Assembly (NCBI RefSeq): GCF_014635245.1
Contig: NZ_BMCP01000002.1
Location: 310,001-374,000, forward strand
Source: Agaricicola taiwanensis
GTDB lineage: Bacteria > Pseudomonadota > Alphaproteobacteria > Rhizobiales > Methylopilaceae
DNA: 64,000 nucleotides
Reading direction: 5' to 3'
The notes beneath the pieces were generated by a model, which was given only the letters and a program-made list of their open reading frames with translations, was not told the origin of the DNA and ran no database searches. The position numbers and the translations under genes are program-made. Below are positions 1-64,000 of the stretch, one piece after another (positions within the stretch are counted from its first letter, which is position 1; every line of letters starts with the position of its first letter).

Positions 1-2
1 CC

Positions 3-1859
3 TATGACGAACTGAATGCCGTTTTGCCCTCCGAGGAGGTGAACTCCGAGCAGATCGAGGACATCCTCGCCATGCTCAACGAGATGGGCATCAACGTCAT
101 TGAGAACGAAGAGGCTGAAGAGGCCGAGCGCAAGGCCGAAGACGGCGACGGTGACGACGAGGAGGAAAGCGGCGGCGATCTGGTCGAGACCGCGCGTGGT
201 CTCCCCGCCCGTGCCGAGACAAAGTCCGAGCCGGCCGAGCGCACCGATGATCCCGTTCGCATGTACCTGCGCGAAATGGGTACAGTGGAGCTTCTGTCGC
301 GCGAAGGCGAAATCGCCATCGCCAAGCGCATCGAGGCCGGCCGCGAGGCGATGATCGCTGGTCTCTGCGAGAGCCCGCTGACCTTCCAGGCCATCATCAT
401 CTGGCGTGATGAGCTCAACGAGGCAAAAGTGCTTCTGCGAGATATCATCGACCTTGAAGCCACTTATGCCGATCCCGAGGGCAAGGGCGCGGAGACACCG
501 GTAAGCGAGCCTGAGGAAGAGCCTCAGGAGCGGCCGGAAGGCGAAGAGGGCGCGCCGGAAGGCGAGATGGATGACGAGGACGGCGAGGGCAACCCATCGC
601 TCGCCGCCATGGAGGCCGAGCTTAAGCCCAAGGTGCTGGAGACCTTCGACAAGATCGCCGAGAACTACAAGAAGCTGCGCAAGCTGCAGGATGAGATCGC
701 CGGAATCCGTCTCGGAGGCGGCGATGTTTCGCCCGCGCAAGACAAGAAATATACGGACCTCAAGGATGAAATCGTCCTGGAGGTGAAGTCCCTGTCGCTC
801 AACCAGAACCGCATCGATGCGCTGGTGGAGCAGCTTTACGGAATCAACAAGCAGCTTGTGTCGCTGGAAGGCCGCCTGTTCCGGTTGGCCGACAGCTATG
901 GCGTCGATCGCCTCTCTTTCCTTGCGGAATACCAGGGCTCTGAACTCGATCCCAACTGGACCGATCGCATCGCCGGTCTCGACAAGCGCGGCTGGAAGGC
1001 ATGGGTTGCGGCCGAGGCTGAGACCATCGAGAGCATCCGCCAGGAAATCTCGGCACTTGCCACGGAGACGGGCCTGGAGATCCAGGAATACCGTAAGATC
1101 GTGCACATGGTGCAGAAGGGCGAGCGCGAGGCCCGCCAGGCGAAGAAGGAAATGGTGGAGGCGAACCTGCGCCTCGTCATCTCCATTGCCAAGAAATACA
1201 CCAACCGCGGCCTGCAGTTCCTCGACCTCATCCAGGAAGGCAACATCGGCCTGATGAAGGCCGTTGATAAGTTCGAGTACCGCCGCGGCTACAAGTTCTC
1301 GACCTATGCCACCTGGTGGATCCGGCAGGCGATCACCCGTTCGATCGCCGACCAGGCCCGCACCATCCGCATTCCGGTGCATATGATCGAGACGATCAAC
1401 AAAATCATTCGCACCTCGCGCCAGATGCTGCATGAGATCGGGCGCGAGCCGACACCGGAAGAGCTGGCGGAAAAGCTCGCCATGCCGCTGGAAAAGGTGC
1501 GTAAGGTTCTCAAGATCGCCAAGGAGCCGATCAGCCTCGAGACGCCTGTGGGTGACGAGGAGGATTCGCACCTCGGCGATTTCATCGAGGACAAGAACGC
1601 GCTGCTGCCGATCGATGCGGCCATCCAGTCGAACCTGCGCGAGACAACGACCCGGGTGCTCGCTTCACTCACCCCGCGCGAGGAACGTGTGCTGCGCATG
1701 CGTTTCGGCATCGGCATGAACACCGATCACACGCTGGAGGAAGTGGGCCAGCAGTTCTCGGTGACGCGCGAACGCATCCGCCAGATCGAGGCGAAGGCGC
1801 TGCGTAAGCTCAAGCACCCGAGCCGCTCGCGCAAGCTCCGCAGCTTCCTCGACAATTGA
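3..1859 (+). CDS. rpoD: RNA polymerase primary sigma factor RpoD (5' end outside window)
   Basis: Housekeeping sigma-70 that directs RNA polymerase to most promoters. The open frame runs in from the left edge (first full codon at base 3), so the start and most of region 1.1 are missing; about 618 residues are visible. Region 1.2 appears around [12 protein letters not shown] long acidic non-conserved region rich in Glu, Asp and Pro follows (about bases 480-600). Region 2 shows [19 protein letters not shown] and [20 protein letters not shown]. Region 3 follows, then a region 4 helix-turn-helix with [17 protein letters not shown]. The C-terminal [12 protein letters not shown] is typical of alphaproteobacterial RpoD. 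A hairpin terminator lies just downstream. Confidence 0.97.
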
Positions 1860-1893
1860 TCCTGACGCTGAAGCGTCACCTGGTCCTGTTATA

Positions 1894-1919
1894 TGCCCGG
1901 CCCTCGTGCCGGGCATTTT
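1894..1919 (+). terminator. Rho-independent terminator after rpoD
   Basis: The 8-base arm TGCCCGGC pairs with GCCGGGCA across a 6-base loop and is followed by a short T run. It lies 35 bases after the rpoD stop and just before the next gene, so it probably ends the rpoD transcript. Confidence 0.75.
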
Positions 1920-1937
1920 CACGAGAGTTAGACCGCC

Positions 1938-2975
1938 ATGGATACCGTCACTCAGATGCTCTTCGGCGCGACGGTCGCGCAGGCGGGCTTCCGTCGCAGG
2001 CTCGGGCGCAAAGCCCTGGTGGTCGGCGCCATCATGGGGCTCATCCCCGATCTCGACGTTGCGGTCGGCTGGATCTGGGGGCCTTTCGCGAGTTGGCAGT
2101 ATCATCGCGCTTTCACCCATTCGCTGCTGTTCGGCCCGCTGGTGGGGCCGATCTTCGCCTGGATGATCTGGCGCTGGCAGCGAAGCAGACATCCCGCTCT
2201 GACTGCAGATGAGGAGCAGCACATGCTCCGGGCATGGGTCTGGCTCTGTGTGCTGGGGCTCTTCACGCATCCTTTGATCGACGCCTTTACCAGCTACGGC
2301 ACACAGCTGCTGTGGCCGATCACTACGACGCGCTTTGCCATCAATTCCATGCCGATCATCGATCCGCTCTATTCGCTGGTGCTGATCGCGGCCGTTGCGG
2401 TGGGCATCGCGGTCAAGAAGAGGCCGCGGCTGGCGCAGGACGTGGCGGCGGCGGCTCTGCTGTTCATCGTGCTCTACTCGCTCGGCGGATGGGCTCTCAA
2501 CACACAGGTGGAGCGGGTCGCTCGGGAACAGTTCGCAAGAGCAGGCGAGGTCACCGCCTATCCGTTGTTGTTTCAGCCCTATTATCGTCGCGTGCTGGTG
2601 ACGACACCTGATACCGCTTACGTGGGCTACTATTCGGTGCTCAACCCCAAGCCCATTGATTTCCAGGAATTTCCCATCGCCAGCGGCCCCGAGGTCGAGG
2701 CGGTGAGGGCGACGCATGAGGGAGCCGTGTTCGAGTGGTTCTCCATGAACAAGCCTTTGTGGCGGTCAACACCACAGCAGGATGGCTCGCGCATCGTGGA
2801 AGGCTATGACCTGCGCTATGGCATGCCTGGTCCCTCGAACCTCAGCATGTGGGGCGTGCGCGCCCGTGTGATGCCCGACGGAACGCTCGCCGGGCCAGTG
2901 GAGCGCTTCTCGACACCGCGCGAGGCCACTGGTGATCAGTTCCGCCAGTTCTGGCACGACATGACCGGTCTCTAA
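1938..2975 (+). CDS. YdjM-type metal-dependent membrane hydrolase (DUF457 family)
   Basis: A 345-residue inner-membrane protein of the YdjM/DUF457 family (predicted metal-dependent hydrolases related to phospholipase C-like membrane enzymes). The N-terminus MDTVTQMLFGA followed by GLIPDLDV and YHRAFTHSLLF carries the family's conserved Asp and His residues, likely metal ligands. Several hydrophobic segments lie in the first 200 residues and a more polar domain follows. The substrate is unknown. It has its own start after the rpoD terminator and is probably transcribed alone. The family call is firm; the function is not. Confidence 0.85.
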   Translation: MDTVTQMLFGATVAQAGFRRRLGRKALVVGAIMGLIPDLDVAVGWIWGPFASWQYHRAFTHSLLFGPLVGPIFAWMIWRWQRSRHPALTADEEQHMLRAWVWLCVLGLFTHPLIDAFTSYGTQLLWPITTTRFAINSMPIIDPLYSLVLIAAVAVGIAVKKRPRLAQDVAAAALLFIVLYSLGGWALNTQVERVAREQFARAGEVTAYPLLFQPYYRRVLVTTPDTAYVGYYSVLNPKPIDFQEFPIASGPEVEAVRATHEGAVFEWFSMNKPLWRSTPQQDGSRIVEGYDLRYGMPGPSNLSMWGVRARVMPDGTLAGPVERFSTPREATGDQFRQFWHDMTGL

Positions 2976-3061
2976 CGGCATCAGCGAGCGCTGAGCTTTC
3001 GGAACATCCTCGTCATTCCCGCGCTTAAGGTGCAGCGCTAACCGCAGGATTCTGAACAGGC

Positions 3062-4342
3062 ATGATGTCTCGCTGGCAATGGCTGCTGCGCCAGATGGTG
3101 CGGCAGATCTGGTTTCGCACCACCTTGTTCTCCGTTCTCGCTGTGCTCACGGCGCTGATCGCGATCTGGTCGAAGCCTTTGATCCCGACGGATATGCCGG
3201 CGAAGATTGGCTCCGACGCCGTCGACAACATCCTTGGTATCATTGCCTCCAGCATGCTGGCGGTGACCACCTTCTCGCTCAGCACCATGGTGTCCGCCTA
3301 TTCGGCCGCGACGAGCAATGTCACGCCGCGCGCGACGAAGCTGCTCATCGAAGATTCGACCACACAGAACGCACTGGCCACCTTCATAGGCTCATTTCTC
3401 TATAGCCTCGTCGCTATCATCGCCTTGGCGACAGGTCTTTACGGCGCTGAGGGAAGGGTGGTTGTCTTCATCGTCACTATCGGCGTGATCGTGGTGATCG
3501 TGGTGATGCTCCTCCGGTGGATCAATCATCTGTCGCGGCTTGGGAGGGTTGGCGAGACCACGGACAGGGTCGAGGCCGCCACCCGCGCGGCGGTGGAAGA
3601 CCGAAGGGAGGCGCCATGCATGAGGGCGCGGGAGTTGAGAGATGAAGGGATGATCCCTTCAGGTGCCCGCGCAATTCATGCCGAGGCAATCGGTTATGTG
3701 CAGCATATCGATGTGAAAGCTTTGTCCCGCATTGCCAAAGAAGGCCGATCGACCGTCTATGTCACCGCCTTGCCAGGGTCCTTTGCTGATCCGTCACGGC
3801 CCTTGGCCTGGGTAGAGGGAAGCGAGAGCGAGGAGCGGATCGACGAATGGCGCACAGCCTTTTCCATTGCCGATCATCGTTCGTTCGATCAGGACCCACG
3901 GTTCGGCTTCTGCGTGCTGTCGGAGATCGCGTCGCGGGCGCTCTCGCCGGCGGTCAATGATCCCGGCACGGCGATCGATGTTATCGGGCGCGGGGTGCGG
4001 CTTCTCGCGCTGTGGCAGGAACCGCCGAATGCTGATGACGAAGATGACGTAACATACGAGCGTGTTTATGTGCCGCGCATCCAACTGGCGGATATCTTCG
4101 AAGATTTCTTTTCACCCATCGCTCGAGATGGAGCAGCCATGATGGAAGTATCGCTGCGTCTCCTCAAAGGGCTTCGCACCCTTGCCAGGTTGGGTGACGC
4201 GGAGATGCTGGCAACGGCGCAGGTTCACGCGCGGCTCGCGTTTAAAAGGGCCGATGCAGTGCTTACCCTCGACGAGGAGAAGGAGCGTCTGGCCGCCCTG
4301 GCGCAGGAGATCATGTCCATCGGTCGGGGTACGGCCTTGTAA
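3062..4342 (+). CDS. DUF2254 family membrane protein
   Basis: A 426-residue predicted inner-membrane protein matching DUF2254. Four hydrophobic segments lie in the first 160 residues (two before residue 80, then FIGSFLYSLVAIIALATG and a Val/Ile-rich segment near 140). The family-typical stretch SAYSAATSNVTPRATKLL connects them. The C-terminal 250 residues are soluble and include ALSPAVNDPGTA, another conserved family element. Function is unknown. The start is ATG at 3062, 86 bases after the preceding stop. Confidence 0.85.
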   Translation: MMSRWQWLLRQMVRQIWFRTTLFSVLAVLTALIAIWSKPLIPTDMPAKIGSDAVDNILGIIASSMLAVTTFSLSTMVSAYSAATSNVTPRATKLLIEDSTTQNALATFIGSFLYSLVAIIALATGLYGAEGRVVVFIVTIGVIVVIVVMLLRWINHLSRLGRVGETTDRVEAATRAAVEDRREAPCMRARELRDEGMIPSGARAIHAEAIGYVQHIDVKALSRIAKEGRSTVYVTALPGSFADPSRPLAWVEGSESEERIDEWRTAFSIADHRSFDQDPRFGFCVLSEIASRALSPAVNDPGTAIDVIGRGVRLLALWQEPPNADDEDDVTYERVYVPRIQLADIFEDFFSPIARDGAAMMEVSLRLLKGLRTLARLGDAEMLATAQVHARLAFKRADAVLTLDEEKERLAALAQEIMSIGRGTAL

Positions 4343-4392
4343 TCGGTGCCTGACATGCCGATGTGTCCACTACCTTCCTTTATGGAGGCAAC

Positions 4393-5403
4393 ATGCCGCC
4401 CATCTCCGTTCTTGATCTCGCTTTCATTCCGCAGGGCTCGACCGCGTCCGATGCCCTTCATCGCTCTCTCGATCTCGCCCAGCATGCGGAGCAATGGGGA
4501 TACAAGCGCTTCTGGCTGGCCGAGCACCACAACATGGTGGGCATCGCCAGCGCGGCGACCTCGGTGGTCATCGGGCATATCGCCAGCGGCACCAAGACCA
4601 TAAGAGTTGGCGCGGGCGGCATCATGCTGCCGAACCACGCGCCCATGATCATCGCTGAGCAGTTCGGCACATTGGAGAGCCTTTATCCGGGACGCATCGA
4701 TCTTGGTCTTGGCCGCGCGCCCGGCACCGATCAACGGACGCTGAGGGCGCTCCGCCGCGATCCTTCCGCCTCCGATGCCTTCCCGCAGGATGTGCTGGAG
4801 CTTCAGGCCCTGCTCGGCCCACTTGAGGAGGGGCAGGTGATCCAGGCGGTGCCAGGCACCGGGACACAGGTGCCGTTGTGGATTCTCGGATCAAGCCTCT
4901 TCGGCGCACAACTGGCCGCTATGCTCGGCCTGCCATATGCCTTTGCCTCACATTTCGCACCCGGCGCCCTCATGCAGGCCCTGGAAGCCTACCGCGCGCG
5001 CTTTCAACCTTCCGAGCAGCTCGATCGCTCCTATGCCATGGCTGGTGTGAACGTCATCGCCGCCGAGACGGACGAGGAGGCGCGGCGCCTTTTTACTTCC
5101 GCGCAGCAGCAGTTCGCCAATATGTTTCGCGGTACGCGCGGAAAGTTGCCGCCGCCCATCGATGATATCGAAGCCTATTGGTCGCCGATGGAGAAGGATC
5201 AAGCCTCGGCCATGCTGGCCTGTTCCTTTGTCGGCTCGCGCGACACCGTCCGCCGCGGCCTGAAGGCATTTCTGGATAATACCGGGGTCGACGAGATCAT
5301 CATAGCCGCGGCGATCTATGATCATGCCGCTCGTCTGCGGTCTTATGAGATCGCGGCAGATATCTTCGCAGAACTTTCGCAGGAAAACCTGACGAAGGCC
5401 TGA
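4393..5403 (+). CDS. LLM-class flavin-dependent oxidoreductase (luciferase-like, YhbW type)
   Basis: A 336-residue member of the bacterial luciferase-like monooxygenase superfamily (TIM barrel, FMN-dependent). The N-terminal [10 protein letters not shown], the WLAEHHNM motif and [10 protein letters not shown] are characteristic of the single-subunit MsnO8/YhbW branch. The start chosen is ATG at 4393, preceded by GGAGG at good spacing; an upstream in-frame start at 4363 would add ten residues without such a site. The substrate is unknown and the neighbours (DUF2254, MscS) give no pathway hint. Confidence 0.88.
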
Positions 5404-5501
5404 GGTTGACCGTGCCGGTCATCAAACTTAGGCTTCGGGATTATCGTTGGCCTGATCTTCCTGGATCATCTTGGCCCATATCTCCATCCCCGACGTCGTG
5501 T

Positions 5502-5524
5502 AAGGCGGAGTTGATCCGCCTTTT
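5502..5524 (+). terminator. Rho-independent terminator after the LLM oxidoreductase
   Basis: Eight-base arms (AAGGCGGA and TCCGCCTT) flank a 5-base loop and end in a T run. The hairpin sits about 100 bases after the oxidoreductase stop and 28 bases before the MscS start, separating the two transcripts. Confidence 0.7.
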
Positions 5525-5551
5525 GTCGTTGTCACCACAGAAGGGAAAGCT

Positions 5552-6658
5552 GTGTCTGCGTCGATCGAAAATCTGGTCAACCTGGAAATCTATGGCAACT
5601 CGCTGATCGTCTGGTGCCTCTCGATCTTTTTCAGCATTGTCGTCTACAGCGTTGCTGTTACCGCGCGCCGGGTGGCGAGACGCCGCTTTCCGCTCCACAC
5701 AGGCGGCGATGGTCTCTTTATTACGCAGTTCCTTGGAGCTCAGGCACGGGCAACGCAGCAGTTCTTTCTTGTGGCGCTGGCTTTGGGCACATTGGCTTAC
5801 CTGCTGATATTGCCTACCCGCATCGAGGGTATCCTGGCGGCTCTGGTGACGATCGCAGTCATGGTCCAGGTCGGCATCTGGGCCACCGCGGCCCTTGCCT
5901 TGTGGATCGCGCGTTACCTTGCCCGCACCACGGATCGTGATCCGGCCAGCGCCAGCGCGGCGCAGATCATCCAGTTCCTGTGTCAGGTCGTGATCTGGTC
6001 CGCGCTTTTGATGCTGACACTGAGCAACTTCGGCGTTGATATCACCGGTCTTATCGCCGGTCTTGGTGTCGGCGGTGTTGCGATTGCCTTTGCCTTGCAG
6101 AGCGTTTTACGTGACCTGTTCGCGTCCCTGGCCATTGTGCTCGACAAGCCGTTCGTGATCGGAGATTTCATCGTTTTCGGAAATCACCTCGGAACGGTCG
6201 AGCGGGTGGGTCTCAAGACCACGCGGATCCGCAGCCTGTGGGGCGAGCAGATCAGTGTTTCCAATGATGATCTTCTGAACACGCGAGTTCAGAACTACAA
6301 GCGTATGCGCGAGCGTCGCATCTCCTTCAACGTCGTGGTGCCTTACGAGACGTCACCCGACAATCTGGAGGCGATCCCCGGTCTCATCCGGGACATCATC
6401 GAAGGAACTGAAAAGACACGCTTCGACCGCTCACATGTGGCGGCTTTCGAAGAATTCGGCGCGCGGGTGGAAACGATCTACTTTGTCCTCTCGCCGGACT
6501 TCAACCTCTACATGGACATCCAGCAGTCCATAAATCTCGGTATCGCCCGGGCCTTCGCAGAGCGTGGCATCCGCTTCTCCTATCCGACGCGGCGGCTGGT
6601 GTCCGAGAATGGCGAAGAGCTGGCGCTGTTGAAGCACCTCGACCCGGTGCAGACGTGA
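5552..6658 (+). CDS. MscS-family mechanosensitive ion channel
   Basis: A 368-residue small-conductance mechanosensitive channel homologue that would release solutes on hypo-osmotic shock. Four hydrophobic segments are visible in the first 190 residues. The pore helix is Gly/Ala-rich (LIAGLGVGGVAIAFALQ) and is followed by the beta domain signature KPFVIGDFIVFGNHLGTVE and the C-terminal alpha/beta domain. The start is GTG at 5552 with AAGGGA about 6 bases upstream. It is longer than E. coli MscS (286 residues) because of extra N-terminal membrane segments. A terminator precedes it, so it is probably transcribed alone. Confidence 0.9.
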   Translation: MSASIENLVNLEIYGNSLIVWCLSIFFSIVVYSVAVTARRVARRRFPLHTGGDGLFITQFLGAQARATQQFFLVALALGTLAYLLILPTRIEGILAALVTIAVMVQVGIWATAALALWIARYLARTTDRDPASASAAQIIQFLCQVVIWSALLMLTLSNFGVDITGLIAGLGVGGVAIAFALQSVLRDLFASLAIVLDKPFVIGDFIVFGNHLGTVERVGLKTTRIRSLWGEQISVSNDDLLNTRVQNYKRMRERRISFNVVVPYETSPDNLEAIPGLIRDIIEGTEKTRFDRSHVAAFEEFGARVETIYFVLSPDFNLYMDIQQSINLGIARAFAERGIRFSYPTRRLVSENGEELALLKHLDPVQT

Positions 6659-6710
6659 GAAAGACTGGCTGCGCTTGGAAAACGGCGCATGCAAACGCCC
6701 CGTTATTGTA

Positions 6711-6735
6711 GGAACGATCGCTTTCTCCTCGGGTT
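6711..6735 (+). promoter_or_regulatory. EcfG-like general-stress promoter before the SDR gene
   Basis: GGAAC at 6711-6715 is followed after 16 bases by GGTT at 6732-6735. This fits the alphaproteobacterial EcfG/SigT consensus (GGAAC, 16-17 bases, CGTT) with one mismatch. The -10 end lies 33 bases before the SDR start codon at 6769. Confidence 0.5.
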
Positions 6736-6768
6736 GAAGAGACAACTCAGAAATCCAGGAGAACCAAG

Positions 6769-7563
6769 ATGGCCAGCCAACCCCGTCCGCTCGCGATCGT
6801 CACTGGCGCATCCAGTGGCATTGGCTACGAGCTTGCGAAATGCTGCATCGAGAACGGTTTTGATCTCGTCGTCGCCGCGGATGAGCCGCAGCTGGAAGAA
6901 GCGGCGAACACCTTCCGCGCCCTCGGCGCTTCTGTGACGACAGTCGTTGCCGATCTTGCCACCACGGAGGGCGTGGACGAGCTCGTTGCCGCCGCTGATG
7001 CTCTGGGGCATCCCATCGAAGCACTGCTTGCCAATGCCGGACACGGCCTCGGCAAGGGGTTCCTGGATCAGAACTTTCAGGATGTGCGCCATGTGATCGA
7101 CACCAACATCACGGGCACGATCTATCTGGCCCAGAAAGTCGCCGCCACCATGCGGGCGCGCGGTAGCGGGCGCATTCTCTTCACCGGCTCGATTGCGGGC
7201 TATATGCCGGGCTCCTTCCAGGCCGTCTACAACGGCACCAAGGCCTTCATCGATTCGTTCTCCTTTGCCCTGCGCAACGAGCTGAAGGATACCGGCGTGA
7301 CGGTGACCTGCCTGATGCCTGGCCCGACCGACACCAACTTCTTCGCGCGCGCCGACATGCTCGACACCGATGTCGGTCAGGGCAAAAAGGATGATCCGGC
7401 CGATGTGGCCAAGGTCGGCTTTGACGCCATGATGAAAGGCGAGGGCGACGTCGTCTCCGGTATGAAGAACAAGCTTCAGTCCGCCATGGCGACCATCACG
7501 CCGTCCGACCGGTTGGCCGAGATGCACCGGAAGATGGCCGAACCCGGTTCCGGCGCTCACTGA
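6769..7563 (+). CDS. SDR family NAD(P)-dependent oxidoreductase
   Basis: A 264-residue classical short-chain dehydrogenase. The Rossmann motif TGASSGIG is near residue 13, the NAG-type element (ANAGHG) near 88, and the catalytic Ser, Tyr and Lys fall in GSIAGYMPGSF followed by YNGTK. A clear site CAGGAG lies about 7 bases before ATG 6769. Its substrate cannot be told from sequence. A GGAAC-type promoter directly upstream suggests expression under general stress. It is convergent with a small membrane protein gene that also has such a promoter. Confidence 0.9.
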   Translation: MASQPRPLAIVTGASSGIGYELAKCCIENGFDLVVAADEPQLEEAANTFRALGASVTTVVADLATTEGVDELVAAADALGHPIEALLANAGHGLGKGFLDQNFQDVRHVIDTNITGTIYLAQKVAATMRARGSGRILFTGSIAGYMPGSFQAVYNGTKAFIDSFSFALRNELKDTGVTVTCLMPGPTDTNFFARADMLDTDVGQGKKDDPADVAKVGFDAMMKGEGDVVSGMKNKLQSAMATITPSDRLAEMHRKMAEPGSGAH

Positions 7564-7628
7564 AGCTCCTCGACCAGTGCCGGATCGTCAGCGCCGCGAA
7601 CTTTTAAGGCGCAAATGTCCGGCTCATT

Positions 7629-8261
7629 TCACTGATCGCGCTGCAGATCCTTTGTCAGCTCACGGCGCTGCCGCCGCGTTCTGATCTGCTCGGTGTGGAC
7701 CTGCCTGCCATGAACGTGGTGCTGGACACCCTCGGCGAGGATGTCGAAGCCTCGCCGAGCTCCGATAGGCAAGTCCTCGGACCCATATAGGCCCACCACC
7801 TCGACAAGAATGAAGCCCACCTGAACCTTCTCGTCGCCTGAGCGATCGATGCCTGGCGCGGCGTGAAGCGCGTGCTCGATCAACTGACGGAAAGAGCCGA
7901 TGTCTCTGCTTTCGCCCGCCTGCAACGGTCCTTGCCGCGTATGTTGATGAGGTTCCCTGTCTCGCTGTTTCTCAGCGTCAAAAACATCGGTGACAGGGGT
8001 GATGATTGTTCCGCTTGAGGTCTCCAGGCGCACGAAAACGCTGGAGATGTAGATCGGCCCCGAACTCATGTTGCTGACGAGGCAGCGGGCGTCCAAATCT
8101 GACCCAACTCCCCGCGTGATGATGAGCGTGGCGCGAAGCTGCCGCCTGTAGCTGCTGACGAAGACCTGTAAATAGATCGCCCAGATAGCGAGCGTTCCAA
8201 GGTCCGTAAGAGCGCTAATGGCTTCGCTGTGCTCGGCAATCCATTGCAATGGGAGCTCCAT
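7629..8261 (-). CDS. Small membrane protein of unknown function
   Basis: A predicted 210-residue protein I do not recognise. A hydrophobic N-terminal segment near residues 15-35 (LTDLGTLAIWAIYLQVFVS) is followed by a beta-rich stretch (VSNMSSGPIYISSVFVRLE) and a basic, His- and Gln-rich tail. The frame is open to a TTG at 8288, but I chose the ATG at 8261 because an EcfG-like promoter spans 8287-8312, which would put the TTG inside the -10 element. No convincing ribosome site precedes either start. It may be a stress-induced envelope protein; that is inference from the promoter only. Confidence 0.6.
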   Translation of the reverse strand: MELPLQWIAEHSEAISALTDLGTLAIWAIYLQVFVSSYRRQLRATLIITRGVGSDLDARCLVSNMSSGPIYISSVFVRLETSSGTIITPVTDVFDAEKQRDREPHQHTRQGPLQAGESRDIGSFRQLIEHALHAAPGIDRSGDEKVQVGFILVEVVGLYGSEDLPIGARRGFDILAEGVQHHVHGRQVHTEQIRTRRQRRELTKDLQRDQ

Positions 8262-8286
8262 ACGGCGTTGCAGCCGAAAGTTCAGC

Positions 8287-8312
8287 AACCAAGGATATCG
8301 CTCGCGGGTTCC
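8287..8312 (-). promoter_or_regulatory. EcfG-like promoter before the small membrane protein
   Basis: On the minus strand GGAAC (8312-8308) is followed after 17 bases by GGTT (8290-8287), close to the EcfG/SigT consensus. The ATG at 8261 lies 25 bases further on. Confidence 0.45.
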
Positions 8313-8348
8313 GCTGTCGGCAGGCCCATCCCCGCGTGGAGAGGAAGA

Positions 8349-9077
8349 TCACGTAAGAACGCTCTTCACATCCTGGGGCGTCAGCACCTGATAATCTCCT
8401 TCAGCGAGATCGGCGGGCAACTCGAGGGTGCCTATGCGATCGCGATGAAGGGCGGTGACGTGATTGCCCACAGCCGCGAACATCCGGCGCACCTGATGGT
8501 AACGGCCTTCGGTCAGCGTTACCGTGGCGGCCTTCGGCCCATCCACTTCCATGGGAACGGGCAGCAGCGGCCGCTCCTCGCCCTCCAGCAAAAGTTCGCC
8601 CGAGGCGAAAGCATTCGCCTCATGCCCCTCAAGCGGACGATCGAGCGTCACGCGATAGCGTTTCGTCACCTGGCTCTTGGGCGAGATGATCTTGTGAAGC
8701 AGCGCGCCGTCGTCGGTGAGGAGGATAAGACCCGACGTTTCCTTGTCGAGCCGGCCCACGGTGGACAGCGCGGGGTCGCGTCGGCGCCAGCGCTCCGGCA
8801 GAAGGCTGTAGATCAGCGGCCCCGCTTCCTTATGGGAGCAGGTCACGCCGCAGGGCTTATGCAGCATGAGGATCATGCCGGGAAGGGGATCGAGCGGCTC
8901 TCCCTCCACGGACAGGCGGGTGGGAAGATCGCTTTCAAGTGCAATCCTGGCATCGGCGTTTTCAAGCACCTCACCGTCCAGTTCCACCGCGCCATGACGC
9001 ACCAGCGCCTGCACCTCTCGGCGTGAGCCGTAGCCGAGGTTTGCCAGCAGCCGGTCCAGCCGAACGCTCTTGCTCAT
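8349..9077 (-). CDS. rsuA: RsuA/RluB-family rRNA pseudouridine synthase
   Basis: A 242-residue pseudouridine synthase that isomerises a uridine in rRNA. The N-terminal S4 RNA-binding domain (RLDRLLANLGYGSRREVQAL) is followed by the catalytic domain with GRLDKETSGLILLTDDG, where the Asp is the catalytic residue, and a C-terminal YHQVRRMFAAVGNHV motif. Length and composition match 16S rRNA U516 synthase RsuA best, but RluE- or RluB-like targets are not excluded. Its start overlaps the stop of the upstream RsmC-like methyltransferase gene by four bases (ATGA), so the two RNA-modification genes are translationally coupled. Confidence 0.88.
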   Translation of the reverse strand: MSKSVRLDRLLANLGYGSRREVQALVRHGAVELDGEVLENADARIALESDLPTRLSVEGEPLDPLPGMILMLHKPCGVTCSHKEAGPLIYSLLPERWRRRDPALSTVGRLDKETSGLILLTDDGALLHKIISPKSQVTKRYRVTLDRPLEGHEANAFASGELLLEGEERPLLPVPMEVDGPKAATVTLTEGRYHQVRRMFAAVGNHVTALHRDRIGTLELPADLAEGDYQVLTPQDVKSVLT

Positions 9078-9982
9078 TTCACCGCCTCATAGACTTTGAA
9101 GCCCTGAGCTTCGCTTTGCAGTTCGAAGCGCGCGAAAAGCTGGGCGAGGAGGGCTTCATAGGGAAGGTGCTTGTTGGCGACAAGCCACAGGCGCCCTCCA
9201 CGCCGCAGGATGGACGCGGCTTTCTCGATGAAGGCCTTGCCAAGCGCCTTGTCTTCAATGCCGCCATCATGGAATGGCGGGTTCATGACGATGAAGTCCA
9301 GCGTGGGCAAGGTGACTTTCCGCACATCGGCCCACTGCAGGCTCACGCGTGGATCGTCGACGTTACGCCGCGCGGCTTCGATCGCGCGGCGGTCGATGTC
9401 GATGAGCTGGAGGTTTGAGACGGCCGGTGAGGCGAGGACACCATGGGCGAGATAGCCGGTGCCGCAGCCAAAGTCGGCGCCCCGGCCGGACAGCGGCGGT
9501 AGACGCTCGACCAACTGCACACTGCCGGGATCGAGCCGGTCCCAGCTGAAGATGCCGGGTTGCGACCACAGGCCGATGTCTTCAACAAAGCGTGGTGCGC
9601 CCTCTGCGATGGCCGCGTCCAAATCAGGAGAGACGTCAGGCTTTCCGGCCGTACATATCCGGTAGTGACGCTTTGATTTTTCCTGCACGACGCAACCAAG
9701 ACCCTTGAGGTCTTTGGCGATACGTGACCCGCCCTTGTCCTTGAGGGCAAGCGTGGTCAGCGAAGCTCCTGGGCTTAGCGCTCTCAAGCCCAGTGCCAGC
9801 GCGGCACGACGCTCCACCGTGCCGGGAGGCGCGAGCATGGTGAGGCTCTGCAGCATGTTCTCGTGTTTCTCAAGGTCGTCTGCGCCGGGGATCAGCGGTG
9901 AGAACTGGACCGCTTCATCGGGATAGTCCGCGAGATCCCGCGGCGGCAGGCCGTAGAGGCCATGTCTGACATTGGTCATCAT
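9074..9982 (-). CDS. RsmC/RlmG-like class I methyltransferase
   Basis: A 302-residue SAM-dependent methyltransferase with an RsmC-type layout. The N-terminal half is a degenerate methyltransferase-like domain. The C-terminal half has the SAM motif [14 protein letters not shown] and the catalytic NPPF motif ([12 protein letters not shown]) of N2-guanine RNA methyltransferases. The likely target is a guanine in 16S or 23S rRNA (RsmC acts on G1207). It overlaps the pseudouridine synthase gene by four bases, supporting a joint role in ribosome modification. The divergent gene trhO also modifies RNA. Confidence 0.85.
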
Positions 9983-10075
9983 GCAGTCCGTTGTGTCGTG
10001 GTCTTCCTACAGGTCATGGCCGTCCTGCGAAAGCCTAGCTTTTGCAGTGGCGTGGCGCGTGATAAGGGGCGCGGC

Positions 10076-10834
10076 ATGTCGTTCTCTGTCGCCGCCCTCT
10101 ATCAGTTCGCCGCTTTGCCCGATGCCGCAGAACTGCGCGCTCCACTTCGCGCTCTGTGTGAAAGCCTCGGGATTCGCGGGACGCTGATCCTGGCGGTGGA
10201 GGGGATCAACGGCACTGTCGCCGGCACCGATACCGCCATCGCGGCGCTGATCGGGGAGATCACCAAGGGGGCCCTGTTCGGCGGCCGCCTTGATGCTCTT
10301 GAGCTGAAGTACTCACGCGCGGAATCCATGCCATTCAAGCGCTTGAAGGTTCATTTCAAGAAAGAGATCGTGACCATGGGCGTGCCCCAGGCCGATCCGC
10401 GCCGGGCTGTCGGCAGCTATGTGGCCCCGGCCGATTGGAACGCGCTCATCACCCAGCCGGATGTGACTGTCATCGACACGCGCAACAGCTTCGAGGTTGC
10501 CATGGGCACCTTCGAGGGAGCGGTGGATCCGGGCACGACCACCTTCGGCGAGTTTCCTGATTATGTGCGGCAGAACCTCGACCCCGCGCAGCACAAGAAA
10601 GTCGCCATGTTCTGCACCGGCGGCATCCGCTGCGAAAAGGCGACCTCTTATCTCCTGTCGCAGGGCTTTGAGGAGGTCTTCCACCTCCAGGGCGGCATCC
10701 TGAAATATCTCGAGACAGTGCCGGAAAAGGAAAGTCTCTGGCGCGGTCACTGCTTCGTCTTCGACGAGCGCGTGGCGCTTGGCCACGGGCTCACCGAATG
10801 CAGTGAGGACGTGCAGCGGCCGGACGTAAAGTGA
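10076..10834 (+). CDS. trhO: tRNA uridine(34) hydroxylase TrhO (YceA-type rhodanese protein)
   Basis: TrhO makes 5-hydroxyuridine at the wobble position of tRNA using oxygen. The protein has 252 residues: an N-terminal acylphosphatase-like region with [19 protein letters not shown], a rhodanese domain beginning near [20 protein letters not shown], and the active-site loop CTGGIRCEK with Cys about residue 180. The start ATG 10076 is preceded by AAGGGG; the frame is open further upstream but would overlap the divergent methyltransferase gene. The C-terminus keeps the [10 protein letters not shown] element of the family. Confidence 0.92.
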
Positions 10835-10843
10835 ACCGGTAGT

Positions 10844-11611
10844 CTAATCCCAGAGACCCTTCGGCATCGGCAGGCCGTCATACACCCGCTGGTCGATCGC
10901 TGTTGCCGCGCCGGTGGCATCCTGGATGATCTGATCGAGCTGCCGCGTATGTTGGCCGGAATGCCAGGTGCCGCGCTCGAAGATGCCGGAAAGAGGCTGC
11001 TCGCCGTAATAGGTCTTCACCCGCCGCTCTCCGATATCGGCCGGCATCTGCGCGATCCACTTCTTCAGGCGGTCGGTCGAGGTTTTTGCATAGGCGAGGA
11101 GATCGTCCTTCGTCTTCAGATGATCAAAACGTACGTTGGTGATGCTGCGTGTGTCCTCCAGACCCGTCTCCTGCGAGGTGACAAAACCGTCGGGAATCTG
11201 GAAGATGTGATAGCTGAGTTCGCGCACGGTGCGGGGGCGGCCGTGAAAGGCGCGCTCGTTCAGCCGATCATCTGGAATCTGCTCGATGAGGTCTGATGCC
11301 TTATCGAGAAAATAGGTCCATTTCCGTGCCAGTTCTTCCATGGACAAGCGGCTTACCTTCCGGTCGATGCCGACGAAGGCTGCCACATCGTCCAGCGACT
11401 GACCGAAGGTCATCTCCTCGCCCTTGAAGACGACGGGAACCGTCATGATGCCGCGGCGCTGCATCTCATCAAGCCCTGTCGGATGGGTGAGGATGTTGAC
11501 GGATTCAAATTCCACGCCGGCTTCCGTCAGGAGCTCCTTGATCTTGACGCAACTTGTGCAGCCGGGCTGCCAGAACAGGCGAATACGTTCCGCTTCCGCG
11601 ATATCGGCCAT
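10844..11611 (-). CDS. Glutaredoxin-DinB fusion protein
   Basis: A 255-residue two-domain protein. Residues 10-85 are glutaredoxin-like: a thioredoxin-fold strand, the CxxC site QPGCTSCVKIKELL (Cys about 18 and 21), and IMTVPVVF with the cis-Pro. Residues 90-250 resemble a DinB/YfiT four-helix domain with candidate metal-binding His residues in ELSYHIFQI and in HSGQHTRQL. DinB-superfamily enzymes include bacillithiol and mycothiol S-transferases, so a redox or thiol-transfer role is plausible, but the substrate is unknown. It ends 9 bases from trhO, which is convergent. Confidence 0.8.
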   Translation of the reverse strand: MADIAEAERIRLFWQPGCTSCVKIKELLTEAGVEFESVNILTHPTGLDEMQRRGIMTVPVVFKGEEMTFGQSLDDVAAFVGIDRKVSRLSMEELARKWTYFLDKASDLIEQIPDDRLNERAFHGRPRTVRELSYHIFQIPDGFVTSQETGLEDTRSITNVRFDHLKTKDDLLAYAKTSTDRLKKWIAQMPADIGERRVKTYYGEQPLSGIFERGTWHSGQHTRQLDQIIQDATGAATAIDQRVYDGLPMPKGLWD

Positions 11612-11794
11612 GATTGTTTCTCCCTATCCGCTCTGAGCTTGCAGATTCAAAGCATCCTATTTCAGGTGCAAGTGCTTGGCCAGAGACGGTGACATAGCAG
11701 TTTCATGGCCCGAAATGGCGTAAGATTAACGCCTGGTAAATCGAAGTCTTCTTCTTTTGCATTGAATGTAACCGCTGCTTTATGGAACTATAGT

Positions 11795-12670
11795 ATGTTT
11801 CGCGTTATGGCAAAGTGGCGCGGCATGATTGATTTCCTGCAGGAGGCGAGCGGTAATGTCGCCGTTGCCACCGCGCTCGCGGCCATTCCTGTCGTGGGCG
11901 CCATGGGCGTGGCGCTGGATCATGTGCGTCTCTCGGATATGAGGGCTGAAATGCAGGCAGAGGCCGATGCCGATGCCTTGTCCAAACGCAACGGTGTTTG
12001 GCTCGACGATGTGCGTTACGAAGTTGTCCGCCAAGGAAGGCTCGATACATCGATCATGGCCGTGCTCGGGCTGACGGAGGTCGACTTCACGGTGCGGGCA
12101 GTGGCGCGCCATGTGCCGCCGGTGAGGGTCTATGGGCCTCCCGCCTATATGTATCTCGATGGCGATGCGATGGATTACAATCGCATCGGCGTCTACTGCT
12201 ACAACAAGGCTGAGAACACCCGGTCCGAGATCGTCATCCTGGCGGACAACCGGGGGCGCACCTTCGACGTGGACATTCCCCAATGCGGGCCCGGCGAGAG
12301 TTTTGAACTCGCGCTCCACAACGTCTGGTACGGCGAGGAAAACTTCAATAACCCGGCCTTGCAGCGCTATTACAAGACCGACACCGGCGTTCCCGACTGG
12401 CAGAACGCCAACAAGGCGCGGGTACTGGAGACCTACCTCTGCGACACCGAGCAGGAGTGCTATCCGGTAAGCATGGGCGGGCCGCTGCCGGAAGGTCCGA
12501 ATCGCGTCCCCCATATTGAGACCCGACCCTGTGAACCCGGGCACTTCATGTACTACGGGTGGGAGGATACGCCTGAATCCTTTGGCGACAGCGACTTCAA
12601 CGATATTCGCCTGATCATGGCCTGCCCGGACGTTGATGAGACCACGCGTGAGGTGCGTCTGATCGAATGA
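11795..12670 (+). CDS. TadG-like pilus-assembly N-terminus joined to a DUF4114-like domain
   Basis: About 291 residues. The N-terminal hydrophobic segment in a Flp-pilus TadE/TadG-like context (EASGNVAVATALAAIPVVGA, then DHVRLSDMRAEMQAEADADAL) is typical of proteins assembled with Tad pili. The rest is an exported domain with several Cys residues. Its end, YYGWEDTPESFGDSDFNDIR, resembles the acidic WEDxxxxxGDxDFND motif of DUF4114 calcium-type domains. The start is uncertain: ATG 11795 has GGAA upstream, and ATGs at 11807 and 11825 are also possible. No other tad gene is in the window. Its stop codon abuts the stop of the convergent helicase gene. Confidence 0.7.
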   Translation: MFRVMAKWRGMIDFLQEASGNVAVATALAAIPVVGAMGVALDHVRLSDMRAEMQAEADADALSKRNGVWLDDVRYEVVRQGRLDTSIMAVLGLTEVDFTVRAVARHVPPVRVYGPPAYMYLDGDAMDYNRIGVYCYNKAENTRSEIVILADNRGRTFDVDIPQCGPGESFELALHNVWYGEENFNNPALQRYYKTDTGVPDWQNANKARVLETYLCDTEQECYPVSMGGPLPEGPNRVPHIETRPCEPGHFMYYGWEDTPESFGDSDFNDIRLIMACPDVDETTREVRLIE

Positions 12671-13777
12671 TCAGACGACCACCGTCAACCGCTTCGCCGC
12701 GCGGGTGATGCCGGTGTAGAGCCAGCGCTCCCGCGCATCGGGAAAGGCGAAGCTTTCGTCAAAGAGCACCACATCGTCCCACTGCGATCCCTGCGCCTTG
12801 TGAACCGTCAGGGCATAGCCATAGTCGAACTCGTCATAGGCCTTGCGCTCCAGCCAGTCGAACTTCTCGATCTCGCCGATGAAGCATTCCGGGCGCACCG
12901 AGACCTTGGCGTGCGCGCCCATGCCATCGTCGGAGAAGATGTGCATGGTGACGATGTGAGACTTTGAGACCGCGCGTTCGGTCACGTTCCAGAGGCCGCC
13001 GTTGAACAGTGCCTTGCGCTTGTTGTTGCGCAGGCAGACCAGCCGGTCACCGGCGATAGGCAGCGGATCTTCAAATCCGCGGCGCAGGCGCATACGCGCG
13101 TTGTAAGCCTTGCGCGTGTTGTTGCGCCCCACGAGCAATTGGTCGGCTTCCAAGGCGCGGGCAGCATCGAAATCTGCTTTCCGCACCACCTGCGTCTGGC
13201 CGAAATCCCGCGGCTCCAGACGCTTGCCCGCGCGAACCTCCATGGAAAGGCGAACGATGGGGTCGTCTTCGGCCTGGCGATGCACCTCGGTCAGCATGGC
13301 GTCAGGCTCGCCGCTCGTGAAAAAGCCACCGCCCTGGATGGGCGGCAGCTGCGCCGGGTCGCCCAGCACCAGCAGCGGGACGCCGAAGGAAAGAAGATCA
13401 CGGCCGAGTTCGGCATCCACCATGGAGCATTCGTCGATCACGATCAGCTTGGCGCGTGAGGCGGGGGCATCGTCCCACAGCTCGAAGTTGGGCGCCTCCT
13501 CGTTTCGCTCACGCGTCCTATAGATCAGGCTGTGGATGGTGGAGGCGTTGTGGCAGCCCTTTTCACGCATGACGAGGGCTGCCTTGCCGGTGAAGGCGGC
13601 AAACTGCACCTTGCCATCCACGCCTTCCGCCAGGTGACGCGCGAGCGTCGTCTTTCCCGTACCGGCATAGCCGAACAGCCTGAAGATCTGCGGCGTGCTG
13701 CCTTCGCCCGGACGCTCCTTCAGCCAGCTGGCGACCGCGTTGAGAGCGCTATCCTGATGTGGGGTAAAATTCGGCAT
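12671..13777 (-). CDS. RecD-like ATP-dependent DNA helicase (SF1B)
   Basis: A 368-residue superfamily 1 helicase of the compact RecD2/Dda-like type. Walker A is GYAGTGKTTLA, Walker B is VIDECSMVD, motif III is GDPAQLPPIQGGG, and the C-terminal motifs are ALTVHKAQGSQWDDVVLFDE and LYTGITRAAKRL. It lacks the long N-terminal region of RecD2 and any RecB/RecC partner here, so it likely acts alone in DNA repair or replication restart. The gene shares no bases with its neighbours; its stop is directly adjacent to that of the convergent TadG-like gene. Confidence 0.88.
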   Translation of the reverse strand: MPNFTPHQDSALNAVASWLKERPGEGSTPQIFRLFGYAGTGKTTLARHLAEGVDGKVQFAAFTGKAALVMREKGCHNASTIHSLIYRTRERNEEAPNFELWDDAPASRAKLIVIDECSMVDAELGRDLLSFGVPLLVLGDPAQLPPIQGGGFFTSGEPDAMLTEVHRQAEDDPIVRLSMEVRAGKRLEPRDFGQTQVVRKADFDAARALEADQLLVGRNNTRKAYNARMRLRRGFEDPLPIAGDRLVCLRNNKRKALFNGGLWNVTERAVSKSHIVTMHIFSDDGMGAHAKVSVRPECFIGEIEKFDWLERKAYDEFDYGYALTVHKAQGSQWDDVVLFDESFAFPDARERWLYTGITRAAKRLTVVV

Positions 13778-13926
13778 GACAGCGGTTTAGTAAGGTTTGG
13801 CAGGAGGTTGTGGCACGGTGCTCAAATTCTGATTCCACGAGTTGAGAGATTGATTCATCTGCGGTTTTCCGTCATTGAGCCGTGGCTGCCAAGTGCCCCG
13901 GCGCGGAATTTAGCAAGGAGATCCGC

Positions 13927-14289
13927 ATGCTCGTGACCTTGATGAAGGGCAAGATTCATCGCGCCCGTGTGACTGGTGCCGATCTCGACTACGAAGGCTC
14001 CATCAGCATCGACCGCAGATTGATCGCCGCGGCGGGGTTCTTTCTCAACGAGCGGGTCGATATCTACAACATCACCACGGGCGCCCGGTTCTCCACCTAT
14101 GTGATCCCAGCCATGGTGGAGGGGGCACCGCAGGCTGAAATCTGTCTCAATGGCGCGGCTGCGCGGCTGGTGCAGAAGGGCGATGAGATCATCATCGCGG
14201 CCTATGCGCAGATGACGCCCGAGGAGGCCGACATCTTCCGGCCCAAGGTCGTTCTGGTGGATGAAAACAATCAGCCCAAGGGAACTTGA
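13927..14289 (+). CDS. panD: Aspartate 1-decarboxylase PanD
   Basis: PanD makes beta-alanine from L-aspartate for pantothenate and CoA synthesis. The 120-residue proenzyme starts [20 protein letters not shown] and carries the self-cleavage site Gly24-Ser25 (YEGS) that yields the pyruvoyl cofactor. The conserved [13 protein letters not shown] and [20 protein letters not shown] follow. The start ATG 13927 has AAGGAG 7 bases upstream. It is 26 bases upstream of a lipid kinase gene and may be co-transcribed with it. A PanE-type reductase gene lies 15 kb away. Confidence 0.96.
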
Positions 14290-14314
14290 CGTCTGAGGCA
14301 ACGTTGAGGGTGGC

Positions 14315-15205
14315 ATGAAAACCAAGGTTATCCTCAACGCCCGCGCCGGAACACTTCTCGACAAGGGCGGGGATGACCCTGCCGGCATGGTGGAACGCGC
14401 ATTCGAAGCAGCCGGGCAGCCGGTCGATGTCATTCTCTGCGAGACGGAAGGCATCAACACCTGCCTTGATGAAGCGGTGAAATCGGAGGCTGAGGCCGTC
14501 ATCATCGGCGGCGGCGATGGCACCGTGGCCATGGCGGTGGACCGGCTGGCCGGTAAGGGCACGGCGCTTGGCATCCTTCCTTTCGGCACTCTGAACCTGC
14601 TCGCCAAGGACATCGGTATTCCACTGGAGTTCGAAGCCGCGGTCGAGGCACTGGCGAAAGCCCGGCCGAAGATGATCGATCTTGCGGAAATCAACGACAA
14701 ACCCTTTCACACGCTGTCCGGCCTCGGCTTCTTCAGCGAGATCGCACGGGCACGCGAGGAGGTGAGGGGGCTGAAGCTGCCGTTCGGCCGCTATGTCGCC
14801 GTCGCGGTTTCAGCCTATCGGGCGCTGAAGCGCGTGAAGCCCATGAAGCTCGAACTCGATGTCGATGGTTCAGTGCGGCAGGTTGAGGCCTACGCGCTGC
14901 TCGTCACCAACAATGCCTTCGAGGGGCCCGGCTGGAGCCGGCCAAGGCTCGATGAGGGAGTGCTGGAAGTACACGTGGGTCACGATACAACGTTGGCAGA
15001 TCGGTTGAAGGCCGGTGCCGATCTGATCACCGATGCTTGGCGTGACAATCCTGAAATCGAGAGCTTCAAGGCGCGCCGGGTGACGGTGTCGCGCCGGAAC
15101 CGCACGAAGCTCTGGACAGCCACAGATGGGGAAGTCAGCCGCGAAACGGCGCCGTTGCGTTACTCGATCCGACCGCGAGGCCTCGCGGTCCTCGCGCCGG
15201 ATTGA
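14315..15205 (+). CDS. Diacylglycerol kinase-family lipid kinase
   Basis: A 296-residue protein of the DagK/YegS/sphingosine kinase family. It shows the nucleotide-binding motif IIGGGDGTVAMAVDRL near residue 68 and GILPFGTLNLLAKD near 90, both diagnostic. The C-terminal domain (RRVTVSRRNRTKLWTATDGE) completes the fold. It phosphorylates a lipid or lipid-like alcohol; the exact substrate is unknown. It lies 25 bases after panD, same strand, and is convergent with the SIMPL gene, with 7 bases between stops. Confidence 0.88.
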   Translation: MKTKVILNARAGTLLDKGGDDPAGMVERAFEAAGQPVDVILCETEGINTCLDEAVKSEAEAVIIGGGDGTVAMAVDRLAGKGTALGILPFGTLNLLAKDIGIPLEFEAAVEALAKARPKMIDLAEINDKPFHTLSGLGFFSEIARAREEVRGLKLPFGRYVAVAVSAYRALKRVKPMKLELDVDGSVRQVEAYALLVTNNAFEGPGWSRPRLDEGVLEVHVGHDTTLADRLKAGADLITDAWRDNPEIESFKARRVTVSRRNRTKLWTATDGEVSRETAPLRYSIRPRGLAVLAPD

Positions 15206-15212
15206 TACGCCC

Positions 15213-15917
15213 TCAGTTTTCCAGTTCGAAAGTCACGTTCACATTCACCTGCACCTCGCTTTCGCCGGGTGCGATCGGTACGGGCGCCGCGGCTTTGGCG
15301 AATTCCGCCCGCATCATCATTGGCATCGGCCGGTTGCTGCCGCTCTCGCTCATGTCGACAACCCGCCCAAGCCTTGCGCCGGCGGCGGCGGCATAAAGTT
15401 CCGCCTTGCGTTTAGCGTCGGCGAAAGCAGCTTTGCGCGCGTCATCGAGTTTCCGGTCGGCATCGGAAATTTCGAACGACAGGCCGTTGAAGTGGTTGGC
15501 GCCTGATGTGACTGCCTTGTCCAGGATATCGCCGAGTCGGGTGAGATCGCGGACACGTATGGTGACCGAATTGCGCACCTCATAGCCGGTGATGCGCGGC
15601 GCTTCGTTGTTGTTTTTCCGGTCGGCATAGCGAGGCTGAATGGTAAAGCCCGAGGTCGCAATGTCGCGATCCTCAAGGCCTGCGTCCTTGTAGCTCTGCA
15701 TCACCTGGGTCATGGCGGCGGTGTTGGCGTCCAGCGCCTCGCGGGCCGTCTTGCCTTCGGTGACCACCGACGAGCTGATGCTGGCGCGATCAGGGGCTGC
15801 CGTCAGCGTGCCTTCGCCGTTGATGGTCAGCGTCGGCCGCCTCGGAGCGGCATCCTGAGCCAGCGCCGGAGCGGCCAGGGCGGTAAAGGCGATGAGGGAA
15901 AGAGCGGCAAGACGCAT
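15213..15917 (-). CDS. SIMPL (DUF541) domain periplasmic protein
   Basis: A 234-residue exported protein. A clear Sec signal peptide (MRLAALSLIAFTALAAPALA, cleavage after AQ or LA) is followed by a SIMPL/DUF541 domain starting TLTINGEGTLTAAPDRASIS. The family elements SSSVVTEGKTA and YEVRNSVTIRVRDL are present. Proteins of this family (E. coli YggE, the BP26 antigen of Brucella) are linked to oxidative-stress tolerance and form ring-shaped oligomers. Function here is inferred from the family only. Confidence 0.88.
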   Translation of the reverse strand: MRLAALSLIAFTALAAPALAQDAAPRRPTLTINGEGTLTAAPDRASISSSVVTEGKTAREALDANTAAMTQVMQSYKDAGLEDRDIATSGFTIQPRYADRKNNNEAPRITGYEVRNSVTIRVRDLTRLGDILDKAVTSGANHFNGLSFEISDADRKLDDARKAAFADAKRKAELYAAAAGARLGRVVDMSESGSNRPMPMMMRAEFAKAAAPVPIAPGESEVQVNVNVTFELEN

Positions 15918-16026
15918 GTCGTACTCCTGAGCATGATGGGACTATGAGCATCATCGAAATACGACAGCTATGCGGCAGCCTGCCCCTCAAGGGAAGCTTG
16001 GCGGCGAAAATGCTTGGACAACCCGC

Positions 16027-16046
16027 ACGGTTGCGTGATCAACCGT
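16027..16046. promoter_or_regulatory. Inverted repeat before the TauE/SafE gene
   Basis: ACGGTTG and CAACCGT form a perfect 7-base inverted repeat around a 6-base spacer, 38 bases before the ATG at 16084. It could be an operator or an RNA hairpin; no T run follows. Confidence 0.35.
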
Positions 16047-16083
16047 CAAGCACGATGGTCGCCCCGCGACGTAGGAAGGAATC

Positions 16084-16830
16084 ATGACGGAATATCTTCT
16101 CTTGGCCGGGGCAGCCTTTTTTGCTGGAATGTTGAACACCGTGGCGGGGGGAGGCACTTTCCTGACCTTTCCCGCGCTCGTCTACACCGGTGTCCCTGTA
16201 GTCGCGGCCAATGCGACAAGCGCCGTGGCCGTCTTTCCCGGCTATCTCGGCGGCGTGCTCGGATTCCGGCGGGAGCTGCAAACCTTCGAGCGCAAGAGGC
16301 TTCTCAAGATCATAGCGGCGACTTCGATTGGCGGCCTGATCGGTTCGCTGCTGCTGCTCGTCTCGTCCAACGAGGCATTCTCGGCCGTGGTGCCGTTTCT
16401 CCTGGCGCTGGCGACATTTGCCTTCGCCTTTGGTGATCGGCTGCAGGCCTGGGCACGCAGTCGCGGCGCCGAAACGGCGGAGGGGCCCATCGGAACCACT
16501 CTCGTCTCCATTTATGGCGGCTATTTCAACGGTGGACTCGGCATCGTGCTGCTCGCGCTCTTCTCGCTCTGGGGCATGCGCGACCTGAACGCCATGAACG
16601 GCCTGAAGAATGGGCTCTCGTTTGTCCTGTCCGCCATTTCGGTGGTGACCTTCGCGGTGGCCGGCCTTGTGGCCTGGCCCCAGGCGCTGGTCATGATGGC
16701 TGCCGCCACCGTGGGCGGCTATGCGGGCGCTCCGGTCGCGCGGGCATTGCCGCGCTCGGTGGTCCGGGCGGTGGTCATTATCGTGGGCTCGGTCATGAGC
16801 CTGATCTTCTTCGCGAGGCTCTTTGGATAA
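16084..16830 (+). CDS. TauE/SafE-family permease
   Basis: A 248-residue membrane protein of the TauE/SafE family, whose members export or import sulfite, sulfoacetate or other organic acids. The N-terminal AAFFAGMLNTVAGGGTFLTFPALVYTG motif and the second-half repeat YGGYFNGGLGIVLLALFSLWGM reflect the internal duplication of the family. About eight hydrophobic segments are visible. The start ATG 16084 has AGGAA 4-8 bases upstream. The substrate is unknown. It is convergent with the LysR gene. Confidence 0.88.
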   Translation: MTEYLLLAGAAFFAGMLNTVAGGGTFLTFPALVYTGVPVVAANATSAVAVFPGYLGGVLGFRRELQTFERKRLLKIIAATSIGGLIGSLLLLVSSNEAFSAVVPFLLALATFAFAFGDRLQAWARSRGAETAEGPIGTTLVSIYGGYFNGGLGIVLLALFSLWGMRDLNAMNGLKNGLSFVLSAISVVTFAVAGLVAWPQALVMMAAATVGGYAGAPVARALPRSVVRAVVIIVGSVMSLIFFARLFG

Positions 16831-16840
16831 GACTGCGCTG

Positions 16841-17770
16841 TCATAAAGAGGCGCCAGCTATGGCTGACTGGCTTGATCGGCTGGAAAAGCCATGAGCAAC
16901 GTCGATAAAGGCTTGCATCGGGTTGGACGGTGTTTCGGCTACCCAGGCCAGGGCGAGATCGACCAGCGCGGGGATCTGATTAAGGGGGCTGAAGATGATC
17001 TCAGGGTGGGAGGTACGGGAGGCCCATTCAGGCAGGATCGCGATCCCGACACCGGCCGCGACCATGGTGAGGATCGAATAGGTGTGCTGCGCTTCAAACA
17101 CCACCCGCGGCTTGAATCCTGCGCGATTACAATAGCCCGCCACGTGCTCCTGGAACTCCACCCCGGCAACCGGCGCGTAATGGATGAAATCCTCCTCGGC
17201 CAGATCTTCGAGCGTCACGGGCAGGCAACCCGCAAGTCTGTGCTCGCGCGGTATGGCTGCGACCACGCCTTCGGACGCCAGCACCAAGGTTGCCAGCCGT
17301 CGCGTGTGGACGGGTAGCCGGAGCAGTCCGAAGTCGAGCTGGCCGGTAAGAAGATCGGGGATCTGGCCCGCTGTTTCTCTGTAGGTCGGAGCAACGAAGA
17401 TGTCGGGGCGGGCCTTGTTGAACGTCCGGATCAGCCAGGGCAGCACCTCGAACGAGGCGGCAGGAGTGAAGCCGACCCGCAGATGGCCGCCGCCGCCATC
17501 GGCGATCAGGCGTGTCGACGCCACAGCCTCCTCGACCTGAGCCAAGGTATATTTGGCTCGTTCAAGGAAATGGGCTCCAGCCGCCGTGAGCTTGACCGAG
17601 CGCGTCGTCCGATCCAGCAGCCTCGCGCCCAATCGCTCTTCGAGCTGGCGAACCTGGGCGCTGAGATGTGGTTGGGCCATTCCGAGTTTCTCGGCAGCGC
17701 GTCGGAAGTGAAGCTCTTCCGCGACGGTGGCGAAGATTCGGAGATCGCGCGTTCCGATCGTCTTATTCAT
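16841..17770 (-). CDS. LysR-family transcriptional regulator of the PotABCD-type operon (inferred)
   Basis: A 309-residue LysR-type regulator. An N-terminal winged helix-turn-helix (RIFATVAEELHFRRAAEKLG, then QPHLSAQVRQLEERLGARLL) is followed by a co-inducer domain (LRVGFTPAASFEVLPWLIR). The start is ATG 17770 with AGG about 8 bases upstream; a GTG two codons earlier is the alternative. It is divergent from the seven-gene ABC transporter operon beginning at 17886, with a perfect palindrome in between, so control of that operon by the compound transported is the simplest reading. Confidence 0.88.
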   Translation of the reverse strand: MNKTIGTRDLRIFATVAEELHFRRAAEKLGMAQPHLSAQVRQLEERLGARLLDRTTRSVKLTAAGAHFLERAKYTLAQVEEAVASTRLIADGGGGHLRVGFTPAASFEVLPWLIRTFNKARPDIFVAPTYRETAGQIPDLLTGQLDFGLLRLPVHTRRLATLVLASEGVVAAIPREHRLAGCLPVTLEDLAEEDFIHYAPVAGVEFQEHVAGYCNRAGFKPRVVFEAQHTYSILTMVAAGVGIAILPEWASRTSHPEIIFSPLNQIPALVDLALAWVAETPSNPMQAFIDVAHGFSSRSSQSAIAGASL

Positions 17771-17784
17771 ACACACACCTGGAT

Positions 17785-17807
17785 CAATAAATGCCGATAA
17801 TTTATTG
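17785..17807. promoter_or_regulatory. Putative LysR operator between regulator and ABC operon
   Basis: CAATAAAT and ATTTATTG form a perfect 8-base inverted repeat around 7 bases in the 115-base divergent region. The position and AT-rich dyad suit a LysR-type binding site controlling both genes. Confidence 0.5.
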
Positions 17808-17885
17808 GACGCGCCATTATGAATTGGGTCTGATCAAGCAAGCAAGAGGTCGCCAGCACGCCAGGGTCGAACATCGGAAGGCGAG

Positions 17886-18992
17886 ATGGATAGCGTCAAC
17901 GGTAATCGCGCAGTGAATGTACCGGCTGTGTCCTTCCAGCATGTGAGCCGTCGGTTCGGCTCCGTCACGGCAGTCGATGACGTGACGATCGATGTCGCCC
18001 CTGGAGAGTTTCTGTCGCTTGTTGGGCCCTCCGGGTCGGGAAAGACGACCCTCCTCATGATGCTCGCCGGATTCGAGCAGCCCAGCGCAGGACGCCTTGC
18101 CGTGAGCGGGCGCGATGTCACCGATCTTGCGCCGAACCACCGCAATATTGGCATGGTCTTTCAGAAATACGCGCTGTTTCCCCACCGCACCGTCGCGGAC
18201 AACATCGCGTTTCCCCTGCGCATGCGAGGCATTGGCCGGAGCGAGCGGGAGCAACGGGTCGCCGAGGTGCTCGCCATGGTCAAGCTCGATGGCTATGGCC
18301 AGCGCATGCCCGCCCAGCTGTCCGGGGGACAGCAGCAGCGCGTCGCTCTGGCGCGAGCCATCGTGTTCGAACCGCCGGTTATCCTCATGGATGAACCGCT
18401 GGGTGCGCTCGACAAGAAGCTGCGCCAGCATATGCAGATCGAAATAAAGGAACTGCAGGCGCGTCTGAAGGCGACAGTGATCTATGTGACGCACGATCAG
18501 GAAGAAGCGCTGACGATGTCCGATCGTGTGGCGATCCTCGATCATGGCAAGCTGGTGCAGAGTGGCGGCCCCCGCGAGCTCTATGAAGCACCTGCGACAG
18601 CATTCGTGGCGGATTTTCTCGGCGACATGAATTTCCTGCCTGCCGAAATCACCGGCATGGACGAACGGGGCATCGAGGTCACAGTCGGGGGCCGCAGGGT
18701 TCCGGTTGCAACGTCAGGCTGCTGGAAAGACAAGGGTGCCGTCAGGCTGGCCGTCCGCCCGGAACATGTCACCGTTTTACCCGGACCCGCCGGCCAGGGG
18801 CTGTCGGGCATGGTCGACCGGCTGGTGTTCCAGGGATCGAACCTGACGATCTTGGTTTCCGTGGACCGCGTGGGCCAGCTTCGCGCCCAGGTCGAAGCGC
18901 AGTCGCCGCTGGCCTCCCTGGCAACTGGCGATCCCGTTGCCATCACCTGGGCACCAGAACGCGCGCATCTGTTTCCGCGGGCCGGGTCATGA
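17886..18992 (+). CDS. ABC transporter ATP-binding protein, PotA type
   Basis: A 368-residue ATPase of a spermidine/putrescine-type importer. Walker A is GPSGSGKTT, the signature [15 protein letters not shown], Walker [14 protein letters not shown] and the H-loop VTHDQEEAL are all intact. A C-terminal TOBE-like domain starts near residue 265 ([11 protein letters not shown]). It powers the permeases encoded next, whose gene overlaps this one by four bases (ATGA). As in other Pot/Fbp-type clusters the cargo may be a polyamine, an amino-acid derivative or another small cation. Confidence 0.92.
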
Positions 18993-19900
18993 GCGCGCTT
19001 ACCTCCGCCGATATCGGGCAGGACAGGTCCGCCAGGCCGGGAACGGCCGATGCTTCGGAAGGCCGTGGTCGTTTCGGCAGGGTAGCGTCGCTGTTGCTCA
19101 TCGCTCCCCTGGGCCTGCTGCTCGCGGCGGTGTTTTTTCTGCCGATCGTCAATTTTCTATCGCGCAGCTTCATTGAGCCACAACTGACGCTTTCACATTA
19201 CGCCGAGCTCTTCGGCGAGCCGCTCTATCTGCGCATCCTCCTGCGGACCATGTGGATTGCTTTGGCTACCACCGCACTGACACTCGTTCTGGGCTATCCC
19301 GTCGCCCTGCTGATGACCCGCATCAACGGCGTTGCGGCAGCCGTGGTGAGCCTGTGTGTCATCATTCCGCTTTGGACCTCGGTCCTTGTGCGTTCCTACG
19401 CCTGGATCGTGCTGTTGCAGCGCAACGGGCTCGTCAATCAGTCGCTCCAGCACCTGGGGATCATTGATCAGCCGCTGACGCTGCTCCATACCGACGGCGC
19501 GGTGCTCGTCGCCATGACACAGGTACTCCTGCCGTTCATGGTGCTGCCCGTCTATGCAACCCTCCGTAACATCCCGCCCGAGCTGACTCGGGCGGCGCGC
19601 AATCTGGGCGCCGGACGGCTGCGCGCCTTCCTCGCCGTGACCTTGCCACTCAGTTTGCCGGGAGCCGCCGCGGGAGCCGTGATGATCTTCGTCCTGGCGC
19701 TCGGTTTCTACATCACGCCGGCCCTGGTCGGCGGGCCGCGTACATTGATGATCGCCACCCTGATCTCGCAACAGGCAACCGAGCTGTCCAACTGGCCTCT
19801 CGCTGCGGCGCTGTCCTTTGTCCTGCTCGTGCTGTCGCTGGGCGTGACCATGGCTTTCAAGCGCCTGCTCGGCGTCGATCGGATGGTGCATCATGGCTAG
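18989..19900 (+). CDS. ABC transporter permease, PotB type
   Basis: A 303-residue inner-membrane permease. After a polar 30-residue N-terminus, six hydrophobic segments are visible. The EAA loop contacting the ATPase appears as ELTRAARNLGAGRLRAFLAVTLPL. It pairs with the following PotC-type permease. The gene overlaps both neighbours (4 bases upstream, 8 downstream), so the three transport genes are tightly coupled. Confidence 0.9.
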   Translation: MSALTSADIGQDRSARPGTADASEGRGRFGRVASLLLIAPLGLLLAAVFFLPIVNFLSRSFIEPQLTLSHYAELFGEPLYLRILLRTMWIALATTALTLVLGYPVALLMTRINGVAAAVVSLCVIIPLWTSVLVRSYAWIVLLQRNGLVNQSLQHLGIIDQPLTLLHTDGAVLVAMTQVLLPFMVLPVYATLRNIPPELTRAARNLGAGRLRAFLAVTLPLSLPGAAAGAVMIFVLALGFYITPALVGGPRTLMIATLISQQATELSNWPLAAALSFVLLVLSLGVTMAFKRLLGVDRMVHHG

Positions 19901-20705
19901 CAGCGTAATGCGGTGGCTCGAGCGTTCAACCACAGCCGTCGCGGTGGGGCTTATCCTTGCCTTCCTTATCGTGCCGACCCTGCTCGTCATTCCCATGTCG
20001 GTGAGCCCGACGTCCTATCTGCGCTTTCCGCCGACGGGCATCTCGTTTCACTGGTACAGCGCCTACTTCAGCGATCAGGAGTGGATCGCGGCCACATTGT
20101 TCTCGTTGAAAATCGCAGGTTTGACCACGGTCGCGTCAACGATCGTCGGCGTCATGGCGGCCGTGGCGCTCGTGCGGGGCAGGGTTCCCGGACGCGAAAC
20201 CATACAGGCCCTGATCCTCGCGCCGCTGATCGTTCCGCATATTGTCGTGGCCATCGCGCTTTATCTGCAGTTCGCGCCATTGCGCCTCGTCGGGACCACA
20301 ACGGGTTTCGTGCTCGCCCATACCGTCCTGGCCGTTCCCTACGTTGTTCTGATCGTCTCAGCGGCACTCACACGCCTGGATCAGTCACTGGAGATGGCGG
20401 CCCTCAATCTCGGGGCGTCCCCGCTGCGGGCATTTCTTGAAATAACCGTGCCCTTGACGGCGCCTGCCATCGCCGCCGGGGCGGTCTTCGCCTTTCTTGC
20501 CTCGTTCGATGAAACCGTCGTGTCGTTCTTCTTGTCGGGTGTCGAGAACAAGACGCTGACGCGCAAGCTGTTCGAGGACATCGACTTCAATCTGTCACCG
20601 ATCATCGCAGCCATTTCCACGATCATCGTCGTGATGACGATCGCGATCATGGGCCTTGGCCAACTCGCCCGAAGGGCCACCATCCGGAAAACCGGAACTA
20701 ACTAG
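19893..20705 (+). CDS. ABC transporter permease, PotC type
   Basis: A 270-residue permease with six predicted membrane segments. The EAA loop reads LEMAALNLGASPLRAFLEITVPL. The family-typical FAFLASFDETVVSFFLSG is present near residue 205. It forms the heterodimeric channel with the preceding permease. The first residues overlap the preceding gene by eight bases. Confidence 0.9.
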   Translation: MASSVMRWLERSTTAVAVGLILAFLIVPTLLVIPMSVSPTSYLRFPPTGISFHWYSAYFSDQEWIAATLFSLKIAGLTTVASTIVGVMAAVALVRGRVPGRETIQALILAPLIVPHIVVAIALYLQFAPLRLVGTTTGFVLAHTVLAVPYVVLIVSAALTRLDQSLEMAALNLGASPLRAFLEITVPLTAPAIAAGAVFAFLASFDETVVSFFLSGVENKTLTRKLFEDIDFNLSPIIAAISTIIVVMTIAIMGLGQLARRATIRKTGTN

Positions 20706-20718
20706 GAGGAGAAGCGCT

Positions 20719-21792
20719 ATGGACTTCGCTGTTGCCAAGGGCCGCCGTCGAATGTTGCGCCTCACGACGCTGGCGATCGCCGCGCTCGCAGGCTTTGGCT
20801 CTGAGCCTGCTCTTTCCCAGGAGGGGACTGAACTGGTGATCGTGACCTCGGGCGGGACCTTCGAGAAGGCCTTGCAGAAGAATTTCTACGAGGCCTTCAC
20901 GGCTGAAACAGGCATCAAGGTTCATCCGGTGTCGGCGAGCTATGCCGAGCAGTGGGCCAAGGCACGCGCGATGGCTGAATCGGGGCGAACCGAATGGGAT
21001 ATCGTGACCGTCGGCATCGGTGAGGACGCCGCCAACCGGGACCTGCTTGAAAAGCTCGATTGCGCCGGCATGCCCAACGTAAAGACCCAGGCGATCGACG
21101 GCGCCTGCCGGGAGTACACGCTCCTTCGCACGATCGGCGGAACGGTCCTTGCCTATAACACCGACACCTTCAAGGAGAAGGCACCGGCAAGCTGGGCCGA
21201 CTTCTGGGACGTTGCCGCATTTCCGGGCCCCCGCGCCATGCCCAACTACGGCGCGCCCTATGTGTCGCTCGCGGTTGCCTTGCTGGCCGACGGCGCACCC
21301 TTGAGCGAGGTTCGAGACCGTGCGCTCGATGTGCCCCGTGCCTTCGCCAAGCTCGACAAAGTCAAACCGGATGTCTCGATCTGGTGGAAGACCGGAGACC
21401 AGAGCCAGCAGGCCTTCCGCAACGGCGAGGTCGTCATGTCGATGATGTGGTCCGGCCGGGCCATGCAGCTGCAGCAGGCGGGACAACCCATCGAGGTCGT
21501 CTGGAACAATGCATCCGCGGAACTCAGCTCCTGGGGCATCCTCAAAAATGCCCCCCACAAAGAAGCGGCGAAAGCATTTCTGAATTTCTTCATGAGCCGC
21601 CCGGAGGCCCATCTCGCCTTCTCCTCCCAGGTCTTCTGGGACACGGCCAATCGTGCGGCTCTCGACAAGACCTACGGCTCGTCCGAGACCTTCATGAAGC
21701 GGTTCGAGAACATGATCACCTACGATTCTGCCTGGCTTGCGGAAAACCGCAGCGAGATCGTCACCCGCTGGAACGACTGGATCAGCCGCTAA
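20719..21792 (+). CDS. PotD-type periplasmic substrate-binding protein
   Basis: A 357-residue extracellular solute-binding protein. The start ATG 20719 has AGGAGG upstream; an upstream in-frame start would overlap potC. The signal region starts with a basic RRRMLRLTTLAIAALAG and ends near ALSQ. The mature part begins with LVIVTSGGTFEKALQ and includes WDIVTVGIGEDAANRDLLEKLD, typical of polyamine-like binding proteins. It sits third after the permeases, so order is A-B-C-D as in E. coli potABCD. The ligand is not deducible. Confidence 0.9.
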   Translation: MDFAVAKGRRRMLRLTTLAIAALAGFGSEPALSQEGTELVIVTSGGTFEKALQKNFYEAFTAETGIKVHPVSASYAEQWAKARAMAESGRTEWDIVTVGIGEDAANRDLLEKLDCAGMPNVKTQAIDGACREYTLLRTIGGTVLAYNTDTFKEKAPASWADFWDVAAFPGPRAMPNYGAPYVSLAVALLADGAPLSEVRDRALDVPRAFAKLDKVKPDVSIWWKTGDQSQQAFRNGEVVMSMMWSGRAMQLQQAGQPIEVVWNNASAELSSWGILKNAPHKEAAKAFLNFFMSRPEAHLAFSSQVFWDTANRAALDKTYGSSETFMKRFENMITYDSAWLAENRSEIVTRWNDWISR

Positions 21793-21808
21793 TCTAGGGA
21801 GAGCCGTG

Positions 21809-23212
21809 ATGTTGAACCTGGCCTCGGCAACCGGTGTTGCCCGAGAAGGATCAAGTGCGATCCTCGGCGACTGGATTGCCGGATTCAATCTGGCCGATGT
21901 CCCTGACGACGTCGTGGAGCAGGCCAAATCCTGCATCGTCGACAGTGTCGGTTGTGTCGTGGCGGGCACTTCGGCGCGCCCGTCACGCCTCCTGCTCGAT
22001 ACTCTTGAGCGTTACGGCGGGGTGGGGGACGTCGCGATACCTGCCACTGGCAAACGCCTCGGCACGCTCCCGGCCGCCTATTTCATGGCCCAATCGGCGA
22101 ACGCGCTGGATTTCGACGATTCGTTTCGCAGTGGCGCACCGTGCCATCCCGGCGCAACCATCATTCCGCCAGCGCTGGCGCTGGCCCAGGCGGTGCCATG
22201 TGACGGCGCCGAGCTTCTGCGCGCCGTGATCCTCGGCTATGAGATCTCGTTGAGGATCGGCCGCGCCGTACAGCCGACGCCGGAGCGAAAGGCCGAGGTC
22301 TATGGCTTCTCGACCTGGCAGATCTTTGGCGCCATGGCTGCGGCGGCGAGCCTGCTGCGTCTTCCCCGCGCCGCGATCATCGACGCGTTCGGCATCGCTG
22401 CCGTTCATGCCCCGGTGCCGAGCCTGCGCAAGCTCGGGACGGAAGACCCCAGACCCTATCCCTGGACCAAGAATACTTATGGATCAGCCAGCGAAGGCGG
22501 CGTCCTTGCCGCCTTGCTCGCTTCCGACGGCTATGTCGGCAGCCGCACGATCTTCGATGGTGATCGCGGCTTCTGGATCATGTCCGGCAGCGATCGTTTC
22601 CGGCCGGAGCTTTTGACCGAAGGGCTCGGCACCACCTGGCTCCTGCGCGAGGTCGGGTTCAAGTTTTACGGCTGCTGCCGGTGGACCCACACCATGCTTG
22701 ACGCCCTGCGCGACTGTGGGGCCGGTGTTGATCCGGATGCCATAGAGACCATCGAGGTTGCTGGCTTCAAGGAGTTGTTCGGCCTGGGCGGAGAGGCGCC
22801 GACGTCGATCGTCGATGCCCAGTTCAACCCTCAGCACCTCGCGGCTCTCGAACTGCTCGGGAGGTCGCCGGAACGCGGCCTCGCCGACGAAGATCTTGTC
22901 GATCCCCGGGTGTCCCGGCTGCGCAGCAAGATCACGATGATACACGATCCCAGTGCTGATGAAGCCTACTACGCGTCCGGTGCTCTTCCAGTTCGTGTCA
23001 CGTTGCGGCTGAGCGACGGCACCACGCGGGCTGCCGCGCGCCAGGACCCTTCCGGAAGCGCCGCGGCCGGGAACTCACCCGAAGCTATCGACGCCAAGTT
23101 CCTTCGTCTCACCGGCGGCGTTCTGGGGGGCGATCGCGCGCGCTCTTCCCTGTCGACCCTGCGCAACCTTGAGAACCATTCCATCGCTGAGCTGATCGCT
23201 CAGATCGCTTGA
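21809..23212 (+). CDS. MmgE/PrpD family protein
   Basis: A 467-residue protein of the MmgE/PrpD superfamily, which includes 2-methylcitrate dehydratase, cis-aconitate decarboxylase and iminodisuccinate epimerase. The start ATG 21809 has AGGGAG upstream. The N-terminal SCIVDSVGCVVAGTSARPS and ALDFDDSFRSGAPCHPG carry conserved family positions. In this operon of a charged-solute importer, a dipeptidase-like protein and an FAD amine oxidoreductase, an isomerase or lyase acting on an N-substituted amino acid is more likely than a methylcitrate role. That is inference from context. Confidence 0.85.
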   Translation: MLNLASATGVAREGSSAILGDWIAGFNLADVPDDVVEQAKSCIVDSVGCVVAGTSARPSRLLLDTLERYGGVGDVAIPATGKRLGTLPAAYFMAQSANALDFDDSFRSGAPCHPGATIIPPALALAQAVPCDGAELLRAVILGYEISLRIGRAVQPTPERKAEVYGFSTWQIFGAMAAAASLLRLPRAAIIDAFGIAAVHAPVPSLRKLGTEDPRPYPWTKNTYGSASEGGVLAALLASDGYVGSRTIFDGDRGFWIMSGSDRFRPELLTEGLGTTWLLREVGFKFYGCCRWTHTMLDALRDCGAGVDPDAIETIEVAGFKELFGLGGEAPTSIVDAQFNPQHLAALELLGRSPERGLADEDLVDPRVSRLRSKITMIHDPSADEAYYASGALPVRVTLRLSDGTTRAAARQDPSGSAAAGNSPEAIDAKFLRLTGGVLGGDRARSSLSTLRNLENHSIAELIAQIA

Positions 23213-23260
23213 TGAACCTTGCTGGCACGAGCCACACCAACACGGAGTTCATGACCGCTC

Positions 23261-24235
23261 ATGGCCCAGTCAAACCTGCATGAATCAGCCATCGTCTTTG
23301 ACGGATTGATCGTATCGAAATGGGGACGGCCGGTTTTCGAGCACATGCGCGAAGGCGGATTGACCGCGGCCAATTGCACGGTCTGCATCTGGGAGGGGAC
23401 CCGCGACACTCTTCTCAACATCGCGCAATGGAAGCGATGGTTCGATGAGCATGGCGATATCATCATGCCCTGCCGCAGCGTCGCGGACATCCGCAGGGCC
23501 AAGGAACTGGGCAAGGTGGGGATCGTGCTCGGCTGGCAGAATTCCTCGGGGATAGAGGATCGCCTCGATCTCCTGCCCATCTTCAAGGACCTGGGTGTCG
23601 GCTTTATCCAGCTCACCTACAACACGCAGAACTATGTCGCGAGCGGCTGCTGGGAAAAGCATGATGGCGGGTTGTCCCAGTTCGGCGAGCGCTTCATCTC
23701 CGAAATGAACCGTGTCGGCATCGTCGTCGATCTCTCGCACGTCGGCGCCCGCAGCGCCTCCGACGCGATCCGGGTCGCAGCCAAGCCCTGTGCCTATACG
23801 CATATCTGTCCGGCCGGTCTCTTCGACCACCCGCGCAACAAGACAGATGCCCAGCTGCGCGAGATGATCGATAGCGGCGGTTTCGTCGGCATTGCCGCCT
23901 ATGCGCCGTTCATGCGCAACAAGGGTGACTCAGGCTTGGATGATGTCGTGGACCTCTTCGACTATGTCATCAACGTCTGCGGTGAGGAGAACGTCGGTAT
24001 CGGCACCGATTTCACGGAAGGCCAGGATGAAGCCTTCTTCAACTGGATCCGCCTCGACAAAGGCTATGGACAGCGCATCGTTCCAAGCCATGGGACAGCG
24101 CCGACCGTGAAGGGCTTTAATTCTCCCTCCAATTATCCCGCCCTCACAGCCGCCATGGAACGACGCTGGCCGGAGCGCCGCGTCCGCGCGATCCTGGGCG
24201 AGAACTGGTTGAACTTCCTGGAACGCGTTTGGTGA
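23261..24235 (+). CDS. Divergent M19 (membrane dipeptidase-like) protein
   Basis: A 324-residue TIM-barrel protein of the peptidase M19/renal dipeptidase family. It shows LTYNTQNYVASGCWEKHDGG, IVVDLSHVGARSASDAI, YTHICPAGLFDHPRNKTD and NVGIGTDFTEG, which match the later metal and active-site blocks. The N-terminal metal motif, normally DGHND-like (His-x-Asp), reads FDGLIVSKW here, and the bridging Glu motif reads LGWQNSS. So canonical dipeptidase chemistry is doubtful. The gene sits 48 bases after the MmgE/PrpD gene and 21 before the FAD oxidoreductase. Confidence 0.8.
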   Translation: MAQSNLHESAIVFDGLIVSKWGRPVFEHMREGGLTAANCTVCIWEGTRDTLLNIAQWKRWFDEHGDIIMPCRSVADIRRAKELGKVGIVLGWQNSSGIEDRLDLLPIFKDLGVGFIQLTYNTQNYVASGCWEKHDGGLSQFGERFISEMNRVGIVVDLSHVGARSASDAIRVAAKPCAYTHICPAGLFDHPRNKTDAQLREMIDSGGFVGIAAYAPFMRNKGDSGLDDVVDLFDYVINVCGEENVGIGTDFTEGQDEAFFNWIRLDKGYGQRIVPSHGTAPTVKGFNSPSNYPALTAAMERRWPERRVRAILGENWLNFLERVW

Positions 24236-24256
24236 TCCTGGATCGGAGAAAACCAG

Positions 24257-25588
24257 ATGCCGGGTCCAGCCGTCGATTCCGTCGAACCATCTAAGAACCT
24301 GCCAGCCCATGCGGATGTCGTCGTCATTGGCGGAGGCATCATAGGCACCTCAACCGCCCTGGAGCTCGTCGAGCGGGGGCTCTCGGTGGTCCTGTGTGAG
24401 AAGGGCATCATTGCCGGAGAGCAATCGAGCCGTAACTGGGGATGGGTGCGCCTGTCCCGGCGAGATCCGCGCGAGATCGAGCTCATGGCAGCTTCAATCC
24501 GGATCTGGGAGGGGCTCGCGGAGCGGGTCGGTCACGACGTGGGATATCGCCAGTGCGGCATCCTCGTTCCATTCCATTCCAAAGCCTTTCGCGCGGAGAA
24601 TGAGGCCTGGCTGGAGCATATTCGGGACACACAGCACCGCGTCGCGGCGATCAGCTCTGACCAGGTACGCCAGCTCGTGCCCGACATGCGGCTCGATTTC
24701 GACGGCGCGCTCTATTCACCGACGGATGGACGGGCCGAGCCGCAGAGGGTCGCGCCCGCGATCGCCCGGGCCGCGCAGGCGAGGGGCGCGACAATTCTCA
24801 CCGGCTGCGCCGTCCGTCGCATCGAAACCAGTGCGGGTGCCGTCTCCGGTGTCATCACCGAACGAGGACGGATCGGAACCAGTGCCGTTGTCGTCGCGGG
24901 TGGGGCCTGGTCGCGATTGCTCCTGCGCGACATCGGAGTGACGCTGCCGCAATTGAAGGTCCTCAATTCAGTGCTACGTACGGAACCGGTGCCGGATGGG
25001 CCGGAGATCACGGTCCGCGGTCCCCGCTTTTCGGTGCGGCGGCGGGCCGATGGCGGCTATACCGTTTCGACGCTGGCCTCCAATGTCTATGATCTGACAC
25101 CGGACAGCTTCCGATTTCTTCATCAGTTCATCCCCGCCCTGAAGATGGAATGGTCCGGCCTCAAGCCGCGGATCGGGCGCCGCTTCCTTGAGGAATGGCG
25201 GGACTTGCGCCGTCGCGATCCTGGTGAGTTATCCCCCTACGAGCGCACCCGGATTCTCGATCCGGAGCCAAACGTCGCCATGACCGACCAAGCGCTCGCC
25301 CGTCTTGCCGAGGCCTTCCCGGCCTTTCGGCAGGCGAAGGTGGCGCAGCGGTGGGCTGGCCTCATCGATGTCACGCCTGATGCGGTGCCAGTGATCTCGA
25401 CCGTCGACAGCCATCCCGGTTTGGTGGTTGCCACCGGCTTCAGCGGGCACGGCTTCGGGCTTGGCCCGGGAGCGGGCCGAATGGCGGCTGATCTCGTGAC
25501 CGCTGTTCCGCCGATGGTTGATCCCACGGCCTTCCGGCTGTCACGCTTCTCCGATGGCTCGGAGATTGTACCGATGACCGGCGTTTGA
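24257..25588 (+). CDS. DadA/glycine oxidase-type FAD-dependent oxidoreductase
   Basis: A 443-residue flavoprotein of the DAO family. The FAD dinucleotide-binding motif VVVIGGGIIGTSTALELVERG is near residue 20 and the C-terminal FAD contact ATGFSGHGFGLGPGAGRMAADL is intact. Such enzymes oxidise amino acids or N-alkyl amino acids to imines. It ends the operon begun at 17886 and likely performs the oxidative step on the imported compound. The stop is 48 bases from the tRNA gene on the other strand. Confidence 0.88.
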   Translation: MPGPAVDSVEPSKNLPAHADVVVIGGGIIGTSTALELVERGLSVVLCEKGIIAGEQSSRNWGWVRLSRRDPREIELMAASIRIWEGLAERVGHDVGYRQCGILVPFHSKAFRAENEAWLEHIRDTQHRVAAISSDQVRQLVPDMRLDFDGALYSPTDGRAEPQRVAPAIARAAQARGATILTGCAVRRIETSAGAVSGVITERGRIGTSAVVVAGGAWSRLLLRDIGVTLPQLKVLNSVLRTEPVPDGPEITVRGPRFSVRRRADGGYTVSTLASNVYDLTPDSFRFLHQFIPALKMEWSGLKPRIGRRFLEEWRDLRRRDPGELSPYERTRILDPEPNVAMTDQALARLAEAFPAFRQAKVAQRWAGLIDVTPDAVPVISTVDSHPGLVVATGFSGHGFGLGPGAGRMAADLVTAVPPMVDPTAFRLSRFSDGSEIVPMTGV

Positions 25589-25636
25589 CGCGTGGCCGTC
25601 GGGGATTAGGTGGCAGGAGTGATTTGAAGAATGTGT

Positions 25637-25712
25637 TGGTGGGCCCGGAGGGACTCGAACCCCCAACCAGACCGTTATGAGCGGTCGGCTCTAACCATTG
25701 AGCTACAGGCCC
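25637..25712 (-). tRNA. tRNA with CAU anticodon, probably tRNA-Ile2
   Basis: A complete 76-nt cloverleaf on the minus strand, with CCA encoded at 25639-25637. The acceptor arm is GGGCCTG/CGGGCCC and the anticodon stem GACCG/CGGTC holds the loop CTCATAA, so the anticodon is CAT. The T-arm is GGGGG TTCGAGT CCCTC. The C4-G69 and C5-G68 acceptor pairs are known recognition features for lysidine synthase TilS, favouring the Ile2 isoacceptor over elongator Met. It is clearly not an initiator, because position 1 pairs with 72. Confidence 0.9.
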
Positions 25713-25791
25713 GCGCTCTGCGAAGAGGGCGCGGGCACGATAATGGCCAGAAGCGTCTGAAGCAACCGCGTAGCTTTAGCGGAATCGCCGC

Positions 25792-25926
25792 TTACCGCGC
25801 GACGTCCTGCACGGCCCGTCCGGTTGATTTGACGTCGGCGCCGACGCCCCGAACGGTGTTGGCGCAGGCCGAGACGGTCATGGCCGCGAGTATGACCGCG
25901 ATCAGGGCTTTCGAGCGGGTGTGCAT
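25792..25926 (-). CDS. Entericidin A/B-family small lipoprotein
   Basis: A 44-residue lipoprotein precursor. MHTRSKALIAVILAAMTVSAC gives a short signal and a lipobox ending in Cys, followed by ANTVRGVGADVKSTGRAVQDVAR, the typical entericidin tail. Entericidins are membrane-acting stress peptides; E. coli ecnB is stress-sigma dependent. The start ATG 25926 has GGAG about 8 bases upstream; a longer in-frame start at 25986 would overrun the promoter. An exact EcfG consensus promoter lies upstream, fitting stress expression. Confidence 0.88.
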   Translation of the reverse strand: MHTRSKALIAVILAAMTVSACANTVRGVGADVKSTGRAVQDVAR

Positions 25927-25957
25927 TGGCTGTCTCCGTTTGTGAAAGTCATTGATG

Positions 25958-25983
25958 AACGCGAGCGCGAGCTGACCCGTTCC
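25958..25983 (-). promoter_or_regulatory. EcfG-type promoter before the entericidin gene
   Basis: On the minus strand GGAAC (25983-25979) is followed after 17 bases by CGTT (25961-25958), an exact match to the EcfG/SigT consensus. The entericidin ATG is at 25926, about 30 bases downstream. Confidence 0.7.
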
Positions 25984-26004
25984 CATCCAGCATTTGCCCC
26001 GCGC

Positions 26005-26361
26005 CTAAACCAGCAGCGCCGCAATGACGAGTGCGGCCAGCACCGCAATCAGGAGACCGAAGGTCAGCGAGATGGTTTTCTTTTCCCGCGTCTTCAGCTC
26101 TCCCGTCGCCTCGCGGCCGCGTTCGTCGGTCGCGCCTGGCTCTGCGTGATCGCCGCCAGCGGTTTCCTGCCGGTGGGCATGCGCGATCGCAGCGGGCGAG
26201 GGCGGATGCCCAGCCGCTTCATCATCTGTGCCGAGGGGCGCTGCCGCAGGGTCGCTGTAGGAGATCTTCTCGCCCGTGCGCCCTTGATCGATGTCGTGGC
26301 GTAGGCGGTCGGTCGTCGGAGCTGCTCCACGATCGGTGGTTTTTTCAGGCGGCTGCGTCAT
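26005..26361 (-). CDS. Conserved single-TM protein of unknown function
   Basis: A 118-residue protein. The hydrophilic, Pro- and Ala-rich N-terminal part contains RLRHDIDQGRTGEKISYSD and DPAAAPLGTDDEAAG, blocks I recall from unannotated Rhizobiales proteins. It ends in one hydrophobic segment (LTFGLLIAVLAALVIAALLV), so it is probably tail-anchored or C-terminally anchored. The start ATG 26361 has GGAG 6 bases upstream; an ATG at 26373 lacks a site. It overlaps the end of the NADH dehydrogenase gene by 17 bases and is likely co-transcribed with it. Confidence 0.7.
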   Translation of the reverse strand: MTQPPEKTTDRGAAPTTDRLRHDIDQGRTGEKISYSDPAAAPLGTDDEAAGHPPSPAAIAHAHRQETAGGDHAEPGATDERGREATGELKTREKKTISLTFGLLIAVLAALVIAALLV

Positions 26362-27652
26362 GCGAGGCTCCATTCTTGTGAGCTGTCGGAGGTTCGTCTT
26401 TCACGCTTCGCGTAATTAGCCGCGCGCCGCGCTGGACGGAGAGATAATCCCACGCCCATTTCCAGGCGACACCGATGCGGTAGCGAAGGCCGATCAGGAA
26501 ATAGACGTGGATCAGGCTCCAGAACAGCCATGCGGGAAAACCGGTGAGCTTGGTGCGCTTCAGTTTCACGATGGCGGATTTGCGGCCGATGGTGGCGAGG
26601 TCTCCCTGATGCCGATAGGTGAAGGCAGTTGGGGCCTTGCCGTTCAAACGGCCGATGATCTCGGCGGCAGCGTGTTGCCCCATCTGTTTGGCGGCGGGCG
26701 CGATGCCGGGAACGGGCGTGCCATTTGCCTGCTTGATCGATGCGGTGTCACCGATGGCGAAGATCTCCTGATGGCCTGGCACCGTCAGGTCGTCCCGGAC
26801 CTCGATGCGGCCCGCGCGGTCGGTTGGCGCCTGCAGCCATTTTCCTGCGGGAGAGGCCACGACACCGGCCGCCCATATGGTGCATCCGGTTTCCAGCCGC
26901 CTGTCGCCCAGATCGACGCCGCCATCATCGCATCCGGTGACACGCGTGTTCACCATGACCTCCACTCCCATGTCCTCCAGTGAGCGGTGGGCGTAGGCTG
27001 ACAGATCTTCTGGGAAGGCCGGCAGGATGCGCGGTCCCGCTTCGATCAGAACAACGCGCGCGGTGCGCGGATCCACGTGGCGAAAATCCGCGGGAAGGAT
27101 CCTGCCCGCGACCTCCGAGATGGCGCCGGCCATCTCGACGCCCGTGGGGCCGCCGCCAACGATGGCGAAGGTCATCAGCCGCTGCTTTTCGGCCTCGTCG
27201 GTTGAAAATTCGGCCCGTTCAAAAGCAAGAAGCGTTCGGCGGCGGATGTGTGTCGCGTCTTCGATGCGCTTGAGACCGGGCGCCGCATCCTGCCATTCGT
27301 CGTGACCAAAGTAGGAGTGCGTCGCGCCGGTGGCGATGACGAGATAGTCATAGGGAATCTGGCGGCCGCTCGCGCTAACGGTCCTGGCGCTGGTATCTAT
27401 GCCGGTCACCTCGGCCATGAGAACTGTGGTGTTAGATTGGCCCTTCAGGATGCTCCGTATGGGCCAGGCGATATCCGCCGGCGAAAGCGCCGCGGTTGCC
27501 ACCTGATAAAGCAGCGGCTGAAAGCAGTGATGGTTTTGCTGGTCGACGAGGGTGACATCGACATCCTTCTCGGCGAGCGCCTTGGCGGTTTCCAGGCCAC
27601 CAAAGCCCCCGCCAACAATTACTATTCGAGGTCTCAAGGTCATCAAGTGCAT
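26345..27652 (-). CDS. ndh: Type II NADH dehydrogenase (NDH-2)
   Basis: A 435-residue membrane-associated flavoprotein that passes electrons from NADH to quinone without pumping protons. The FAD motif IVIVGGGFGGLETAKAL is at the N-terminus, the NADH motif AIVGGGPTGVEMAGAISE near residue 165, and FAIGDTASIKQ near 298. The C-terminal LFWSLIHVYFLIGLRYRIGV is the amphipathic membrane anchor. ATGs at 27652 and 27643 are both possible. An EcfG consensus promoter at 27704-27728 faces it, suggesting stress or stationary-phase expression. Confidence 0.92.
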   Translation of the reverse strand: MHLMTLRPRIVIVGGGFGGLETAKALAEKDVDVTLVDQQNHHCFQPLLYQVATAALSPADIAWPIRSILKGQSNTTVLMAEVTGIDTSARTVSASGRQIPYDYLVIATGATHSYFGHDEWQDAAPGLKRIEDATHIRRRTLLAFERAEFSTDEAEKQRLMTFAIVGGGPTGVEMAGAISEVAGRILPADFRHVDPRTARVVLIEAGPRILPAFPEDLSAYAHRSLEDMGVEVMVNTRVTGCDDGGVDLGDRRLETGCTIWAAGVVASPAGKWLQAPTDRAGRIEVRDDLTVPGHQEIFAIGDTASIKQANGTPVPGIAPAAKQMGQHAAAEIIGRLNGKAPTAFTYRHQGDLATIGRKSAIVKLKRTKLTGFPAWLFWSLIHVYFLIGLRYRIGVAWKWAWDYLSVQRGARLITRSVKDEPPTAHKNGASHDAAA

Positions 27653-27703
27653 CTGGGGGTTGGATCGGCGCGCGTTCTTCCGAATTTACCGCATCAAACG
27701 GCG

Positions 27704-27728
27704 AACGTGTCTGGCTGGTTTTTGTTCC
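27704..27728 (-). promoter_or_regulatory. EcfG-type promoter before ndh
   Basis: On the minus strand GGAAC (27728-27724) and CGTT (27707-27704) are separated by 16 bases, an exact match to the EcfG/SigT consensus, about 52 bases before the ndh start. It lies in the 281-base divergent region shared with the manganese catalase gene. Confidence 0.65.
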
Positions 27729-27841
27729 TGTGGCAGGAATTCAGCGCGACAGTTGAGCCCAATATTGTCCTTGCTCGAGGGAAGCCTCGACGGTGCTGGT
27801 ATTGATTCAGATCAAGTTAGGAATTGTTTTGGCGTCCGGGC

Positions 27842-27866
27842 GGAACGCCAGAACGCTCCATCGGTT
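27842..27866 (+). promoter_or_regulatory. EcfG-like promoter before the manganese catalase gene
   Basis: GGAAC at 27842-27846 is followed after 16 bases by GGTT at 27863-27866, one base from the EcfG/SigT consensus, 67 bases before the catalase start codon at 27934. Confidence 0.5.
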
Positions 27867-27933
27867 GTCATGGCATCGCCGCCCCGGTTGTGCCGCGCGA
27901 CTTTACACCCCCGATAAAACAAGGACAGTTCCG

Positions 27934-28818
27934 ATGTTCTACACCGATGGAAAACTGCAATTCCCGGTACGCGTTGAAAAGCCCAATCCAGCCTTCGCCC
28001 GCGCTCTGCAACAGGCGATAGGCGGTGTCGAAGGCGAGATCAGGGTTTGCCTGCAATATATGTTTCAGGCTTTCGGAGCGCGCGGCCCCGCGAAATACAG
28101 AGACATGCTCCTGAACACAGCGACGGAGGAACTCGGCCATATCGAGATGCTCTCCACCGCGGTGGCGCTGAACCTGGAAAATGCCCCGCTTTCCTTCAAG
28201 GAGGATATGGCGGCCGATCCTGTCGGCGGTGCCGTGCTTAACGGCACCGATTTCCGGCATATCCTGTCGACCGGTCTCGCTGCTCTGCCTTCCGACGCCA
28301 ATGGTGTGCCCTTCGACGCCTCCCATGTTTACGCCTCGGGCAATCTCGCGGCCGACATGTATGCCAACGTCACCGCGGAATCGTCGGGTCGGGTGCTTGC
28401 TGTCCGGCTCTACAACATGACCGATGACCCCGGCATGAAGGAGATGCTCTCGTTCCTGATCGCGCGCGATACCATGCACCAGCAGCAGTGGCTTGCCGCG
28501 ATCGAAGATATGGGAGGCGAGGCTTCGCTGCCCATCCCCAACAGCTTCCCGCAGGAGCAGGAACAGCAGCAGTTCTCCTATGCCTATTTCGGTCATATGA
28601 CAGACGGCTCCATTCCCGAAGGCCGCTGGACCTCCGGTCCGACCATGGACGGCAAGAGCGAATTTCAAGCCATGCCCTCCAAACCCATGGGCGACAAGCC
28701 TACCCTGGCTCCTGCGCGGCCCGACAGCGGCGCCCAGGTCGAGCAGACATCGCGATCCGGCACCGGCGGGATGATGGGGCGCGTCGAGGGTGCCATCGAA
28801 CGCAACCTCCTGAGCTGA
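27934..28818 (+). CDS. Manganese catalase
   Basis: A 294-residue non-haem catalase splitting hydrogen peroxide at a di-manganese centre. Ligand positions match the family: Glu about 35 (GVEGEIRV), Glu66 and His69 (TATEELGHIEML), Glu149 (NVTAESSGR) and His182 (ARDTMHQQQWL). The start ATG 27934 has AAGGA upstream. The C-terminal 45 residues are a Gly/Pro-rich flexible tail. It is divergent from ndh, and both have EcfG-type promoters, placing peroxide defence and respiration together under general stress. Confidence 0.93.
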   Translation: MFYTDGKLQFPVRVEKPNPAFARALQQAIGGVEGEIRVCLQYMFQAFGARGPAKYRDMLLNTATEELGHIEMLSTAVALNLENAPLSFKEDMAADPVGGAVLNGTDFRHILSTGLAALPSDANGVPFDASHVYASGNLAADMYANVTAESSGRVLAVRLYNMTDDPGMKEMLSFLIARDTMHQQQWLAAIEDMGGEASLPIPNSFPQEQEQQQFSYAYFGHMTDGSIPEGRWTSGPTMDGKSEFQAMPSKPMGDKPTLAPARPDSGAQVEQTSRSGTGGMMGRVEGAIERNLLS

Positions 28819-28833
28819 AACGTGAGCAGATCG

Positions 28834-28857
28834 CGGCGCGGGCCAGTGCCCGCGCCG
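28834..28857 (+). terminator. GC-rich hairpin after the manganese catalase gene
   Basis: A perfect 10-base stem (CGGCGCGGGC with GCCCGCGCCG) closes a CAGT loop 15 bases after the stop. There is no T run, so it may be a weak terminator or an mRNA 3' stabiliser. Confidence 0.5.
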
Positions 28858-28941
28858 TCCTAAGCCTTCCGTGCCTGCCCGGGATTATCTATCGTGATCA
28901 TCCTCTTCGCCGGACCGCGTCCGGACCACAGGGATGATTGG

Positions 28942-29922
28942 ATGAACATTTGCATTCTCGGTGCGGGCGCCATCGGCGGCCATCTTGCGGCTCGTCTTGA
29001 TCTTGCCGGCGCCTCGGTCTCCGCGCTCGTGCGCGGCGCTGCCTTGGAAGCGATCCGTGAGAAGGGGCTGACCTTCCAGAACCGCGACCTCACCCATGTC
29101 GCGCGCATCGCCGCGTCGGACTGCCTGGATGACCTGCCGAAGCCCGATGTGGTCATCGTCGCGGTCAAGGCGCAGTCGCTGGCGTCCACGGCTTCCACAC
29201 TCGAGCGCCTTGCCGGCAACGGCACGCCGATCGTCTTCGCGCTCAATGGCCTTCCATGGTGGTATCGTCAGCAGCTCCGGCAGCGCTTCGATGTGACCGA
29301 AGAGGTGCCGGCCGCCAGCGATGAAGCGGCGCTGTCGGGTCTCGTGCCGCTTGAAAACGTGATTGGTTGCGTCGTCACCTCCGCCAATTCACAGACTGCG
29401 CCGGGCGTGATCCACAATGAACTCCCATCAGCCAATCGTTTCGTGTTCGGCGAAGCGACCGGCCGTATGACCGACCGTATTCAGAGGCTGGCCGAACTGG
29501 TGACCAAAGGAGGTGCGACGGGGCAGGCGGTCCAAACGCTCGCACCCGACATCTGGGTGAAGCTGCGGGCTAATGTGCTGGCGGCGTCCTTCGCGTGCCT
29601 GACCGGGCTCGATATGCAGGCACTGATGTCGTTCAAGGATTTGCACAAGCCGGCCCTGGACCTTCAGGGTGAGGTGAACCGATTGGCTGCGGCCTGCGGC
29701 GTCCAGCTGTCGTTGGACGAGAGTACTCTCGATCCCACACGCTACTCCAAGCACAAGCCGTCGATGTTGCAGGACCTTGAGAAGGGGCGGACCATCGAGT
29801 TCGATGCCGTGCCGGGCGCAACACAGTCGGTCGCCCGCTGGCTTGATATTCCTGTTCCGACGCTGGATATCGTGGCGGCGCTGCTGAAGGCCCGCGCGAT
29901 GACGCTCGGCGTTTATCCCTGA
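28942..29922 (+). CDS. 2-dehydropantoate 2-reductase family protein (PanE/ApbA)
   Basis: A 326-residue NADP-dependent ketopantoate reductase-type enzyme. The Rossmann motif ICILGAGAIGGHLAARLDLAG starts at residue 3; the catalytic Lys region (VKLRANVLAASFACLTG) and the C-terminal KPSMLQDLEKGRTIEFDA are conserved. The start is ATG 28942 with AGGGA upstream. It could supply pantoate for CoA, fitting panD elsewhere, but many PanE-like paralogues reduce other 2-keto acids and a single copy cannot be assumed. Confidence 0.87.
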   Translation: MNICILGAGAIGGHLAARLDLAGASVSALVRGAALEAIREKGLTFQNRDLTHVARIAASDCLDDLPKPDVVIVAVKAQSLASTASTLERLAGNGTPIVFALNGLPWWYRQQLRQRFDVTEEVPAASDEAALSGLVPLENVIGCVVTSANSQTAPGVIHNELPSANRFVFGEATGRMTDRIQRLAELVTKGGATGQAVQTLAPDIWVKLRANVLAASFACLTGLDMQALMSFKDLHKPALDLQGEVNRLAAACGVQLSLDESTLDPTRYSKHKPSMLQDLEKGRTIEFDAVPGATQSVARWLDIPVPTLDIVAALLKARAMTLGVYP

Positions 29923-29926
29923 TCCA

Positions 29927-30703
29927 TTACGTCATTTCGCGGAAGGCGCTCCAGATGAAGGAGATGCCGCTGCCCGCCACCAGCACTTCGATGATCGCGG
30001 TATGGACCTTCACATGCAACCGGTCGATGAGCCAACGCGCGCCATAGGCGCCGGGTATCATGCACAGGCCAACCAGAAGTCCTCCAAGGAACAGGCGCAC
30101 ATCGAGCAGGCCGAGAGAATTCAGGAACAACGCCTTCGAAACATTGATCAAAACGCCAACAACCGCGTCGGTGCCGACGAGGCCGCCGCCGCTGAGGCCG
30201 ATTCCCAGCAGCAGCGGCATCAGCATGATGCCGCCACCTGGCAATGCGCCGGAGACGACGCCGAAACCAGCCGACACGCCCAGGATCGCACGCGGTGTCG
30301 GCGTCACCTTCCTGCGCGTCAGGATCCGCCTGAGCGGGATGGACGCAAGAAGGAAGACGCCAATGGCTATGGCCAAGGGATCGCGTGGCAACAGGTCATA
30401 GAGGTAGGTGCCGAGGGCGGCCCCCGGAATGGCCGCGATCAGGATCTGTAGGATCGGCTTTCTCTCGATCTTGGAACGGTAGACCCAGGCGCGGGACATA
30501 TTGCCGAGCGTCATGGCCACCGCCATGACCGGCACCACGCCCTTCACGCCCACGATCGGGACGAGAAAAGGCGTGACGATGAGCCCGGCACCGAAGCCGC
30601 TGACGCCGCCGAGCACCGCCCCCAGAAAGGAGATCACGGCCAGAGCCGCGAATTGCCAGAGCTCGAGCGTCGGTCCGGCGCCTGACATCAAGCCGCCGGT
30701 CAT
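29927..30703 (-). CDS. TauE/SafE-family permease (second copy)
   Basis: A 258-residue membrane protein of the TauE/SafE (DUF81) family. VISFLGAVLGGVSGFGAGLIVTPFLVPIVG is the first repeat, and GVVSGALPGGGIMLMPLLLGIGLSGG the second. About eight membrane segments are visible. It is distinct from the copy at 16.1 kb. Sulfite or organosulfonate export is the family's known role; the substrate here is unknown. It is convergent with the PanE-type gene, with only 4 bases between stops. Confidence 0.87.
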   Translation of the reverse strand: MTGGLMSGAGPTLELWQFAALAVISFLGAVLGGVSGFGAGLIVTPFLVPIVGVKGVVPVMAVAMTLGNMSRAWVYRSKIERKPILQILIAAIPGAALGTYLYDLLPRDPLAIAIGVFLLASIPLRRILTRRKVTPTPRAILGVSAGFGVVSGALPGGGIMLMPLLLGIGLSGGGLVGTDAVVGVLINVSKALFLNSLGLLDVRLFLGGLLVGLCMIPGAYGARWLIDRLHVKVHTAIIEVLVAGSGISFIWSAFREMT

Positions 30704-30906
30704 GCTGAAGGCTTCCCCGACCCAAGACGTGGTGTGGGGGGGTGATCATCTTCACGGAGATGCATCTTGCGCAGTCCTGGACGACGCGTTGGTGGGGTCC
30801 CGCACAGCTTGTCCTGTCACCGTCTCTTTTTAAAGCCGGATTCGTGATGCGGCTGCGGGAAATCGCGACTGAACGAATGCCGATCTTCGATGCGTGCATA
30901 GAATGA

Positions 30907-32196
30907 ATGTGGAAAGCGCATTGGGCGGCACGACCTGCCGACGCGATAAGAGGTGAGCCTGAGCTCATTCGTGGCGCCCTTCCTGTTGTGACCGACCGTC
31001 CAATCGATCCCGCCGCTCCCCACCATCGCACGCTCAATCGCGCGGCGCTGATGCTGGGCTTTCTCACGGTCATCGGACCGCTCGGCATCGATGTGTATCT
31101 GCCGGCCTTTTCCGCCATCGCGGCAGATCTGACCGTGCCGCATGCCTCCGTTGAACTGAGTCTCGTAAGCTACCTCGTGGCGCTGTCGCTGGGGCAGGCA
31201 GTCTACGGCCCGCTGGCTGACCGCTTCGGGCGTCGGCCGCCGCTGACGGCTGGGCTGTGTCTTTGCCTCGTTGCCTGTCTCGGCGCCGCGCTGGCGCCAT
31301 CCCTGGAGATGCTGGTTGCCATGCGCTTCCTGCAAGGCATGGGGGCCTGCGCCTGCGTGGTGATCGCCCGCGCGATCGCCCGTGACATCGGGAAAGGGCA
31401 TGAGGTAGCGCGATTGATTGCCATGATGGCCATGGTGCAAGCCGTATCGCCCATGTTGGCACCGGCCCTCGGCGGGATGCTGCTGCTGCACTTTTCCTGG
31501 CGCTGGATTTTCGGTGCGACAGCACTCGTGGTGCTGATGGCGGTTGCGCTGGTGATGCTGCGCCTGCCGGAGACGCTTGGCTCGGCGCGCCGCGCCCACG
31601 GCCTTGGACCAGCCTTTGCCCGCTATGGCCGTTTGGCAGCGGACCGGCACTATATGCTCATCATCCTCGCCGGGGGCTTCGCCAGTGGGGGCTTCTTTGC
31701 CTATCTCAGCGGATCATCCTTCGTGCTGGTGACACTCTATGGCCTGAGCCCGCAGCAGTATGCGCTGTTCTTCGGCGCCAACGCGCTGTTGATGGTGGCG
31801 GCAGCACAGGTGAGCGCCCGACTGGCGCGACGTGTTGCGGCCTCGGTGCTGATGCGCGCGGTGATGCTGGTCTACGCAAGCTGCGCGGCACTGCTGTTCG
31901 CCGTGGCGTCGCTCGGCTTTGGCCCAATCGTGGTGGTGACGGCGCTGGTGGCCTGCCTTGCCTGCCAGGGTATGGTTTTCCCCATCGTTGCCATGCGGGC
32001 GCTCGCTCCATATGCCCATGCGGCAGGAGCCGCCTCGGCGCTGATGGGAGTGGTGCAATATGCCTGCGGGGCCCTGTCGAGCAGCCTCGTGAGCGCGCTC
32101 GCCGACGGCACGGCGATGCCCATGGTGGGCATGATGCTCGCCTGTGCCGTGATCTCCTGCCTATTGGCCTGGGTGGCCGGGTCAGACAAAGCCTGA
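30907..32196 (+). CDS. Bcr/CflA-type multidrug MFS exporter
   Basis: A major facilitator transporter of the 12-TM Bcr/CflA drug-proton antiporter branch. Its first membrane helix, LGIDVYLPAFSAIAADL, is diagnostic; the loop 2-3 motif is GPLADRFGRRPPL, and QGMGACACVVIARAIARD matches motif C of the branch. The ATG at 30907 lacks a good ribosome site and gives 429 residues; a GTG at 30988 would give 402, nearer the usual length. It probably exports small toxic compounds or amino-acid derivatives. Confidence 0.88.
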   Translation: MWKAHWAARPADAIRGEPELIRGALPVVTDRPIDPAAPHHRTLNRAALMLGFLTVIGPLGIDVYLPAFSAIAADLTVPHASVELSLVSYLVALSLGQAVYGPLADRFGRRPPLTAGLCLCLVACLGAALAPSLEMLVAMRFLQGMGACACVVIARAIARDIGKGHEVARLIAMMAMVQAVSPMLAPALGGMLLLHFSWRWIFGATALVVLMAVALVMLRLPETLGSARRAHGLGPAFARYGRLAADRHYMLIILAGGFASGGFFAYLSGSSFVLVTLYGLSPQQYALFFGANALLMVAAAQVSARLARRVAASVLMRAVMLVYASCAALLFAVASLGFGPIVVVTALVACLACQGMVFPIVAMRALAPYAHAAGAASALMGVVQYACGALSSSLVSALADGTAMPMVGMMLACAVISCLLAWVAGSDKA

Positions 32197-32209
32197 CCCA
32201 AGCACCTCA

Positions 32210-32623
32210 TCAAGCGGCTTCGAACAGGATCGGCTGCTCGCCCTTCCACAGCGTCCGCTTGCCGATTTCCGCGAGACGATCGAGGCCCGTGGTCAGGGTC
32301 AGAAAATGATTGCCCGCGAGTTGGCCCAACTTGGAGGCGAAATGAACGCCGCCATAGGCAAGGAGGATCTCGGTCTCGCTGATGCCGCCGGGATAGAGGA
32401 TGATCTGGCCGGGGGCGGGATAGCTGGTGTGATTCTCGTAGTCGACGCCGAATTTATAGTCGCCGAGCGGAATCCAGACGCCTTCGCCGCTCCAGCGCAC
32501 ATGCACGACCTGGCTCTTGAAAGGCAGTCGCTCGATGAAGGCGGCGCAGGTCTTGGGCGCGTGTTCCAGTTCCAGCCTTGCGTCGAACACCTCGTCGGCG
32601 ATCGTTACTCTAAGATTTTTCAT
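32210..32623 (-). CDS. DUF3830 family protein (cyclophilin-like fold)
   Basis: A 137-residue cytoplasmic protein matching DUF3830, a family with a cyclophilin-like fold and no known enzyme activity. Recognisable parts are the APKTCAAFIERLPFKSQVVHVRWSGE opening and GQIILYPGGISETEILLAYGG. In other genomes I recall it near transport and amidohydrolase genes for nitrogen compounds. Here it is divergent from the ABC-amidohydrolase operon starting at 32892, which supports a shared pathway. Function is unknown. Confidence 0.78.
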   Translation of the reverse strand: MKNLRVTIADEVFDARLELEHAPKTCAAFIERLPFKSQVVHVRWSGEGVWIPLGDYKFGVDYENHTSYPAPGQIILYPGGISETEILLAYGGVHFASKLGQLAGNHFLTLTTGLDRLAEIGKRTLWKGEQPILFEAA

Positions 32624-32721
32624 GCCTTTGGACTTTCCTGCCGTTAATCGCTCAGGATGCCGCTCCCAGGCGAAACCGATTCCGTGTCATTCCTGACGCG
32701 GCGATCCTAGCGAGCGACAAA

Positions 32722-32731
32722 GTTCGCGAAC
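32722..32731. promoter_or_regulatory. 10-base palindrome in the DUF3830/ABC divergent region
   Basis: GTTCGCGAAC is a perfect palindrome, 36 bases upstream of the putative LysR site. It may be a second regulator site; nothing else supports it. Confidence 0.25.
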
Positions 32732-32755
32732 AAGAGACTCACTGCTGCGAATTGC

Positions 32756-32784
32756 ACATGCATTCGATGCGGCGAAAGCATTTC
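32756..32784 (+). promoter_or_regulatory. Putative LysR operator A, before the ABC-amidohydrolase operon
   Basis: ATGC at 32767 and GCAT at 32778, seven bases apart, followed by TTC. An ACAT sits seven bases before the ATGC, so the layout is (A/G)CAT-N7-ATGC-N7-GCAT. The core of 18 bases differs at only one position from site B at 43431. The T-N11-A spacing is that of LysR-type boxes. Confidence 0.55.
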
Positions 32785-32891
32785 GATTGCTGTGCCGTGC
32801 CTTCTAGTCTCCTTCCAAAAGCTGGCATCGCCCACAAGGACGCTCAGCCGGCACCGCCTGTTCGGCATAATAAAAACCAGGGGACTTGGCT

Positions 32892-34259
32892 ATGAAGGAA
32901 CGTGACAGCAGCCTCAATTTACAGTCCGCCCGCACCACGCGGCGCTCGCTCCTGAAGGGGATGGGGCTGCTCGCCGCCGCTGGGACGGGTGTTCTCGCCG
33001 CACCGCATGTGGTGCGCGCCCAGGGCAAGACGCTGGCCTTTTGGACGACCCAGCGCGGCCCGACACAGATGAAGGCCTATGAGGAGATCTGGAAGGCGTT
33101 CGAGGCAGCCAATCCCGGTTTCACCGTTGCTCCGCAGTATCTGACGGAAGAGGAATATCTGCCGAAGCTGACCGCCGCAATGGCGGCAAATCAGGTGCCG
33201 GACCTGATGTCCCATATGCCGCCGGAATTCGCCATGGCGCTGAACGACCGCGATCTGCTTTCGCCCATGGACGAGATCCTGAAAGAGGTGGGCGCCGACG
33301 ACTTCTTCGAGAATTCGCTGGAGCTTCTGAAGGACGAGAAGAAGGGCTTCTATCCAGCGCTCGCCATCGTCAACTCCACGACCACCGGTCCGCTCTGGTA
33401 CCGCAAGGATCTCCTGGAGAAGGCGGGCGTCACAGTGCCGACCAACTGGGCCGAATATCTTGCGGTGGCGAAGGCAACCACGAAGGGCGGCATCTTTGGA
33501 AACGTCTATCCCTTCGGCAAGACCTCGATGGGTGACAAGCTCTTCCTGCAGACCATCTGGCAGGCAGGCGGGACGGTCTTCAATCCCGACTTGTCCGTCG
33601 CCTTCAATTCTCCTCAGGTCGTGCGGGCGCTCGAATTCGTCCAGGCGGCCGTAAAGCTATCTCCGCCAAGTGCGGCCACCTATGCCTATGCGGAGACCAT
33701 CAATGTCTTCGTCCAGGGCCGGGTTGCTATGGCGCCATATTCCGGCCGCGTGCTCGGTAATATGGTCAGCAACAACGCCAAGCTGGAGAACGATTTCTCT
33801 GTCACACCCTTTCCGCATCTGGCGGAAGGCGAGGGCGGCAGGAAGGTTTTCGTCGGCGACTTCCAGTCGCTGGTCATTCCGGCGGCGGCAAAGGATAAGG
33901 AAGTGTCCAAGGCCATGGCGCTCTGGCTGTTCCGAAAGGAGAACTACATCAAGTATCTCCACGCCGTTCCCGGGCACAATCTGCCGAACCTCAAATCGAT
34001 CGCAAACTCCGAGGAATACAAGGCAGATCCGCTCCTGCAGAAATATGCCCAGGAATCGCAGACGCTGATCGATGCCACCTCCATGTCGCGCAGCTTCCTC
34101 AAGGAAACGCCCGAGCATCAGCTCAACGTCAGGGCAGGTTCCATCTTCAACTCCCGTGTTCTGGTCGAGACCATTCACGATGTCATCATCGGCGGCGTCA
34201 GCCCGGCCGACGCCGCGGCGAAGGGTGCCGACAAGATCGCCTCGATCATGAAGGCTTGA
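32892..34259 (+). CDS. ABC transporter substrate-binding protein (sugar-type family)
   Basis: A 455-residue extracellular solute-binding protein of family 1. The start ATG 32892 has AGGGGA upstream. It has a Tat-like leader: twin Arg in TTRRSLLKGMG and a hydrophobic stretch ending VVRAQG. The mature part starts KTLAFWTTQRGPTQMKAYEEIW and includes VPDLMSHMPPEFAMALNDRD. Although the family is often carbohydrate-specific, its operon carries two amidohydrolases instead of sugar enzymes, so the ligand may be an amide or glycosyl-like N-compound. A perfect hairpin follows the stop. Confidence 0.9.
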   Translation: MKERDSSLNLQSARTTRRSLLKGMGLLAAAGTGVLAAPHVVRAQGKTLAFWTTQRGPTQMKAYEEIWKAFEAANPGFTVAPQYLTEEEYLPKLTAAMAANQVPDLMSHMPPEFAMALNDRDLLSPMDEILKEVGADDFFENSLELLKDEKKGFYPALAIVNSTTTGPLWYRKDLLEKAGVTVPTNWAEYLAVAKATTKGGIFGNVYPFGKTSMGDKLFLQTIWQAGGTVFNPDLSVAFNSPQVVRALEFVQAAVKLSPPSAATYAYAETINVFVQGRVAMAPYSGRVLGNMVSNNAKLENDFSVTPFPHLAEGEGGRKVFVGDFQSLVIPAAAKDKEVSKAMALWLFRKENYIKYLHAVPGHNLPNLKSIANSEEYKADPLLQKYAQESQTLIDATSMSRSFLKETPEHQLNVRAGSIFNSRVLVETIHDVIIGGVSPADAAAKGADKIASIMKA

Positions 34260-34267
34260 TGCTGTTC

Positions 34268-34293
34268 GGAGATGGCGGGTGCCCGCCATCTCC
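34268..34293 (+). promoter_or_regulatory. Intercistronic hairpin after the binding-protein gene
   Basis: GGAGATGGCGGG and CCCGCCATCTCC form a perfect 12-base stem with a TG loop, 8 bases after the binding-protein stop and 18 before the permease start. There is no T run, so it is best read as an mRNA stabiliser or partial terminator that keeps binding protein in excess. Confidence 0.6.
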
Positions 34294-34310
34294 GCTGCCG
34301 GAGGAACCTG

Positions 34311-35234
34311 ATGACACTCGCCTTAGATGCTCCCGCCGCTCGCAAGAGCTGGCGCGTTTCGGACCCGATGCTGGGCTTCCTTCTGGTCTTGCCGTCACTG
34401 CTCCTGTTCCTGGGGCTGATCGTCTACCCCTTGTTCCAGGCCTTCGTCCTCAGCTTTCACGATGTCAGTACGCTGACGCTCGAGGGCGAATATGTCGGTC
34501 TCAAGAACTATGAGGATGTGCTGGGACGTTCCGAGTTCTGGATATCCTTCGGCAATACGGTGATCTGGACGGTCGGATCCCTGATCGGCCAGATCAGCCT
34601 CGGCATCCTGATCGCGCTTCTGCTGAACACGCAGTTCCGCGGTCGTTCCATCGCGCGCGGCGTGATGCTGATGCCCTACATGCTGAGCTCCGTCGTCACC
34701 GTCATGATCTGGCAGTGGATGCTGAACGACCTCTACGGCGTGGTCGATGCCACGCTGATGGCATGGGGCGTGACGGATATGCCGGTGCCATGGCTCACGC
34801 GGATGCCGAACGCCATGATCACCACCATCATGATCGGCACATGGAAGCTCTTCCCCTTTGTCGTCATCACCATCCTGGCGCGGCTGCAGACCATTCCCGA
34901 ACAGCTCTATGAAGCGGCCAAGATCGACGGGGCGGGACCTTTCGCCCGTTTCCTGGACATCACGCTGCCGCAGATCAAATCGGTGCTGCTGTTCATCCTC
35001 CTGCTGCGTGGGATCTGGGACTTCAAGGAGTTCGACCTCATCTTCCTCATGACCGGCGGTGGCCCACAGATCGGCACGCAGACGCTTCCTCTGTTGATCT
35101 ACAAGGAAGCCTTCGGACAGCTCCATCTGGGCCGAGGAGCGGCGATCGCCATCCTGATGCTCATCATCATGACCATCATGTTCTTTATCTATCTCTGGTA
35201 CTACCAGCGCGAAGAAAAGAGGGCGGCCCAATGA
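34311..35234 (+). CDS. ABC sugar-type permease, MalF/UgpA class
   Basis: A 307-residue permease. Six hydrophobic segments are visible, the first being PMLGFLLVLPSLLLFLGLIV. The EAA loop is ETLYEAAKIDGAGPFARFLDITLP-like, reading PEQLYEAAKIDGAGPF. GVMLMPYMLSSVVTVMIWQW is typical of the MalF class. The start ATG 34311 has GGAGG 6 bases upstream. It overlaps the following permease gene by four bases (ATGA). Confidence 0.9.
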   Translation: MTLALDAPAARKSWRVSDPMLGFLLVLPSLLLFLGLIVYPLFQAFVLSFHDVSTLTLEGEYVGLKNYEDVLGRSEFWISFGNTVIWTVGSLIGQISLGILIALLLNTQFRGRSIARGVMLMPYMLSSVVTVMIWQWMLNDLYGVVDATLMAWGVTDMPVPWLTRMPNAMITTIMIGTWKLFPFVVITILARLQTIPEQLYEAAKIDGAGPFARFLDITLPQIKSVLLFILLLRGIWDFKEFDLIFLMTGGGPQIGTQTLPLLIYKEAFGQLHLGRGAAIAILMLIIMTIMFFIYLWYYQREEKRAAQ

Positions 35235-36073
35235 TGTCGATGGTCGTTCGCCAGTCAGCCCGCGCGTTCCGCGTCGGCCTGGTCTGGCTCGGTATCTTCC
35301 TGATCGCGATGCCCATGCTCTGGGCGCTGCTGACCTCGCTCAAGCCGAAGGGCGACACGCTGACCTTCCCGGTCGCCATCTGGCCAGAGAGCTTCACCTT
35401 CGAGAGCTATTCAACGCTGCTGTTCGACACCATGTTCGTGCAGCTCTTCCTCAACAGCGTTGTCGTGGCGGTGGGCACGACGCTGCTGGTGCTGATCGTG
35501 GGAACGCTCGGGGCCTACGGCCTGACGCGGTTCAAGTTCCGCGGGGCGGAACTCGGAGCGGCGACCATCCTCTTCACCTACTTCCTGCCGTCCACCATCA
35601 TCGTCGTTCCCATCTATCTGACCATCAATCAGCTGGGGCTGTCCGATACCCTGACGGGGCTGGTGCTGAGCTATACGACCTTCGCGCTGCCTTTCGCGCT
35701 GTGGATGCTGCGCCTGTTCTTCCAGACGCTGCCGGTGGAGATCGAACAGGCGGCCCGTGTCGACGGCGCGTCCAGGCTCGGACTGTTCTTCGAGATCGTG
35801 CTGCCGCAAGCCCTGCCGGGCATCATCGCCACCAGCCTCTTCACCTTCATCATCGCCTACAACGAGTATCTGTTCTCGTTCATCTTCATCAATTCCGACG
35901 CCAAGAAGACACTGCCCGTCGGCATCAACTTCATCGTCAAGACCTCCTATGAAATCGAATGGAACATCGTCATGGCGGCCTCCGTCCTGATGACGCTTCC
36001 CGTCCTCATCGTGATCGTCAGTTGCCAGCGCTATCTGCTGAGCGGCTTCGGCGTCGGCAACACCAAGGGGTGA
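35231..36073 (+). CDS. ABC sugar-type permease, MalG/UgpE class
   Basis: A 280-residue permease with six membrane segments. MPMLWALLTSLKPKGD near residue 27 is the MalG-class signature, and the EAA loop is VEIEQAARVDGASRLGLFFE. It pairs with the preceding permease; the two genes overlap by four bases. The ATPase gene begins 9 bases after the stop. Confidence 0.9.
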   Translation: MMSMVVRQSARAFRVGLVWLGIFLIAMPMLWALLTSLKPKGDTLTFPVAIWPESFTFESYSTLLFDTMFVQLFLNSVVVAVGTTLLVLIVGTLGAYGLTRFKFRGAELGAATILFTYFLPSTIIVVPIYLTINQLGLSDTLTGLVLSYTTFALPFALWMLRLFFQTLPVEIEQAARVDGASRLGLFFEIVLPQALPGIIATSLFTFIIAYNEYLFSFIFINSDAKKTLPVGINFIVKTSYEIEWNIVMAASVLMTLPVLIVIVSCQRYLLSGFGVGNTKG

Positions 36074-36082
36074 CCGTCAACC

Positions 36083-37162
36083 ATGGCCACTGTCCGGCTC
36101 TCTACTCTCAAGAAGGTCTTCGGCACCAACGCTCCCGCCGTCGATGTGGATGAACTGAAGATCGAGAATGGCGAATTCCTCACACTGCTGGGGCCTTCGG
36201 GCTGCGGAAAATCCACGCTTCTGCGCATGCTGGCAGGGCTGGAAACGCCCACCAGCGGGCGCATCATGTTCGATGAGCGGATCGTCAACGAACTTGATCC
36301 CGCCGAGCGCAACATCGCCATGGTGTTCCAGAACTACGCGCTCTATCCGCATATGACTGTCGCGGAGAACGTCGGCTATCCCTTGAAGAAGCGCGGAGTT
36401 CCCAAAGACGAACGCACCGCACGGATCGCGGAGATCGCGGCGCTCCTGAAGATCGACATGCTGCTTGATCGCAAGCCGCGCCAGCTTTCCGGTGGCCAGC
36501 AGCAGCGCGTCGCCCTGGGGCGGGCGATGATCCGAAACCCGGCCGTCTATCTGTTCGACGAACCGCTTTCAAACCTGGACGCGGCCTTGCGCTCCTATAT
36601 GCGCAACGAATTGATCCGGCTGCACGCCAAGCTGCGCGGCACCATGGTGTTCGTCACGCATGATCAGGTGGAGGCCATGACGATGTCCACTCGCATCGCC
36701 GTCATGGAGGCAGGCTGCATCCAGCAGCTTGCCACGCCCGATGAGATCTATGAGCGGCCGGCGACGAAATTCGTGGCCGGATTCGTCGGCACGCCCGCCA
36801 TGAATTTCATTGAGGCCGAGGTTGTGCCCGATGGTGCAACGGCCCGGATCAAGGCCGGTGATTTTACGCTTGATGTCACGCAGCCGGATGGCATGACGGC
36901 ACCTCTGCAGGGGCCGCTTACCTTGGGTATCAGGCCGGAGCACATCCTGCTGGGGCAGGGCACCGACAAGGCCGAGATCACGGTGGTGGAGTCCCTCGGA
37001 AACGAGCAGATCATCACCATAGACACCGGACGCCGCGAACTGGTGTTGCGCTCCACGAGCGGCGAGAAGCATCGCATCGGCGAGCATGTCACCTACGCCC
37101 TGCGGCCCGACCGCCTTCACTTCTTCGCCGCTGATACGGGCCGTCGCATCGGCCCGAACTGA
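36083..37162 (+). CDS. ABC transporter ATPase, UgpC/MsmK type
   Basis: A 359-residue ATPase. Walker [10 protein letters not shown], signature [15 protein letters not shown], Walker [14 protein letters not shown] and the H-loop [11 protein letters not shown] are intact. The C-terminal regulatory TOBE/MalK-type domain includes [13 protein letters not shown]. It energises the two permeases before it. The first amidohydrolase starts 34 bases later on the same strand, so importer and hydrolases form one operon. Confidence 0.92.
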
Positions 37163-37196
37163 GGTCGCGACGGCAAACTCCCGAGGATCGCCCAAA

Positions 37197-38471
37197 ATGC
37201 CCGAGTTTCTTCTGCATAACCTTCGCCTGCTCGACCCCGAGGCAGGGCGGCTCGTGTCCGGCATGAAGGTGCTGGTGCGCGATGACCGGTTCGTTGGCGT
37301 CGGCTCTGATGTGGATGCGCCGCCGGAAGTGCCGCGGCTCGACCTTGGCGGCCGGGTGCTGATGCCAGGGCTGATCGATTGCCATGCCCACATCATGTCC
37401 ATCAAGACCAAATGGGCCAACAATACCTTGATGCATATGACGCATTCCTTCGCGAATGCGGCGGCGGCGATCAAGCTGCGCAAGATCCTGATGCGCGGCT
37501 TCACCACCATCCGCGACGCGGCGGGTGCCGACATGGGCCACCGCGACGCGGTCGCCAGTGGCCTGCTGGTCGGTCCGCGCCTCTTCGTCTGTGGGCGCGG
37601 CATCAGCCAGACCGGCGGGCATGGCGACTTCCGCACCCGCGTCGATCACGCCTTTCCCTGCGCCTGTCATCACCTCTCGGCCGGGACCACCGGCGGCATC
37701 GCACGACTGGCTGATGGCGTGACGGAAGTGCGCCGCGCGGTGCGTGACGAGATCCGGCTGGGCGCCGATCAGATCAAGGTCTTCGCCTCCGGCGGTGTCG
37801 GCTCCGATGCCGATCCCATTCACTTCCTGCAGTATTCGATGGATGAGCTCAGGGCCATCGTGGAGGAAACCGAGAACGGCGCGACCTATGCCATGGCCCA
37901 TGCCTATACCGCCGAGGCCATTTACCGTGCGGTCGACGCCGGCATCCGCACCATCGAGCATGGCAACTTCCTCGATGCGCATGCCGCCGATCTCATGGCC
38001 GAACGCGAGGCCTATCTCGTGCCGACGCTGGTCGCCTATGAGGCGACCATGAAGTTCGGACGTGAGCAGGGCTACCCCGAGCAGAACATGAAGAAGAACG
38101 AATATGTCCTCTCCGTCGGCACGCAGTCGCTGGAGGTGGCGAAGGCCGCCGGTGTGAAGACCGCCTTCGGGACAGACCTCATCGGGGAGCTCGACAGTCA
38201 CCAGAGTGAGGAATTCGAGATCCGCGCCCGGGTTCTCTCCAACGCTGAAGTCATTCGCAGCGCCACCACCATCGCTGCCGAGGTGGTTCGCCGGGTGGGC
38301 GAACTCGGCGTCATTGCCGAAGGTGCTTACGCCGATGCCTTGGTGCTCGACGGCAATCCGCTTGAGGATATCGGTCTTCTCGCCAGCGGCGGCGACGACA
38401 TTCGCGTCATCATGAAGGACGGCAAGCTCTGGAAGAACGAGCTCGGTCTTCAACTGGGCGGGGAGGCGTGA
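37197..38471 (+). CDS. Metal-dependent amidohydrolase (first of tandem pair)
   Basis: A 424-residue amidohydrolase-superfamily protein of the imidazolonepropionase/Xaa-Pro dipeptidase-like group. Metal ligands appear in order: HAH in GLIDCHAHIMS, the Lys of DQIKVFASGG, His in MAHAYTAEA and TIEHGNFLD, and Asp in AFGTDLIGELD. It would hydrolyse a C-N bond, in a dipeptide, cyclic amide or imide. The start is ATG 37197. The neighbour at 38474 has the same length and closely similar sequence throughout. Confidence 0.88.
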   Translation: MPEFLLHNLRLLDPEAGRLVSGMKVLVRDDRFVGVGSDVDAPPEVPRLDLGGRVLMPGLIDCHAHIMSIKTKWANNTLMHMTHSFANAAAAIKLRKILMRGFTTIRDAAGADMGHRDAVASGLLVGPRLFVCGRGISQTGGHGDFRTRVDHAFPCACHHLSAGTTGGIARLADGVTEVRRAVRDEIRLGADQIKVFASGGVGSDADPIHFLQYSMDELRAIVEETENGATYAMAHAYTAEAIYRAVDAGIRTIEHGNFLDAHAADLMAEREAYLVPTLVAYEATMKFGREQGYPEQNMKKNEYVLSVGTQSLEVAKAAGVKTAFGTDLIGELDSHQSEEFEIRARVLSNAEVIRSATTIAAEVVRRVGELGVIAEGAYADALVLDGNPLEDIGLLASGGDDIRVIMKDGKLWKNELGLQLGGEA

Positions 38472-38473
38472 TC

Positions 38474-39748
38474 ATGGCTGATGTCTTCTTCCACAACCTG
38501 CGCCTGCTCGACCCCGAAGCCGGACAGCTGAAGCCCGGCATGTGCGTTCTCATGCGTGGCAACCGCTTTATCGGTGTGGGTGAGCAGGTCGAGGCACCCT
38601 CCGACGCGGTGAAGATCGATCTTGGCGGTCGTGTGATGATGCCGGGCCTGATCGACTGCCACGTGCATGTGACATCGATCAAGACGGTCTGGGCCAACAA
38701 GTCCTATATGTTCCTGCTGCCCTCGGCAGTCGCTGCCGCCACATGGAGCCGCATGCAGAAGATGCTCATGCGCGGCTTCACCACCGCGCGCGATGTGGGC
38801 GGTGCCGATATGGGACATCGCGAGGCGGTGGAGCAGGGGCTTGTCATCGGCCCGCGCCTCTTCGTCTGCGGACGATCCATCAGCCAGACCGGCGGCCATG
38901 GTGACCAGCGGACACGGGTCGATCATCCCGTGCCATCCAACTCCTTCCACTTCACTGGGGGTGTTTCCGGCAACCGCCGCGTGGCGGACGGTGTCGATGA
39001 GGTGCGCCGCGCGGTGCGTGATGAAATCCGCCTCGGCGCCGATCACATCAAGCTGCAGGTCGGCGGCGGCGTCGGCTCGCCGGCCGATCCGATCCATTTC
39101 GTGCAGTATTCCATGGAAGAGCTGCGCGCTGCCGTGGAAGAAGCGGCCAATGCCCATACCTATGTCGCCTGCCATTCCTATACGGCAAAGGCGGTGGCGC
39201 GCGCGGTGAGGGCGGGCATCCGCACCATCGAACATGCCAACTTCCTCGATGCTCCCACCGCCGATCTCATGGTGGAGCATGGCGCCATCATGGTGCCGAC
39301 GCTCGTCGCCTATGAGGCGACCATGAAATTTGGCGCGCAGCAGGGCTATCCCGCTGAAAACCTGAAGAAGAACGAGCGGGTTCTTGCCGTGGGCACGACC
39401 TCGCTTGAGATCGCCAAGGCAGCCGGCGTACCCATGGCTTTCGGCACCGACCTGATCGGCGAACTCGACGGCTATCAGAATGACGAGTTTGAGATCCGGT
39501 CGCGCGTTCTGTCCAACGCCGAGATCATCCACAGCGCCACCGTCATGGGCGCGGAAGTGGTGCGGCGTAAGGGCGAGCTCGGTGTGATCGCCGAAGGTGC
39601 CTTCGCCGATGCGCTGGTGCTTGACGGCAATCCGCTTGATGACATCAATCTTCTCGCCAGCGGCGGACCCGACTTCAAGGTCATCCTCGCCAATGGGCAG
39701 ATCGTGAAGGATGAGGAAGGGCTGACCGGACTGCCTGTCGCCGGCTAG
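38474..39748 (+). CDS. Metal-dependent amidohydrolase (second of tandem pair)
   Basis: A 424-residue paralogue of the preceding gene. The ligand motifs are the same type: HVH in GLIDCHVHVTS, Lys in DHIKLQVGGG, His in ACHSYTAKA and TIEHANFLD, Asp in AFGTDLIGELD. The start chosen is ATG 38474, with GGGGAGG 8 bases upstream; a GTG at 38468 overlapping the previous stop is also possible. Differences in the Lys segment (VFAS versus LQVG) suggest the two enzymes differ in substrate. A strong bidirectional terminator follows. Confidence 0.88.
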   Translation: MADVFFHNLRLLDPEAGQLKPGMCVLMRGNRFIGVGEQVEAPSDAVKIDLGGRVMMPGLIDCHVHVTSIKTVWANKSYMFLLPSAVAAATWSRMQKMLMRGFTTARDVGGADMGHREAVEQGLVIGPRLFVCGRSISQTGGHGDQRTRVDHPVPSNSFHFTGGVSGNRRVADGVDEVRRAVRDEIRLGADHIKLQVGGGVGSPADPIHFVQYSMEELRAAVEEAANAHTYVACHSYTAKAVARAVRAGIRTIEHANFLDAPTADLMVEHGAIMVPTLVAYEATMKFGAQQGYPAENLKKNERVLAVGTTSLEIAKAAGVPMAFGTDLIGELDGYQNDEFEIRSRVLSNAEIIHSATVMGAEVVRRKGELGVIAEGAFADALVLDGNPLDDINLLASGGPDFKVILANGQIVKDEEGLTGLPVAG

Positions 39749-39768
39749 CGGGAAATCGATGCGGAAGT

Positions 39769-39802
39769 AAAAAACCCGCTGGGATCGCCAGCGGGTTTTT
39801 TC
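39769..39802. terminator. Bidirectional terminator between convergent operons
   Basis: CCCGCTGG and CCAGCGGG pair over a 5-base loop, flanked by an A run on the left and a T run on the right. It can end both the rightward amidohydrolase operon and the leftward DapA-family gene. Confidence 0.88.
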
Positions 39803-39822
39803 GTTTCTAGCTATGTCGAGGT

Positions 39823-40782
39823 TCAGGCGTGTGCCGGAACGGGCGCCTTGCATGCCTGGAGCGCGCGCTCCAGCAGTGCGAGTTCCTCCTTTGGCACGGT
39901 CGCCAATGGCGGCCGCACGCTGTCGCTTTCGATCACGCCGAGGATGGTGAGGCAGGCCTTCAGCCGCGCCACGGCGCGCGACGCGGGGGCGTTGCGATAG
40001 ATGAGGGTTGCCAGTGGCTGGATCTGCTGGTGCAGCGCTTTTGCGCGTGACCAGTCCTGCGCCTGGGCCGAGGCCCAGAGATCGCAGATCAGCCCTGGGA
40101 TTACAGCCGCCAAGCTGACCTGACTGCCTTCGGTGCCGATAAGATAGTTGACCAAAAGATGCTCGTCACCGGAACCATAGACGGTGATGTCGGGACGCCT
40201 GGCCTTGATCTCGTCGCGGACGAGTTCGGTCATGGCGATTTCCCAGCTCCCGTCCTTGACGCCTCGGACGCGCTCCAGACCCACCAGCTCTCGGATCACC
40301 TCGAAGGAATAGGCGAACTTCCCTGAATTGACCGGTGCCTGATAAAACATCAGCGGCGTTGTCACCGCATCGTGGATCATGCGGTGATGGGTGAGGATGG
40401 AGGAGGGTTCGGCGCCCAGCGCCCAGCTGTTGGGCTGGAACACGAGCAGTGCGTCGGAGCCTGCCTTCTCAAGACGAACCGCCTGCCGCACGGCGTTTTC
40501 GCTGCTTTCCGAATAGACGCCGCTGGTGATCATGATGCGTGACGGCACCACCTCGCGGGTGAGGCGGACGACGCGCTCCTTCTCCTCATCGCTGGTGAGG
40601 CTGTTTTCGCCGGCGTGGCCATTGACCAGAAGGCCGGTGATGCCCTCGTGGCCCATGATGAATTCCAGCTGCCGACGGTAGCCGTTTTCATCCAGGCTGT
40701 AGTCCGAACGGTAGGGAAGGACGACCGCCGCATGGATGCCGGCAGTGAAGGCGGAATGTGCACTGGTGATGGTGTTTGGCAA
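39823..40782 (-). CDS. DapA-family lyase (dihydrodipicolinate synthase superfamily), NGHAGE subtype
   Basis: A 319-residue class I aldolase-type TIM barrel. The Schiff-base Lys lies in GVKDGSWE and the catalytic Tyr is kept in MFYQAPVNSG. The pyruvate-carboxylate loop, usually GTTGE, reads LLVNGHAGENSL. Members of the superfamily cleave or condense 2-keto acids. A true lysine-pathway DapA is unlikely, given the altered loop and catabolic context. The start is TTG at 40782. A copy of the putative LysR operator lies at 40835-40863. Confidence 0.85.
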   Translation of the reverse strand: MPNTITSAHSAFTAGIHAAVVLPYRSDYSLDENGYRRQLEFIMGHEGITGLLVNGHAGENSLTSDEEKERVVRLTREVVPSRIMITSGVYSESSENAVRQAVRLEKAGSDALLVFQPNSWALGAEPSSILTHHRMIHDAVTTPLMFYQAPVNSGKFAYSFEVIRELVGLERVRGVKDGSWEIAMTELVRDEIKARRPDITVYGSGDEHLLVNYLIGTEGSQVSLAAVIPGLICDLWASAQAQDWSRAKALHQQIQPLATLIYRNAPASRAVARLKACLTILGVIESDSVRPPLATVPKEELALLERALQACKAPVPAHA

Positions 40783-40834
40783 GACTTGTAACCCGATGAA
40801 CTGGCCAGAGTGTCGGTCTTCGCACCCGGCAGCG

Positions 40835-40863
40835 GAAATGCCTTTTGTGCATCTATTCGATGC
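40835..40863 (-). promoter_or_regulatory. Putative LysR operator C, before the DapA-family gene
   Basis: Read on the minus strand, GCAT-N7-ATGC-N7-GCAT followed by TTC, the same architecture as site B. The last GCATTTC ends 53 bases before the TTG start of the DapA-family gene. The plus-strand segment ATTCGATGCGG is also shared with site A. Confidence 0.5.
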
Positions 40864-40878
40864 GGGGAGGCCGGAGCC

Positions 40879-42246
40879 TCAGCGGTCGTGATCCAGCGCC
40901 TTTTCGATCCGGGCGGCCGCCTCGCCGGCGGTCGCAATCGCCGCGTCCATACAGGGAAACTCCAGATAGTCGCCGGCCAGGTGCACCCGCCCGAGATCGC
41001 GCGTCAAAGCCGGCTGCAGCGCGGCGCGTCCGGGGAATGAATAGGGCGCGCCCTGCGGCCAGCGCTGCACGATGACCTCGCGGACGATGGCCTTCGATCC
41101 GGGGAAAAGGCGATTGAGATCGGCAATGAAGCGCGACGCGATCTCCTCATCACTCTGCTGCATCAATTCCGCGGCGCCCCGCGCTCCACGGAACAGCATC
41201 AGGCTGCCGCCGGGCTTGCGCGGGCCGACACGAAGGGTGCTTGCCTGATTGAAGAACACGCCGAAGGAGAGGCCCGGCGTTGCGATGGCGTAGTTGTTGT
41301 CCCACGGCATCGGGCCGGTCTCCGCGGTCAGCACCGCCGCCGACAGGAACGCGCCATAGCGAATCTGGCCGAGAGCGCTGGCAGTATCGTCCGGCAGGTC
41401 ATGCAGAATCCGTTGCGCCACATCGGCCTGCGTAGCCACGATGACATGTCGTGCCGAGACCTGACGCTGCTCACCTTCCTTGACGTAGGTGACCGTGACA
41501 GCTTCCTCTCCCGACACCACTGAGGCGGCGGGCGCATTCAAGACCAGGCGCTCGCCCAGCGCGGCGGCGATCGCCTGCGGCAGTCGCGCCGATCCGCCGA
41601 AGAGATTGCGGCCGAAGGAATGCTTGCTCCATACCTGGGCAAAGGAGGTCAGCCCATATCCTGCCGCCATCTCTTCAGGATCGGCTGAGGTGCGCTCGGT
41701 GATGGTGCGCAGCATCAGCTCGATGTCCGGGTGAAGCGGGCCCACATAGTTCTGCAAGGTGCGATCATTGTCGAAGGACAGTTGCCGCACCCGGCGCTCC
41801 GCCGGGCTCTCGCCTCCGACCGGCTTCTGGACATCCAGCAGTCGCAGCACCCCGCCGCGCAGCTTCAGGCCCATCTTGATGAAGGATAGCCGTGCCGTGA
41901 GGCTCAGCGGCAGCCGTAGCGGGAAGGTCTCCGAGCGGCCGCCGGCAACGACACGGCCTTTAAAGGCGATGCCCATCCGGTCGCCGGGGATGGGCCGCGC
42001 CTCAAGCCCAAGATCGCGCACGAGCGCTCCCGCGGGCGAAGTTTCGTCGCCAAACAGATGGGCGCCGAAATTCAGCCAGTAGTTACCACGGGGTTCCGAG
42101 CGCAGCCGCCCGCCGGGACGATCGCTCGCTTCCAGCACCAGGATGTTGCGATGGCGCAGTTTCCAGGCCGCGCTGAGGCCGCCGATGCCGGCGCCGACGA
42201 TGACGGCATCATAGGCGGGAGAAAAAGGCACGGCTGGCACGTCCAC
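40879..42246 (-). CDS. FAD-dependent amine oxidase-family oxidoreductase (PPOX-like)
   Basis: A 455-residue flavoprotein of the flavin amine oxidase/protoporphyrinogen oxidase superfamily. The FAD motif VIVGAGIGGLSAAWKL starts near residue 15, followed by LEASDRPGGRLRS, and the C-terminal FAD contact reads VHLAGDYLEFPCMDAAIATAGEAA. The start is GTG at 42246. It is divergent from the LysR gene and sits inside the catabolic locus, so oxidation of an amine in that pathway is more likely than haem synthesis, but the latter cannot be ruled out. Confidence 0.83.
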   Translation of the reverse strand: MDVPAVPFSPAYDAVIVGAGIGGLSAAWKLRHRNILVLEASDRPGGRLRSEPRGNYWLNFGAHLFGDETSPAGALVRDLGLEARPIPGDRMGIAFKGRVVAGGRSETFPLRLPLSLTARLSFIKMGLKLRGGVLRLLDVQKPVGGESPAERRVRQLSFDNDRTLQNYVGPLHPDIELMLRTITERTSADPEEMAAGYGLTSFAQVWSKHSFGRNLFGGSARLPQAIAAALGERLVLNAPAASVVSGEEAVTVTYVKEGEQRQVSARHVIVATQADVAQRILHDLPDDTASALGQIRYGAFLSAAVLTAETGPMPWDNNYAIATPGLSFGVFFNQASTLRVGPRKPGGSLMLFRGARGAAELMQQSDEEIASRFIADLNRLFPGSKAIVREVIVQRWPQGAPYSFPGRAALQPALTRDLGRVHLAGDYLEFPCMDAAIATAGEAAARIEKALDHDR

Positions 42247-42328
42247 CTCTGGCTAAATTCTAGGCATGGATCAGTTGCAAGGCTGCAGCCTAAACATGCT
42301 CGTTTGATCCGCAACCATTGAAAATCTA

Positions 42329-42341
42329 GGAGAATTTCTCC
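42329..42341. promoter_or_regulatory. Palindrome in the divergent region before the LysR gene
   Basis: GGAGAA-T-TTCTCC is a perfect 6-base dyad in the 225-base region between the FAD oxidoreductase and LysR genes. A GCAT-N6-ATGC element at 42422-42435 resembles the operator family with one base less spacing. Either could serve autoregulation. Confidence 0.3.
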
Positions 42342-42471
42342 CGCGTATTGGTCGTCAGCTGGTCGAGATCATCTCCTGCCTCATCTGAAGACATTTTGAG
42401 ATTAGTCTTTGGTCAGCGGCGGCATTGACAGATGCTTACGCGGTCATGACACTTCGATGAAATGAGATCGG

Positions 42472-43413
42472 ATGATAGTGACCATGAGCTCGCTGCATAA
42501 CTTCTTGTCTGGTCTGGACCTGCGCAAGATCAAGCACATGCTGGCGCTGGCCGAGCATGGCTCGTTCTGCAAGGCCGCCGAAGCCATGAACATCACCCAG
42601 CCGGCGCTGAGCCGCAGCATCCAGTCGCTGGAGGATGCACTCGGCGTGAGGCTGTTCGACCGTGCGTCGCGCAACATCCAGCTCACTCCGGTTGGTTATC
42701 TCGGCATCGAAGCGGCGCGGCAGATCTTGGCAAGCGCGGCGGAGTTTCATCGCATGGTCGGCCATGCCGACCTCGACGAGATCGGTGAACTGAAGATCGG
42801 GCTCGGCAATGTGACCTCGGCGCTGTTCGGCCCACCGCTGTTGCGTGGATTCGCCGAGCGGCATCCGCAGCTTCGGCTCATCCTCCAAGTCGATGCGCCG
42901 GAGAAGCTTTATGACATGCTGCTCACCGAACGCATCGATGTGGTGGTCGGCAATACGGAGGCCATGCCGTCGTTCGTCGAATTCGACATTGATACGGTCG
43001 GATCGTTCCAGCGCGGCTTCTTTGCCCGCGCCGGCCATCCTCTGTGCGAGAAGGAGGTCCTGACCACCGACGATCTGGCGGCCTATGCGGTGGGGGCCAC
43101 TTACCCGCTGCCGGAGTCGGTCGTTAAAACCATCAAGAACACCTATGGTTTCGGTTCGGTCGATGCCTTCTTCCGTCTTCGCTCCAACCACTATGGGGCA
43201 CTGGTCGATCTCATGCTCAACAGCGATGCGGTGGTCTTCGGGTCGAACATTGCCTACCTCAGGCAGTTCCGGGCAGGCGAGGTGGTCCAACTCAATGTGA
43301 CGCCGCTGTTCCCGGCAGACATGCCCCTAACGATCGCATCCGTGGCGGGGCGCACCATCTCGCCGACCGCACCGCTGATCGGCTCCATCATCCGCGAAAG
43401 CATTGCCGCCTAG
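42472..43413 (+). CDS. LysR-family regulator of the amidohydrolase/amidase locus (inferred)
   Basis: A 313-residue LysR-type regulator. The N-terminal helix-turn-helix reads HGSFCKAAEAMNITQPALSR, then SIQSLEDALGVRLFDRASR; the co-inducer domain begins near LKIGLGNVTSALFGPPLL. ATG 42472 is used; ATG 42484 is the alternative. Three GCAT-N7-ATGC-N7-GCAT sites lie before nearby operons (32.8, 40.8 and 43.4 kb). This is the only LysR gene near them, so it is the leading candidate to bind them. Confidence 0.88.
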   Translation: MIVTMSSLHNFLSGLDLRKIKHMLALAEHGSFCKAAEAMNITQPALSRSIQSLEDALGVRLFDRASRNIQLTPVGYLGIEAARQILASAAEFHRMVGHADLDEIGELKIGLGNVTSALFGPPLLRGFAERHPQLRLILQVDAPEKLYDMLLTERIDVVVGNTEAMPSFVEFDIDTVGSFQRGFFARAGHPLCEKEVLTTDDLAAYAVGATYPLPESVVKTIKNTYGFGSVDAFFRLRSNHYGALVDLMLNSDAVVFGSNIAYLRQFRAGEVVQLNVTPLFPADMPLTIASVAGRTISPTAPLIGSIIRESIAA

Positions 43414-43419
43414 CACCAC

Positions 43420-43448
43420 GCATCAAAGTCATGCGGCGAAGGCATTTC
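43420..43448 (+). promoter_or_regulatory. Putative LysR operator B, before the amidase-hydantoinase operon
   Basis: GCAT at 43420, ATGC at 43431 and GCAT at 43442 with 7-base gaps, followed by TTC. It lies 62 bases before the AtzG-like start codon, just after the LysR stop, and its right half matches site A at 17 of 18 positions. Confidence 0.55.
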
Positions 43449-43509
43449 AGCGCGCTATCCAAAGGTGGCAGGTTTCGGTCGTGTCCTCGGCAACGATCGG
43501 GAGGAAGTG

Positions 43510-43728
43510 ATGTCCACCGCAGATCCCCTGTGGGTTGAATTCAGCACTCTCTTCAAACGCTCCGGCCTCAGCCTGCCGGAGGAACGACAGCCCGTGCTCT
43601 TTGCCGCCTACCGTGAGGTGAGGGCCTGGAGCGACACCATTCGTGCCTGGGAAAACCCGCCAGCTGCGGAACCAGCCAATGCCTATGCGGTCGCCTCCAT
43701 CCTGCGCGCGGGCGAGGTGGCGCGATGA
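43510..43728 (+). CDS. AtzG-like small amidase partner (DUF4089 type)
   Basis: A 72-residue helical protein: MSTADPLWVEFSTLFKRSGL, then LPEERQPVLFAAYREVRAW, and a Pro/Ala-rich end. Size and layout resemble AtzG and GatC, small subunits that bind and stabilise amidase-signature enzymes; AtzG partners AtzE in cyanuric acid breakdown. The start ATG 43510 follows GGGAGGAAG. The next gene, an AtzE-like amidase, overlaps by four bases (ATGA), which strongly supports a protein complex. It is easily missed in automatic annotation because it is so short. Confidence 0.75.
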   Translation: MSTADPLWVEFSTLFKRSGLSLPEERQPVLFAAYREVRAWSDTIRAWENPPAAEPANAYAVASILRAGEVAR

Positions 43729-45146
43729 GCGATCCCGATCCGTCCCTGTGGCCCATCGCCCAGGCATCCGCCGCCATCGCCGCCGGACGGCTGTCGCCGG
43801 TCGAGCTCGTTGAGGCGACGCTGGCGCGAGTCGAAACCTATGATGGCGCTCTCAACAGCTTCGCGACCCTTGCCAGCGACCACGCCCGGGCGGCCGCCCA
43901 TCGGGCCGAGGCCGAGATTCGCGACGGGCGGCGGCGCGGCCCGTTGCATGGCATCCCGTTCGCCACCAAGGACAATTACGACAGCGCCGGCATCCTGACA
44001 GCCTGTCAGTCGCATATGCGACGTGATCATGTGCCGACAAAGAGCGCCGCAGCCATCGAGCGGATGGAGCAGGCGGGCGCCATCCTCATCGGCAAATGCG
44101 CTACGGCGGAATTCGGGACGGGTGGTCCGAGCCCCGGCATGCTTTTTCCTCCGGCTCGAAATCCTTGGGATCATCAACGCTATACGGGTGGATCTTCAAC
44201 CGGATCTGGAGCCGCAGTGGGCGCCGGCCTCCTGCGGGTGGCGCTCGGTTCCGACACCGGCGGCTCCGTGCGCGGACCGGCGGCTTTCTGCGGGGCGGTC
44301 GGCCTGAAGCCAACCTATGGTCTGGTCTCCCGCCGCGGCGTGTTTCCCTTGTCGTTTTCGCTCGATCACTGCGGGCCGATTGCACGGTCGGTGGAGGATG
44401 CCGCCATTACGCTTGGCGGCATGGCCGGTCCCGACCCGCTGGATCCCGCGAGCGCCATGGTCGATGCGGGAGACTATGTCAGCCAGCTTCGCACCGGCTT
44501 GCGAGGTCTTCGAATCGGTTATCTCAGATCGTGGCCCGCCAAGGATCCCATCACCGATCCTGAGGTTATGGCCGCACTCGATACAGCGGCGGCGATGTTC
44601 CAGGATCTCGGGGCGATGGTGGAAGAAATCGCCTTTGAGGATGAGGACATTTTCCTAGCGGTCGGGCGGACGATCCTGATCTCCGAATATTACGCCGTGC
44701 ATCAGGAAAACCTCCTGCGCCGCCCGGAGCTCTACGAGCGCCCTGCACGCGAAAGGCTGATGGTGGGCGCCTTCGCGCGCGCTTCCGATTACGTGGATGC
44801 GCTGCGGGTGCGCCGCAGGCTGGCACTTGCGTTCAACAACGACATCATGGCTCGATACGATCTCGTGCTCACATCATCGGCGGTGCGGCCCGCCTGGCGG
44901 TTGGATGAAATGCCGGATGAACCAATGCACATGCTCGGCCTGACCACCTATGCCTTCAACGTGACGGGAAATCCGGCGATGTCGCTGCCGTCAGGCTTCA
45001 GCTCGGCAGGATTGCCGTTGTCGCTGCAGATCATAGGGCGCATGTTCGACGAAGCCACGGTGCTGAGAGCCGGCGCTGCCTATGAGGAAGCGACCAATTG
45101 GATGACGCGCCGGCCGGCTCTTGCAAAGGCAGTCCAGGCGGCATGA
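43725..45146 (+). CDS. AtzE-like amidase (amidase signature family)
   Basis: A 473-residue amidase. The Ser-cisSer-Lys triad is visible: Lys82 in PFATKDNYD, Ser157 in YTGGSSTGSG and Ser181 in GSDTGGSVRGPAA, with spacing identical to known members of the family. It hydrolyses an amide to acid and ammonia. Its coupling to an AtzG-like gene suggests an AtzE-type (1-carboxybiuret hydrolase-like) complex, but the substrate may differ, since no cyanuric acid hydrolase is present here. The dihydropyrimidinase gene begins 31 bases later. Confidence 0.88.
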   Translation: MSDPDPSLWPIAQASAAIAAGRLSPVELVEATLARVETYDGALNSFATLASDHARAAAHRAEAEIRDGRRRGPLHGIPFATKDNYDSAGILTACQSHMRRDHVPTKSAAAIERMEQAGAILIGKCATAEFGTGGPSPGMLFPPARNPWDHQRYTGGSSTGSGAAVGAGLLRVALGSDTGGSVRGPAAFCGAVGLKPTYGLVSRRGVFPLSFSLDHCGPIARSVEDAAITLGGMAGPDPLDPASAMVDAGDYVSQLRTGLRGLRIGYLRSWPAKDPITDPEVMAALDTAAAMFQDLGAMVEEIAFEDEDIFLAVGRTILISEYYAVHQENLLRRPELYERPARERLMVGAFARASDYVDALRVRRRLALAFNNDIMARYDLVLTSSAVRPAWRLDEMPDEPMHMLGLTTYAFNVTGNPAMSLPSGFSSAGLPLSLQIIGRMFDEATVLRAGAAYEEATNWMTRRPALAKAVQAA

Positions 45147-45177
45147 TTGGTGAGACGATCGAAAGGAGCCTGACAGC

Positions 45178-46587
45178 ATGATACTCGATGTGGCCATTCG
45201 CGGAGGAACGGTCGTGACGGCCGCGGATACCATGCGCTGCGACGTCGGCATCAAGGACGGACGCATCGTGCTTCTGGCGGAAGATATCACCGAGGCAAAC
45301 GAGGTGATCGACGCGGCCGGCAAATATGTGCTGCCCGGCGGCATCGATGCCCATGTCCATATCTCCCAGCCCTCCGGGGAGGGCATCGTCATGGCCGATG
45401 ACTTTGAGACCGGCACCCGTTCCGCGGCGCTGGGCGGGACCACTACGATCCTGCCGTTCTGCCTGCAGGAGAAGGGCCGCTCCATGCGGGAGGTGCTGAA
45501 GGAATATCACGCCAAGGCGGAGGGCGAATGCCATGTGGACGTGAGTTTCCACATGATCATCTCCGATCCGACCGAGCAGCTTCTTGGACAGGACCTGCCG
45601 GCCCTGGTGGCGGATGGCTATACCTCCTTCAAGATCTTCATGACCTATGACGACCTCCGTCTCAACGACCGTCAGATCCTCGATGTCATGGCGGTCGCGC
45701 GTGACACCGGCGCGCTCGTCATGGTGCATGCGGAGAACTACGACGCGATCCGCTTCCTGACCGAGCAGATGGAAGCCTCCGGCCGCACGGCTCCGAAGTA
45801 TCATGCGACCTCGCGGCCCATTCCCGTGGAACGGGAAGCGACCCACCGTGCCATCTCGCTGGCGGAAATCGCGGACACGCCGCTCGTGATCGTGCACGTC
45901 TCCAATCGCGAGGCCATGGAGCAGATCCGCTGGGCGCAGAACAAGGGGCTCAACGTCATCGGCGAGACCTGCACGCAGTATCTCGTGCTGACCGCCGATG
46001 ATCTTGACGGGCTCGGCATGGAGGGCGCGAAATATGTCTGTTCTCCGCCGCCGCGCGACAGGGACAGCCAGAAGGCCTGCTGGGAAGGACTGAAGACCGG
46101 CGCTTTCACCTTGTTCTCCTCCGACCACTGCCCTTATCGCTATGATGAGACCGGCAAGCTGACGCCCGAGGGCAAGACCAGCTTCCGCTGGGTTCCAAAC
46201 GGCATTCCCGGCGTCGGCGCCCGTCTGCCGATCCTTTTTTCCGAGGGTGTCGTGAAGGGCCGCATCACCATGGAGACCTTCGTGGCGGTGACGGCGACCA
46301 ATCCCGCCAAGACCTATGGACTTTATCCGCGCAAGGGCACCATCGCCGTTGGCGCCGACGCCGACATCACGCTCTGGGATGCGGACAAGCGGATCTCGCT
46401 GACCCATAATGATCTTCAGGACGGCTGCGATTACACACCGTACGAGGGCATGGAGATCACCGGCTGGCCGGTGCTGACCATGGTGCGCGGTAAGGTGGTG
46501 GCCCGAGAGGGCGCACTGGTCGGCACGAAGGGACATGGGGTTTATCTGCCCCGCGAACTCTCAGCGCACACCCGAGCCCTTGCCTAA
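45178..46587 (+). CDS. Dihydropyrimidinase / D-hydantoinase
   Basis: A 469-residue cyclic amide hydrolase. Zinc ligands are visible: His59 and His61 (GIDAHVHIS), the carboxylated Lys152 (TSFKIFMTYDD), His183 (MVHAENYD), His239 (VIVHVSNREA) and Asp315 (SSDHCPYR). It opens a hydantoin, dihydropyrimidine or similar ring. AAGGAG lies 12 bases before ATG 45178. With the amidase before it, ring opening then amide cleavage form a logical sequence. The gene ends overlapping the asparaginase remnant by four bases on the opposite strand. Confidence 0.92.
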   Translation: MILDVAIRGGTVVTAADTMRCDVGIKDGRIVLLAEDITEANEVIDAAGKYVLPGGIDAHVHISQPSGEGIVMADDFETGTRSAALGGTTTILPFCLQEKGRSMREVLKEYHAKAEGECHVDVSFHMIISDPTEQLLGQDLPALVADGYTSFKIFMTYDDLRLNDRQILDVMAVARDTGALVMVHAENYDAIRFLTEQMEASGRTAPKYHATSRPIPVEREATHRAISLAEIADTPLVIVHVSNREAMEQIRWAQNKGLNVIGETCTQYLVLTADDLDGLGMEGAKYVCSPPPRDRDSQKACWEGLKTGAFTLFSSDHCPYRYDETGKLTPEGKTSFRWVPNGIPGVGARLPILFSEGVVKGRITMETFVAVTATNPAKTYGLYPRKGTIAVGADADITLWDADKRISLTHNDLQDGCDYTPYEGMEITGWPVLTMVRGKVVAREGALVGTKGHGVYLPRELSAHTRALA

Positions 46588-47596
46588 TCCTGGCCGCTGA
46601 ACTGCGCGAAGGCGGCGGCAATGTCCGCTTTCGCCGGAGAGCGGTGGCGGAGCAGGAGAGACAGCAATACCCGCGCCTTGGGGCCGTCCAGCCAGCCGGC
46701 CGGAATGAGCCCTTTTTCGAGAAGGTCGATCTCGCCTCCGGTATAACCGTAGGTCTTTTGCAGGACCGGCCCGCCGCCGGTTCGGGATGCCAATATGACC
46801 GGCATCCGCTCAGCCGCTGACATCAGCTCCCTGGCGGTCCGTGGCGAGCTGTGCCCGCCGCCGAGGCTTCGACGACCATGCCGTCGAAACCGGCATCGCG
46901 TGCCAGCGCAACGAGCGCTCCGTCGTCATCCATGGAAAGCGTCACGAGGGCAACCCGCGCTTCACGCGGCGAGGGGCTGGGTTCGACGTGCGGACGCATG
47001 CCCACACCGCGTGACCAGATGTGCACCCGCCCTTCGGCGACGAATCCGGCGGGGCCGGTATTGGGCGAGACAAAGGCGGCCGTGCTGCTGGTGTGCCGCT
47101 TGCAGACGTGGCGCGCCAGATGGATTTCATCGTTGAAGGTGACGATGACCCCAAGGCCGCGCGCACCCGCGCTGGCTGCCGTGCGGACCGCGGCCAGCAG
47201 ATTGGCAGGGCCATCCGCCCCGGCGAGCGTGGGGCTCCGCATTGCTCCTGTCACGACGACCGGAGCATTGGCGTCCAGCAGAAGATCGAGCGCGAAGGCG
47301 GCTTCCTCGATGGTATCGGTGCCTTGGGTGATCACGACACCATCGGCGCCCTCACGGAAATTGTCGCCGATGGCGGAAGCAAGCGCTTCAAGATCGGCGA
47401 AGGTCAGGTGAGGGCTGGGGACCTGGCGGAAAGAACGGGCGCTGAGATTGGGATAGCCGCTGAGAGCCGGCACGGCGGCGACCAGTTCTGCGGCGGAAAG
47501 CTTCGGTGATACGCCGGCTGCCGCATCTGTCATGGCGATGGTGCCGCCCAGTGCCATCACAACGATGGCGGCCTTGTTCGGCTCGGCGTCCACCAT
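46584..47596 (-). pseudogene. Asparaginase family gene split by a one-base deletion
   Basis: Type I/II L-asparaginase-like gene. The N-terminal part (257 codons, 47596-46823) has MALGGTIAMTD and VITQGTDTIEEAAFALD with both catalytic Thr regions. It ends wrongly after FDGMVVEAS. The C-terminal part is open in another frame (MPVILASRTGGGPVLQKTYG, family-typical). If one G is added in the GC-rich run at about 46853-46866, the frame reads VVEASGGGHSSP and joins both parts into about 334 residues. Either the gene is inactive or this is a sequencing error. It is last in the leftward operon and overlaps the GntR gene by one base. Confidence 0.85.
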
Positions 47597-48303
47597 CAGT
47601 CGCTGCCATCCAGCCGCTGGATAATGTCTTCCAGCGCCGCGGCATGCTGCATGCGATAGATCGCTTCGGCGAGTTCCAGGTCTTGACGTCGCAGTGCTTC
47701 GATCAGCATGAGCTTTTCGCGCGCGAGCCCCTGTTGGCGACCACTGCCGTAGCCGAAGCGGCGGCGAAAGGCGCTGATGAGCTCCCAGCCGCGCTGAAAC
47801 ATGCGCAGGGCCTCGCGGTTGCCGCCGATCTCGACGATCTTGCCGTGGAATTCGCGATTGAGCCGTAGAGCTTCCTCGAAATCGCCCTGGCTCACCGCCT
47901 CTTCATAGCTTTTGGCGATCCCTTCGAGCACATCCATCTTGTCCAGCGTCATGGTTTTGATGCCACGTCGGACGGCAAAGATGCGGAGTTCGGTGTTCAG
48001 CTCGTAGAGGTCCTCGACGAACCTCCGGTCGAGCCGGCGCACCGTGGCGCCCCGGTTGGGTTCGATTTCGACCAACCCTTCGCCTTCGAGCTTGCGCAGT
48101 GCCTCGCGCAGAGGCATGGCGCTGAAGCCGAACTGGCTCGACAGATCCGCGACCTTGATGCGCTCGCCGGGGCCATAGCGGCCGGAGAGAATGGCCTGCC
48201 TGATCATGGCAGTCGCCTGTTCGACGGATGTCGACGACAGGTCATCGAGGCCGGCCGCTTCTCGGCTTCCATTGGATCGGGCACGGCGGGTCTGAACGTT
48301 CAT
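47596..48303 (-). CDS. GntR-family regulator, FCD (FadR-type) subfamily
   Basis: A 235-residue regulator. The winged helix-turn-helix includes LSGRYGPGERIKVADLSSQF and FSAMPLREALRKLEGEGLVE; the C-terminal FCD domain has His and Asp residues for a metal (LNREFHGKIVEIGGN). The effector is probably a carboxylate. It lies within the leftward operon, 47 bases after the enoyl-CoA hydratase. The related sites at 54850 and 55319 are its likely operators. Confidence 0.88.
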   Translation of the reverse strand: MNVQTRRARSNGSREAAGLDDLSSTSVEQATAMIRQAILSGRYGPGERIKVADLSSQFGFSAMPLREALRKLEGEGLVEIEPNRGATVRRLDRRFVEDLYELNTELRIFAVRRGIKTMTLDKMDVLEGIAKSYEEAVSQGDFEEALRLNREFHGKIVEIGGNREALRMFQRGWELISAFRRRFGYGSGRQQGLAREKLMLIEALRRQDLELAEAIYRMQHAAALEDIIQRLDGSD

Positions 48304-48350
48304 GGTTTTTCTGCTGAGGTGCTGCTCGTGTGAGACAGGCGGGTTACTGA

Positions 48351-49115
48351 TTATCGGCCCTTGAAATTGGGTTTCCGTTTTTCGGTGAAGGCGGCGATGC
48401 CTTCGTCATGGTCCTCGGTCTGCCAGAGCAGCAGCTTGCGCTCCAGGCTGAGGCTCTCGTCCAGCGGTTTCTGATAGGTCATCAGGACCTCTTCCTTGAT
48501 CATCGCCACCGCGAGCGGCGACATCTCCGCGATCTCGCGGGCGATTTCAAGCGCCCGATCAACAGTCTGATCCGCCGGGACCGTTTCTGTCGCCAGGCCC
48601 CAGTCGCAGGCCTTGGCGGCATCGATGGTGTTGCCGGTCATCATCATCCACATGGCGCGGCTCTTGCCGATCACGCGGGGAACACGTTGGGTGCCGCCGT
48701 CTCCTGGGAAGGCGCCGATCCTCACCTCGGGTAGGCCGAAGCGCGCATTGTCGCCCGCCACGACGATGTCGCAGAGCGTGGTGAGCTCGCACCCGCCACC
48801 GAGAGCGAAGCCATTGACCGCCGCGATGAGCGGTTTGGGGAACCGCTCGATGGTTTTCCAGGCCTTCAGCCGGTCCGCCTGGCCCCACATGGGAATGCCA
48901 TTGTCCGGCATCTCCTTGATGTCGGCGCCTGCGGAAAAGGCGCGGTCGTCGCCCGTCAGCACCACGACCCGCACCTCATCGTCCCCGCGCGCCTCCTCCA
49001 GAGCCGCTGCGGTTTCGCGCAGGAGCGCGCGGTTCAGCGCGTTCCGCGCCTCTGGCCGATTGAAGCGGATGAGGCGGATGAAGGGCGCGGGCGTGGTGAT
49101 CGTGACGGCGGACAT
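48351..49115 (-). CDS. Enoyl-CoA hydratase/isomerase
   Basis: A 254-residue crotonase-superfamily enzyme. The oxyanion-hole motifs SAGADIKEMP and NGFALGGGCELTTLCDIVVA are conserved, as is the Glu in RFGLPEVRIGAFPGDGGTQR. It hydrates a 2-enoyl-CoA or acts on a related acyl-CoA. It lies 10 bases after the aldo/keto reductase gene. With the acyl-CoA dehydrogenase and CoA-transferase of the same operon it supports CoA-ester breakdown of the substrate's carbon skeleton. Confidence 0.9.
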   Translation of the reverse strand: MSAVTITTPAPFIRLIRFNRPEARNALNRALLRETAAALEEARGDDEVRVVVLTGDDRAFSAGADIKEMPDNGIPMWGQADRLKAWKTIERFPKPLIAAVNGFALGGGCELTTLCDIVVAGDNARFGLPEVRIGAFPGDGGTQRVPRVIGKSRAMWMMMTGNTIDAAKACDWGLATETVPADQTVDRALEIAREIAEMSPLAVAMIKEEVLMTYQKPLDESLSLERKLLLWQTEDHDEGIAAFTEKRKPNFKGR

Positions 49116-49125
49116 GGGGCTTGCC

Positions 49126-50130
49126 TCACATCGGAGCGGGAGAGGTGGAACGAATCGCGTCCATTTCGGCCCAGAGCGCCTCAGGGATCTGGGTCCTGGC
49201 GGCCACGGCGATGCCTTGCAGCTGTTGACGGGAACGCGGCCCCGGCAAGACGCTGATCACTGTCGGATGCCGGAGTGGAAATTGGAGCGCTGCCGCCATC
49301 AGGCTGACGCCATGATCTGCGCAGGCGGACGTCATGGCCTCGACCCGGGCGAGAATGTGGGGAGGTATCTCTGAGCCGTGGTTGAACTTGCCGGTCGATC
49401 CCTTGGCGAGGATGCCTGTGTTGAAGGGCGCGCCGATGATGACGCCTACGCCGCGCCGCTCGCATTCCGGGAGGAGCGTGATTTCCGCCTCCCGGTCAAG
49501 CAAGCTGTAGCGGCCGGCAAGAAGGAAACAGTCCAGATCCGCTTTTTCCAGAAAGTCGCGGCAGACGTCGCAGTTGTTCACGCCGATGCCGATGGCACCG
49601 ATCACCCCTTCTTCGCGCAGGCGCCTCAGTGCAGGCAGAGCGCCGTCGACCGCCTCGGTGAAGCGGGCGGGATAATCACTGCCATGGTTGTAGGGATCTA
49701 CGTCATGGACGAAAACGAGATCCAGCCGGTCGAGGCCCAGGCGCATGAGGCTGTCCTCGACAGAGCGAAGCGTGCCGTCGAAGCTGTAATCGATGTGGCG
49801 GCCGAAGGGGAGATTGCCGTTGGGAGGTGTCTCCTCGGCGGGAGCCAGTGGCGTCATCCGCCAGCCCACCTTGGTGGACAGCACATAGCCGCCCTTCGGA
49901 CGGTCACGCAGAGCGGCACCCAGGCGAAGTTCGCCCAGGCCGTGGCCGTAGAGCGGCGCGGTATCGAAGTAGCGGAAGCCGCTGCCCCAGGCGTCCGTCA
50001 GCGTGGCGCGGGTTTCCTCTTCCGTCACGACCCCATGCATGCCCCCAAGGGCCGCGCCGCCCAGCCCGATGATCGGGATGTGAAGACCGGTTCGCGGCAG
50101 GGCGCGTGTGGGAAGAGGAGGGGGCTCCAT
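49126..50130 (-). CDS. Aldo/keto reductase (D-threo-aldose/pyridoxal dehydrogenase-like)
   Basis: A 334-residue NAD(P)-dependent aldo/keto reductase. The catalytic tetrad is intact: Asp and Tyr in YFDTAPLYGHGLGE, Lys in LSTKVGW and His in LVFVHDVDP. The early GLGGAALGGMHGVV and the overall pattern resemble the branch with D-threo-aldose 1-dehydrogenase and pyridoxal 4-dehydrogenase. It would oxidise an aldose, aldehyde or lactol. The gene start overlaps the MaoC gene stop by one base. Confidence 0.87.
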   Translation of the reverse strand: MEPPPLPTRALPRTGLHIPIIGLGGAALGGMHGVVTEEETRATLTDAWGSGFRYFDTAPLYGHGLGELRLGAALRDRPKGGYVLSTKVGWRMTPLAPAEETPPNGNLPFGRHIDYSFDGTLRSVEDSLMRLGLDRLDLVFVHDVDPYNHGSDYPARFTEAVDGALPALRRLREEGVIGAIGIGVNNCDVCRDFLEKADLDCFLLAGRYSLLDREAEITLLPECERRGVGVIIGAPFNTGILAKGSTGKFNHGSEIPPHILARVEAMTSACADHGVSLMAAALQFPLRHPTVISVLPGPRSRQQLQGIAVAARTQIPEALWAEMDAIRSTSPAPM

Positions 50131-50615
50131 CAGAATGCCGGTGCGTTCGCGCGTTTGTAGAGCAGTGTGGCGTGCTCGGCCTCGATGACCACTTCATCCT
50201 TCTGGTTGATCATCTCGATCTTTTCGACGGCGATGCCATGAGGACCGCTCTTGCTCTCCCGCTTGCTGTCGAAGATCACCCGCACCTTCACCGTGTCGCC
50301 CGCGAAGATGGGTTTGCGGAAGCGCACCTTGTCCCAGCCAAGGGAGGCGACAGAAGTGTTCTCATAGAGCTTGAGTTCCGACTTCAGCCCCTCGATGAGC
50401 GACAGGCCGAAAAGGCCGTGGGCGATAGGGCGTCCGAACGCGGTCTTGCTGCAGTAGTCCTCGTCGGTGTGGAGCGGGTGGTGGTCCCGCGTGACATCGG
50501 CGAAGGCGAGGATGCCCTCCATGGTGACGGTGTGGCTGTCGGTGTAAACCTCGTCACCCACCACGACATCTTCGTAATGGAGGTCGACGAAAGCTTCGCG
50601 GGGCTTGGTCTGCAT
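50130..50615 (-). CDS. MaoC-family dehydratase
   Basis: A 161-residue hot-dog-fold enzyme. The hydratase-2 motif lies in FADVTRDHHPLHTDEDYCSKTAFGRPIAHG (catalytic Asp and His), near residues 40-65. It hydrates or dehydrates an acyl-CoA or related intermediate. The ATG at 50615 has AGGA 9 bases upstream and is preferred; an ATG at 50633, overlapping the AllA stop by four bases, would add six residues. The operon thus has two hydratase-type enzymes of different folds. Confidence 0.88.
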   Translation of the reverse strand: MQTKPREAFVDLHYEDVVVGDEVYTDSHTVTMEGILAFADVTRDHHPLHTDEDYCSKTAFGRPIAHGLFGLSLIEGLKSELKLYENTSVASLGWDKVRFRKPIFAGDTVKVRVIFDSKRESKSGPHGIAVEKIEMINQKDEVVIEAEHATLLYKRANAPAF

Positions 50616-50629
50616 AGGAGGAGTTCCTG

Positions 50630-51139
50630 TCATTGAACGAGAGTGATCGGGTGATCGAAATGGTGGAGATCGCAGTTCTCATCCGGACCACGGCGCCCTA
50701 GGACGGCAAAGTCCGATGATGAGTGGAGCGCCAGCAGCGGGTGGTGCCAGACGCCTGCGGCATAGTTCACGCCCTGGCCCGGCGCGGTAAGAAACGCACG
50801 GATGTCGGAAGGCTTGATCTGCTCTCCCGGCGGCGCGACCACCACCAGGAAGGGACGTTGTGACAGTGGCACGAAGGCCTGGGACGAAAGGGGGTGCCGC
50901 TCCAGAAACGCGATGGTGAGCGGCAGCTGGCAGGGCTCCGTGCGGAACAGGCTGAGGAGAGGCTGCCCTCCCTCGCGTGTCAGGTCGAGTGCTGCCACGT
51001 CGTCCCACCGCCAGGAGGTGCCGCCGTTGATGGCATAGCCGCCGCCTGGCTGCATCTCGATCACATCGCCAAAGGGCGCGAAAGCTTCGCGTGTCAGCGG
51101 CGTAGGTCGGATCTGCAGCGTGGCGGCAGCGGTTTGCAT
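50630..51139 (-). CDS. allA: Ureidoglycolate lyase family protein (AllA)
   Basis: A 169-residue cupin-like protein of the AllA family, which splits ureidoglycolate into glyoxylate and urea. Characteristic parts are REAFAPFGDVIE, FERHPLSSQAFVPLSQRPF-like sequence near residue 85 and WHHPLLALHSSSDFAV. The family is known for purine breakdown, but no allantoinase or ureide gene is nearby apart from the hydantoinase 5 kb away. It may act on a related ureido acid here. It lies 4 bases after the DapA-family gene. Confidence 0.85.
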   Translation of the reverse strand: MQTAAATLQIRPTPLTREAFAPFGDVIEMQPGGGYAINGGTSWRWDDVAALDLTREGGQPLLSLFRTEPCQLPLTIAFLERHPLSSQAFVPLSQRPFLVVVAPPGEQIKPSDIRAFLTAPGQGVNYAAGVWHHPLLALHSSSDFAVLGRRGPDENCDLHHFDHPITLVQ

Positions 51140-51143
51140 GGGA

Positions 51144-52079
51144 TCAGGCCGCAGCTTTGAGGCCGGCGTCGTCGACGGTGGCGATCACCCGCTTGATGGT
51201 GTCTTTCGGCACCGGAAGCAGCGGCGGCCGGGGCCGGGCGCTGGCAATGATGCCCATGTGCTCCAGCCCCACCTTGAGGCGCGTGTGCATGTCGATCAGC
51301 GGCGGTGAGCCATAGATCGTGCGCACGATGGGATAGAGCCGGTCGTTGACCGCGCGCATGGCCTTGAGATCGCCGGCTTCGGTCGCGGCCCACAGATCGC
51401 ACAGCATATGCGGGATCATGCTGGCCATGCCGGAGAGGATGCCATCGGCGCCGGTGGCGACCTGCGCGAACAGCCAATGGTAGTTGGACGGCAGGATGGC
51501 GACCTTCGGCGCTGCTGCCTTGAGAAGGCGGAGATTGTCCTCGTAAAGGGTGATGTCGCCGCTGCCTTCCTTGATGGCGATCACGCGCTCGCGCTTCACC
51601 AGTTCAAGAAGCACGGGCGTGGTGAAGCCCAAGCCGGCGCTGACCGCCTGTTGGAAGATCGACACCGGCAACTTCACGGCGTTGAGGACGGTGTCGACAT
51701 AATCGACGGCGTAGCGCGGATCGGATGAAGCGCCAGCTGAAAACTGCGGCATGGGGAAGAGCACCGCCACGTCGACGCCGTTGTCCTCCGCCTCTTTCGC
51801 CTGCTCGATCGCGTCCGCCGTGGAATAGGGGATGATCCCCGTCAGCAGGGGCACATCATCGCCGATGAAGGCGCGGGTGCGCTTGATCACCTCGACCCGT
51901 TCCGCCGGTGTCAGCGTTGCGCCTTCGCCGGCATGGCCGTTGACGAAGACAGCACTCATGCCCTTGGGCGTGGTGCAGTACTCAAGCAGCCGGTCATAGC
52001 TTTTCCAGTCGATGGACAGGTCTTCCTTGAAGGGAAGGACGGTTGCGACGGTGACGCCATTCAGAGAAATCGTCTTCAT
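51144..52079 (-). CDS. DapA-family lyase, NGHAGE subtype lacking the catalytic Tyr
   Basis: A 311-residue DapA-superfamily TIM barrel. The Schiff-base Lys is in AIKEGSGDITL, and the carboxylate loop reads VFVNGHAGEGATL instead of GTTGE, as in the gene at 39.8 kb. Where most members have Tyr (LYNVP-type motif) it has SIFQQAVSAG, so the residue aligned to Tyr133 of DapA seems to be Gln. That suggests altered chemistry. It sits in the leftward operon between the CoA-transferase and AllA genes. Confidence 0.85.
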   Translation of the reverse strand: MKTISLNGVTVATVLPFKEDLSIDWKSYDRLLEYCTTPKGMSAVFVNGHAGEGATLTPAERVEVIKRTRAFIGDDVPLLTGIIPYSTADAIEQAKEAEDNGVDVAVLFPMPQFSAGASSDPRYAVDYVDTVLNAVKLPVSIFQQAVSAGLGFTTPVLLELVKRERVIAIKEGSGDITLYEDNLRLLKAAAPKVAILPSNYHWLFAQVATGADGILSGMASMIPHMLCDLWAATEAGDLKAMRAVNDRLYPIVRTIYGSPPLIDMHTRLKVGLEHMGIIASARPRPPLLPVPKDTIKRVIATVDDAGLKAAA

Positions 52080-52094
52080 TGACAGTCTCCTCGG

Positions 52095-53660
52095 TCAGTT
52101 CGCCTTATGGGCGAGCAGTTCGGCCTTGAGACCCATCGGGCCGGGGCGGAAAATGCGTGGATCCATGAGCTTGAGGTCGGGGGACACGCGCGGGGTGAAA
52201 CCGATCTGATCGAGGACGTCCTCCTTGAGGCGCACGCCGGGAGCGATTTCCTCCAGAACCAGCCCTTCGGGTTCGATCTTGAAGACCGCGCGCTCGGATA
52301 TGAAGGTGACGTCCTGGCCGCGTTCGCGAGCGAAGCTGCCGTTGAAGCTGATCTGCCCGACAGCGGGAACGAACTTCCTGAACTTGCCTTCACGGCGGAT
52401 GTTCACCTTGCCGTCCTCCACCACCACGTCTAGACCGCCGCCAGTAAGCGCTCCGCTGAAGACGAGACGCTGGGCGTTCTGCGTGATGTTGATGAAGCCA
52501 CCGGAGCCGTCATAGCGGTCGCCGAAGCGGGTAACGTTGACGTTGCCGTGGGCATCGACCTCCGCGAAGGACAGGAAAGCGCAGGTGAGGCCGCCGCCAT
52601 CATAGAAATCGAACTGATAGGGCTGATCGAGAATGGCGCGGGGATTATAGGCGGTGCCAAATTCGCGGGCATAACCAGGGACGCCGCCCACGACGCCGGA
52701 TTCGACCGTCAGCGTCATGATCTCGTCGATGTTTTCCTCGGCCGCAACATTGGGGATCATGGCTGAGATGCCCACGCCGAGGTTGACGACATCGCCCGGA
52801 CGCAGCTCGCAGGCCGCGCGCCGCGCTATGACACGGCGGTCGGTGAGAGGGTCCGGCACCAGCGAGGAGATCGGGACCCGCGTTTCGCCGCAGCGGCTGG
52901 GATCATATTGCGTCGCATAGGTCTGCATCTGATCCGGCACGAGCACGACATGATCCACCAGGAAGCCCGGGATCTTGACCATGTGCGGATGGAGCGTGCC
53001 CCGTTTCACGATGCGCTTCACCTGGCAGATGACGATGCCGCCGGCGTTGTGAACGGCCTGGGCGATCGACAGGTCTTCGCGCGTCGTCGCCTCATGCTCC
53101 ATGGAGATGTAGCCATCCTCATCCGCGCTGGTGCCGCGCAGGAAGGCGATGGTGGGTGTGGGCGCGCGGTAGAACAGCCACTCACGCCCGGCCAGTTCCA
53201 CGACTTCCACCATGGGTTCGCGGGTGCGGGCGTTCATGCGACCGCCTTCCTGCCGGGGGTCCATGTAGGTCTTCAGGCCGACGTGGGTGATGACGCCCGG
53301 CTGCTTGGCGGCCATGGCGCGGCACAGTTGCGCCATGACGCCTTGCGGGAAGTTGTAGCCCTCCATGGCCTCCTCGCGGATCAGCTTCATGAAGGGAAGC
53401 TGCAGGCCGTAGTTGCCGCCGAAGACGCGCTCGATCAGCCCGGCGTGGGCGAGATGGCAGAGACCCTTTTCGGTGACGGCGCCAATGCCGGTGACATGGA
53501 AGAGGGTGAGGCTGTTCGGCGATTTCGTATCCAGAAAGCGTTGTTCCAGCGCGTCCAGAATAGCTTCCGGCGCACCCGTTCCGCCGTTGCCGCCGACGGC
53601 GAGAACGTCCTTGTCGCGGACCAGATTGGCGGCATCCTGCGGTGAGATGAGGCTGATCAT
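52095..53660 (-). CDS. Family I acyl-CoA:carboxylate CoA-transferase (YdiF type)
   Basis: A 521-residue fused alpha-beta CoA-transferase, like acetate/propionate CoA-transferase YdiF. The N-terminal half starts DAANLVRDKDVLAVGGNGGTGAPEAI, with the glycine-rich CoA-binding loop. The C-terminal half has NLGVGISAMIPNVAAEENID and the catalytic Glu in LTVESGVVGGVPG. It would activate a carboxylate by moving CoA from another acyl-CoA. It lies 11 bases after the acyl-CoA dehydrogenase gene. Confidence 0.9.
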   Translation of the reverse strand: MISLISPQDAANLVRDKDVLAVGGNGGTGAPEAILDALEQRFLDTKSPNSLTLFHVTGIGAVTEKGLCHLAHAGLIERVFGGNYGLQLPFMKLIREEAMEGYNFPQGVMAQLCRAMAAKQPGVITHVGLKTYMDPRQEGGRMNARTREPMVEVVELAGREWLFYRAPTPTIAFLRGTSADEDGYISMEHEATTREDLSIAQAVHNAGGIVICQVKRIVKRGTLHPHMVKIPGFLVDHVVLVPDQMQTYATQYDPSRCGETRVPISSLVPDPLTDRRVIARRAACELRPGDVVNLGVGISAMIPNVAAEENIDEIMTLTVESGVVGGVPGYAREFGTAYNPRAILDQPYQFDFYDGGGLTCAFLSFAEVDAHGNVNVTRFGDRYDGSGGFINITQNAQRLVFSGALTGGGLDVVVEDGKVNIRREGKFRKFVPAVGQISFNGSFARERGQDVTFISERAVFKIEPEGLVLEEIAPGVRLKEDVLDQIGFTPRVSPDLKLMDPRIFRPGPMGLKAELLAHKAN

Positions 53661-53671
53661 GTCCGGGGTCC

Positions 53672-54823
53672 TCAGGCGAATTCTTTTTCAAGCTGACGTG
53701 CGATGATCAGGCGCTGGATCTGATTGGTGCCCTCGTAGATCTGCGAGAGGCGCACATCGCGGAAAATGCGCTCGATCCGGTATTCCTTCGAATAGCCGTT
53801 GCCGCCGTGGATCTGCAGCGCGTTGGACACGTGCTTCATGGCCATGTCGGTTGTGAAGAGCTTGGCGTGAGCGGCTTCCTTGGCGATGGAGTGGCCGGCG
53901 TCGTACAGGCGGGCTGCGTGATGGATCAGAAGGCGGGCGGCCGATATGTCCATGGACATGTCGGCCAGCATGAACTGCACCGCCTGGAACTTGATGATCT
54001 CGGAGCCGAACTGCTTGCGCGACTTGGCATAGGCCACGGCGTCTTCCATGGCGGCCTGCGCCATGCCGAGCGCCATGGACGACATCATGAGACGCGAGAA
54101 ATTGAAGTTCCCCATGGCCATCTTGAAGGCCTCGTTCTCGGGCCCGATCCGGTTGGTGATGGGGACCCGCACATTATCGAAGATGATCTGGCAGTCTTCG
54201 AGGCCATGCATTCCGAGAAGTTCTTCAGACTTGCCGCGGCTGACGCCGGGACGGTCGGTCTCCACCAGGATGCAGCTGATGCCCTTGTGTCCGGCATTGC
54301 GGTCGGTCTTGGCGAAAACCATGATGAAGTCGGCGATCCGGCCGAAGGTGACCCAGGCCTTGGTGCCGTTGATCACGTAATCATCACCATCGCGGTCCGC
54401 GGTGGTGCGCATGGCGGCGACGTCGGAACCGCAATCGGGCTCGGTGGCAGCGGTGGCAGGCAAAAGTTCGCCGCTCAGCAAGCCCGGGATGAATGTCTTA
54501 TGGAAGGCATCGCCATGCTCATTGAGGAAATGGGCGGCCTCGACCGGGAGAGCATAGGCATTACCGAGGGTGCCCGAGCCACGGGCGATCTCTTCCATGA
54601 CGATGCAGGCGGCCGTGGTTTCGAGCCCGCTGCCGCCTGCCTCTTCGGCGAGGCTGACACCGAACAGGCCGAGGTCGGCCAGCCCCTTGTAAAGCGCCTG
54701 CGGAAACGCGTCGTCGCGGTCGATCGCGCTGGCGGCAGGCAACACATCGTCCGCGACGAAGCGGCGGACGGTCTCTTGCAGCAGGCGCTGCTCATCACTG
54801 AAGAAGCGGTTCACGGTGTGCAC
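53672..54823 (-). CDS. Acyl-CoA dehydrogenase
   Basis: A 383-residue FAD enzyme. It shows the family motifs TAATEPDCGSDVAAMRT (flavin contact), RKQFGSEIIKFQAVQFMLADM, and the C-terminal QIHGGNGYSKEYRIERIFRD, with the catalytic base Glu in IYEGTNQIQRLIIAR. It oxidises a short or branched acyl-CoA to the 2-enoyl-CoA. The promoter-proximal site ATTTGATCAAAT lies 27 bases upstream of its start. It is the second gene of the operon after the tautomerase. Confidence 0.92.
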   Translation of the reverse strand: MHTVNRFFSDEQRLLQETVRRFVADDVLPAASAIDRDDAFPQALYKGLADLGLFGVSLAEEAGGSGLETTAACIVMEEIARGSGTLGNAYALPVEAAHFLNEHGDAFHKTFIPGLLSGELLPATAATEPDCGSDVAAMRTTADRDGDDYVINGTKAWVTFGRIADFIMVFAKTDRNAGHKGISCILVETDRPGVSRGKSEELLGMHGLEDCQIIFDNVRVPITNRIGPENEAFKMAMGNFNFSRLMMSSMALGMAQAAMEDAVAYAKSRKQFGSEIIKFQAVQFMLADMSMDISAARLLIHHAARLYDAGHSIAKEAAHAKLFTTDMAMKHVSNALQIHGGNGYSKEYRIERIFRDVRLSQIYEGTNQIQRLIIARQLEKEFA

Positions 54824-54849
54824 TCACAAAAGGCGAAAGACTGGGTGTA

Positions 54850-54864
54850 ATTTGATCAAATGAC
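54850..54864. promoter_or_regulatory. Putative GntR operator before the acyl-CoA dehydrogenase gene
   Basis: ATTTGATCAAAT at 54850-54861 is a perfect 12-base palindrome, followed by GAC. The 15-base segment matches that at 55319-55333 at 13 positions, supporting binding by the same regulator. Confidence 0.5.
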
Positions 54865-54870
54865 TGCGAT

Positions 54871-55239
54871 TTAGTCAGACGCTAGGATTCCGTCGTGCGA
54901 GACCTGATCCGGATCCCGGTCAAAGAAGTAAACGGCGATCGACTTTGAAGGCGCGCCATAGGCCTTGGCCAAAGCATCGGTCAGCGACCTTGCTGCGGTG
55001 CGCCGCATCTGGTCGGGGCGGCGGAAGGCGTGCAGTTTCACGAAAAGTCGCTTTTCAGCTGCCGATTCACCAAAAATTGCTTCGTGGCCATAGCTGTTTG
55101 GGCCGATATCCAGGAAATAGGCGGAGATGATGTCCGGCTTGATGTCATAGGCCTCGCAAAGGGCCTTGGTCATGAGCCGAGTGGCGGCCGCCCGCTGCTG
55201 CGGGGTTGCGCCGAAGTCAAAAACCTCGAAGAATGGCAT
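54871..55239 (-). CDS. Tandem-duplicated tautomerase-family protein
   Basis: A 122-residue protein made of two similar halves. Residues 2-54 start PFFEVFDF with the catalytic N-terminal Pro of 4-oxalocrotonate tautomerases, then RLMTKALCEAYDIKPDIISAYFLD. Residues 64-117 repeat LTDALAKAYGAPSKSIAVYFFD but have Arg in place of Pro. The start ATG 55239 has AGGAG 6 bases upstream and places Pro at residue 2; a longer frame is open to 55335 but would hide the Pro. The first gene of the leftward operon, it probably isomerises an enol or dienoate. Confidence 0.82.
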   Translation of the reverse strand: MPFFEVFDFGATPQQRAAATRLMTKALCEAYDIKPDIISAYFLDIGPNSYGHEAIFGESAAEKRLFVKLHAFRRPDQMRRTAARSLTDALAKAYGAPSKSIAVYFFDRDPDQVSHDGILASD

Positions 55240-55308
55240 GGCTTCTCCTGCCGCATAAAAGGGCATGTGGGGCGGAGAATGATTTATTTCCGCCGCTGAG
55301 ATCAATTG

Positions 55309-55335
55309 TTGACAGACGATCTGATCAAATGTCAA
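55309..55335. promoter_or_regulatory. Putative GntR operator and inverted repeat in the divergent promoter
   Basis: TTGACA at 55309-55314 and TGTCAA at 55330-55335 form an inverted repeat. Inside, the segment from 55319 reads ATCTGATCAAATGTC, resembling the palindrome at 54850. It lies in the 162-base region between the tautomerase and DapA-family genes, so it may control both directions. Confidence 0.5.
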
Positions 55336-55401
55336 CCTCCGAACGTCGGGTTAGATCGAGCCATAAATCGGCAGCCTGAGAGGAACAGCAGGGGACATTG
55401 C

Positions 55402-56283
55402 ATGGCGGCATTTCGCGGCAGCTACACAGTTATGGTTACGCCCTTCGACGATGGGGGGCGGCTTGACGAGCAGCGCCTGCGCCAGTTCGTGGACTGGCAG
55501 ATCGAGCAGGGCGTGCAGGGCCTGATCCCGCTCGGCAGCACCGGTGAATTCCTTTCGTTGACGCGAGAGGAGCGGCGGGCAGTCGGCGCGATCGTGGTGG
55601 AACAGGCGGCGGGCCGTGTGCCTGTATTGGTCGGCACGGCTGCCGAATGGACCGATGAGGCAGTGGCCTTCAGCAAGGAGGCGGAGGGCTATGGCGCGGA
55701 TGGCGTGATGGTCGTGCCGCCGTACTATTCCTCACCCACGGAAGAGGAGATCTTCACCCATTACCGGCGGATCGGGGAAGCGATCTCCATACCGGTCATG
55801 GCCTATAACAATCCCTACACATCCAACGTCGACCTCAAGGCACCGCTGGTGGCGCGGCTCTCAGAGATCGACAACGTCTCCTACATCAAGGAATCCAGCG
55901 GCAGCGTCACGCGCACCACGGAGATCCTGCGACTTTGCGGCGACCGCATGACGGTTTTCGCGGGATACCACCCCTGGGAGGGCTATCTTGTCGGTGCCCA
56001 GGGCTATGTTTCGGTTTTCTCCAACATCGCACCGGGGCTCTCAACCGAGCTGTTTCAGACGACTGTCGATCAGCGAGACCCGGAAGGTGGGCGGCGCATC
56101 TATCACCGCGTCCTGCCCTTGCTGGAGGCGCTCAGCGGTGACCTCTATGTCTCCGCCACCAAGGCGGCTCTCGGTCTCATCGGCATGCCGGTAGGACATC
56201 CGCGCGCGCCGCGCCTGCCTTTGCCGGCCGATCGCGTTGCACCGCTGCGCGCGGTGCTGAAGGATCTGGGGCTTCTGCAATAG
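55402..56283 (+). CDS. DapA-family lyase (canonical loop)
   Basis: A 293-residue dihydrodipicolinate synthase-superfamily protein. The carboxylate loop is LIPLGSTGEFLSL, near canonical, the Tyr is kept in VMAYNNPYTSN, and the Schiff-base Lys is in YIKESSGSV. The start ATG 55402 has AGGGGA upstream; an earlier in-frame start at 55306 would cover the operator region. It is 83 bases before the TRAP binding-protein gene and likely co-transcribed. Its role is probably a 2-keto acid aldolase or dehydratase. Confidence 0.87.
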   Translation: MAAFRGSYTVMVTPFDDGGRLDEQRLRQFVDWQIEQGVQGLIPLGSTGEFLSLTREERRAVGAIVVEQAAGRVPVLVGTAAEWTDEAVAFSKEAEGYGADGVMVVPPYYSSPTEEEIFTHYRRIGEAISIPVMAYNNPYTSNVDLKAPLVARLSEIDNVSYIKESSGSVTRTTEILRLCGDRMTVFAGYHPWEGYLVGAQGYVSVFSNIAPGLSTELFQTTVDQRDPEGGRRIYHRVLPLLEALSGDLYVSATKAALGLIGMPVGHPRAPRLPLPADRVAPLRAVLKDLGLLQ

Positions 56284-56366
56284 CCTCGATGCAGTGCGCG
56301 GTGGCCAACGAGCCGCCGCGCGATCAAGACACAGAACAACGCACCACCTTATCCAGGGGACTGGTC

Positions 56367-57344
56367 ATGAAACTGTCTATCGCACTTGCAGCATTGCTGA
56401 TGGCCGCAACACCGCTGATCCCGGCGGCTGAGGCGGCAGAAGTGACCCTCAAGGCAAGCCACAACGCCAATATGGACGAGCCCTATCACCTGGGCATGGT
56501 CCGCATGAATGAGCTGCTCCAGGAGAAGACCGGCGGCAAGGCCGAAATCCAGGTCTTCGCCAACGCACAACTCGGCGACGAGATGGAAAGCATCCAGGGC
56601 ACGCAGATTGGCACCGTAGACATCGCCGTGACGGCGAATGAACTGCTGGTCAACTTCGTGCCTGACATGAACGTCCTGAGCATGCCCTTCGTCTTTAGCG
56701 ACGCCGTGCAAATGGACAAAGCGCTGAATGCTCCGGAAGTGCGGGACTACGTCAATGAAGTGCTGGCGCAGAAGGGCTTTCGATTGATCGGCTTCTTTTC
56801 CGCCGGAACCCGGCACATCATGACCAAGAAGCCGGTCAACAGCATGGAGGATCTCAGCGGCATGAAGATCCGCACCATGCAGACGCCAGCACACCTCGAT
56901 GCCTTCAAGAACTTCGGCGCCAACCCCACTCCCATGGCCTATACGGAGCTCTATGGCGCGCTGGAAACCGGTGTCGTGGATGGCGCCGAAGCGGCCAACA
57001 CCAATTATGACTCCAAGAAGTTCTATGAGGTTGCTCCCAACTGGGCGATCCTGGGTTGGCTGGAGCTGGTGGCGCCGGTGATCATGGGTGAAGAACGCTT
57101 CAAGGCGCTGCCGGAAGACGTGCAGAAAGCCCTGATGGAAGCCGGAGCCGAAGCGGCATCCTATCAGCGGAAGGCTTACCGCGAGAGCGACCAGAAACGC
57201 TACGACGACCTCGTCAAGAAGGGCGTCAATGTCACCAAGCCCGACGACAAGCCGTTTCGCGACCAGGCGGCCAAGGTCTATGACACCTATGTCAAGACCG
57301 ACGAGCAGAAGAAGCTGCTCGATCTTCTGAAATCCGTGAAGTGA
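56367..57344 (+). CDS. dctP: TRAP transporter substrate-binding protein DctP
   Basis: A 325-residue periplasmic binding protein for a carboxylate. The signal peptide MKLSIALAALLMAATPLIPAAEA is followed by EVTLKASHNANMDEPYHLG, the usual start of the mature DctP. The conserved Arg contacting the ligand carboxylate lies in LSGMKIRTMQTPAHLDAF. The start ATG 56367 has AGGGGA upstream. A perfect hairpin with a GCGA loop follows the stop, before the small permease gene. Confidence 0.93.
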   Translation: MKLSIALAALLMAATPLIPAAEAAEVTLKASHNANMDEPYHLGMVRMNELLQEKTGGKAEIQVFANAQLGDEMESIQGTQIGTVDIAVTANELLVNFVPDMNVLSMPFVFSDAVQMDKALNAPEVRDYVNEVLAQKGFRLIGFFSAGTRHIMTKKPVNSMEDLSGMKIRTMQTPAHLDAFKNFGANPTPMAYTELYGALETGVVDGAEAANTNYDSKKFYEVAPNWAILGWLELVAPVIMGEERFKALPEDVQKALMEAGAEAASYQRKAYRESDQKRYDDLVKKGVNVTKPDDKPFRDQAAKVYDTYVKTDEQKKLLDLLKSVK

Positions 57345-57351
57345 TCCAGGC

Positions 57352-57377
57352 GCCGGACGGTGGCGACACCGTCCGGC
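57352..57377 (+). promoter_or_regulatory. Intercistronic hairpin with GNRA loop after dctP
   Basis: GCCGGACGGTG and CACCGTCCGGC form a perfect 11-base stem closed by a GCGA tetraloop, 7 bases after the dctP stop and 25 before dctQ. No T run follows, so mRNA stabilisation of the binding-protein message is likely. Confidence 0.65.
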
Positions 57378-57402
57378 TCAATGCATCCGGAAAGGAAGCC
57401 TG

Positions 57403-57924
57403 ATGTCTTCGGCATTTTCGGCGGCCGCAGCGGTCGTCCACGGCTTGCGAAGCGTGATCTCGGCCATAGTGGTCCTCCTCTTCTGCGTGATGATGGGAGC
57501 GGTGCTGGTCCAGGTTGGCGGGCGCTACATCTTCAATTATTCCATCGCCATGGCGACGGAACTCGCCACCTTCAGCCAGATTTGGCTTGTCCTGCTCGGG
57601 TCAGGCGTCGCCATGGCGCGAAATCAGCATGTGGCGATCGACTTTCTTCCCGCCATGCTTCCGCTTCCGCTGGCCCGTGTCGCCATGGTGCTGATCGCCG
57701 CCGTGACCATCGCCTTCCTTGCCGTTCTCGCCTGGGGCAGCCTGCCGCTCCTGCGGCTTGGCACCATGCAGACCTCCTCAGCCATGCATCTGCCCATGTG
57801 GGTCATGTACTCCTGCCTGCCGGCAGGTGCCTTCTACATCGCTCTTGAGCTCATGGTTTCCGTCTGTAACCGCTGGGAAGATCCTTTTCCCAATGCCGAA
57901 GATACCGAAGCCGAGGTGGCCTGA
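57403..57924 (+). CDS. dctQ: TRAP transporter small permease DctQ
   Basis: A 173-residue protein with four hydrophobic segments, the size and shape of DctQ. ATELATFSQIWLVLLGSGVAMARNQHVAIDFLP contains the family's conserved Gly-x-x-x-Ala-x-Arg and His region. AAAGGAAG lies just before ATG 57403. It overlaps dctM by one base (TGATG). It forms the membrane complex with DctM. Confidence 0.9.
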   Translation: MSSAFSAAAAVVHGLRSVISAIVVLLFCVMMGAVLVQVGGRYIFNYSIAMATELATFSQIWLVLLGSGVAMARNQHVAIDFLPAMLPLPLARVAMVLIAAVTIAFLAVLAWGSLPLLRLGTMQTSSAMHLPMWVMYSCLPAGAFYIALELMVSVCNRWEDPFPNAEDTEAEVA

Positions 57925-59210
57925 TGACCATCATTTTCATTTGCTTTCTCGGTCTGTTGCTTCTTGGCGTTCCGGTTGTTTTCGTTCTGGGGGCTTCGGC
58001 CGTTCTTGCCCTCGTCACCACCACCGGCGTTCCGGTCACCATCGTCAGCCAGAGGGTTTTCGCCGGGCTGAACTCCTTCACGCTGATGGCCATTCCCTTC
58101 TTCGTCTTCGCGGGTGTCATCATGGACGCCGGCGGCATCTCGCGCCGGATCGTCAATTTTGCTTCCGCGCTGATCGGATGGGTGACCGGCAGCCTGCTGC
58201 TGGTGTCCTGCGTCGCCGCGGCTGGTCTTGCCGCCATCTCCGGTTCCGGCTCGGCCGACACCGCCGCTATCTCCTCCATCATGCAACCGCAACTGAAGCG
58301 GAAGCGTTATGACGTGGATTTCGGCGCTGCCATCATCGCCTGCGCCGGTTCCCTCGCGCAGGTCATCCCGCCAAGCCTCACCATGGTCGTGGTGGCTGTC
58401 ATCGCCAATATGTCCATCGGCGCTCTCTTCCTTGCGGGCGTGGTTCCGGGCTTCCTGTGCATCGTGACGCTGATGATCGCGTCCTATCTCCACGCCAGAC
58501 GTGGCGGGCCGCAGTATCGGGAATCCGAGCCTTTCACCCTGGCGCGCCTGGCGCGGACTGGTTATGCGGCGGCGCCGGCCTTCGGCATGCCGGCGCTTAT
58601 CCTGGGCGGCATTCTCGGGGGTGCGTTTACGCCAACAGAGGCCGCCGCGGTGTCCGGCTTCTACGGCTTGCTGGTGGGCCTGTTCGTCTACCGCGAGATG
58701 AAGCTTTCGGATCTGCCGCAGCTGATCCTGCGGTCAGCCGCCCTTTCGGCCGCTGTCATGCTGATCATCGGCACCGCCAGTGTTTTCGCGTGGCTGATCG
58801 CCAATGCCAATGTGCCGGCGATATTGGGCGACTGGCTTCGTGCGGTGTCATCCAGTCCGCTAATGTTCCTGCTGATCGCCAACGGTCTCTTTCTTGTCAT
58901 CGGTATGTTCATGGAGACCATCGCGGCCATCCTGATCATTGTGCCGGTGTTGATGCCCATCGCGCGCGATTTCGGGATTGATCCCATTCATTTCGGTCTC
59001 GTGGTCGTCTTCAACTGCGCGATCGGAACGGTGACGCCGCCTTATGGCATCTCGCTGTTTGTCGCCTCCAGCATCGCGAACCGTACGGTGGTCCAGGTCT
59101 CGCGCAAGCTGGCAGCCCCGCTGCTCGCGATGTTTGTCATCCTGGCACTGGTGACATTCGTGCCCGACCTATCGCTGGCTCTGCCGCGCTGGGCAGGCTT
59201 GATGAACTGA
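57924..59210 (+). CDS. dctM: TRAP transporter large permease DctM
   Basis: A 428-residue permease with about 12 membrane segments, the sodium-driven channel of the TRAP system. LRRGIS-like and GSGSADTAAISSIMQPQL at residue 108 are the family's core motif, and PIHFGLVVVFNCAIGTVTPPYGISLFV near residue 354 is the conserved second half-site. It completes dctPQM and imports a carboxylate, possibly the substrate of the divergent CoA operon. Confidence 0.93.
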   Translation: MTIIFICFLGLLLLGVPVVFVLGASAVLALVTTTGVPVTIVSQRVFAGLNSFTLMAIPFFVFAGVIMDAGGISRRIVNFASALIGWVTGSLLLVSCVAAAGLAAISGSGSADTAAISSIMQPQLKRKRYDVDFGAAIIACAGSLAQVIPPSLTMVVVAVIANMSIGALFLAGVVPGFLCIVTLMIASYLHARRGGPQYRESEPFTLARLARTGYAAAPAFGMPALILGGILGGAFTPTEAAAVSGFYGLLVGLFVYREMKLSDLPQLILRSAALSAAVMLIIGTASVFAWLIANANVPAILGDWLRAVSSSPLMFLLIANGLFLVIGMFMETIAAILIIVPVLMPIARDFGIDPIHFGLVVVFNCAIGTVTPPYGISLFVASSIANRTVVQVSRKLAAPLLAMFVILALVTFVPDLSLALPRWAGLMN

Positions 59211-59282
59211 CCGAGACGGAGTGGACGGCGTTGGATGGGTGACCCAAATATCAGGGTCTCCGGACCGATAAAGCCGACAGAA

Positions 59283-59720
59283 ATGGATGATCCGCACCGA
59301 TTGCAGCGTTTCGTGGAAGCGCAGGAGGGCACATTTGAGATCGCCCTTGAGGAACTGCGCGCCGGCCGCAAGCGCAGCCACTGGATGTGGTTCATCTTCC
59401 CGCAGCTTAAGGGGCTCGGCCATTCGCCGACGGCGGAGTTCTACGGTATCGGGTCACTTGGGGAGGCGCGAGCCTATCTTGCGCATCCCGTTCTCGGCAG
59501 CCGGCTGAGGGTGGCGACCCATGCGGTTCTTGCTGCGAAGGCTGCCTCGCTGCGCGAGATTTTCGGATCACCTGATGATCTGAAGTTCCGCTCCTCCATG
59601 ACACTCTTTGCCGCCGCGGCGCCGGGAGAGGACCTGTTTCAGCGGGCGCTCGACCGCTGGTGCGGCGGTGAGAAGGACGGGCGCACTCTGGAGCTTTTGT
59701 CTTCGCAGCGGGATTCATGA
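59283..59720 (+). CDS. DUF1810 family protein
   Basis: A 145-residue protein of family DUF1810. Diagnostic elements are LQRFVEAQEGTFEIALEEL, RKRSHWMWFIFPQLKGLGHS and HPVLGSRL. The start is ATG 59283, where the family usually begins (MDDPHRLQRF); an ATG at 59235 would add 16 residues. No ribosome site is clear for either. Function is unknown; ADP-ribose-related roles have been suggested for the family but I cannot support that here. Confidence 0.82.
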   Translation: MDDPHRLQRFVEAQEGTFEIALEELRAGRKRSHWMWFIFPQLKGLGHSPTAEFYGIGSLGEARAYLAHPVLGSRLRVATHAVLAAKAASLREIFGSPDDLKFRSSMTLFAAAAPGEDLFQRALDRWCGGEKDGRTLELLSSQRDS

Positions 59721-59759
59721 AAAGCTCGCAACCTGCTGACAAACCTGCCAAGCCCGCAT

Positions 59760-59868
59760 CCTCATGCTGAGGGCCATGCGCAGCATGGCGTCTCGAAGCA
59801 TGTAGCCAAGACCAGTGGGTGGGGCTTCACCCTTCGAGACGCGCCCTATGGGCGCCCTCAGGGTGAGG
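59760..59868. repeat. Dispersed intergenic inverted repeat element
   Basis: Two arms of about 38 bases, 59760-59798 and 59832-59868, are imperfect inverted copies: the outer parts CCTCATGCTGAGGG and CCCTCAGGGTGAGG, and the inner CGTCTCGAAG and CTTCGAGACG. A 33-base centre lies between. Each arm itself can fold. The pattern is like small mobile repeats (CTTCGAGACGC type) I recall from many Rhizobiales genomes. It lies between DUF1810 and dnaE2 and may also end transcription from both sides. Confidence 0.65.
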
Positions 59869-59925
59869 TCGTAGTTCCTGCGTTAAGCTTTGCAGAAGCG
59901 GCTTTCTGGATTGCGCTAGCCGGCC

Positions 59926-62900
59926 TTAGTGAAAATCCCTCGATTTCGGGATGATCCGCACGTTGCGCGGATGGCTTGATGTCCTGGGATGCTGCGGGTG
60001 CAGAATCTCGTCGGCCCGCGTGAGCTGGAAATGGGGTTTGTTGTCGGCAGAGAGCAATTCCAGATCGGGGCTGCGGTCGATCAGCCGCTGGGAGATGAGG
60101 TGGACGACGCCTTCGGGGCTGCGTTGCGCGCGGCCTCGGATCTCGATGAGGCGGGAGCCCATGACCTGGCGGCGGAACTGCTCGAACAGGCTCGACCAGA
60201 CTACCGCATTGGTGATGCCGGTCTCATCCTCGATGGTCATGAAGACCACATTGCCGTTGCCGGGGCGCTGGCGTACCAGCACCACGCCGGCGGTCTTGAC
60301 CCAGCGGCCGTCGGCCTGGGCTGATGTTTCCGCGCAGCTCAGAATGCCTTCCGCCCGGTAGCGCTGCCGCAGGAAGGTCATGGGATGAGCCTTCAATGAG
60401 AGCCGCGTGGTTTGATAATCCGTCACCACATGCTGCGACAGCGACATTTCCGGCAGGGAAACCTCAGGTTCGGCTGCCAGTTCTCCGGCATCCGCGGCGG
60501 CGAAGAGAGGCAGGGGCGTATCATCGGGAAGGCGGCGGACGGCCCAAAGGGCGTTGCGGCGATCAAGGCCCATGGAGCGGCAGGCGTCGGCATCGGCAAG
60601 CTTTTCCAGCGCCGCGCGCGGCAGGGCCGCGCGGCGGGCCAGCGTCTCCATGTCGGAATAGCCGGCCCCGCGTTTCTCCACGAGGGCCTCAGCCCATTTA
60701 TCCCTGAAACCATCGATCTGGCGCAGGCCAATGCGCAGAGCGAGACGATTGCCTTCCCCATGTTCGATGGTGCTGTCCCATTGGCTCATGTTGACGTCGA
60801 TGGGGCGCACCTCAACTCCATGCTCACGGGCATCGCGCACGATCTGGGCCGGAGCATAAAAGCCCATGGGCTGGGAGTTCAGCAGCGCGCAGGCGAAGAC
60901 CGCCGGGTAATGGCACTTGATCCAGGATGAGATGTAGACGAGGTGGGCGAAAGAGGCGGCGTGGCTTTCGGGAAAGCCGTAGCTGCCGAAGCCCTGGATC
61001 TGCGCATAGCATCGTTTCGCGAAGTCAGGATCGTATCCGCGCGCGGTCATGCGGTCGATCATCATGCTCTCGAACTTGTCGATCCCGCCAGCATGGCGGA
61101 AAGTGGCCATGGCCTTGCGCAGGCCGTTTGCCTCCTCCGGCGTGAACTTCGCCGCCACCATGGCAAGCTTCATGGCCTGCTCCTGGAAGAGCGGCACGCC
61201 CATGGTTTTGCCGAGCACGGCATGCAGTTCATCCTTTTTGCCGAACTCCGGCGAAGGAGAGGGAAAGGTCACTTTTTCATGGTGGTTCCGCCGGCTGAGG
61301 TAGGGGTGCACCATGTCGCCCTGGATGGGGCCGGGACGGACGATGGCGACCTGAATGACGAGATCGTAGAACTCTCGCGGTTTCAGGCGCGGCAACATGT
61401 TGATCTGGGCTCGGCTCTCCACCTGGAAGACGCCGATGCTGTCGCCCTTGCACAGCATGTCATAGACGGCCTTATCCTTGCGTTCGATGGAGGCAAGGTC
61501 ATGATCGAGGCCGCAATGTTTGTGCAACAGGTCCATGGCCTTGCGGATGCAGGTCAGCATGCCGAGCGCGAGCACGTCGACCTTCATCAACCCCAGTTCA
61601 TCAATGTCGTCGCGGTCCCATTCGATGAAGGTGCGGTCCTCCATGGCGGCATTGCCGATGGGCACCACTTCATCGAGCCGGCCCTGGGTCAGGATGAAGC
61701 CGCCCACATGCTGTGAGAGATGCCGGGGAAAGCCCATCAACTGCTCGGAGAAATGAACGGCACGGGCAATTTCTAGGTTACTCGGGTCAAAGCCTGCATG
61801 CTTCACCTGTTCGGACGGAAGGTCCGAGCCCCAGGACCCCCAGACCGTGGAAGCAAGGGCCGAGGTCACGTCCTCGGTGAGGCCCAGTACCTTGCCGACT
61901 TCCCGAATGGCGCTGCGCGGGCGATAGGAAATGACGGTGGCGGCGATGCCGGCGCGGTGACGGCCATAGCGCTCATATATCCATTGGATCACCTCCTCGC
62001 GCCGCTCGTGCTCGAAATCGACGTCGATGTCAGGCGGCTCCTTGCGCTCCTGCGAGATGAAGCGGGCAAAGAGGACGTCGATTTCTTCAGGATCCACATT
62101 GGTGATCCCCAGCACGAAGCAGACCACGGAATTGGCTGCCGAACCGCGCCCCTGGCAAAGGATGCGCTGGTCGCGGGCGTAGCGGACGATGTCGTGGATG
62201 GTGAGGAAATAGTGGGCGTAGTTGAGCTTTTCGATGAGCGCCAGTTCCTCCCGCAAAAGGCGATCGATCTTTTCAGGGATGCCATTGGGATAGCGGAATT
62301 CGGCACTCCGCCAGGCAAGGTCCGCCAAATGCTGCTGCGCGGTCTTGCCCGGCGGCACCGGTTCGCTGGGATATTCATAGCGTAGCTGGTCCAGCGAGAA
62401 ATCCATGCGCGCCAGGAGGTGCTGCGTCTCCAGGATGGCGTCCGGCTGGTCGCGGAAGAGGCGGGCCATCTCGGAAGGGGCTTTCAGATGCCGTTCGGCA
62501 TTGGCTTCCAGGATGCGGCCGGCGCTTTCGATCTTCAGTCCCTCGCGGATGCAGGTGATGATGTCCTGAAGCTCGCGCCGCTCGGGCGCATGATAGAGCA
62601 CGTCGTTGGTGGCGATCAGCGGGATGCCGGTTCTTCGGGACAAACGGCTGAGGCCCGCGAGGCGGCGCCGGTCGGCGCCCGTGCGGTGCATGGTGGCGCC
62701 CAGCCAGAGATTGCTGCCGGCGCTTTCGGCCAGAAGATCCAGCGCCTTTTCGGTCTGGGCCGCATCAGAGCCTGGCATCAGCACCAGAAGCAGATCACGC
62801 GGATCAGTGATGAGATTGTCCAGGGTGAGGTGGCATTCGCCTTTCTTCGCATCCCGATTGCCCTCGGTGAGGATGCGGCAGAGGCGGCCCCAGCCGGCGC

Positions 62901-63183
62901 GGTTCTCCGGATAGACCACCACATCGGGCGTGCCGTCCTGGAAGACGAGCCGGCTGCCGACCATGAGCTTGAAAGGATAGGTGGTGCCATTCTCCTCCAG
63001 GCAGGCTTCCTGCGCATGCCTCAGCGCGGAATAGGCGCGCACCACGCCGGCCACGGTGTTGCGATCCGCAATTCCGATGCCGGTATGGCCGAGCTCTACC
63101 GCCCGCGCCACGAGATCGCTGGCATGGGAAGCCCCGCGCAGGAAGGAGAAGTTGGTGGCGGCGGCAATCTCGGCATAGCTCAT
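59926..63183 (-). CDS. dnaE2: Error-prone DNA polymerase DnaE2 (ImuC)
   Basis: A 1085-residue C-family polymerase used in damage-induced mutagenesis. The PHP domain opens SYAEIAAATNFSFLRGASHA. The palm region has Asp motifs in PPDIDVDFEHERREEVIQW and HVGGFILTQGRLDEVVPI. The C-terminal OB-fold is seen at VLVRQRPGNGNVVFMTIEDETG. It is shorter than replicative DnaE, as expected for ImuC. It overlaps imuB by four bases (ATGA), and works with ImuA and ImuB in translesion synthesis. Confidence 0.95.
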   Translation of the reverse strand: MSYAEIAAATNFSFLRGASHASDLVARAVELGHTGIGIADRNTVAGVVRAYSALRHAQEACLEENGTTYPFKLMVGSRLVFQDGTPDVVVYPENRAGWGRLCRILTEGNRDAKKGECHLTLDNLITDPRDLLLVLMPGSDAAQTEKALDLLAESAGSNLWLGATMHRTGADRRRLAGLSRLSRRTGIPLIATNDVLYHAPERRELQDIITCIREGLKIESAGRILEANAERHLKAPSEMARLFRDQPDAILETQHLLARMDFSLDQLRYEYPSEPVPPGKTAQQHLADLAWRSAEFRYPNGIPEKIDRLLREELALIEKLNYAHYFLTIHDIVRYARDQRILCQGRGSAANSVVCFVLGITNVDPEEIDVLFARFISQERKEPPDIDVDFEHERREEVIQWIYERYGRHRAGIAATVISYRPRSAIREVGKVLGLTEDVTSALASTVWGSWGSDLPSEQVKHAGFDPSNLEIARAVHFSEQLMGFPRHLSQHVGGFILTQGRLDEVVPIGNAAMEDRTFIEWDRDDIDELGLMKVDVLALGMLTCIRKAMDLLHKHCGLDHDLASIERKDKAVYDMLCKGDSIGVFQVESRAQINMLPRLKPREFYDLVIQVAIVRPGPIQGDMVHPYLSRRNHHEKVTFPSPSPEFGKKDELHAVLGKTMGVPLFQEQAMKLAMVAAKFTPEEANGLRKAMATFRHAGGIDKFESMMIDRMTARGYDPDFAKRCYAQIQGFGSYGFPESHAASFAHLVYISSWIKCHYPAVFACALLNSQPMGFYAPAQIVRDAREHGVEVRPIDVNMSQWDSTIEHGEGNRLALRIGLRQIDGFRDKWAEALVEKRGAGYSDMETLARRAALPRAALEKLADADACRSMGLDRRNALWAVRRLPDDTPLPLFAAADAGELAAEPEVSLPEMSLSQHVVTDYQTTRLSLKAHPMTFLRQRYRAEGILSCAETSAQADGRWVKTAGVVLVRQRPGNGNVVFMTIEDETGITNAVVWSSLFEQFRRQVMGSRLIEIRGRAQRSPEGVVHLISQRLIDRSPDLELLSADNKPHFQLTRADEILHPQHPRTSSHPRNVRIIPKSRDFH

Positions 63184-64000
63184 GCGAACAGTCCATGGAG
63201 ATACCAGCGCGGATGCTCCACCTCGCGCTCGTAAAGCCCTTCGCGAAACAGCCAGAAGCGGTGACCCTCACGGTCCTCGACGCGGAAATAGTCGCGCGTG
63301 TTGGTTTGCGGCTGCCGCTGCCACCATTCCGGCGCGATACGATCGGGGCCTTCCGCCGCCACTACATCGTGCACTACCCGCCGCCAGAGAAAGCGGATGG
63401 GCGGGCCATCGGGCACCTCGGCCATGGCCTCGATGGGCTGCGGCGGCTCGAACAGGCGGATGGGATAGACCGGCGGCTCGCCTGAGGGGCGATCGGGCCA
63501 GGATTTCGGATCCTTGGATGGCGCCAGGGCCGGCAGGGCCTGGAAGCTGCGCTCGGGGATGTGGCTGTCCTCAGCCACGAACTGCATCACCCGTTCCGCG
63601 CCGAAGCGGGCGCTGAGCCGGTCCACCAATTCCGCCACCGCCTCGTCCTCGCGCTCCTTGCCATCAAAGCGGGCCTGCAGGGCCTGCATGGGTTCGGTCG
63701 CGAGCGCGGCAAGGCGGATCATATCGAAGCCGAAGCCGGGGTCCACGGGATCGGCCAAGGCGTCGAGCTTTTCGGCAAAGAGCCGGTTTAAAACCGGCGG
63801 GTCCCGCAAGGGACGGCCGCTGGCCACCCTGATGCGGCGCACGGCGCCATCGGCGCGGAAGAAACTTGCCTCGAAGCTGCGTCCGCCAAGGCCCTGCCGC
63901 TCCAGACGGCGAGAAAGCTCCTGGGCAAGGCCTGCAAGGGTCGCGCTCACATCCTCCGCCCGCCCTATGGGCTCGGCAAAGCGCTGCTCCACCATCAGCT
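63180..64000 (-). CDS. imuB: ImuB, Y-family polymerase-like protein (5' part outside window)
   Basis: The C-terminal 273 residues of an ImuB-type protein, running off the right edge. Visible features are ERSFQALPALAPSKDPKSW and RFLWRRVVHDVVAAEGPDR, then DYFRVEDREGHRFWLFREGLYE, typical of the ImuB tail. ImuB is an inactive Y-family polymerase that acts as a hub binding the clamp, ImuA and DnaE2. The gene probably continues to about 1.5 kb and is preceded by imuA. The overlap with dnaE2 supports a LexA-controlled imuA-imuB-dnaE2 operon; its promoter is outside the window. Confidence 0.9.
   Translation of the reverse strand, partial: LMVEQRFAEPIGRAEDVSATLAGLAQELSRRLERQGLGGRSFEASFFRADGAVRRIRVASGRPLRDPPVLNRLFAEKLDALADPVDPGFGFDMIRLAALATEPMQALQARFDGKEREDEAVAELVDRLSARFGAERVMQFVAEDSHIPERSFQALPALAPSKDPKSWPDRPSGEPPVYPIRLFEPPQPIEAMAEVPDGPPIRFLWRRVVHDVVAAEGPDRIAPEWWQRQPQTNTRDYFRVEDREGHRFWLFREGLYEREVEHPRWYLHGLFA

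Follow-up and report, generated by a model that had tools for sequence, protein, structure and literature searches.

M19 dipeptidase-like proteins without the alpha-metal motif form a separate, widespread subfamily that probably acts on modified amino acids

An M19 dipeptidase-like protein encoded by Agaricicola taiwanensis is a member of a separate and widespread M19 subfamily, the type of the solved structure 2i5g, which probably carries out another kind of chemistry, with modified amino acids as its substrates. The gene lies in a window of 64,000 nucleotides (contig NZ_BMCP01000002.1, positions 310,001 to 374,000), the whole stretch of DNA analysed here, and its coordinates are given together with those of its neighbours and active-site codons in Table 1. 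In M19 dipeptidases, the alpha metal is bound by a His-x-Asp motif and a bridging Glu, and the beta metal by this same Glu together with two His; an Asp on the last strand serves to activate water, and the substrate is held by an Arg. The window protein has lost all residues specific to the alpha metal and kept the remainder except the Glu. According to the best reading, to which we assign a probability of about 0.5, the alpha site was dismantled as a unit, so that the enzyme would hold a single metal, or no metal, at the beta site and act on an N-substituted amino acid and not on a peptide. The trait, treated in a previous sequence-only reading as belonging to a single odd protein, marks out a large subfamily for which a solved structure exists.

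Table 1. Genes of the apparent operon, its divergent regulator, and active-site codons of the M19-like gene (window coordinates).
Feature	Position	Strand	Basis or nearest match
LysR-type regulator, divergent from the operon	16841..17776	-	translation; clusters with LysR-annotated neighbours
ABC transporter ATPase, PotA subfamily	17886..18992	+	Pfam/NCBIfam
ABC permease	18989..19900	+	Pfam/NCBIfam
ABC permease	19893..20705	+	Pfam/NCBIfam
Solute-binding protein	20656..21792	+	nearest solved structure mannopine-binding protein 5l9s, E 1.5e-53
MmgE/PrpD protein; start likely later, near 21809	21737..23212	+	nearest structure IDS-epimerase 2hp0, E 1.9e-25
M19-like protein without alpha-metal motif	23261..24235	+	single 324-aa ORF
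L16-I17-V18 codons, in place of His-x-Asp	23306..23314	+	alignment
Gln93 codon, in place of bridging Glu	23537..23539	+	alignment
Tyr120 codon	23618..23620	+	alignment
His160 codon, beta-site ligand kept	23738..23740	+	block DLSH
His181 codon, beta-site ligand kept	23801..23803	+	block YTH
Arg192 codon, kept	23834..23836	+	alignment
Asp250 codon, catalytic Asp kept	24008..24010	+	block GTDF
FAD oxidoreductase, DAO family	24257..25588	+	nearest L-amino acid deaminase 5fjm, E 6e-70, then sarcosine oxidases

The stop-to-stop frame around the gene spans 326 aa, so no in-frame His-x-Asp is hidden upstream of it. Membership of the fold family was established with Pfam (Peptidase_M19, PF01244, 263.5 bits against a cut-off of 26), where the match starts at profile position 38 and thus leaves the N-terminal motif region of the profile unmatched; no NCBIfam model matched the protein. 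The closest solved structure in a PDB search was 2i5g (full length, E 2e-106), the other matches listed being dipeptidase-type chains at 1e-26 or weaker. Residues were assigned by alignment to the canonical M19 paralogue of the same genome (L001; motif DGHND, bridging block HIEGAE). Within residues 13-21 (FDGLIVSKW) the His-x-Asp is replaced by L16-I17-V18, and within residues 90-96 (LGWQNSS) the bridging Glu is replaced by Gln93, while the two beta-site His, the catalytic Asp and the substrate Arg are present, which bears out what had been noticed from the letters about both altered regions and the persistence of the later His and Asp blocks. AlphaFold2 was run on the window protein and one relative (P0002) and used for strand order only, the model of the window protein (mean pLDDT 54.4, pTM 0.60) being too poor for metal-site geometry. 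At this confidence, Gln93 was placed just after strand 89-92, His160 after 155-157, His181 within strand 178-182 and Asp250 after 245-247, which is the strand order expected of an M19 barrel.

The window protein was matched at E ≤ 1e-50 in 56 of 289 genomes of the class and in 43 of 299 genomes of the phylum; no relative was found in the viral contigs searched. An alignment of 94 rows, 93 of them distinct (the window gene being present twice, as q and L002), was assembled from sequences similar to the window gene and from the genomes of its relatives. The N-terminal His was missing from 77 rows, all of which carried Gln at position 93 (77/77, window gene counted twice), and all 75 other rows of this His-less type shared the replacement pattern of the window protein. 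Glu was found in all 17 remaining rows, 10 with His-x-Asp and 7 with His without the Asp, and His160, His181, Arg192 and Asp250 were present in every row. Tyr120, which we take to occupy the position of renal dipeptidase His152, was rejected as a diagnostic of the His-less type, as Tyr also occurs there in 7 of the 17 M19 rows that keep the Glu. The same residues recur in 2i5g and dozens of relatives, the frame is intact and the rest of the pocket is strictly conserved, so these alignments refute the notion of an ordinary dipeptidase whose motif disappeared through annotation, a frameshift or a sequencing artefact, or of a decaying gene, an explanation for which no support emerged and which we regard as hardly credible.

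A second sample, not selected by likeness to the window gene, came from 199 Pseudomonadota genomes in which M19 proteins were sought with nothing but the Pfam model; 72 of these genomes had a match. Split fragments were merged (G344:C3, two genes; G487:C1, one gene), three partial matches (G189:C13, G394:C102, G465:C6) were left unclassified, and 117 proteins were classified. His-x-Asp together with Glu was seen in 61 of them and the His-less pattern with Gln in 46, followed by 7 with His, another third residue and Glu, 2 PvdM-like proteins with Leu, and 1 His-less protein with Glu. The 46 His-less Gln proteins, one of which is the window's own, were spread over 37 of the 199 genomes and all kept Gln93, His160, His181, Arg192 and Asp250 (46/46), just as the bridging Glu was kept in all 61 His-x-Asp proteins. 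Conservation in the first alignment was tabulated after removal of near-copies (> 80% identity), which reduced 76 rows to 53, or to 50 without the outlying L150, L153 and L154. Further residues such as Asn94, Gln117, Gln123, Glu132 and Lys194 were conserved in the His-less type and not in canonical M19, which suggests that the pocket is under selection and the gene is not decaying. Among other variants, an M19 clade with N-terminal His and Glu (L120, L125, L126, L128, L130, L132, L152) has Cys, Gly or other residues for the motif Asp and is possibly an intermediate or a third type of metal site, and four M19 proteins (L238, L249, L250, L251) carry His-x-His for His-x-Asp, as in other amidohydrolases.

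In a quick maximum-likelihood tree, unrooted and with the motif columns left out, a 45-row branch holding both 2i5g and the window gene was recovered with 97% SH-aLRT, apart from the His-x-Asp M19; the His-x-Asp rows formed one side of a branch (99% SH-aLRT), as did the His-only rows (98%). The His-less rows need two changes on this tree, from long outlying rows (L150 twice, L153, L154), so the coupling of motif loss to the Glu-to-Gln exchange is perfect across the sequences yet reflects few evolutionary events. The window gene itself occurs in 1 of 18 genomes of its family (the genus being represented by its own genome alone) and was thus probably acquired horizontally.

The sequence-only reading was staked on no other His/Asp pair filling the vacated site. 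A check of conservation gave no family-wide replacement of this kind, while pointing to Glu45, Glu132 and Asp135 as possible substitutes. The upstream His7, found in 38/44 rows of clade A (the clade of the window gene and 2i5g), was rejected as a replacement ligand because it is rare in clade B (4/28 rows) and frequent on the canonical side (8/17), and because the window protein has no Asp at +2 from it. A scan for a displaced His-x-Asp yielded, for nine rows near 2i5g, a short stretch resembling His-Ala-Asp located nine residues upstream, and for one outlying row a His-Ala-His. Residue 38 separates the two clades, being Asn in 43/44 clade-A rows and His in 27/28 clade-B rows, while Glu45, Glu132, Asp135 and Lys194 are conserved in both. 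The protein could accordingly be pictured as a rebuilt two-metal hydrolase, in which Glu45 (after strand 2), Glu132 and Asp135 would replace the His-x-Asp and the Glu, and amide cleavage would persist. This picture draws on the conservation of the three residues in clades A and B (70/72, 71/72 and 72/72, respectively), on Glu45 and Glu132 not being conserved in canonical M19, and on the second strand predicted at residues 42-43, just ahead of Glu45, in the low-confidence model; in the broader Pfam-model sample, however, Glu45 was kept in 36/46 and Glu132 in 40/46 of the His-less Gln proteins, versus 46/46 for Gln93 and both His, and we consider such a rebuilt site unlikely.

Loss of the alpha site as a whole remains the preferred reading. 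The motif loss is conserved and coupled to the Glu-to-Gln exchange, and the beta-site His pair, Asp and Arg are invariant, which is the picture that a one-metal or non-peptidase site would present; the mononuclear or non-peptidase chemistry that had been proposed for the protein is thus partly borne out. Gln for Glu is unusual, and there may be no metal at all. In mechanistic terms, the loss of His-x-Asp together with the Glu-to-Gln exchange would have dismantled the alpha-metal site in one unit, one metal or none would sit at Gln93/His160/His181 of a TIM-barrel enzyme, Asp250 would activate water or serve as a general base, and Arg192 would grip the substrate carboxylate. The substrate would be an opine-like, N-alkyl or imino amino acid taken up from outside, or else an intermediate arising when the neighbouring flavoprotein oxidises such a compound. 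An N-substituted amino acid is probable, since several relatives and the window gene's own operon appear to handle such compounds.

The ABC transporter genes, the MmgE/PrpD gene, the M19-like gene and the DAO gene, which starts 21 bp downstream of the latter, apparently form one operon. For the binding protein, spermidine/putrescine binders followed far behind 5l9s in the PDB search (3e-17). The earlier suggestion that the substrate enters through a PotABCD-type importer is plausible, although the binder resembles the opine/GABA type and not PotD, and many relatives lie in other pathways. With a binder closest to a mannopine-binding protein, an MmgE/PrpD protein resembling IDS-epimerase and an amino-acid-oxidase-like flavoprotein in the operon, the substrate is more likely to be an opine or imino acid than a polyamine or dipeptide. 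The genes at 20656-23212 suggest opine or imino-diacid catabolism and not polyamine uptake; the simplest assumption is that the operon serves a nutrient of one of these two kinds, though no single gene proves so. MmgE/PrpD was matched at E ≤ 1e-60 in 1 of 289 class genomes, the window's own, and no conserved operon was demonstrable with it; the nearest relatives of the M19-like gene (L065, L066, L072, L073, L003) do not share its operon.

Some relatives adjoin genes for the oxidation of dimethylglycine, sarcosine or N-methyl-tryptophan, being found beside dgcAB, soxBDAG or solA. For instance, the relative in an Azospirillum record lies beside soxBDAG, that in a Methylobacterium record occurs with solA and DUF5943, and that in a Sphaerotilus record with glyA, DUF5943 and an NADH:flavin oxidoreductase. 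In clade A (n = 35 neighbourhoods), DUF5943 was found in 15, DgcA in 11 and branched-chain-type ABC permeases in 9, while clade B (n = 18) showed a protein of about 574 aa in 12 (e.g., L101:4043-5812), beside or near the M19-like gene and with no Pfam, NCBIfam or convincing PDB match, and an aldehyde dehydrogenase in 8. The gene-order listing omits L061, L090, L095, L104 and L144, whose M19 ORF was missed by the gene caller; the enrichment counts, for which all frames were searched, include them. Any amine-oxidation gene occurred in 22/53 neighbourhoods of the His-less type versus 2/14 of canonical M19 (p 0.069) and any DAO-type gene in 11/53 versus 2/14 (p 0.72), neither difference being significant. 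The small DUF5943-V4R protein near the 15 clade-A genes (e.g., L082:8741-9283, minus strand) is seen in dgc operons and also where DgcA is missing (L061, L076, L083, L158). As an obligate partner it was rejected, since of the 12 genomes searched for it 8 gave no match, among them that of A. taiwanensis; neither it nor dgcAB adjoins the window gene, which lies outside the dgc arrangement.

Flavoprotein neighbours recur, and two further explanations build on this association. In the first, which we hold to be rather unlikely, the barrel would be a non-catalytic or metal-free helper that binds a substrate or product and hands it over to the neighbouring flavoprotein. PvdM, an M19 homologue with a damaged site, is described in the accessible part of one report as aiding the binding of ferribactin to the tyrosinase PvdP (PMC13119372), and two PvdM-like proteins of our set likewise have an incomplete site, which shows that an M19 barrel need not be fully equipped to be of use. 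Many relatives have no oxidase gene nearby, however, and His160, His181, Arg192 and Asp250 are kept in 46/46 proteins, unlike in the PvdM-like rows, which suggests retained chemistry. In the second, a speculative proposal that we think improbable, imine (Schiff-base or carbinolamine) hydrolases or N-alkyl-amino-acid enzymes would have evolved from dipeptidases: the flavoprotein next door would form an imine by oxidation of an amino acid whose amine is secondary or tertiary (opine, dimethylglycine, sarcosine, N-methyl-tryptophan), and the barrel would take this molecule as a pseudo-dipeptide and add water across its C=N with one metal or none. If this were true, over a third of the sampled Pseudomonadota M19 'dipeptidases' would be wrongly named.

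Whatever their reaction, genes of the His-less Gln type (46/117 proteins, 37/199 genomes) are annotated as 'dipeptidase' by default although residues of the two-metal site are missing from their products, and some belong to operons that serve amine nutrients, among them glycine betaine/dimethylglycine, sarcosine and opine-like compounds. From the literature, the excerpts consulted give the gene order pepD-hypothetical-dgcAB-fixAB in Vibrio natriegens and P. aeruginosa (PMC12093977), report a 'membrane dipeptidase, dgc operon' induced by root exudates along with dgcA (PMC8079746), and list PP_0308 'dipeptidase' with dgcA in the RoxR regulon (PMC10963909). In the partial texts returned by a literature search, no role was found assigned to 2i5g-type genes in amine-nutrient operons and no subfamily function was reported; a search for accounts of M19 metal-site loss, partly swamped by general dipeptidase papers and likewise limited to partial texts, found none. 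These proteins raise the question of which role a dipeptidase barrel takes on once one of its metal sites is gone.

Comparison with known systems places the window protein closest to 2i5g, an 'amidohydrolase' which we take to be PA5396 of P. aeruginosa, encoded ahead of dgcAB and predicted to be a dipeptidase. Both share L-x-[IV], Gln, Tyr and the retained His, His, Arg and Asp, and fall in the same subfamily on the tree; 2i5g-like genes adjoin DUF5943 and dgcAB-fixAB, whereas the neighbours of the window gene encode an opine-type ABC transporter, MmgE/PrpD and a DAO flavoprotein. With M19 proper (renal dipeptidase 1itq, GliJ 5lwz, 3id7, 3fdg) it has in common the PF01244 fold, the beta-site His pair, the Arg and the Asp, but not the His-x-Asp and bridging Glu that define the two-metal site there. 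PvdM, presumably the structure 3b40, is an M19 homologue of pyoverdine maturation that has an incomplete metal site like the window protein and works with an oxidase. The PvdM-like proteins from pseudomonad-type genomes (L182:1444-2820, minus strand, which matches 3b40 at E 5.5e-219, and L184) lost a different part of the metal site: they keep the N-terminal His, have Leu for the Glu and Gln for His160, a pattern absent from the window protein, and so stand outside the Gln type. The amidohydrolase NagA, which deacetylates an amino sugar, keeps its carboxylate ligand, whereas the corresponding residue of the window protein is Gln, so that even its beta metal could be weakly bound or missing. 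In E. coli NagA the first-strand HxH is changed to QxN and the enzyme works with one metal, according to the part of the source consulted (PMC6016474), so this TIM-barrel hydrolase of a different family in the same superfamily, with its first-strand motif lost and one metal left, offers a precedent for the window protein.

Follow-up and report, generated by a model that had tools for sequence, protein, structure and literature searches.

An AtzG-type small gene overlaps an amidase-signature gene of a separate branch, next to a hydantoinase gene, in Agaricicola taiwanensis

The window analysed here is a stretch of 64,000 nucleotides from the genome of Agaricicola taiwanensis. It contains a small gene followed by an amidase-signature gene, preceded by a LysR-type regulator gene and followed by a hydantoinase gene (Table 1). 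The small gene, of 72 codons, overlaps the amidase gene by four bases as originally described, and the ATGA motif at 43725 serves as the stop of the one and the start of the other. This motif, or a close spacing of the two genes, recurs in relatives, and the translation of the two genes is probably coupled through the overlap. An in-frame GTG at 43465 is found upstream of the ATG of the small gene; conservation begins only from the ATG. The hydantoinase gene, which the original prediction had already placed beside the pair, begins 31 bp after the amidase on the same strand with scores above the curated cut-offs, and it is the probable third gene of an operon. The LysR-type gene possibly regulates this operon.

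Table 1. Position of the genes, motifs and catalytic codons of the locus (window coordinates).
Feature	Position	Strand	Basis or remark
LysR-type regulator	42472..43413	+	PF00126, PF03466; immediately upstream
Shine-Dalgarno-like GGGAGG	43499..43504	+	read directly; five bases 5' of the ATG of the small gene
AtzG-type small subunit gene	43510..43728	+	72 aa; ATG 43510, stop TGA 43726-43728
Glu54-Pro55 codons of the small gene	43669..43674	+	(nearly) invariant dipeptide of the family
ATGA overlap of small gene stop and amidase start	43725..43728	+	read directly
Amidase-signature enzyme	43725..45146	+	473 aa; PF01425 E = 3e-100
Catalytic Lys82 codon	43968..43970	+	alignment with GatA and AtzE
cis-Ser157 codon	44193..44195	+	alignment with GatA and AtzE
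Nucleophile Ser181 codon	44265..44267	+	alignment with GatA and AtzE
D-hydantoinase/dihydropyrimidinase	45178..46587	+	TIGR02033 545.7 bits (cut-off 393.25), NF009941 754.6 (647)

The surroundings form a catabolic region with a sugar-type ABC transporter, two metal amidohydrolases, three enzymes of the DHDPS family, an amine oxidase, an asparaginase, a member of the ureidoglycolate lyase family, a CoA transferase and a TRAP transporter. The two metal-dependent amidohydrolases (PF01979) are similar and adjacent (37086-39748) behind the sugar-type ABC transporter, and probably represent a tandem duplication. The three dihydrodipicolinate-synthase family genes (39826-40782, 51147-52079 and 55306-56280) are separate, lying within 17 kb in different neighbourhoods. 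The L-asparaginase gene (46584-47596) appears to be split by a frameshift or an assembly error, with the N-terminal domain at 46826-47596 (minus strand) and the C-terminal domain at 46587-46823 in different frames.

The full Ser-cisSer-Lys triad announced for the amidase is present. Its residues Lys82, Ser157 and Ser181 are aligned with Lys79, Ser154 and Ser178 of the Staphylococcus aureus GatA, which we take to fill the roles of the catalytic triad. The residue Asp425 of GatA (S. aureus numbering), which presumably binds the glutamine substrate, falls opposite a two-residue gap of the amidase in one pairwise alignment. The amidase had been described as AtzE-like, an identity that is not upheld: its scores remain below the cut-offs of both AtzE models, with 296.6 bits for TIGR02715 (cut-off 425.75) and 292.1 for NF006631 (461), and in a tree of 66 amidases it is located outside the clade composed of the six AtzE-type sequences (support 100). 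The highest score was obtained with the GatA model TIGR00132, also below the cut-off (309.7 bits against 481.1), and the five GatA of the tree form their own clade (support 100), again without the window amidase. The latter clusters, with a support of 86, among forms whose small gene is separate and located upstream.

The single sequence of the small protein displays no match in Pfam, NCBIfam or the PDB, nor with the models PF13318 and PF02686. The gene was therefore traced through its relatives, and its designation as AtzG- or GatC-like had to be tested. The best amidase orthologues (47-53% identity) come from seven genomes of the same order, and in each of them an alignable small gene is found directly 5' of the amidase. 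The same pair occurs in the actinobacterium Actinokineospora globicatena (L011). Among three relatives, the dN/dS of the small gene is about 0.07-0.12, which indicates purifying selection. Among the weak matches of the small protein elsewhere in the A. taiwanensis genome and in six relatives, the loci L005 and L006 contain real orthologues, and the other loci inspected (L002, L004, L007-L010) show no pair of small gene and amidase. As an alternative explanation, the small open reading frame might serve as a translational leader or be open by chance, and yield no functional protein. The length of only 72 codons and the absence of database matches for the single sequence would agree with it, but the amino acids are conserved across families, dN/dS is about 0.1, and the small domain is found upstream, downstream and even fused in frame to the amidase. 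We consider this explanation scarcely credible, and as far as sequence allows it is already refuted. The small gene is real and very probably encodes a helper subunit of the adjoining amidase.

The affinities of the small protein were examined with a profile of the close subfamily (n=9), compared with 12 sequences found by the Pfam AtzG-like model and with 30 sequences found by the GatC model. The comparison with the AtzG-like sequences gave one end-to-end alignment of 48 columns with a score of 26.9, against a maximum of 16.4 for 200 column-permuted controls and 10.4 for the reversed control. The comparison with GatC gave a score of 12.7, which was reached by 10 of the 200 controls and is thus no better than these controls. 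A larger profile of 43 small proteins matched neither AtzG nor GatC among the PDB sequences. Even with E relaxed to 0.05, the Pfam AtzG-like model reaches only three of these 43 proteins; with its cut-off of 24 bits, PF13318 matches neither the small protein nor, above this value, any protein of the genome.

The structure predicted by AlphaFold from 43 homologues (mean pLDDT 82) consists of two helices (residues 6-18 and 24-43) followed by a less certain tail that bears the motif Glu-Pro-Ala. In a fold search of the PDB, GatC chains from different structures represent six of the first seven matches, with E-values of 3.8-8.6, none of them individually significant; the AtzG chain 6c62 is absent from the matches of this very short query. 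Pro55 is invariant and Glu54 is conserved in at least 90% of the 43 sequences. This conservation is partly due to selection, because the first harvest of small genes used the filter EP-x(2-4)-F/Y (background rate 58/3000); all the closest orthologues nevertheless contain Glu-Pro, with no exception. Taken together, the profile match, the predicted fold and the association with an amidase strongly support an AtzG-type protein. Of the initial double label, the AtzG part is retained (26.9 against at most 16.4) whereas GatC is related by a shared fold only, sequence-level kinship not being detectable.

These data bear on another reading, in which a GatC paralogue is encoded by the small open reading frame and the two genes form a stray GatCA acting in tRNA transamidation. 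Both the highest model score of the amidase, obtained with GatA, and the predominance of GatC chains among the fold matches could be cited for it. However, that score falls well short of the GatA cut-off, the amidase has its place outside the GatA clade and the small protein has no sequence likeness to GatC. Moreover, no GatB-like gene was detected among the scanned neighbours, and canonical GatC and GatA are encoded together elsewhere in the genome (C2:1111000-1112740). This reading is already disfavoured and we regard it as very improbable. The pair is best read as a two-subunit amidase of AtzG type that branches apart from AtzE and GatA.

The distribution of the partner was established from a census of 58 amidase orthologues sharing 39-53% identity with the window amidase; genes in the G+C-rich loci of relatives were called with a codon-based caller that had been checked on the window. 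A small partner is present for 51 of the 58 orthologues, the census profile being built partly from loci that are also counted, and such partners occur in many bacteria. The partner is located upstream in 36 cases (including five where it forms the C-terminal domain of a preceding amidase), corresponds to a C-terminal extension of the amidase itself in 12 cases and is found downstream in three, one of them weak. No partner was found for the other seven orthologues, and the amidase can thus do without one in some cases. A profile trained solely on stand-alone small genes recognizes the domain in every fused amidase (E = 1.7e-14 to 4e-6). Its position is invariably C-terminal, and nothing is found in the unfused amidases (best E 0.13). 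Seven small genes that are annotated on named plasmids and external to the training set also match the profile (E <=3e-6, database of 1000). All of the 12 fused forms in the 66-amidase tree belong to a single clade with a support of 100, from which we deduce a single fusion event. For the fused relative L014, whose amidase shares 50% identity with that of the window, the predicted fold (pTM 0.93) displays the same two helices in its C-terminal part with high confidence. Each of the branches examined has a GatC- or AtzG-type subunit: GatA has GatC, AtzE has AtzG and the window branch has AtzG-type partners; we therefore propose that the partner was present in the common ancestor and later lost in some lineages, which the data suggest as the simplest reading, the deep branching of the tree being unresolved. 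If so, the partner would not be a relic peculiar to AtzE.

Five loci (L012, L015, L017, L036 and L042; about 650-6380) show tandem arrays of two amidases, each with a C-terminal AtzG-type domain. These amidases are only about 30% identical to the window amidase and constitute a second, more distant family; they are followed by an orthologue of the window amidase that has no partner of its own. The C-terminal AtzG-type domain may act in trans on this partnerless orthologue.

From these arrangements, a separate role could be imagined for the AtzG-type protein, such as the regulation of the hydantoinase or an action in trans on another amidase. Partnerless orthologues that follow an amidase with a C-terminal domain would fit such a role; against it, the domain is fused in frame to this very branch of amidases in 12 orthologues, and most loci are devoid of hydantoinase. 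We judge a separate role improbable. The natural fusions would, at the sequence level, lend indirect support to an obligate complex of small protein and amidase.

It is highly likely, in our opinion, that the two genes encode one enzyme, composed of a catalytic amidase and of a non-catalytic AtzG-type subunit of 72 residues that would pack on the amidase, the overlap coupling their synthesis. With its predicted fold of two helices followed by an extended tail, the small subunit probably sits on the amidase in the way that GatC does on GatA and AtzG on AtzE, which would keep the amidase soluble or assembled. The overlapping start would couple the production of both subunits. We infer the physical binding of the two proteins, as well as the need of the amidase for the small one. 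AtzG is non-catalytic and is required for soluble AtzE (PMC6219798), and by analogy a role in holding the amidase together is probable for the small protein. The substrate hydrolysed by the complex would be a small compound of amide or ureido type; 1-carboxybiuret is improbable.

The absence of cyanuric acid hydrolase and AtzH near the pair, stated at the outset, holds at the scale of the genome, where AtzD (PF09663) has no match and AtzH-like (PF11533) none above the cut-off. A substrate other than that of AtzG-AtzE is likely. A tentative extension of the two-subunit enzyme is that the hydantoinase opens a ring, either hydantoin or dihydropyrimidine, to an N-carbamoyl (ureido) acid whose carbamoyl nitrogen is then taken off by the two-subunit amidase, the pair standing in for a classical carbamoylase. 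It is consistent with the position and the scores of the hydantoinase gene, and with the location on another contig of the only carbamoylase-family gene of the genome above the TIGR01879 cut-off. A divergent hydantoinase-like gene lies directly 5' of the pair of amidase and small genes in two other genomes (L068 and L069), and another one is separated by 1.7 kb from a second amidase of the A. taiwanensis genome. Ureido groups are attacked by other amidase-signature enzymes, namely AtzE (PMC6219798) and AguY, an N-carbamoylputrescine hydrolase (PMC12283126). In contrast, the closest orthologues adjoin genes for a dipeptide ABC transporter, an EamA exporter, an acetamidase/formamidase and members of the isochorismatase family. 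The hydantoinase as conserved neighbour of these orthologues was rejected, their loci being devoid of it. The ureido product of the hydantoinase as substrate is a plausible but weak guess. A broader proposal appears unlikely to us, in which AtzE and GatA are joined by a whole further branch of obligate two-subunit amidases, whose AtzG-type partner mostly has no name and was fused to the catalytic chain once, and in which the window pair acts as a carbamoylase of a new type finishing the hydantoinase reaction.

Among the closest known systems is AtzG-AtzE, the 1-carboxybiuret amidohydrolase of Pseudomonas sp. ADP (PMC6219798; PDB 6c62), where the small partner is also encoded just 5' of the amidase-signature enzyme. 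The triad is common to both amidases, and the distance from the glycine that ends the first helix to the Glu-Pro motif is the same in the AtzG-like sequences compared as in the window small protein. Contrary to AtzG-AtzE, the window pair comprises an amidase of a separate clade and a small protein that remain below the AtzE and PF13318 cut-offs, respectively, and it is followed by a hydantoinase gene without AtzD and AtzH. AtzG-AtzE pairs with AtzH have already been published outside cyanuric acid operons (PMC6219798); these atzG-atzE-atzH clusters represent, as here, an AtzG-type pair in nitrogen catabolism contexts, but they contain AtzE homologues and AtzH, both absent from the window locus. 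GatC-GatA of the bacterial transamidosome shares the amidase fold and the triad with the window pair, and the small protein is similar to GatC in its fold; unlike GatC-GatA, the pair has neither a neighbouring GatB nor sequence likeness to GatC, and the genome has a separate GatCA. The yeast GatF is called a fungal counterpart of GatC (PMC4027206) and represents, as here, an unusual architecture with a GatC-type subunit. GatF belongs to a tRNA-dependent amidotransferase and is not fused to the amidase, unlike the window family. The literature on hydantoinases with amidase-signature enzymes, or on GatC-like proteins with amidases, gave nothing relevant beyond GatF. As far as the literature examined shows, what is new is the distinct branch to which the amidase belongs, the unnamed small partner that is so common in it, the one fusion to the C-terminus and the association with a hydantoinase gene.

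The suggestion that small AtzG-type genes are often missed is contradicted by the records examined. The small gene is annotated in seven of eight public plasmid loci, and mostly remains unnamed ("hypothetical protein" in six cases, "AtzG-like protein" in one). Two-part amidases are commoner than gene names suggest, the amidases of the window branch being annotated as single proteins. If the role of AtzG carries over, many of them would be insoluble or inactive without their small neighbour, and substrate screens would be misled by a partner filed as "hypothetical protein". The natural fusion offers a ready single-chain construct.

Several loci contain additional amidases. Clusters of several paralogous amidases were observed in L094-L095 (G306 contig 48) and L091 (G121), where some amidases have their own small gene in front, a local amplification of two-gene units. 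The A. taiwanensis genome itself encodes two further amidases with small upstream open reading frames, at G000:C1:692027 and C1:696605 (L101). One of the small proteins is clearly AtzG-type (L082) and the other looks degenerate, VPGSTY replacing the EPA motif (L084); the second hydantoinase-like gene of the genome and a TRAP transporter are close to these amidases. Finally, the pair of A. globicatena is located among dioxygenases of the PhyH and TauD types, two NDK-like proteins and an enolase gene, surroundings that, from their gene content, look like a natural-product gene cluster.
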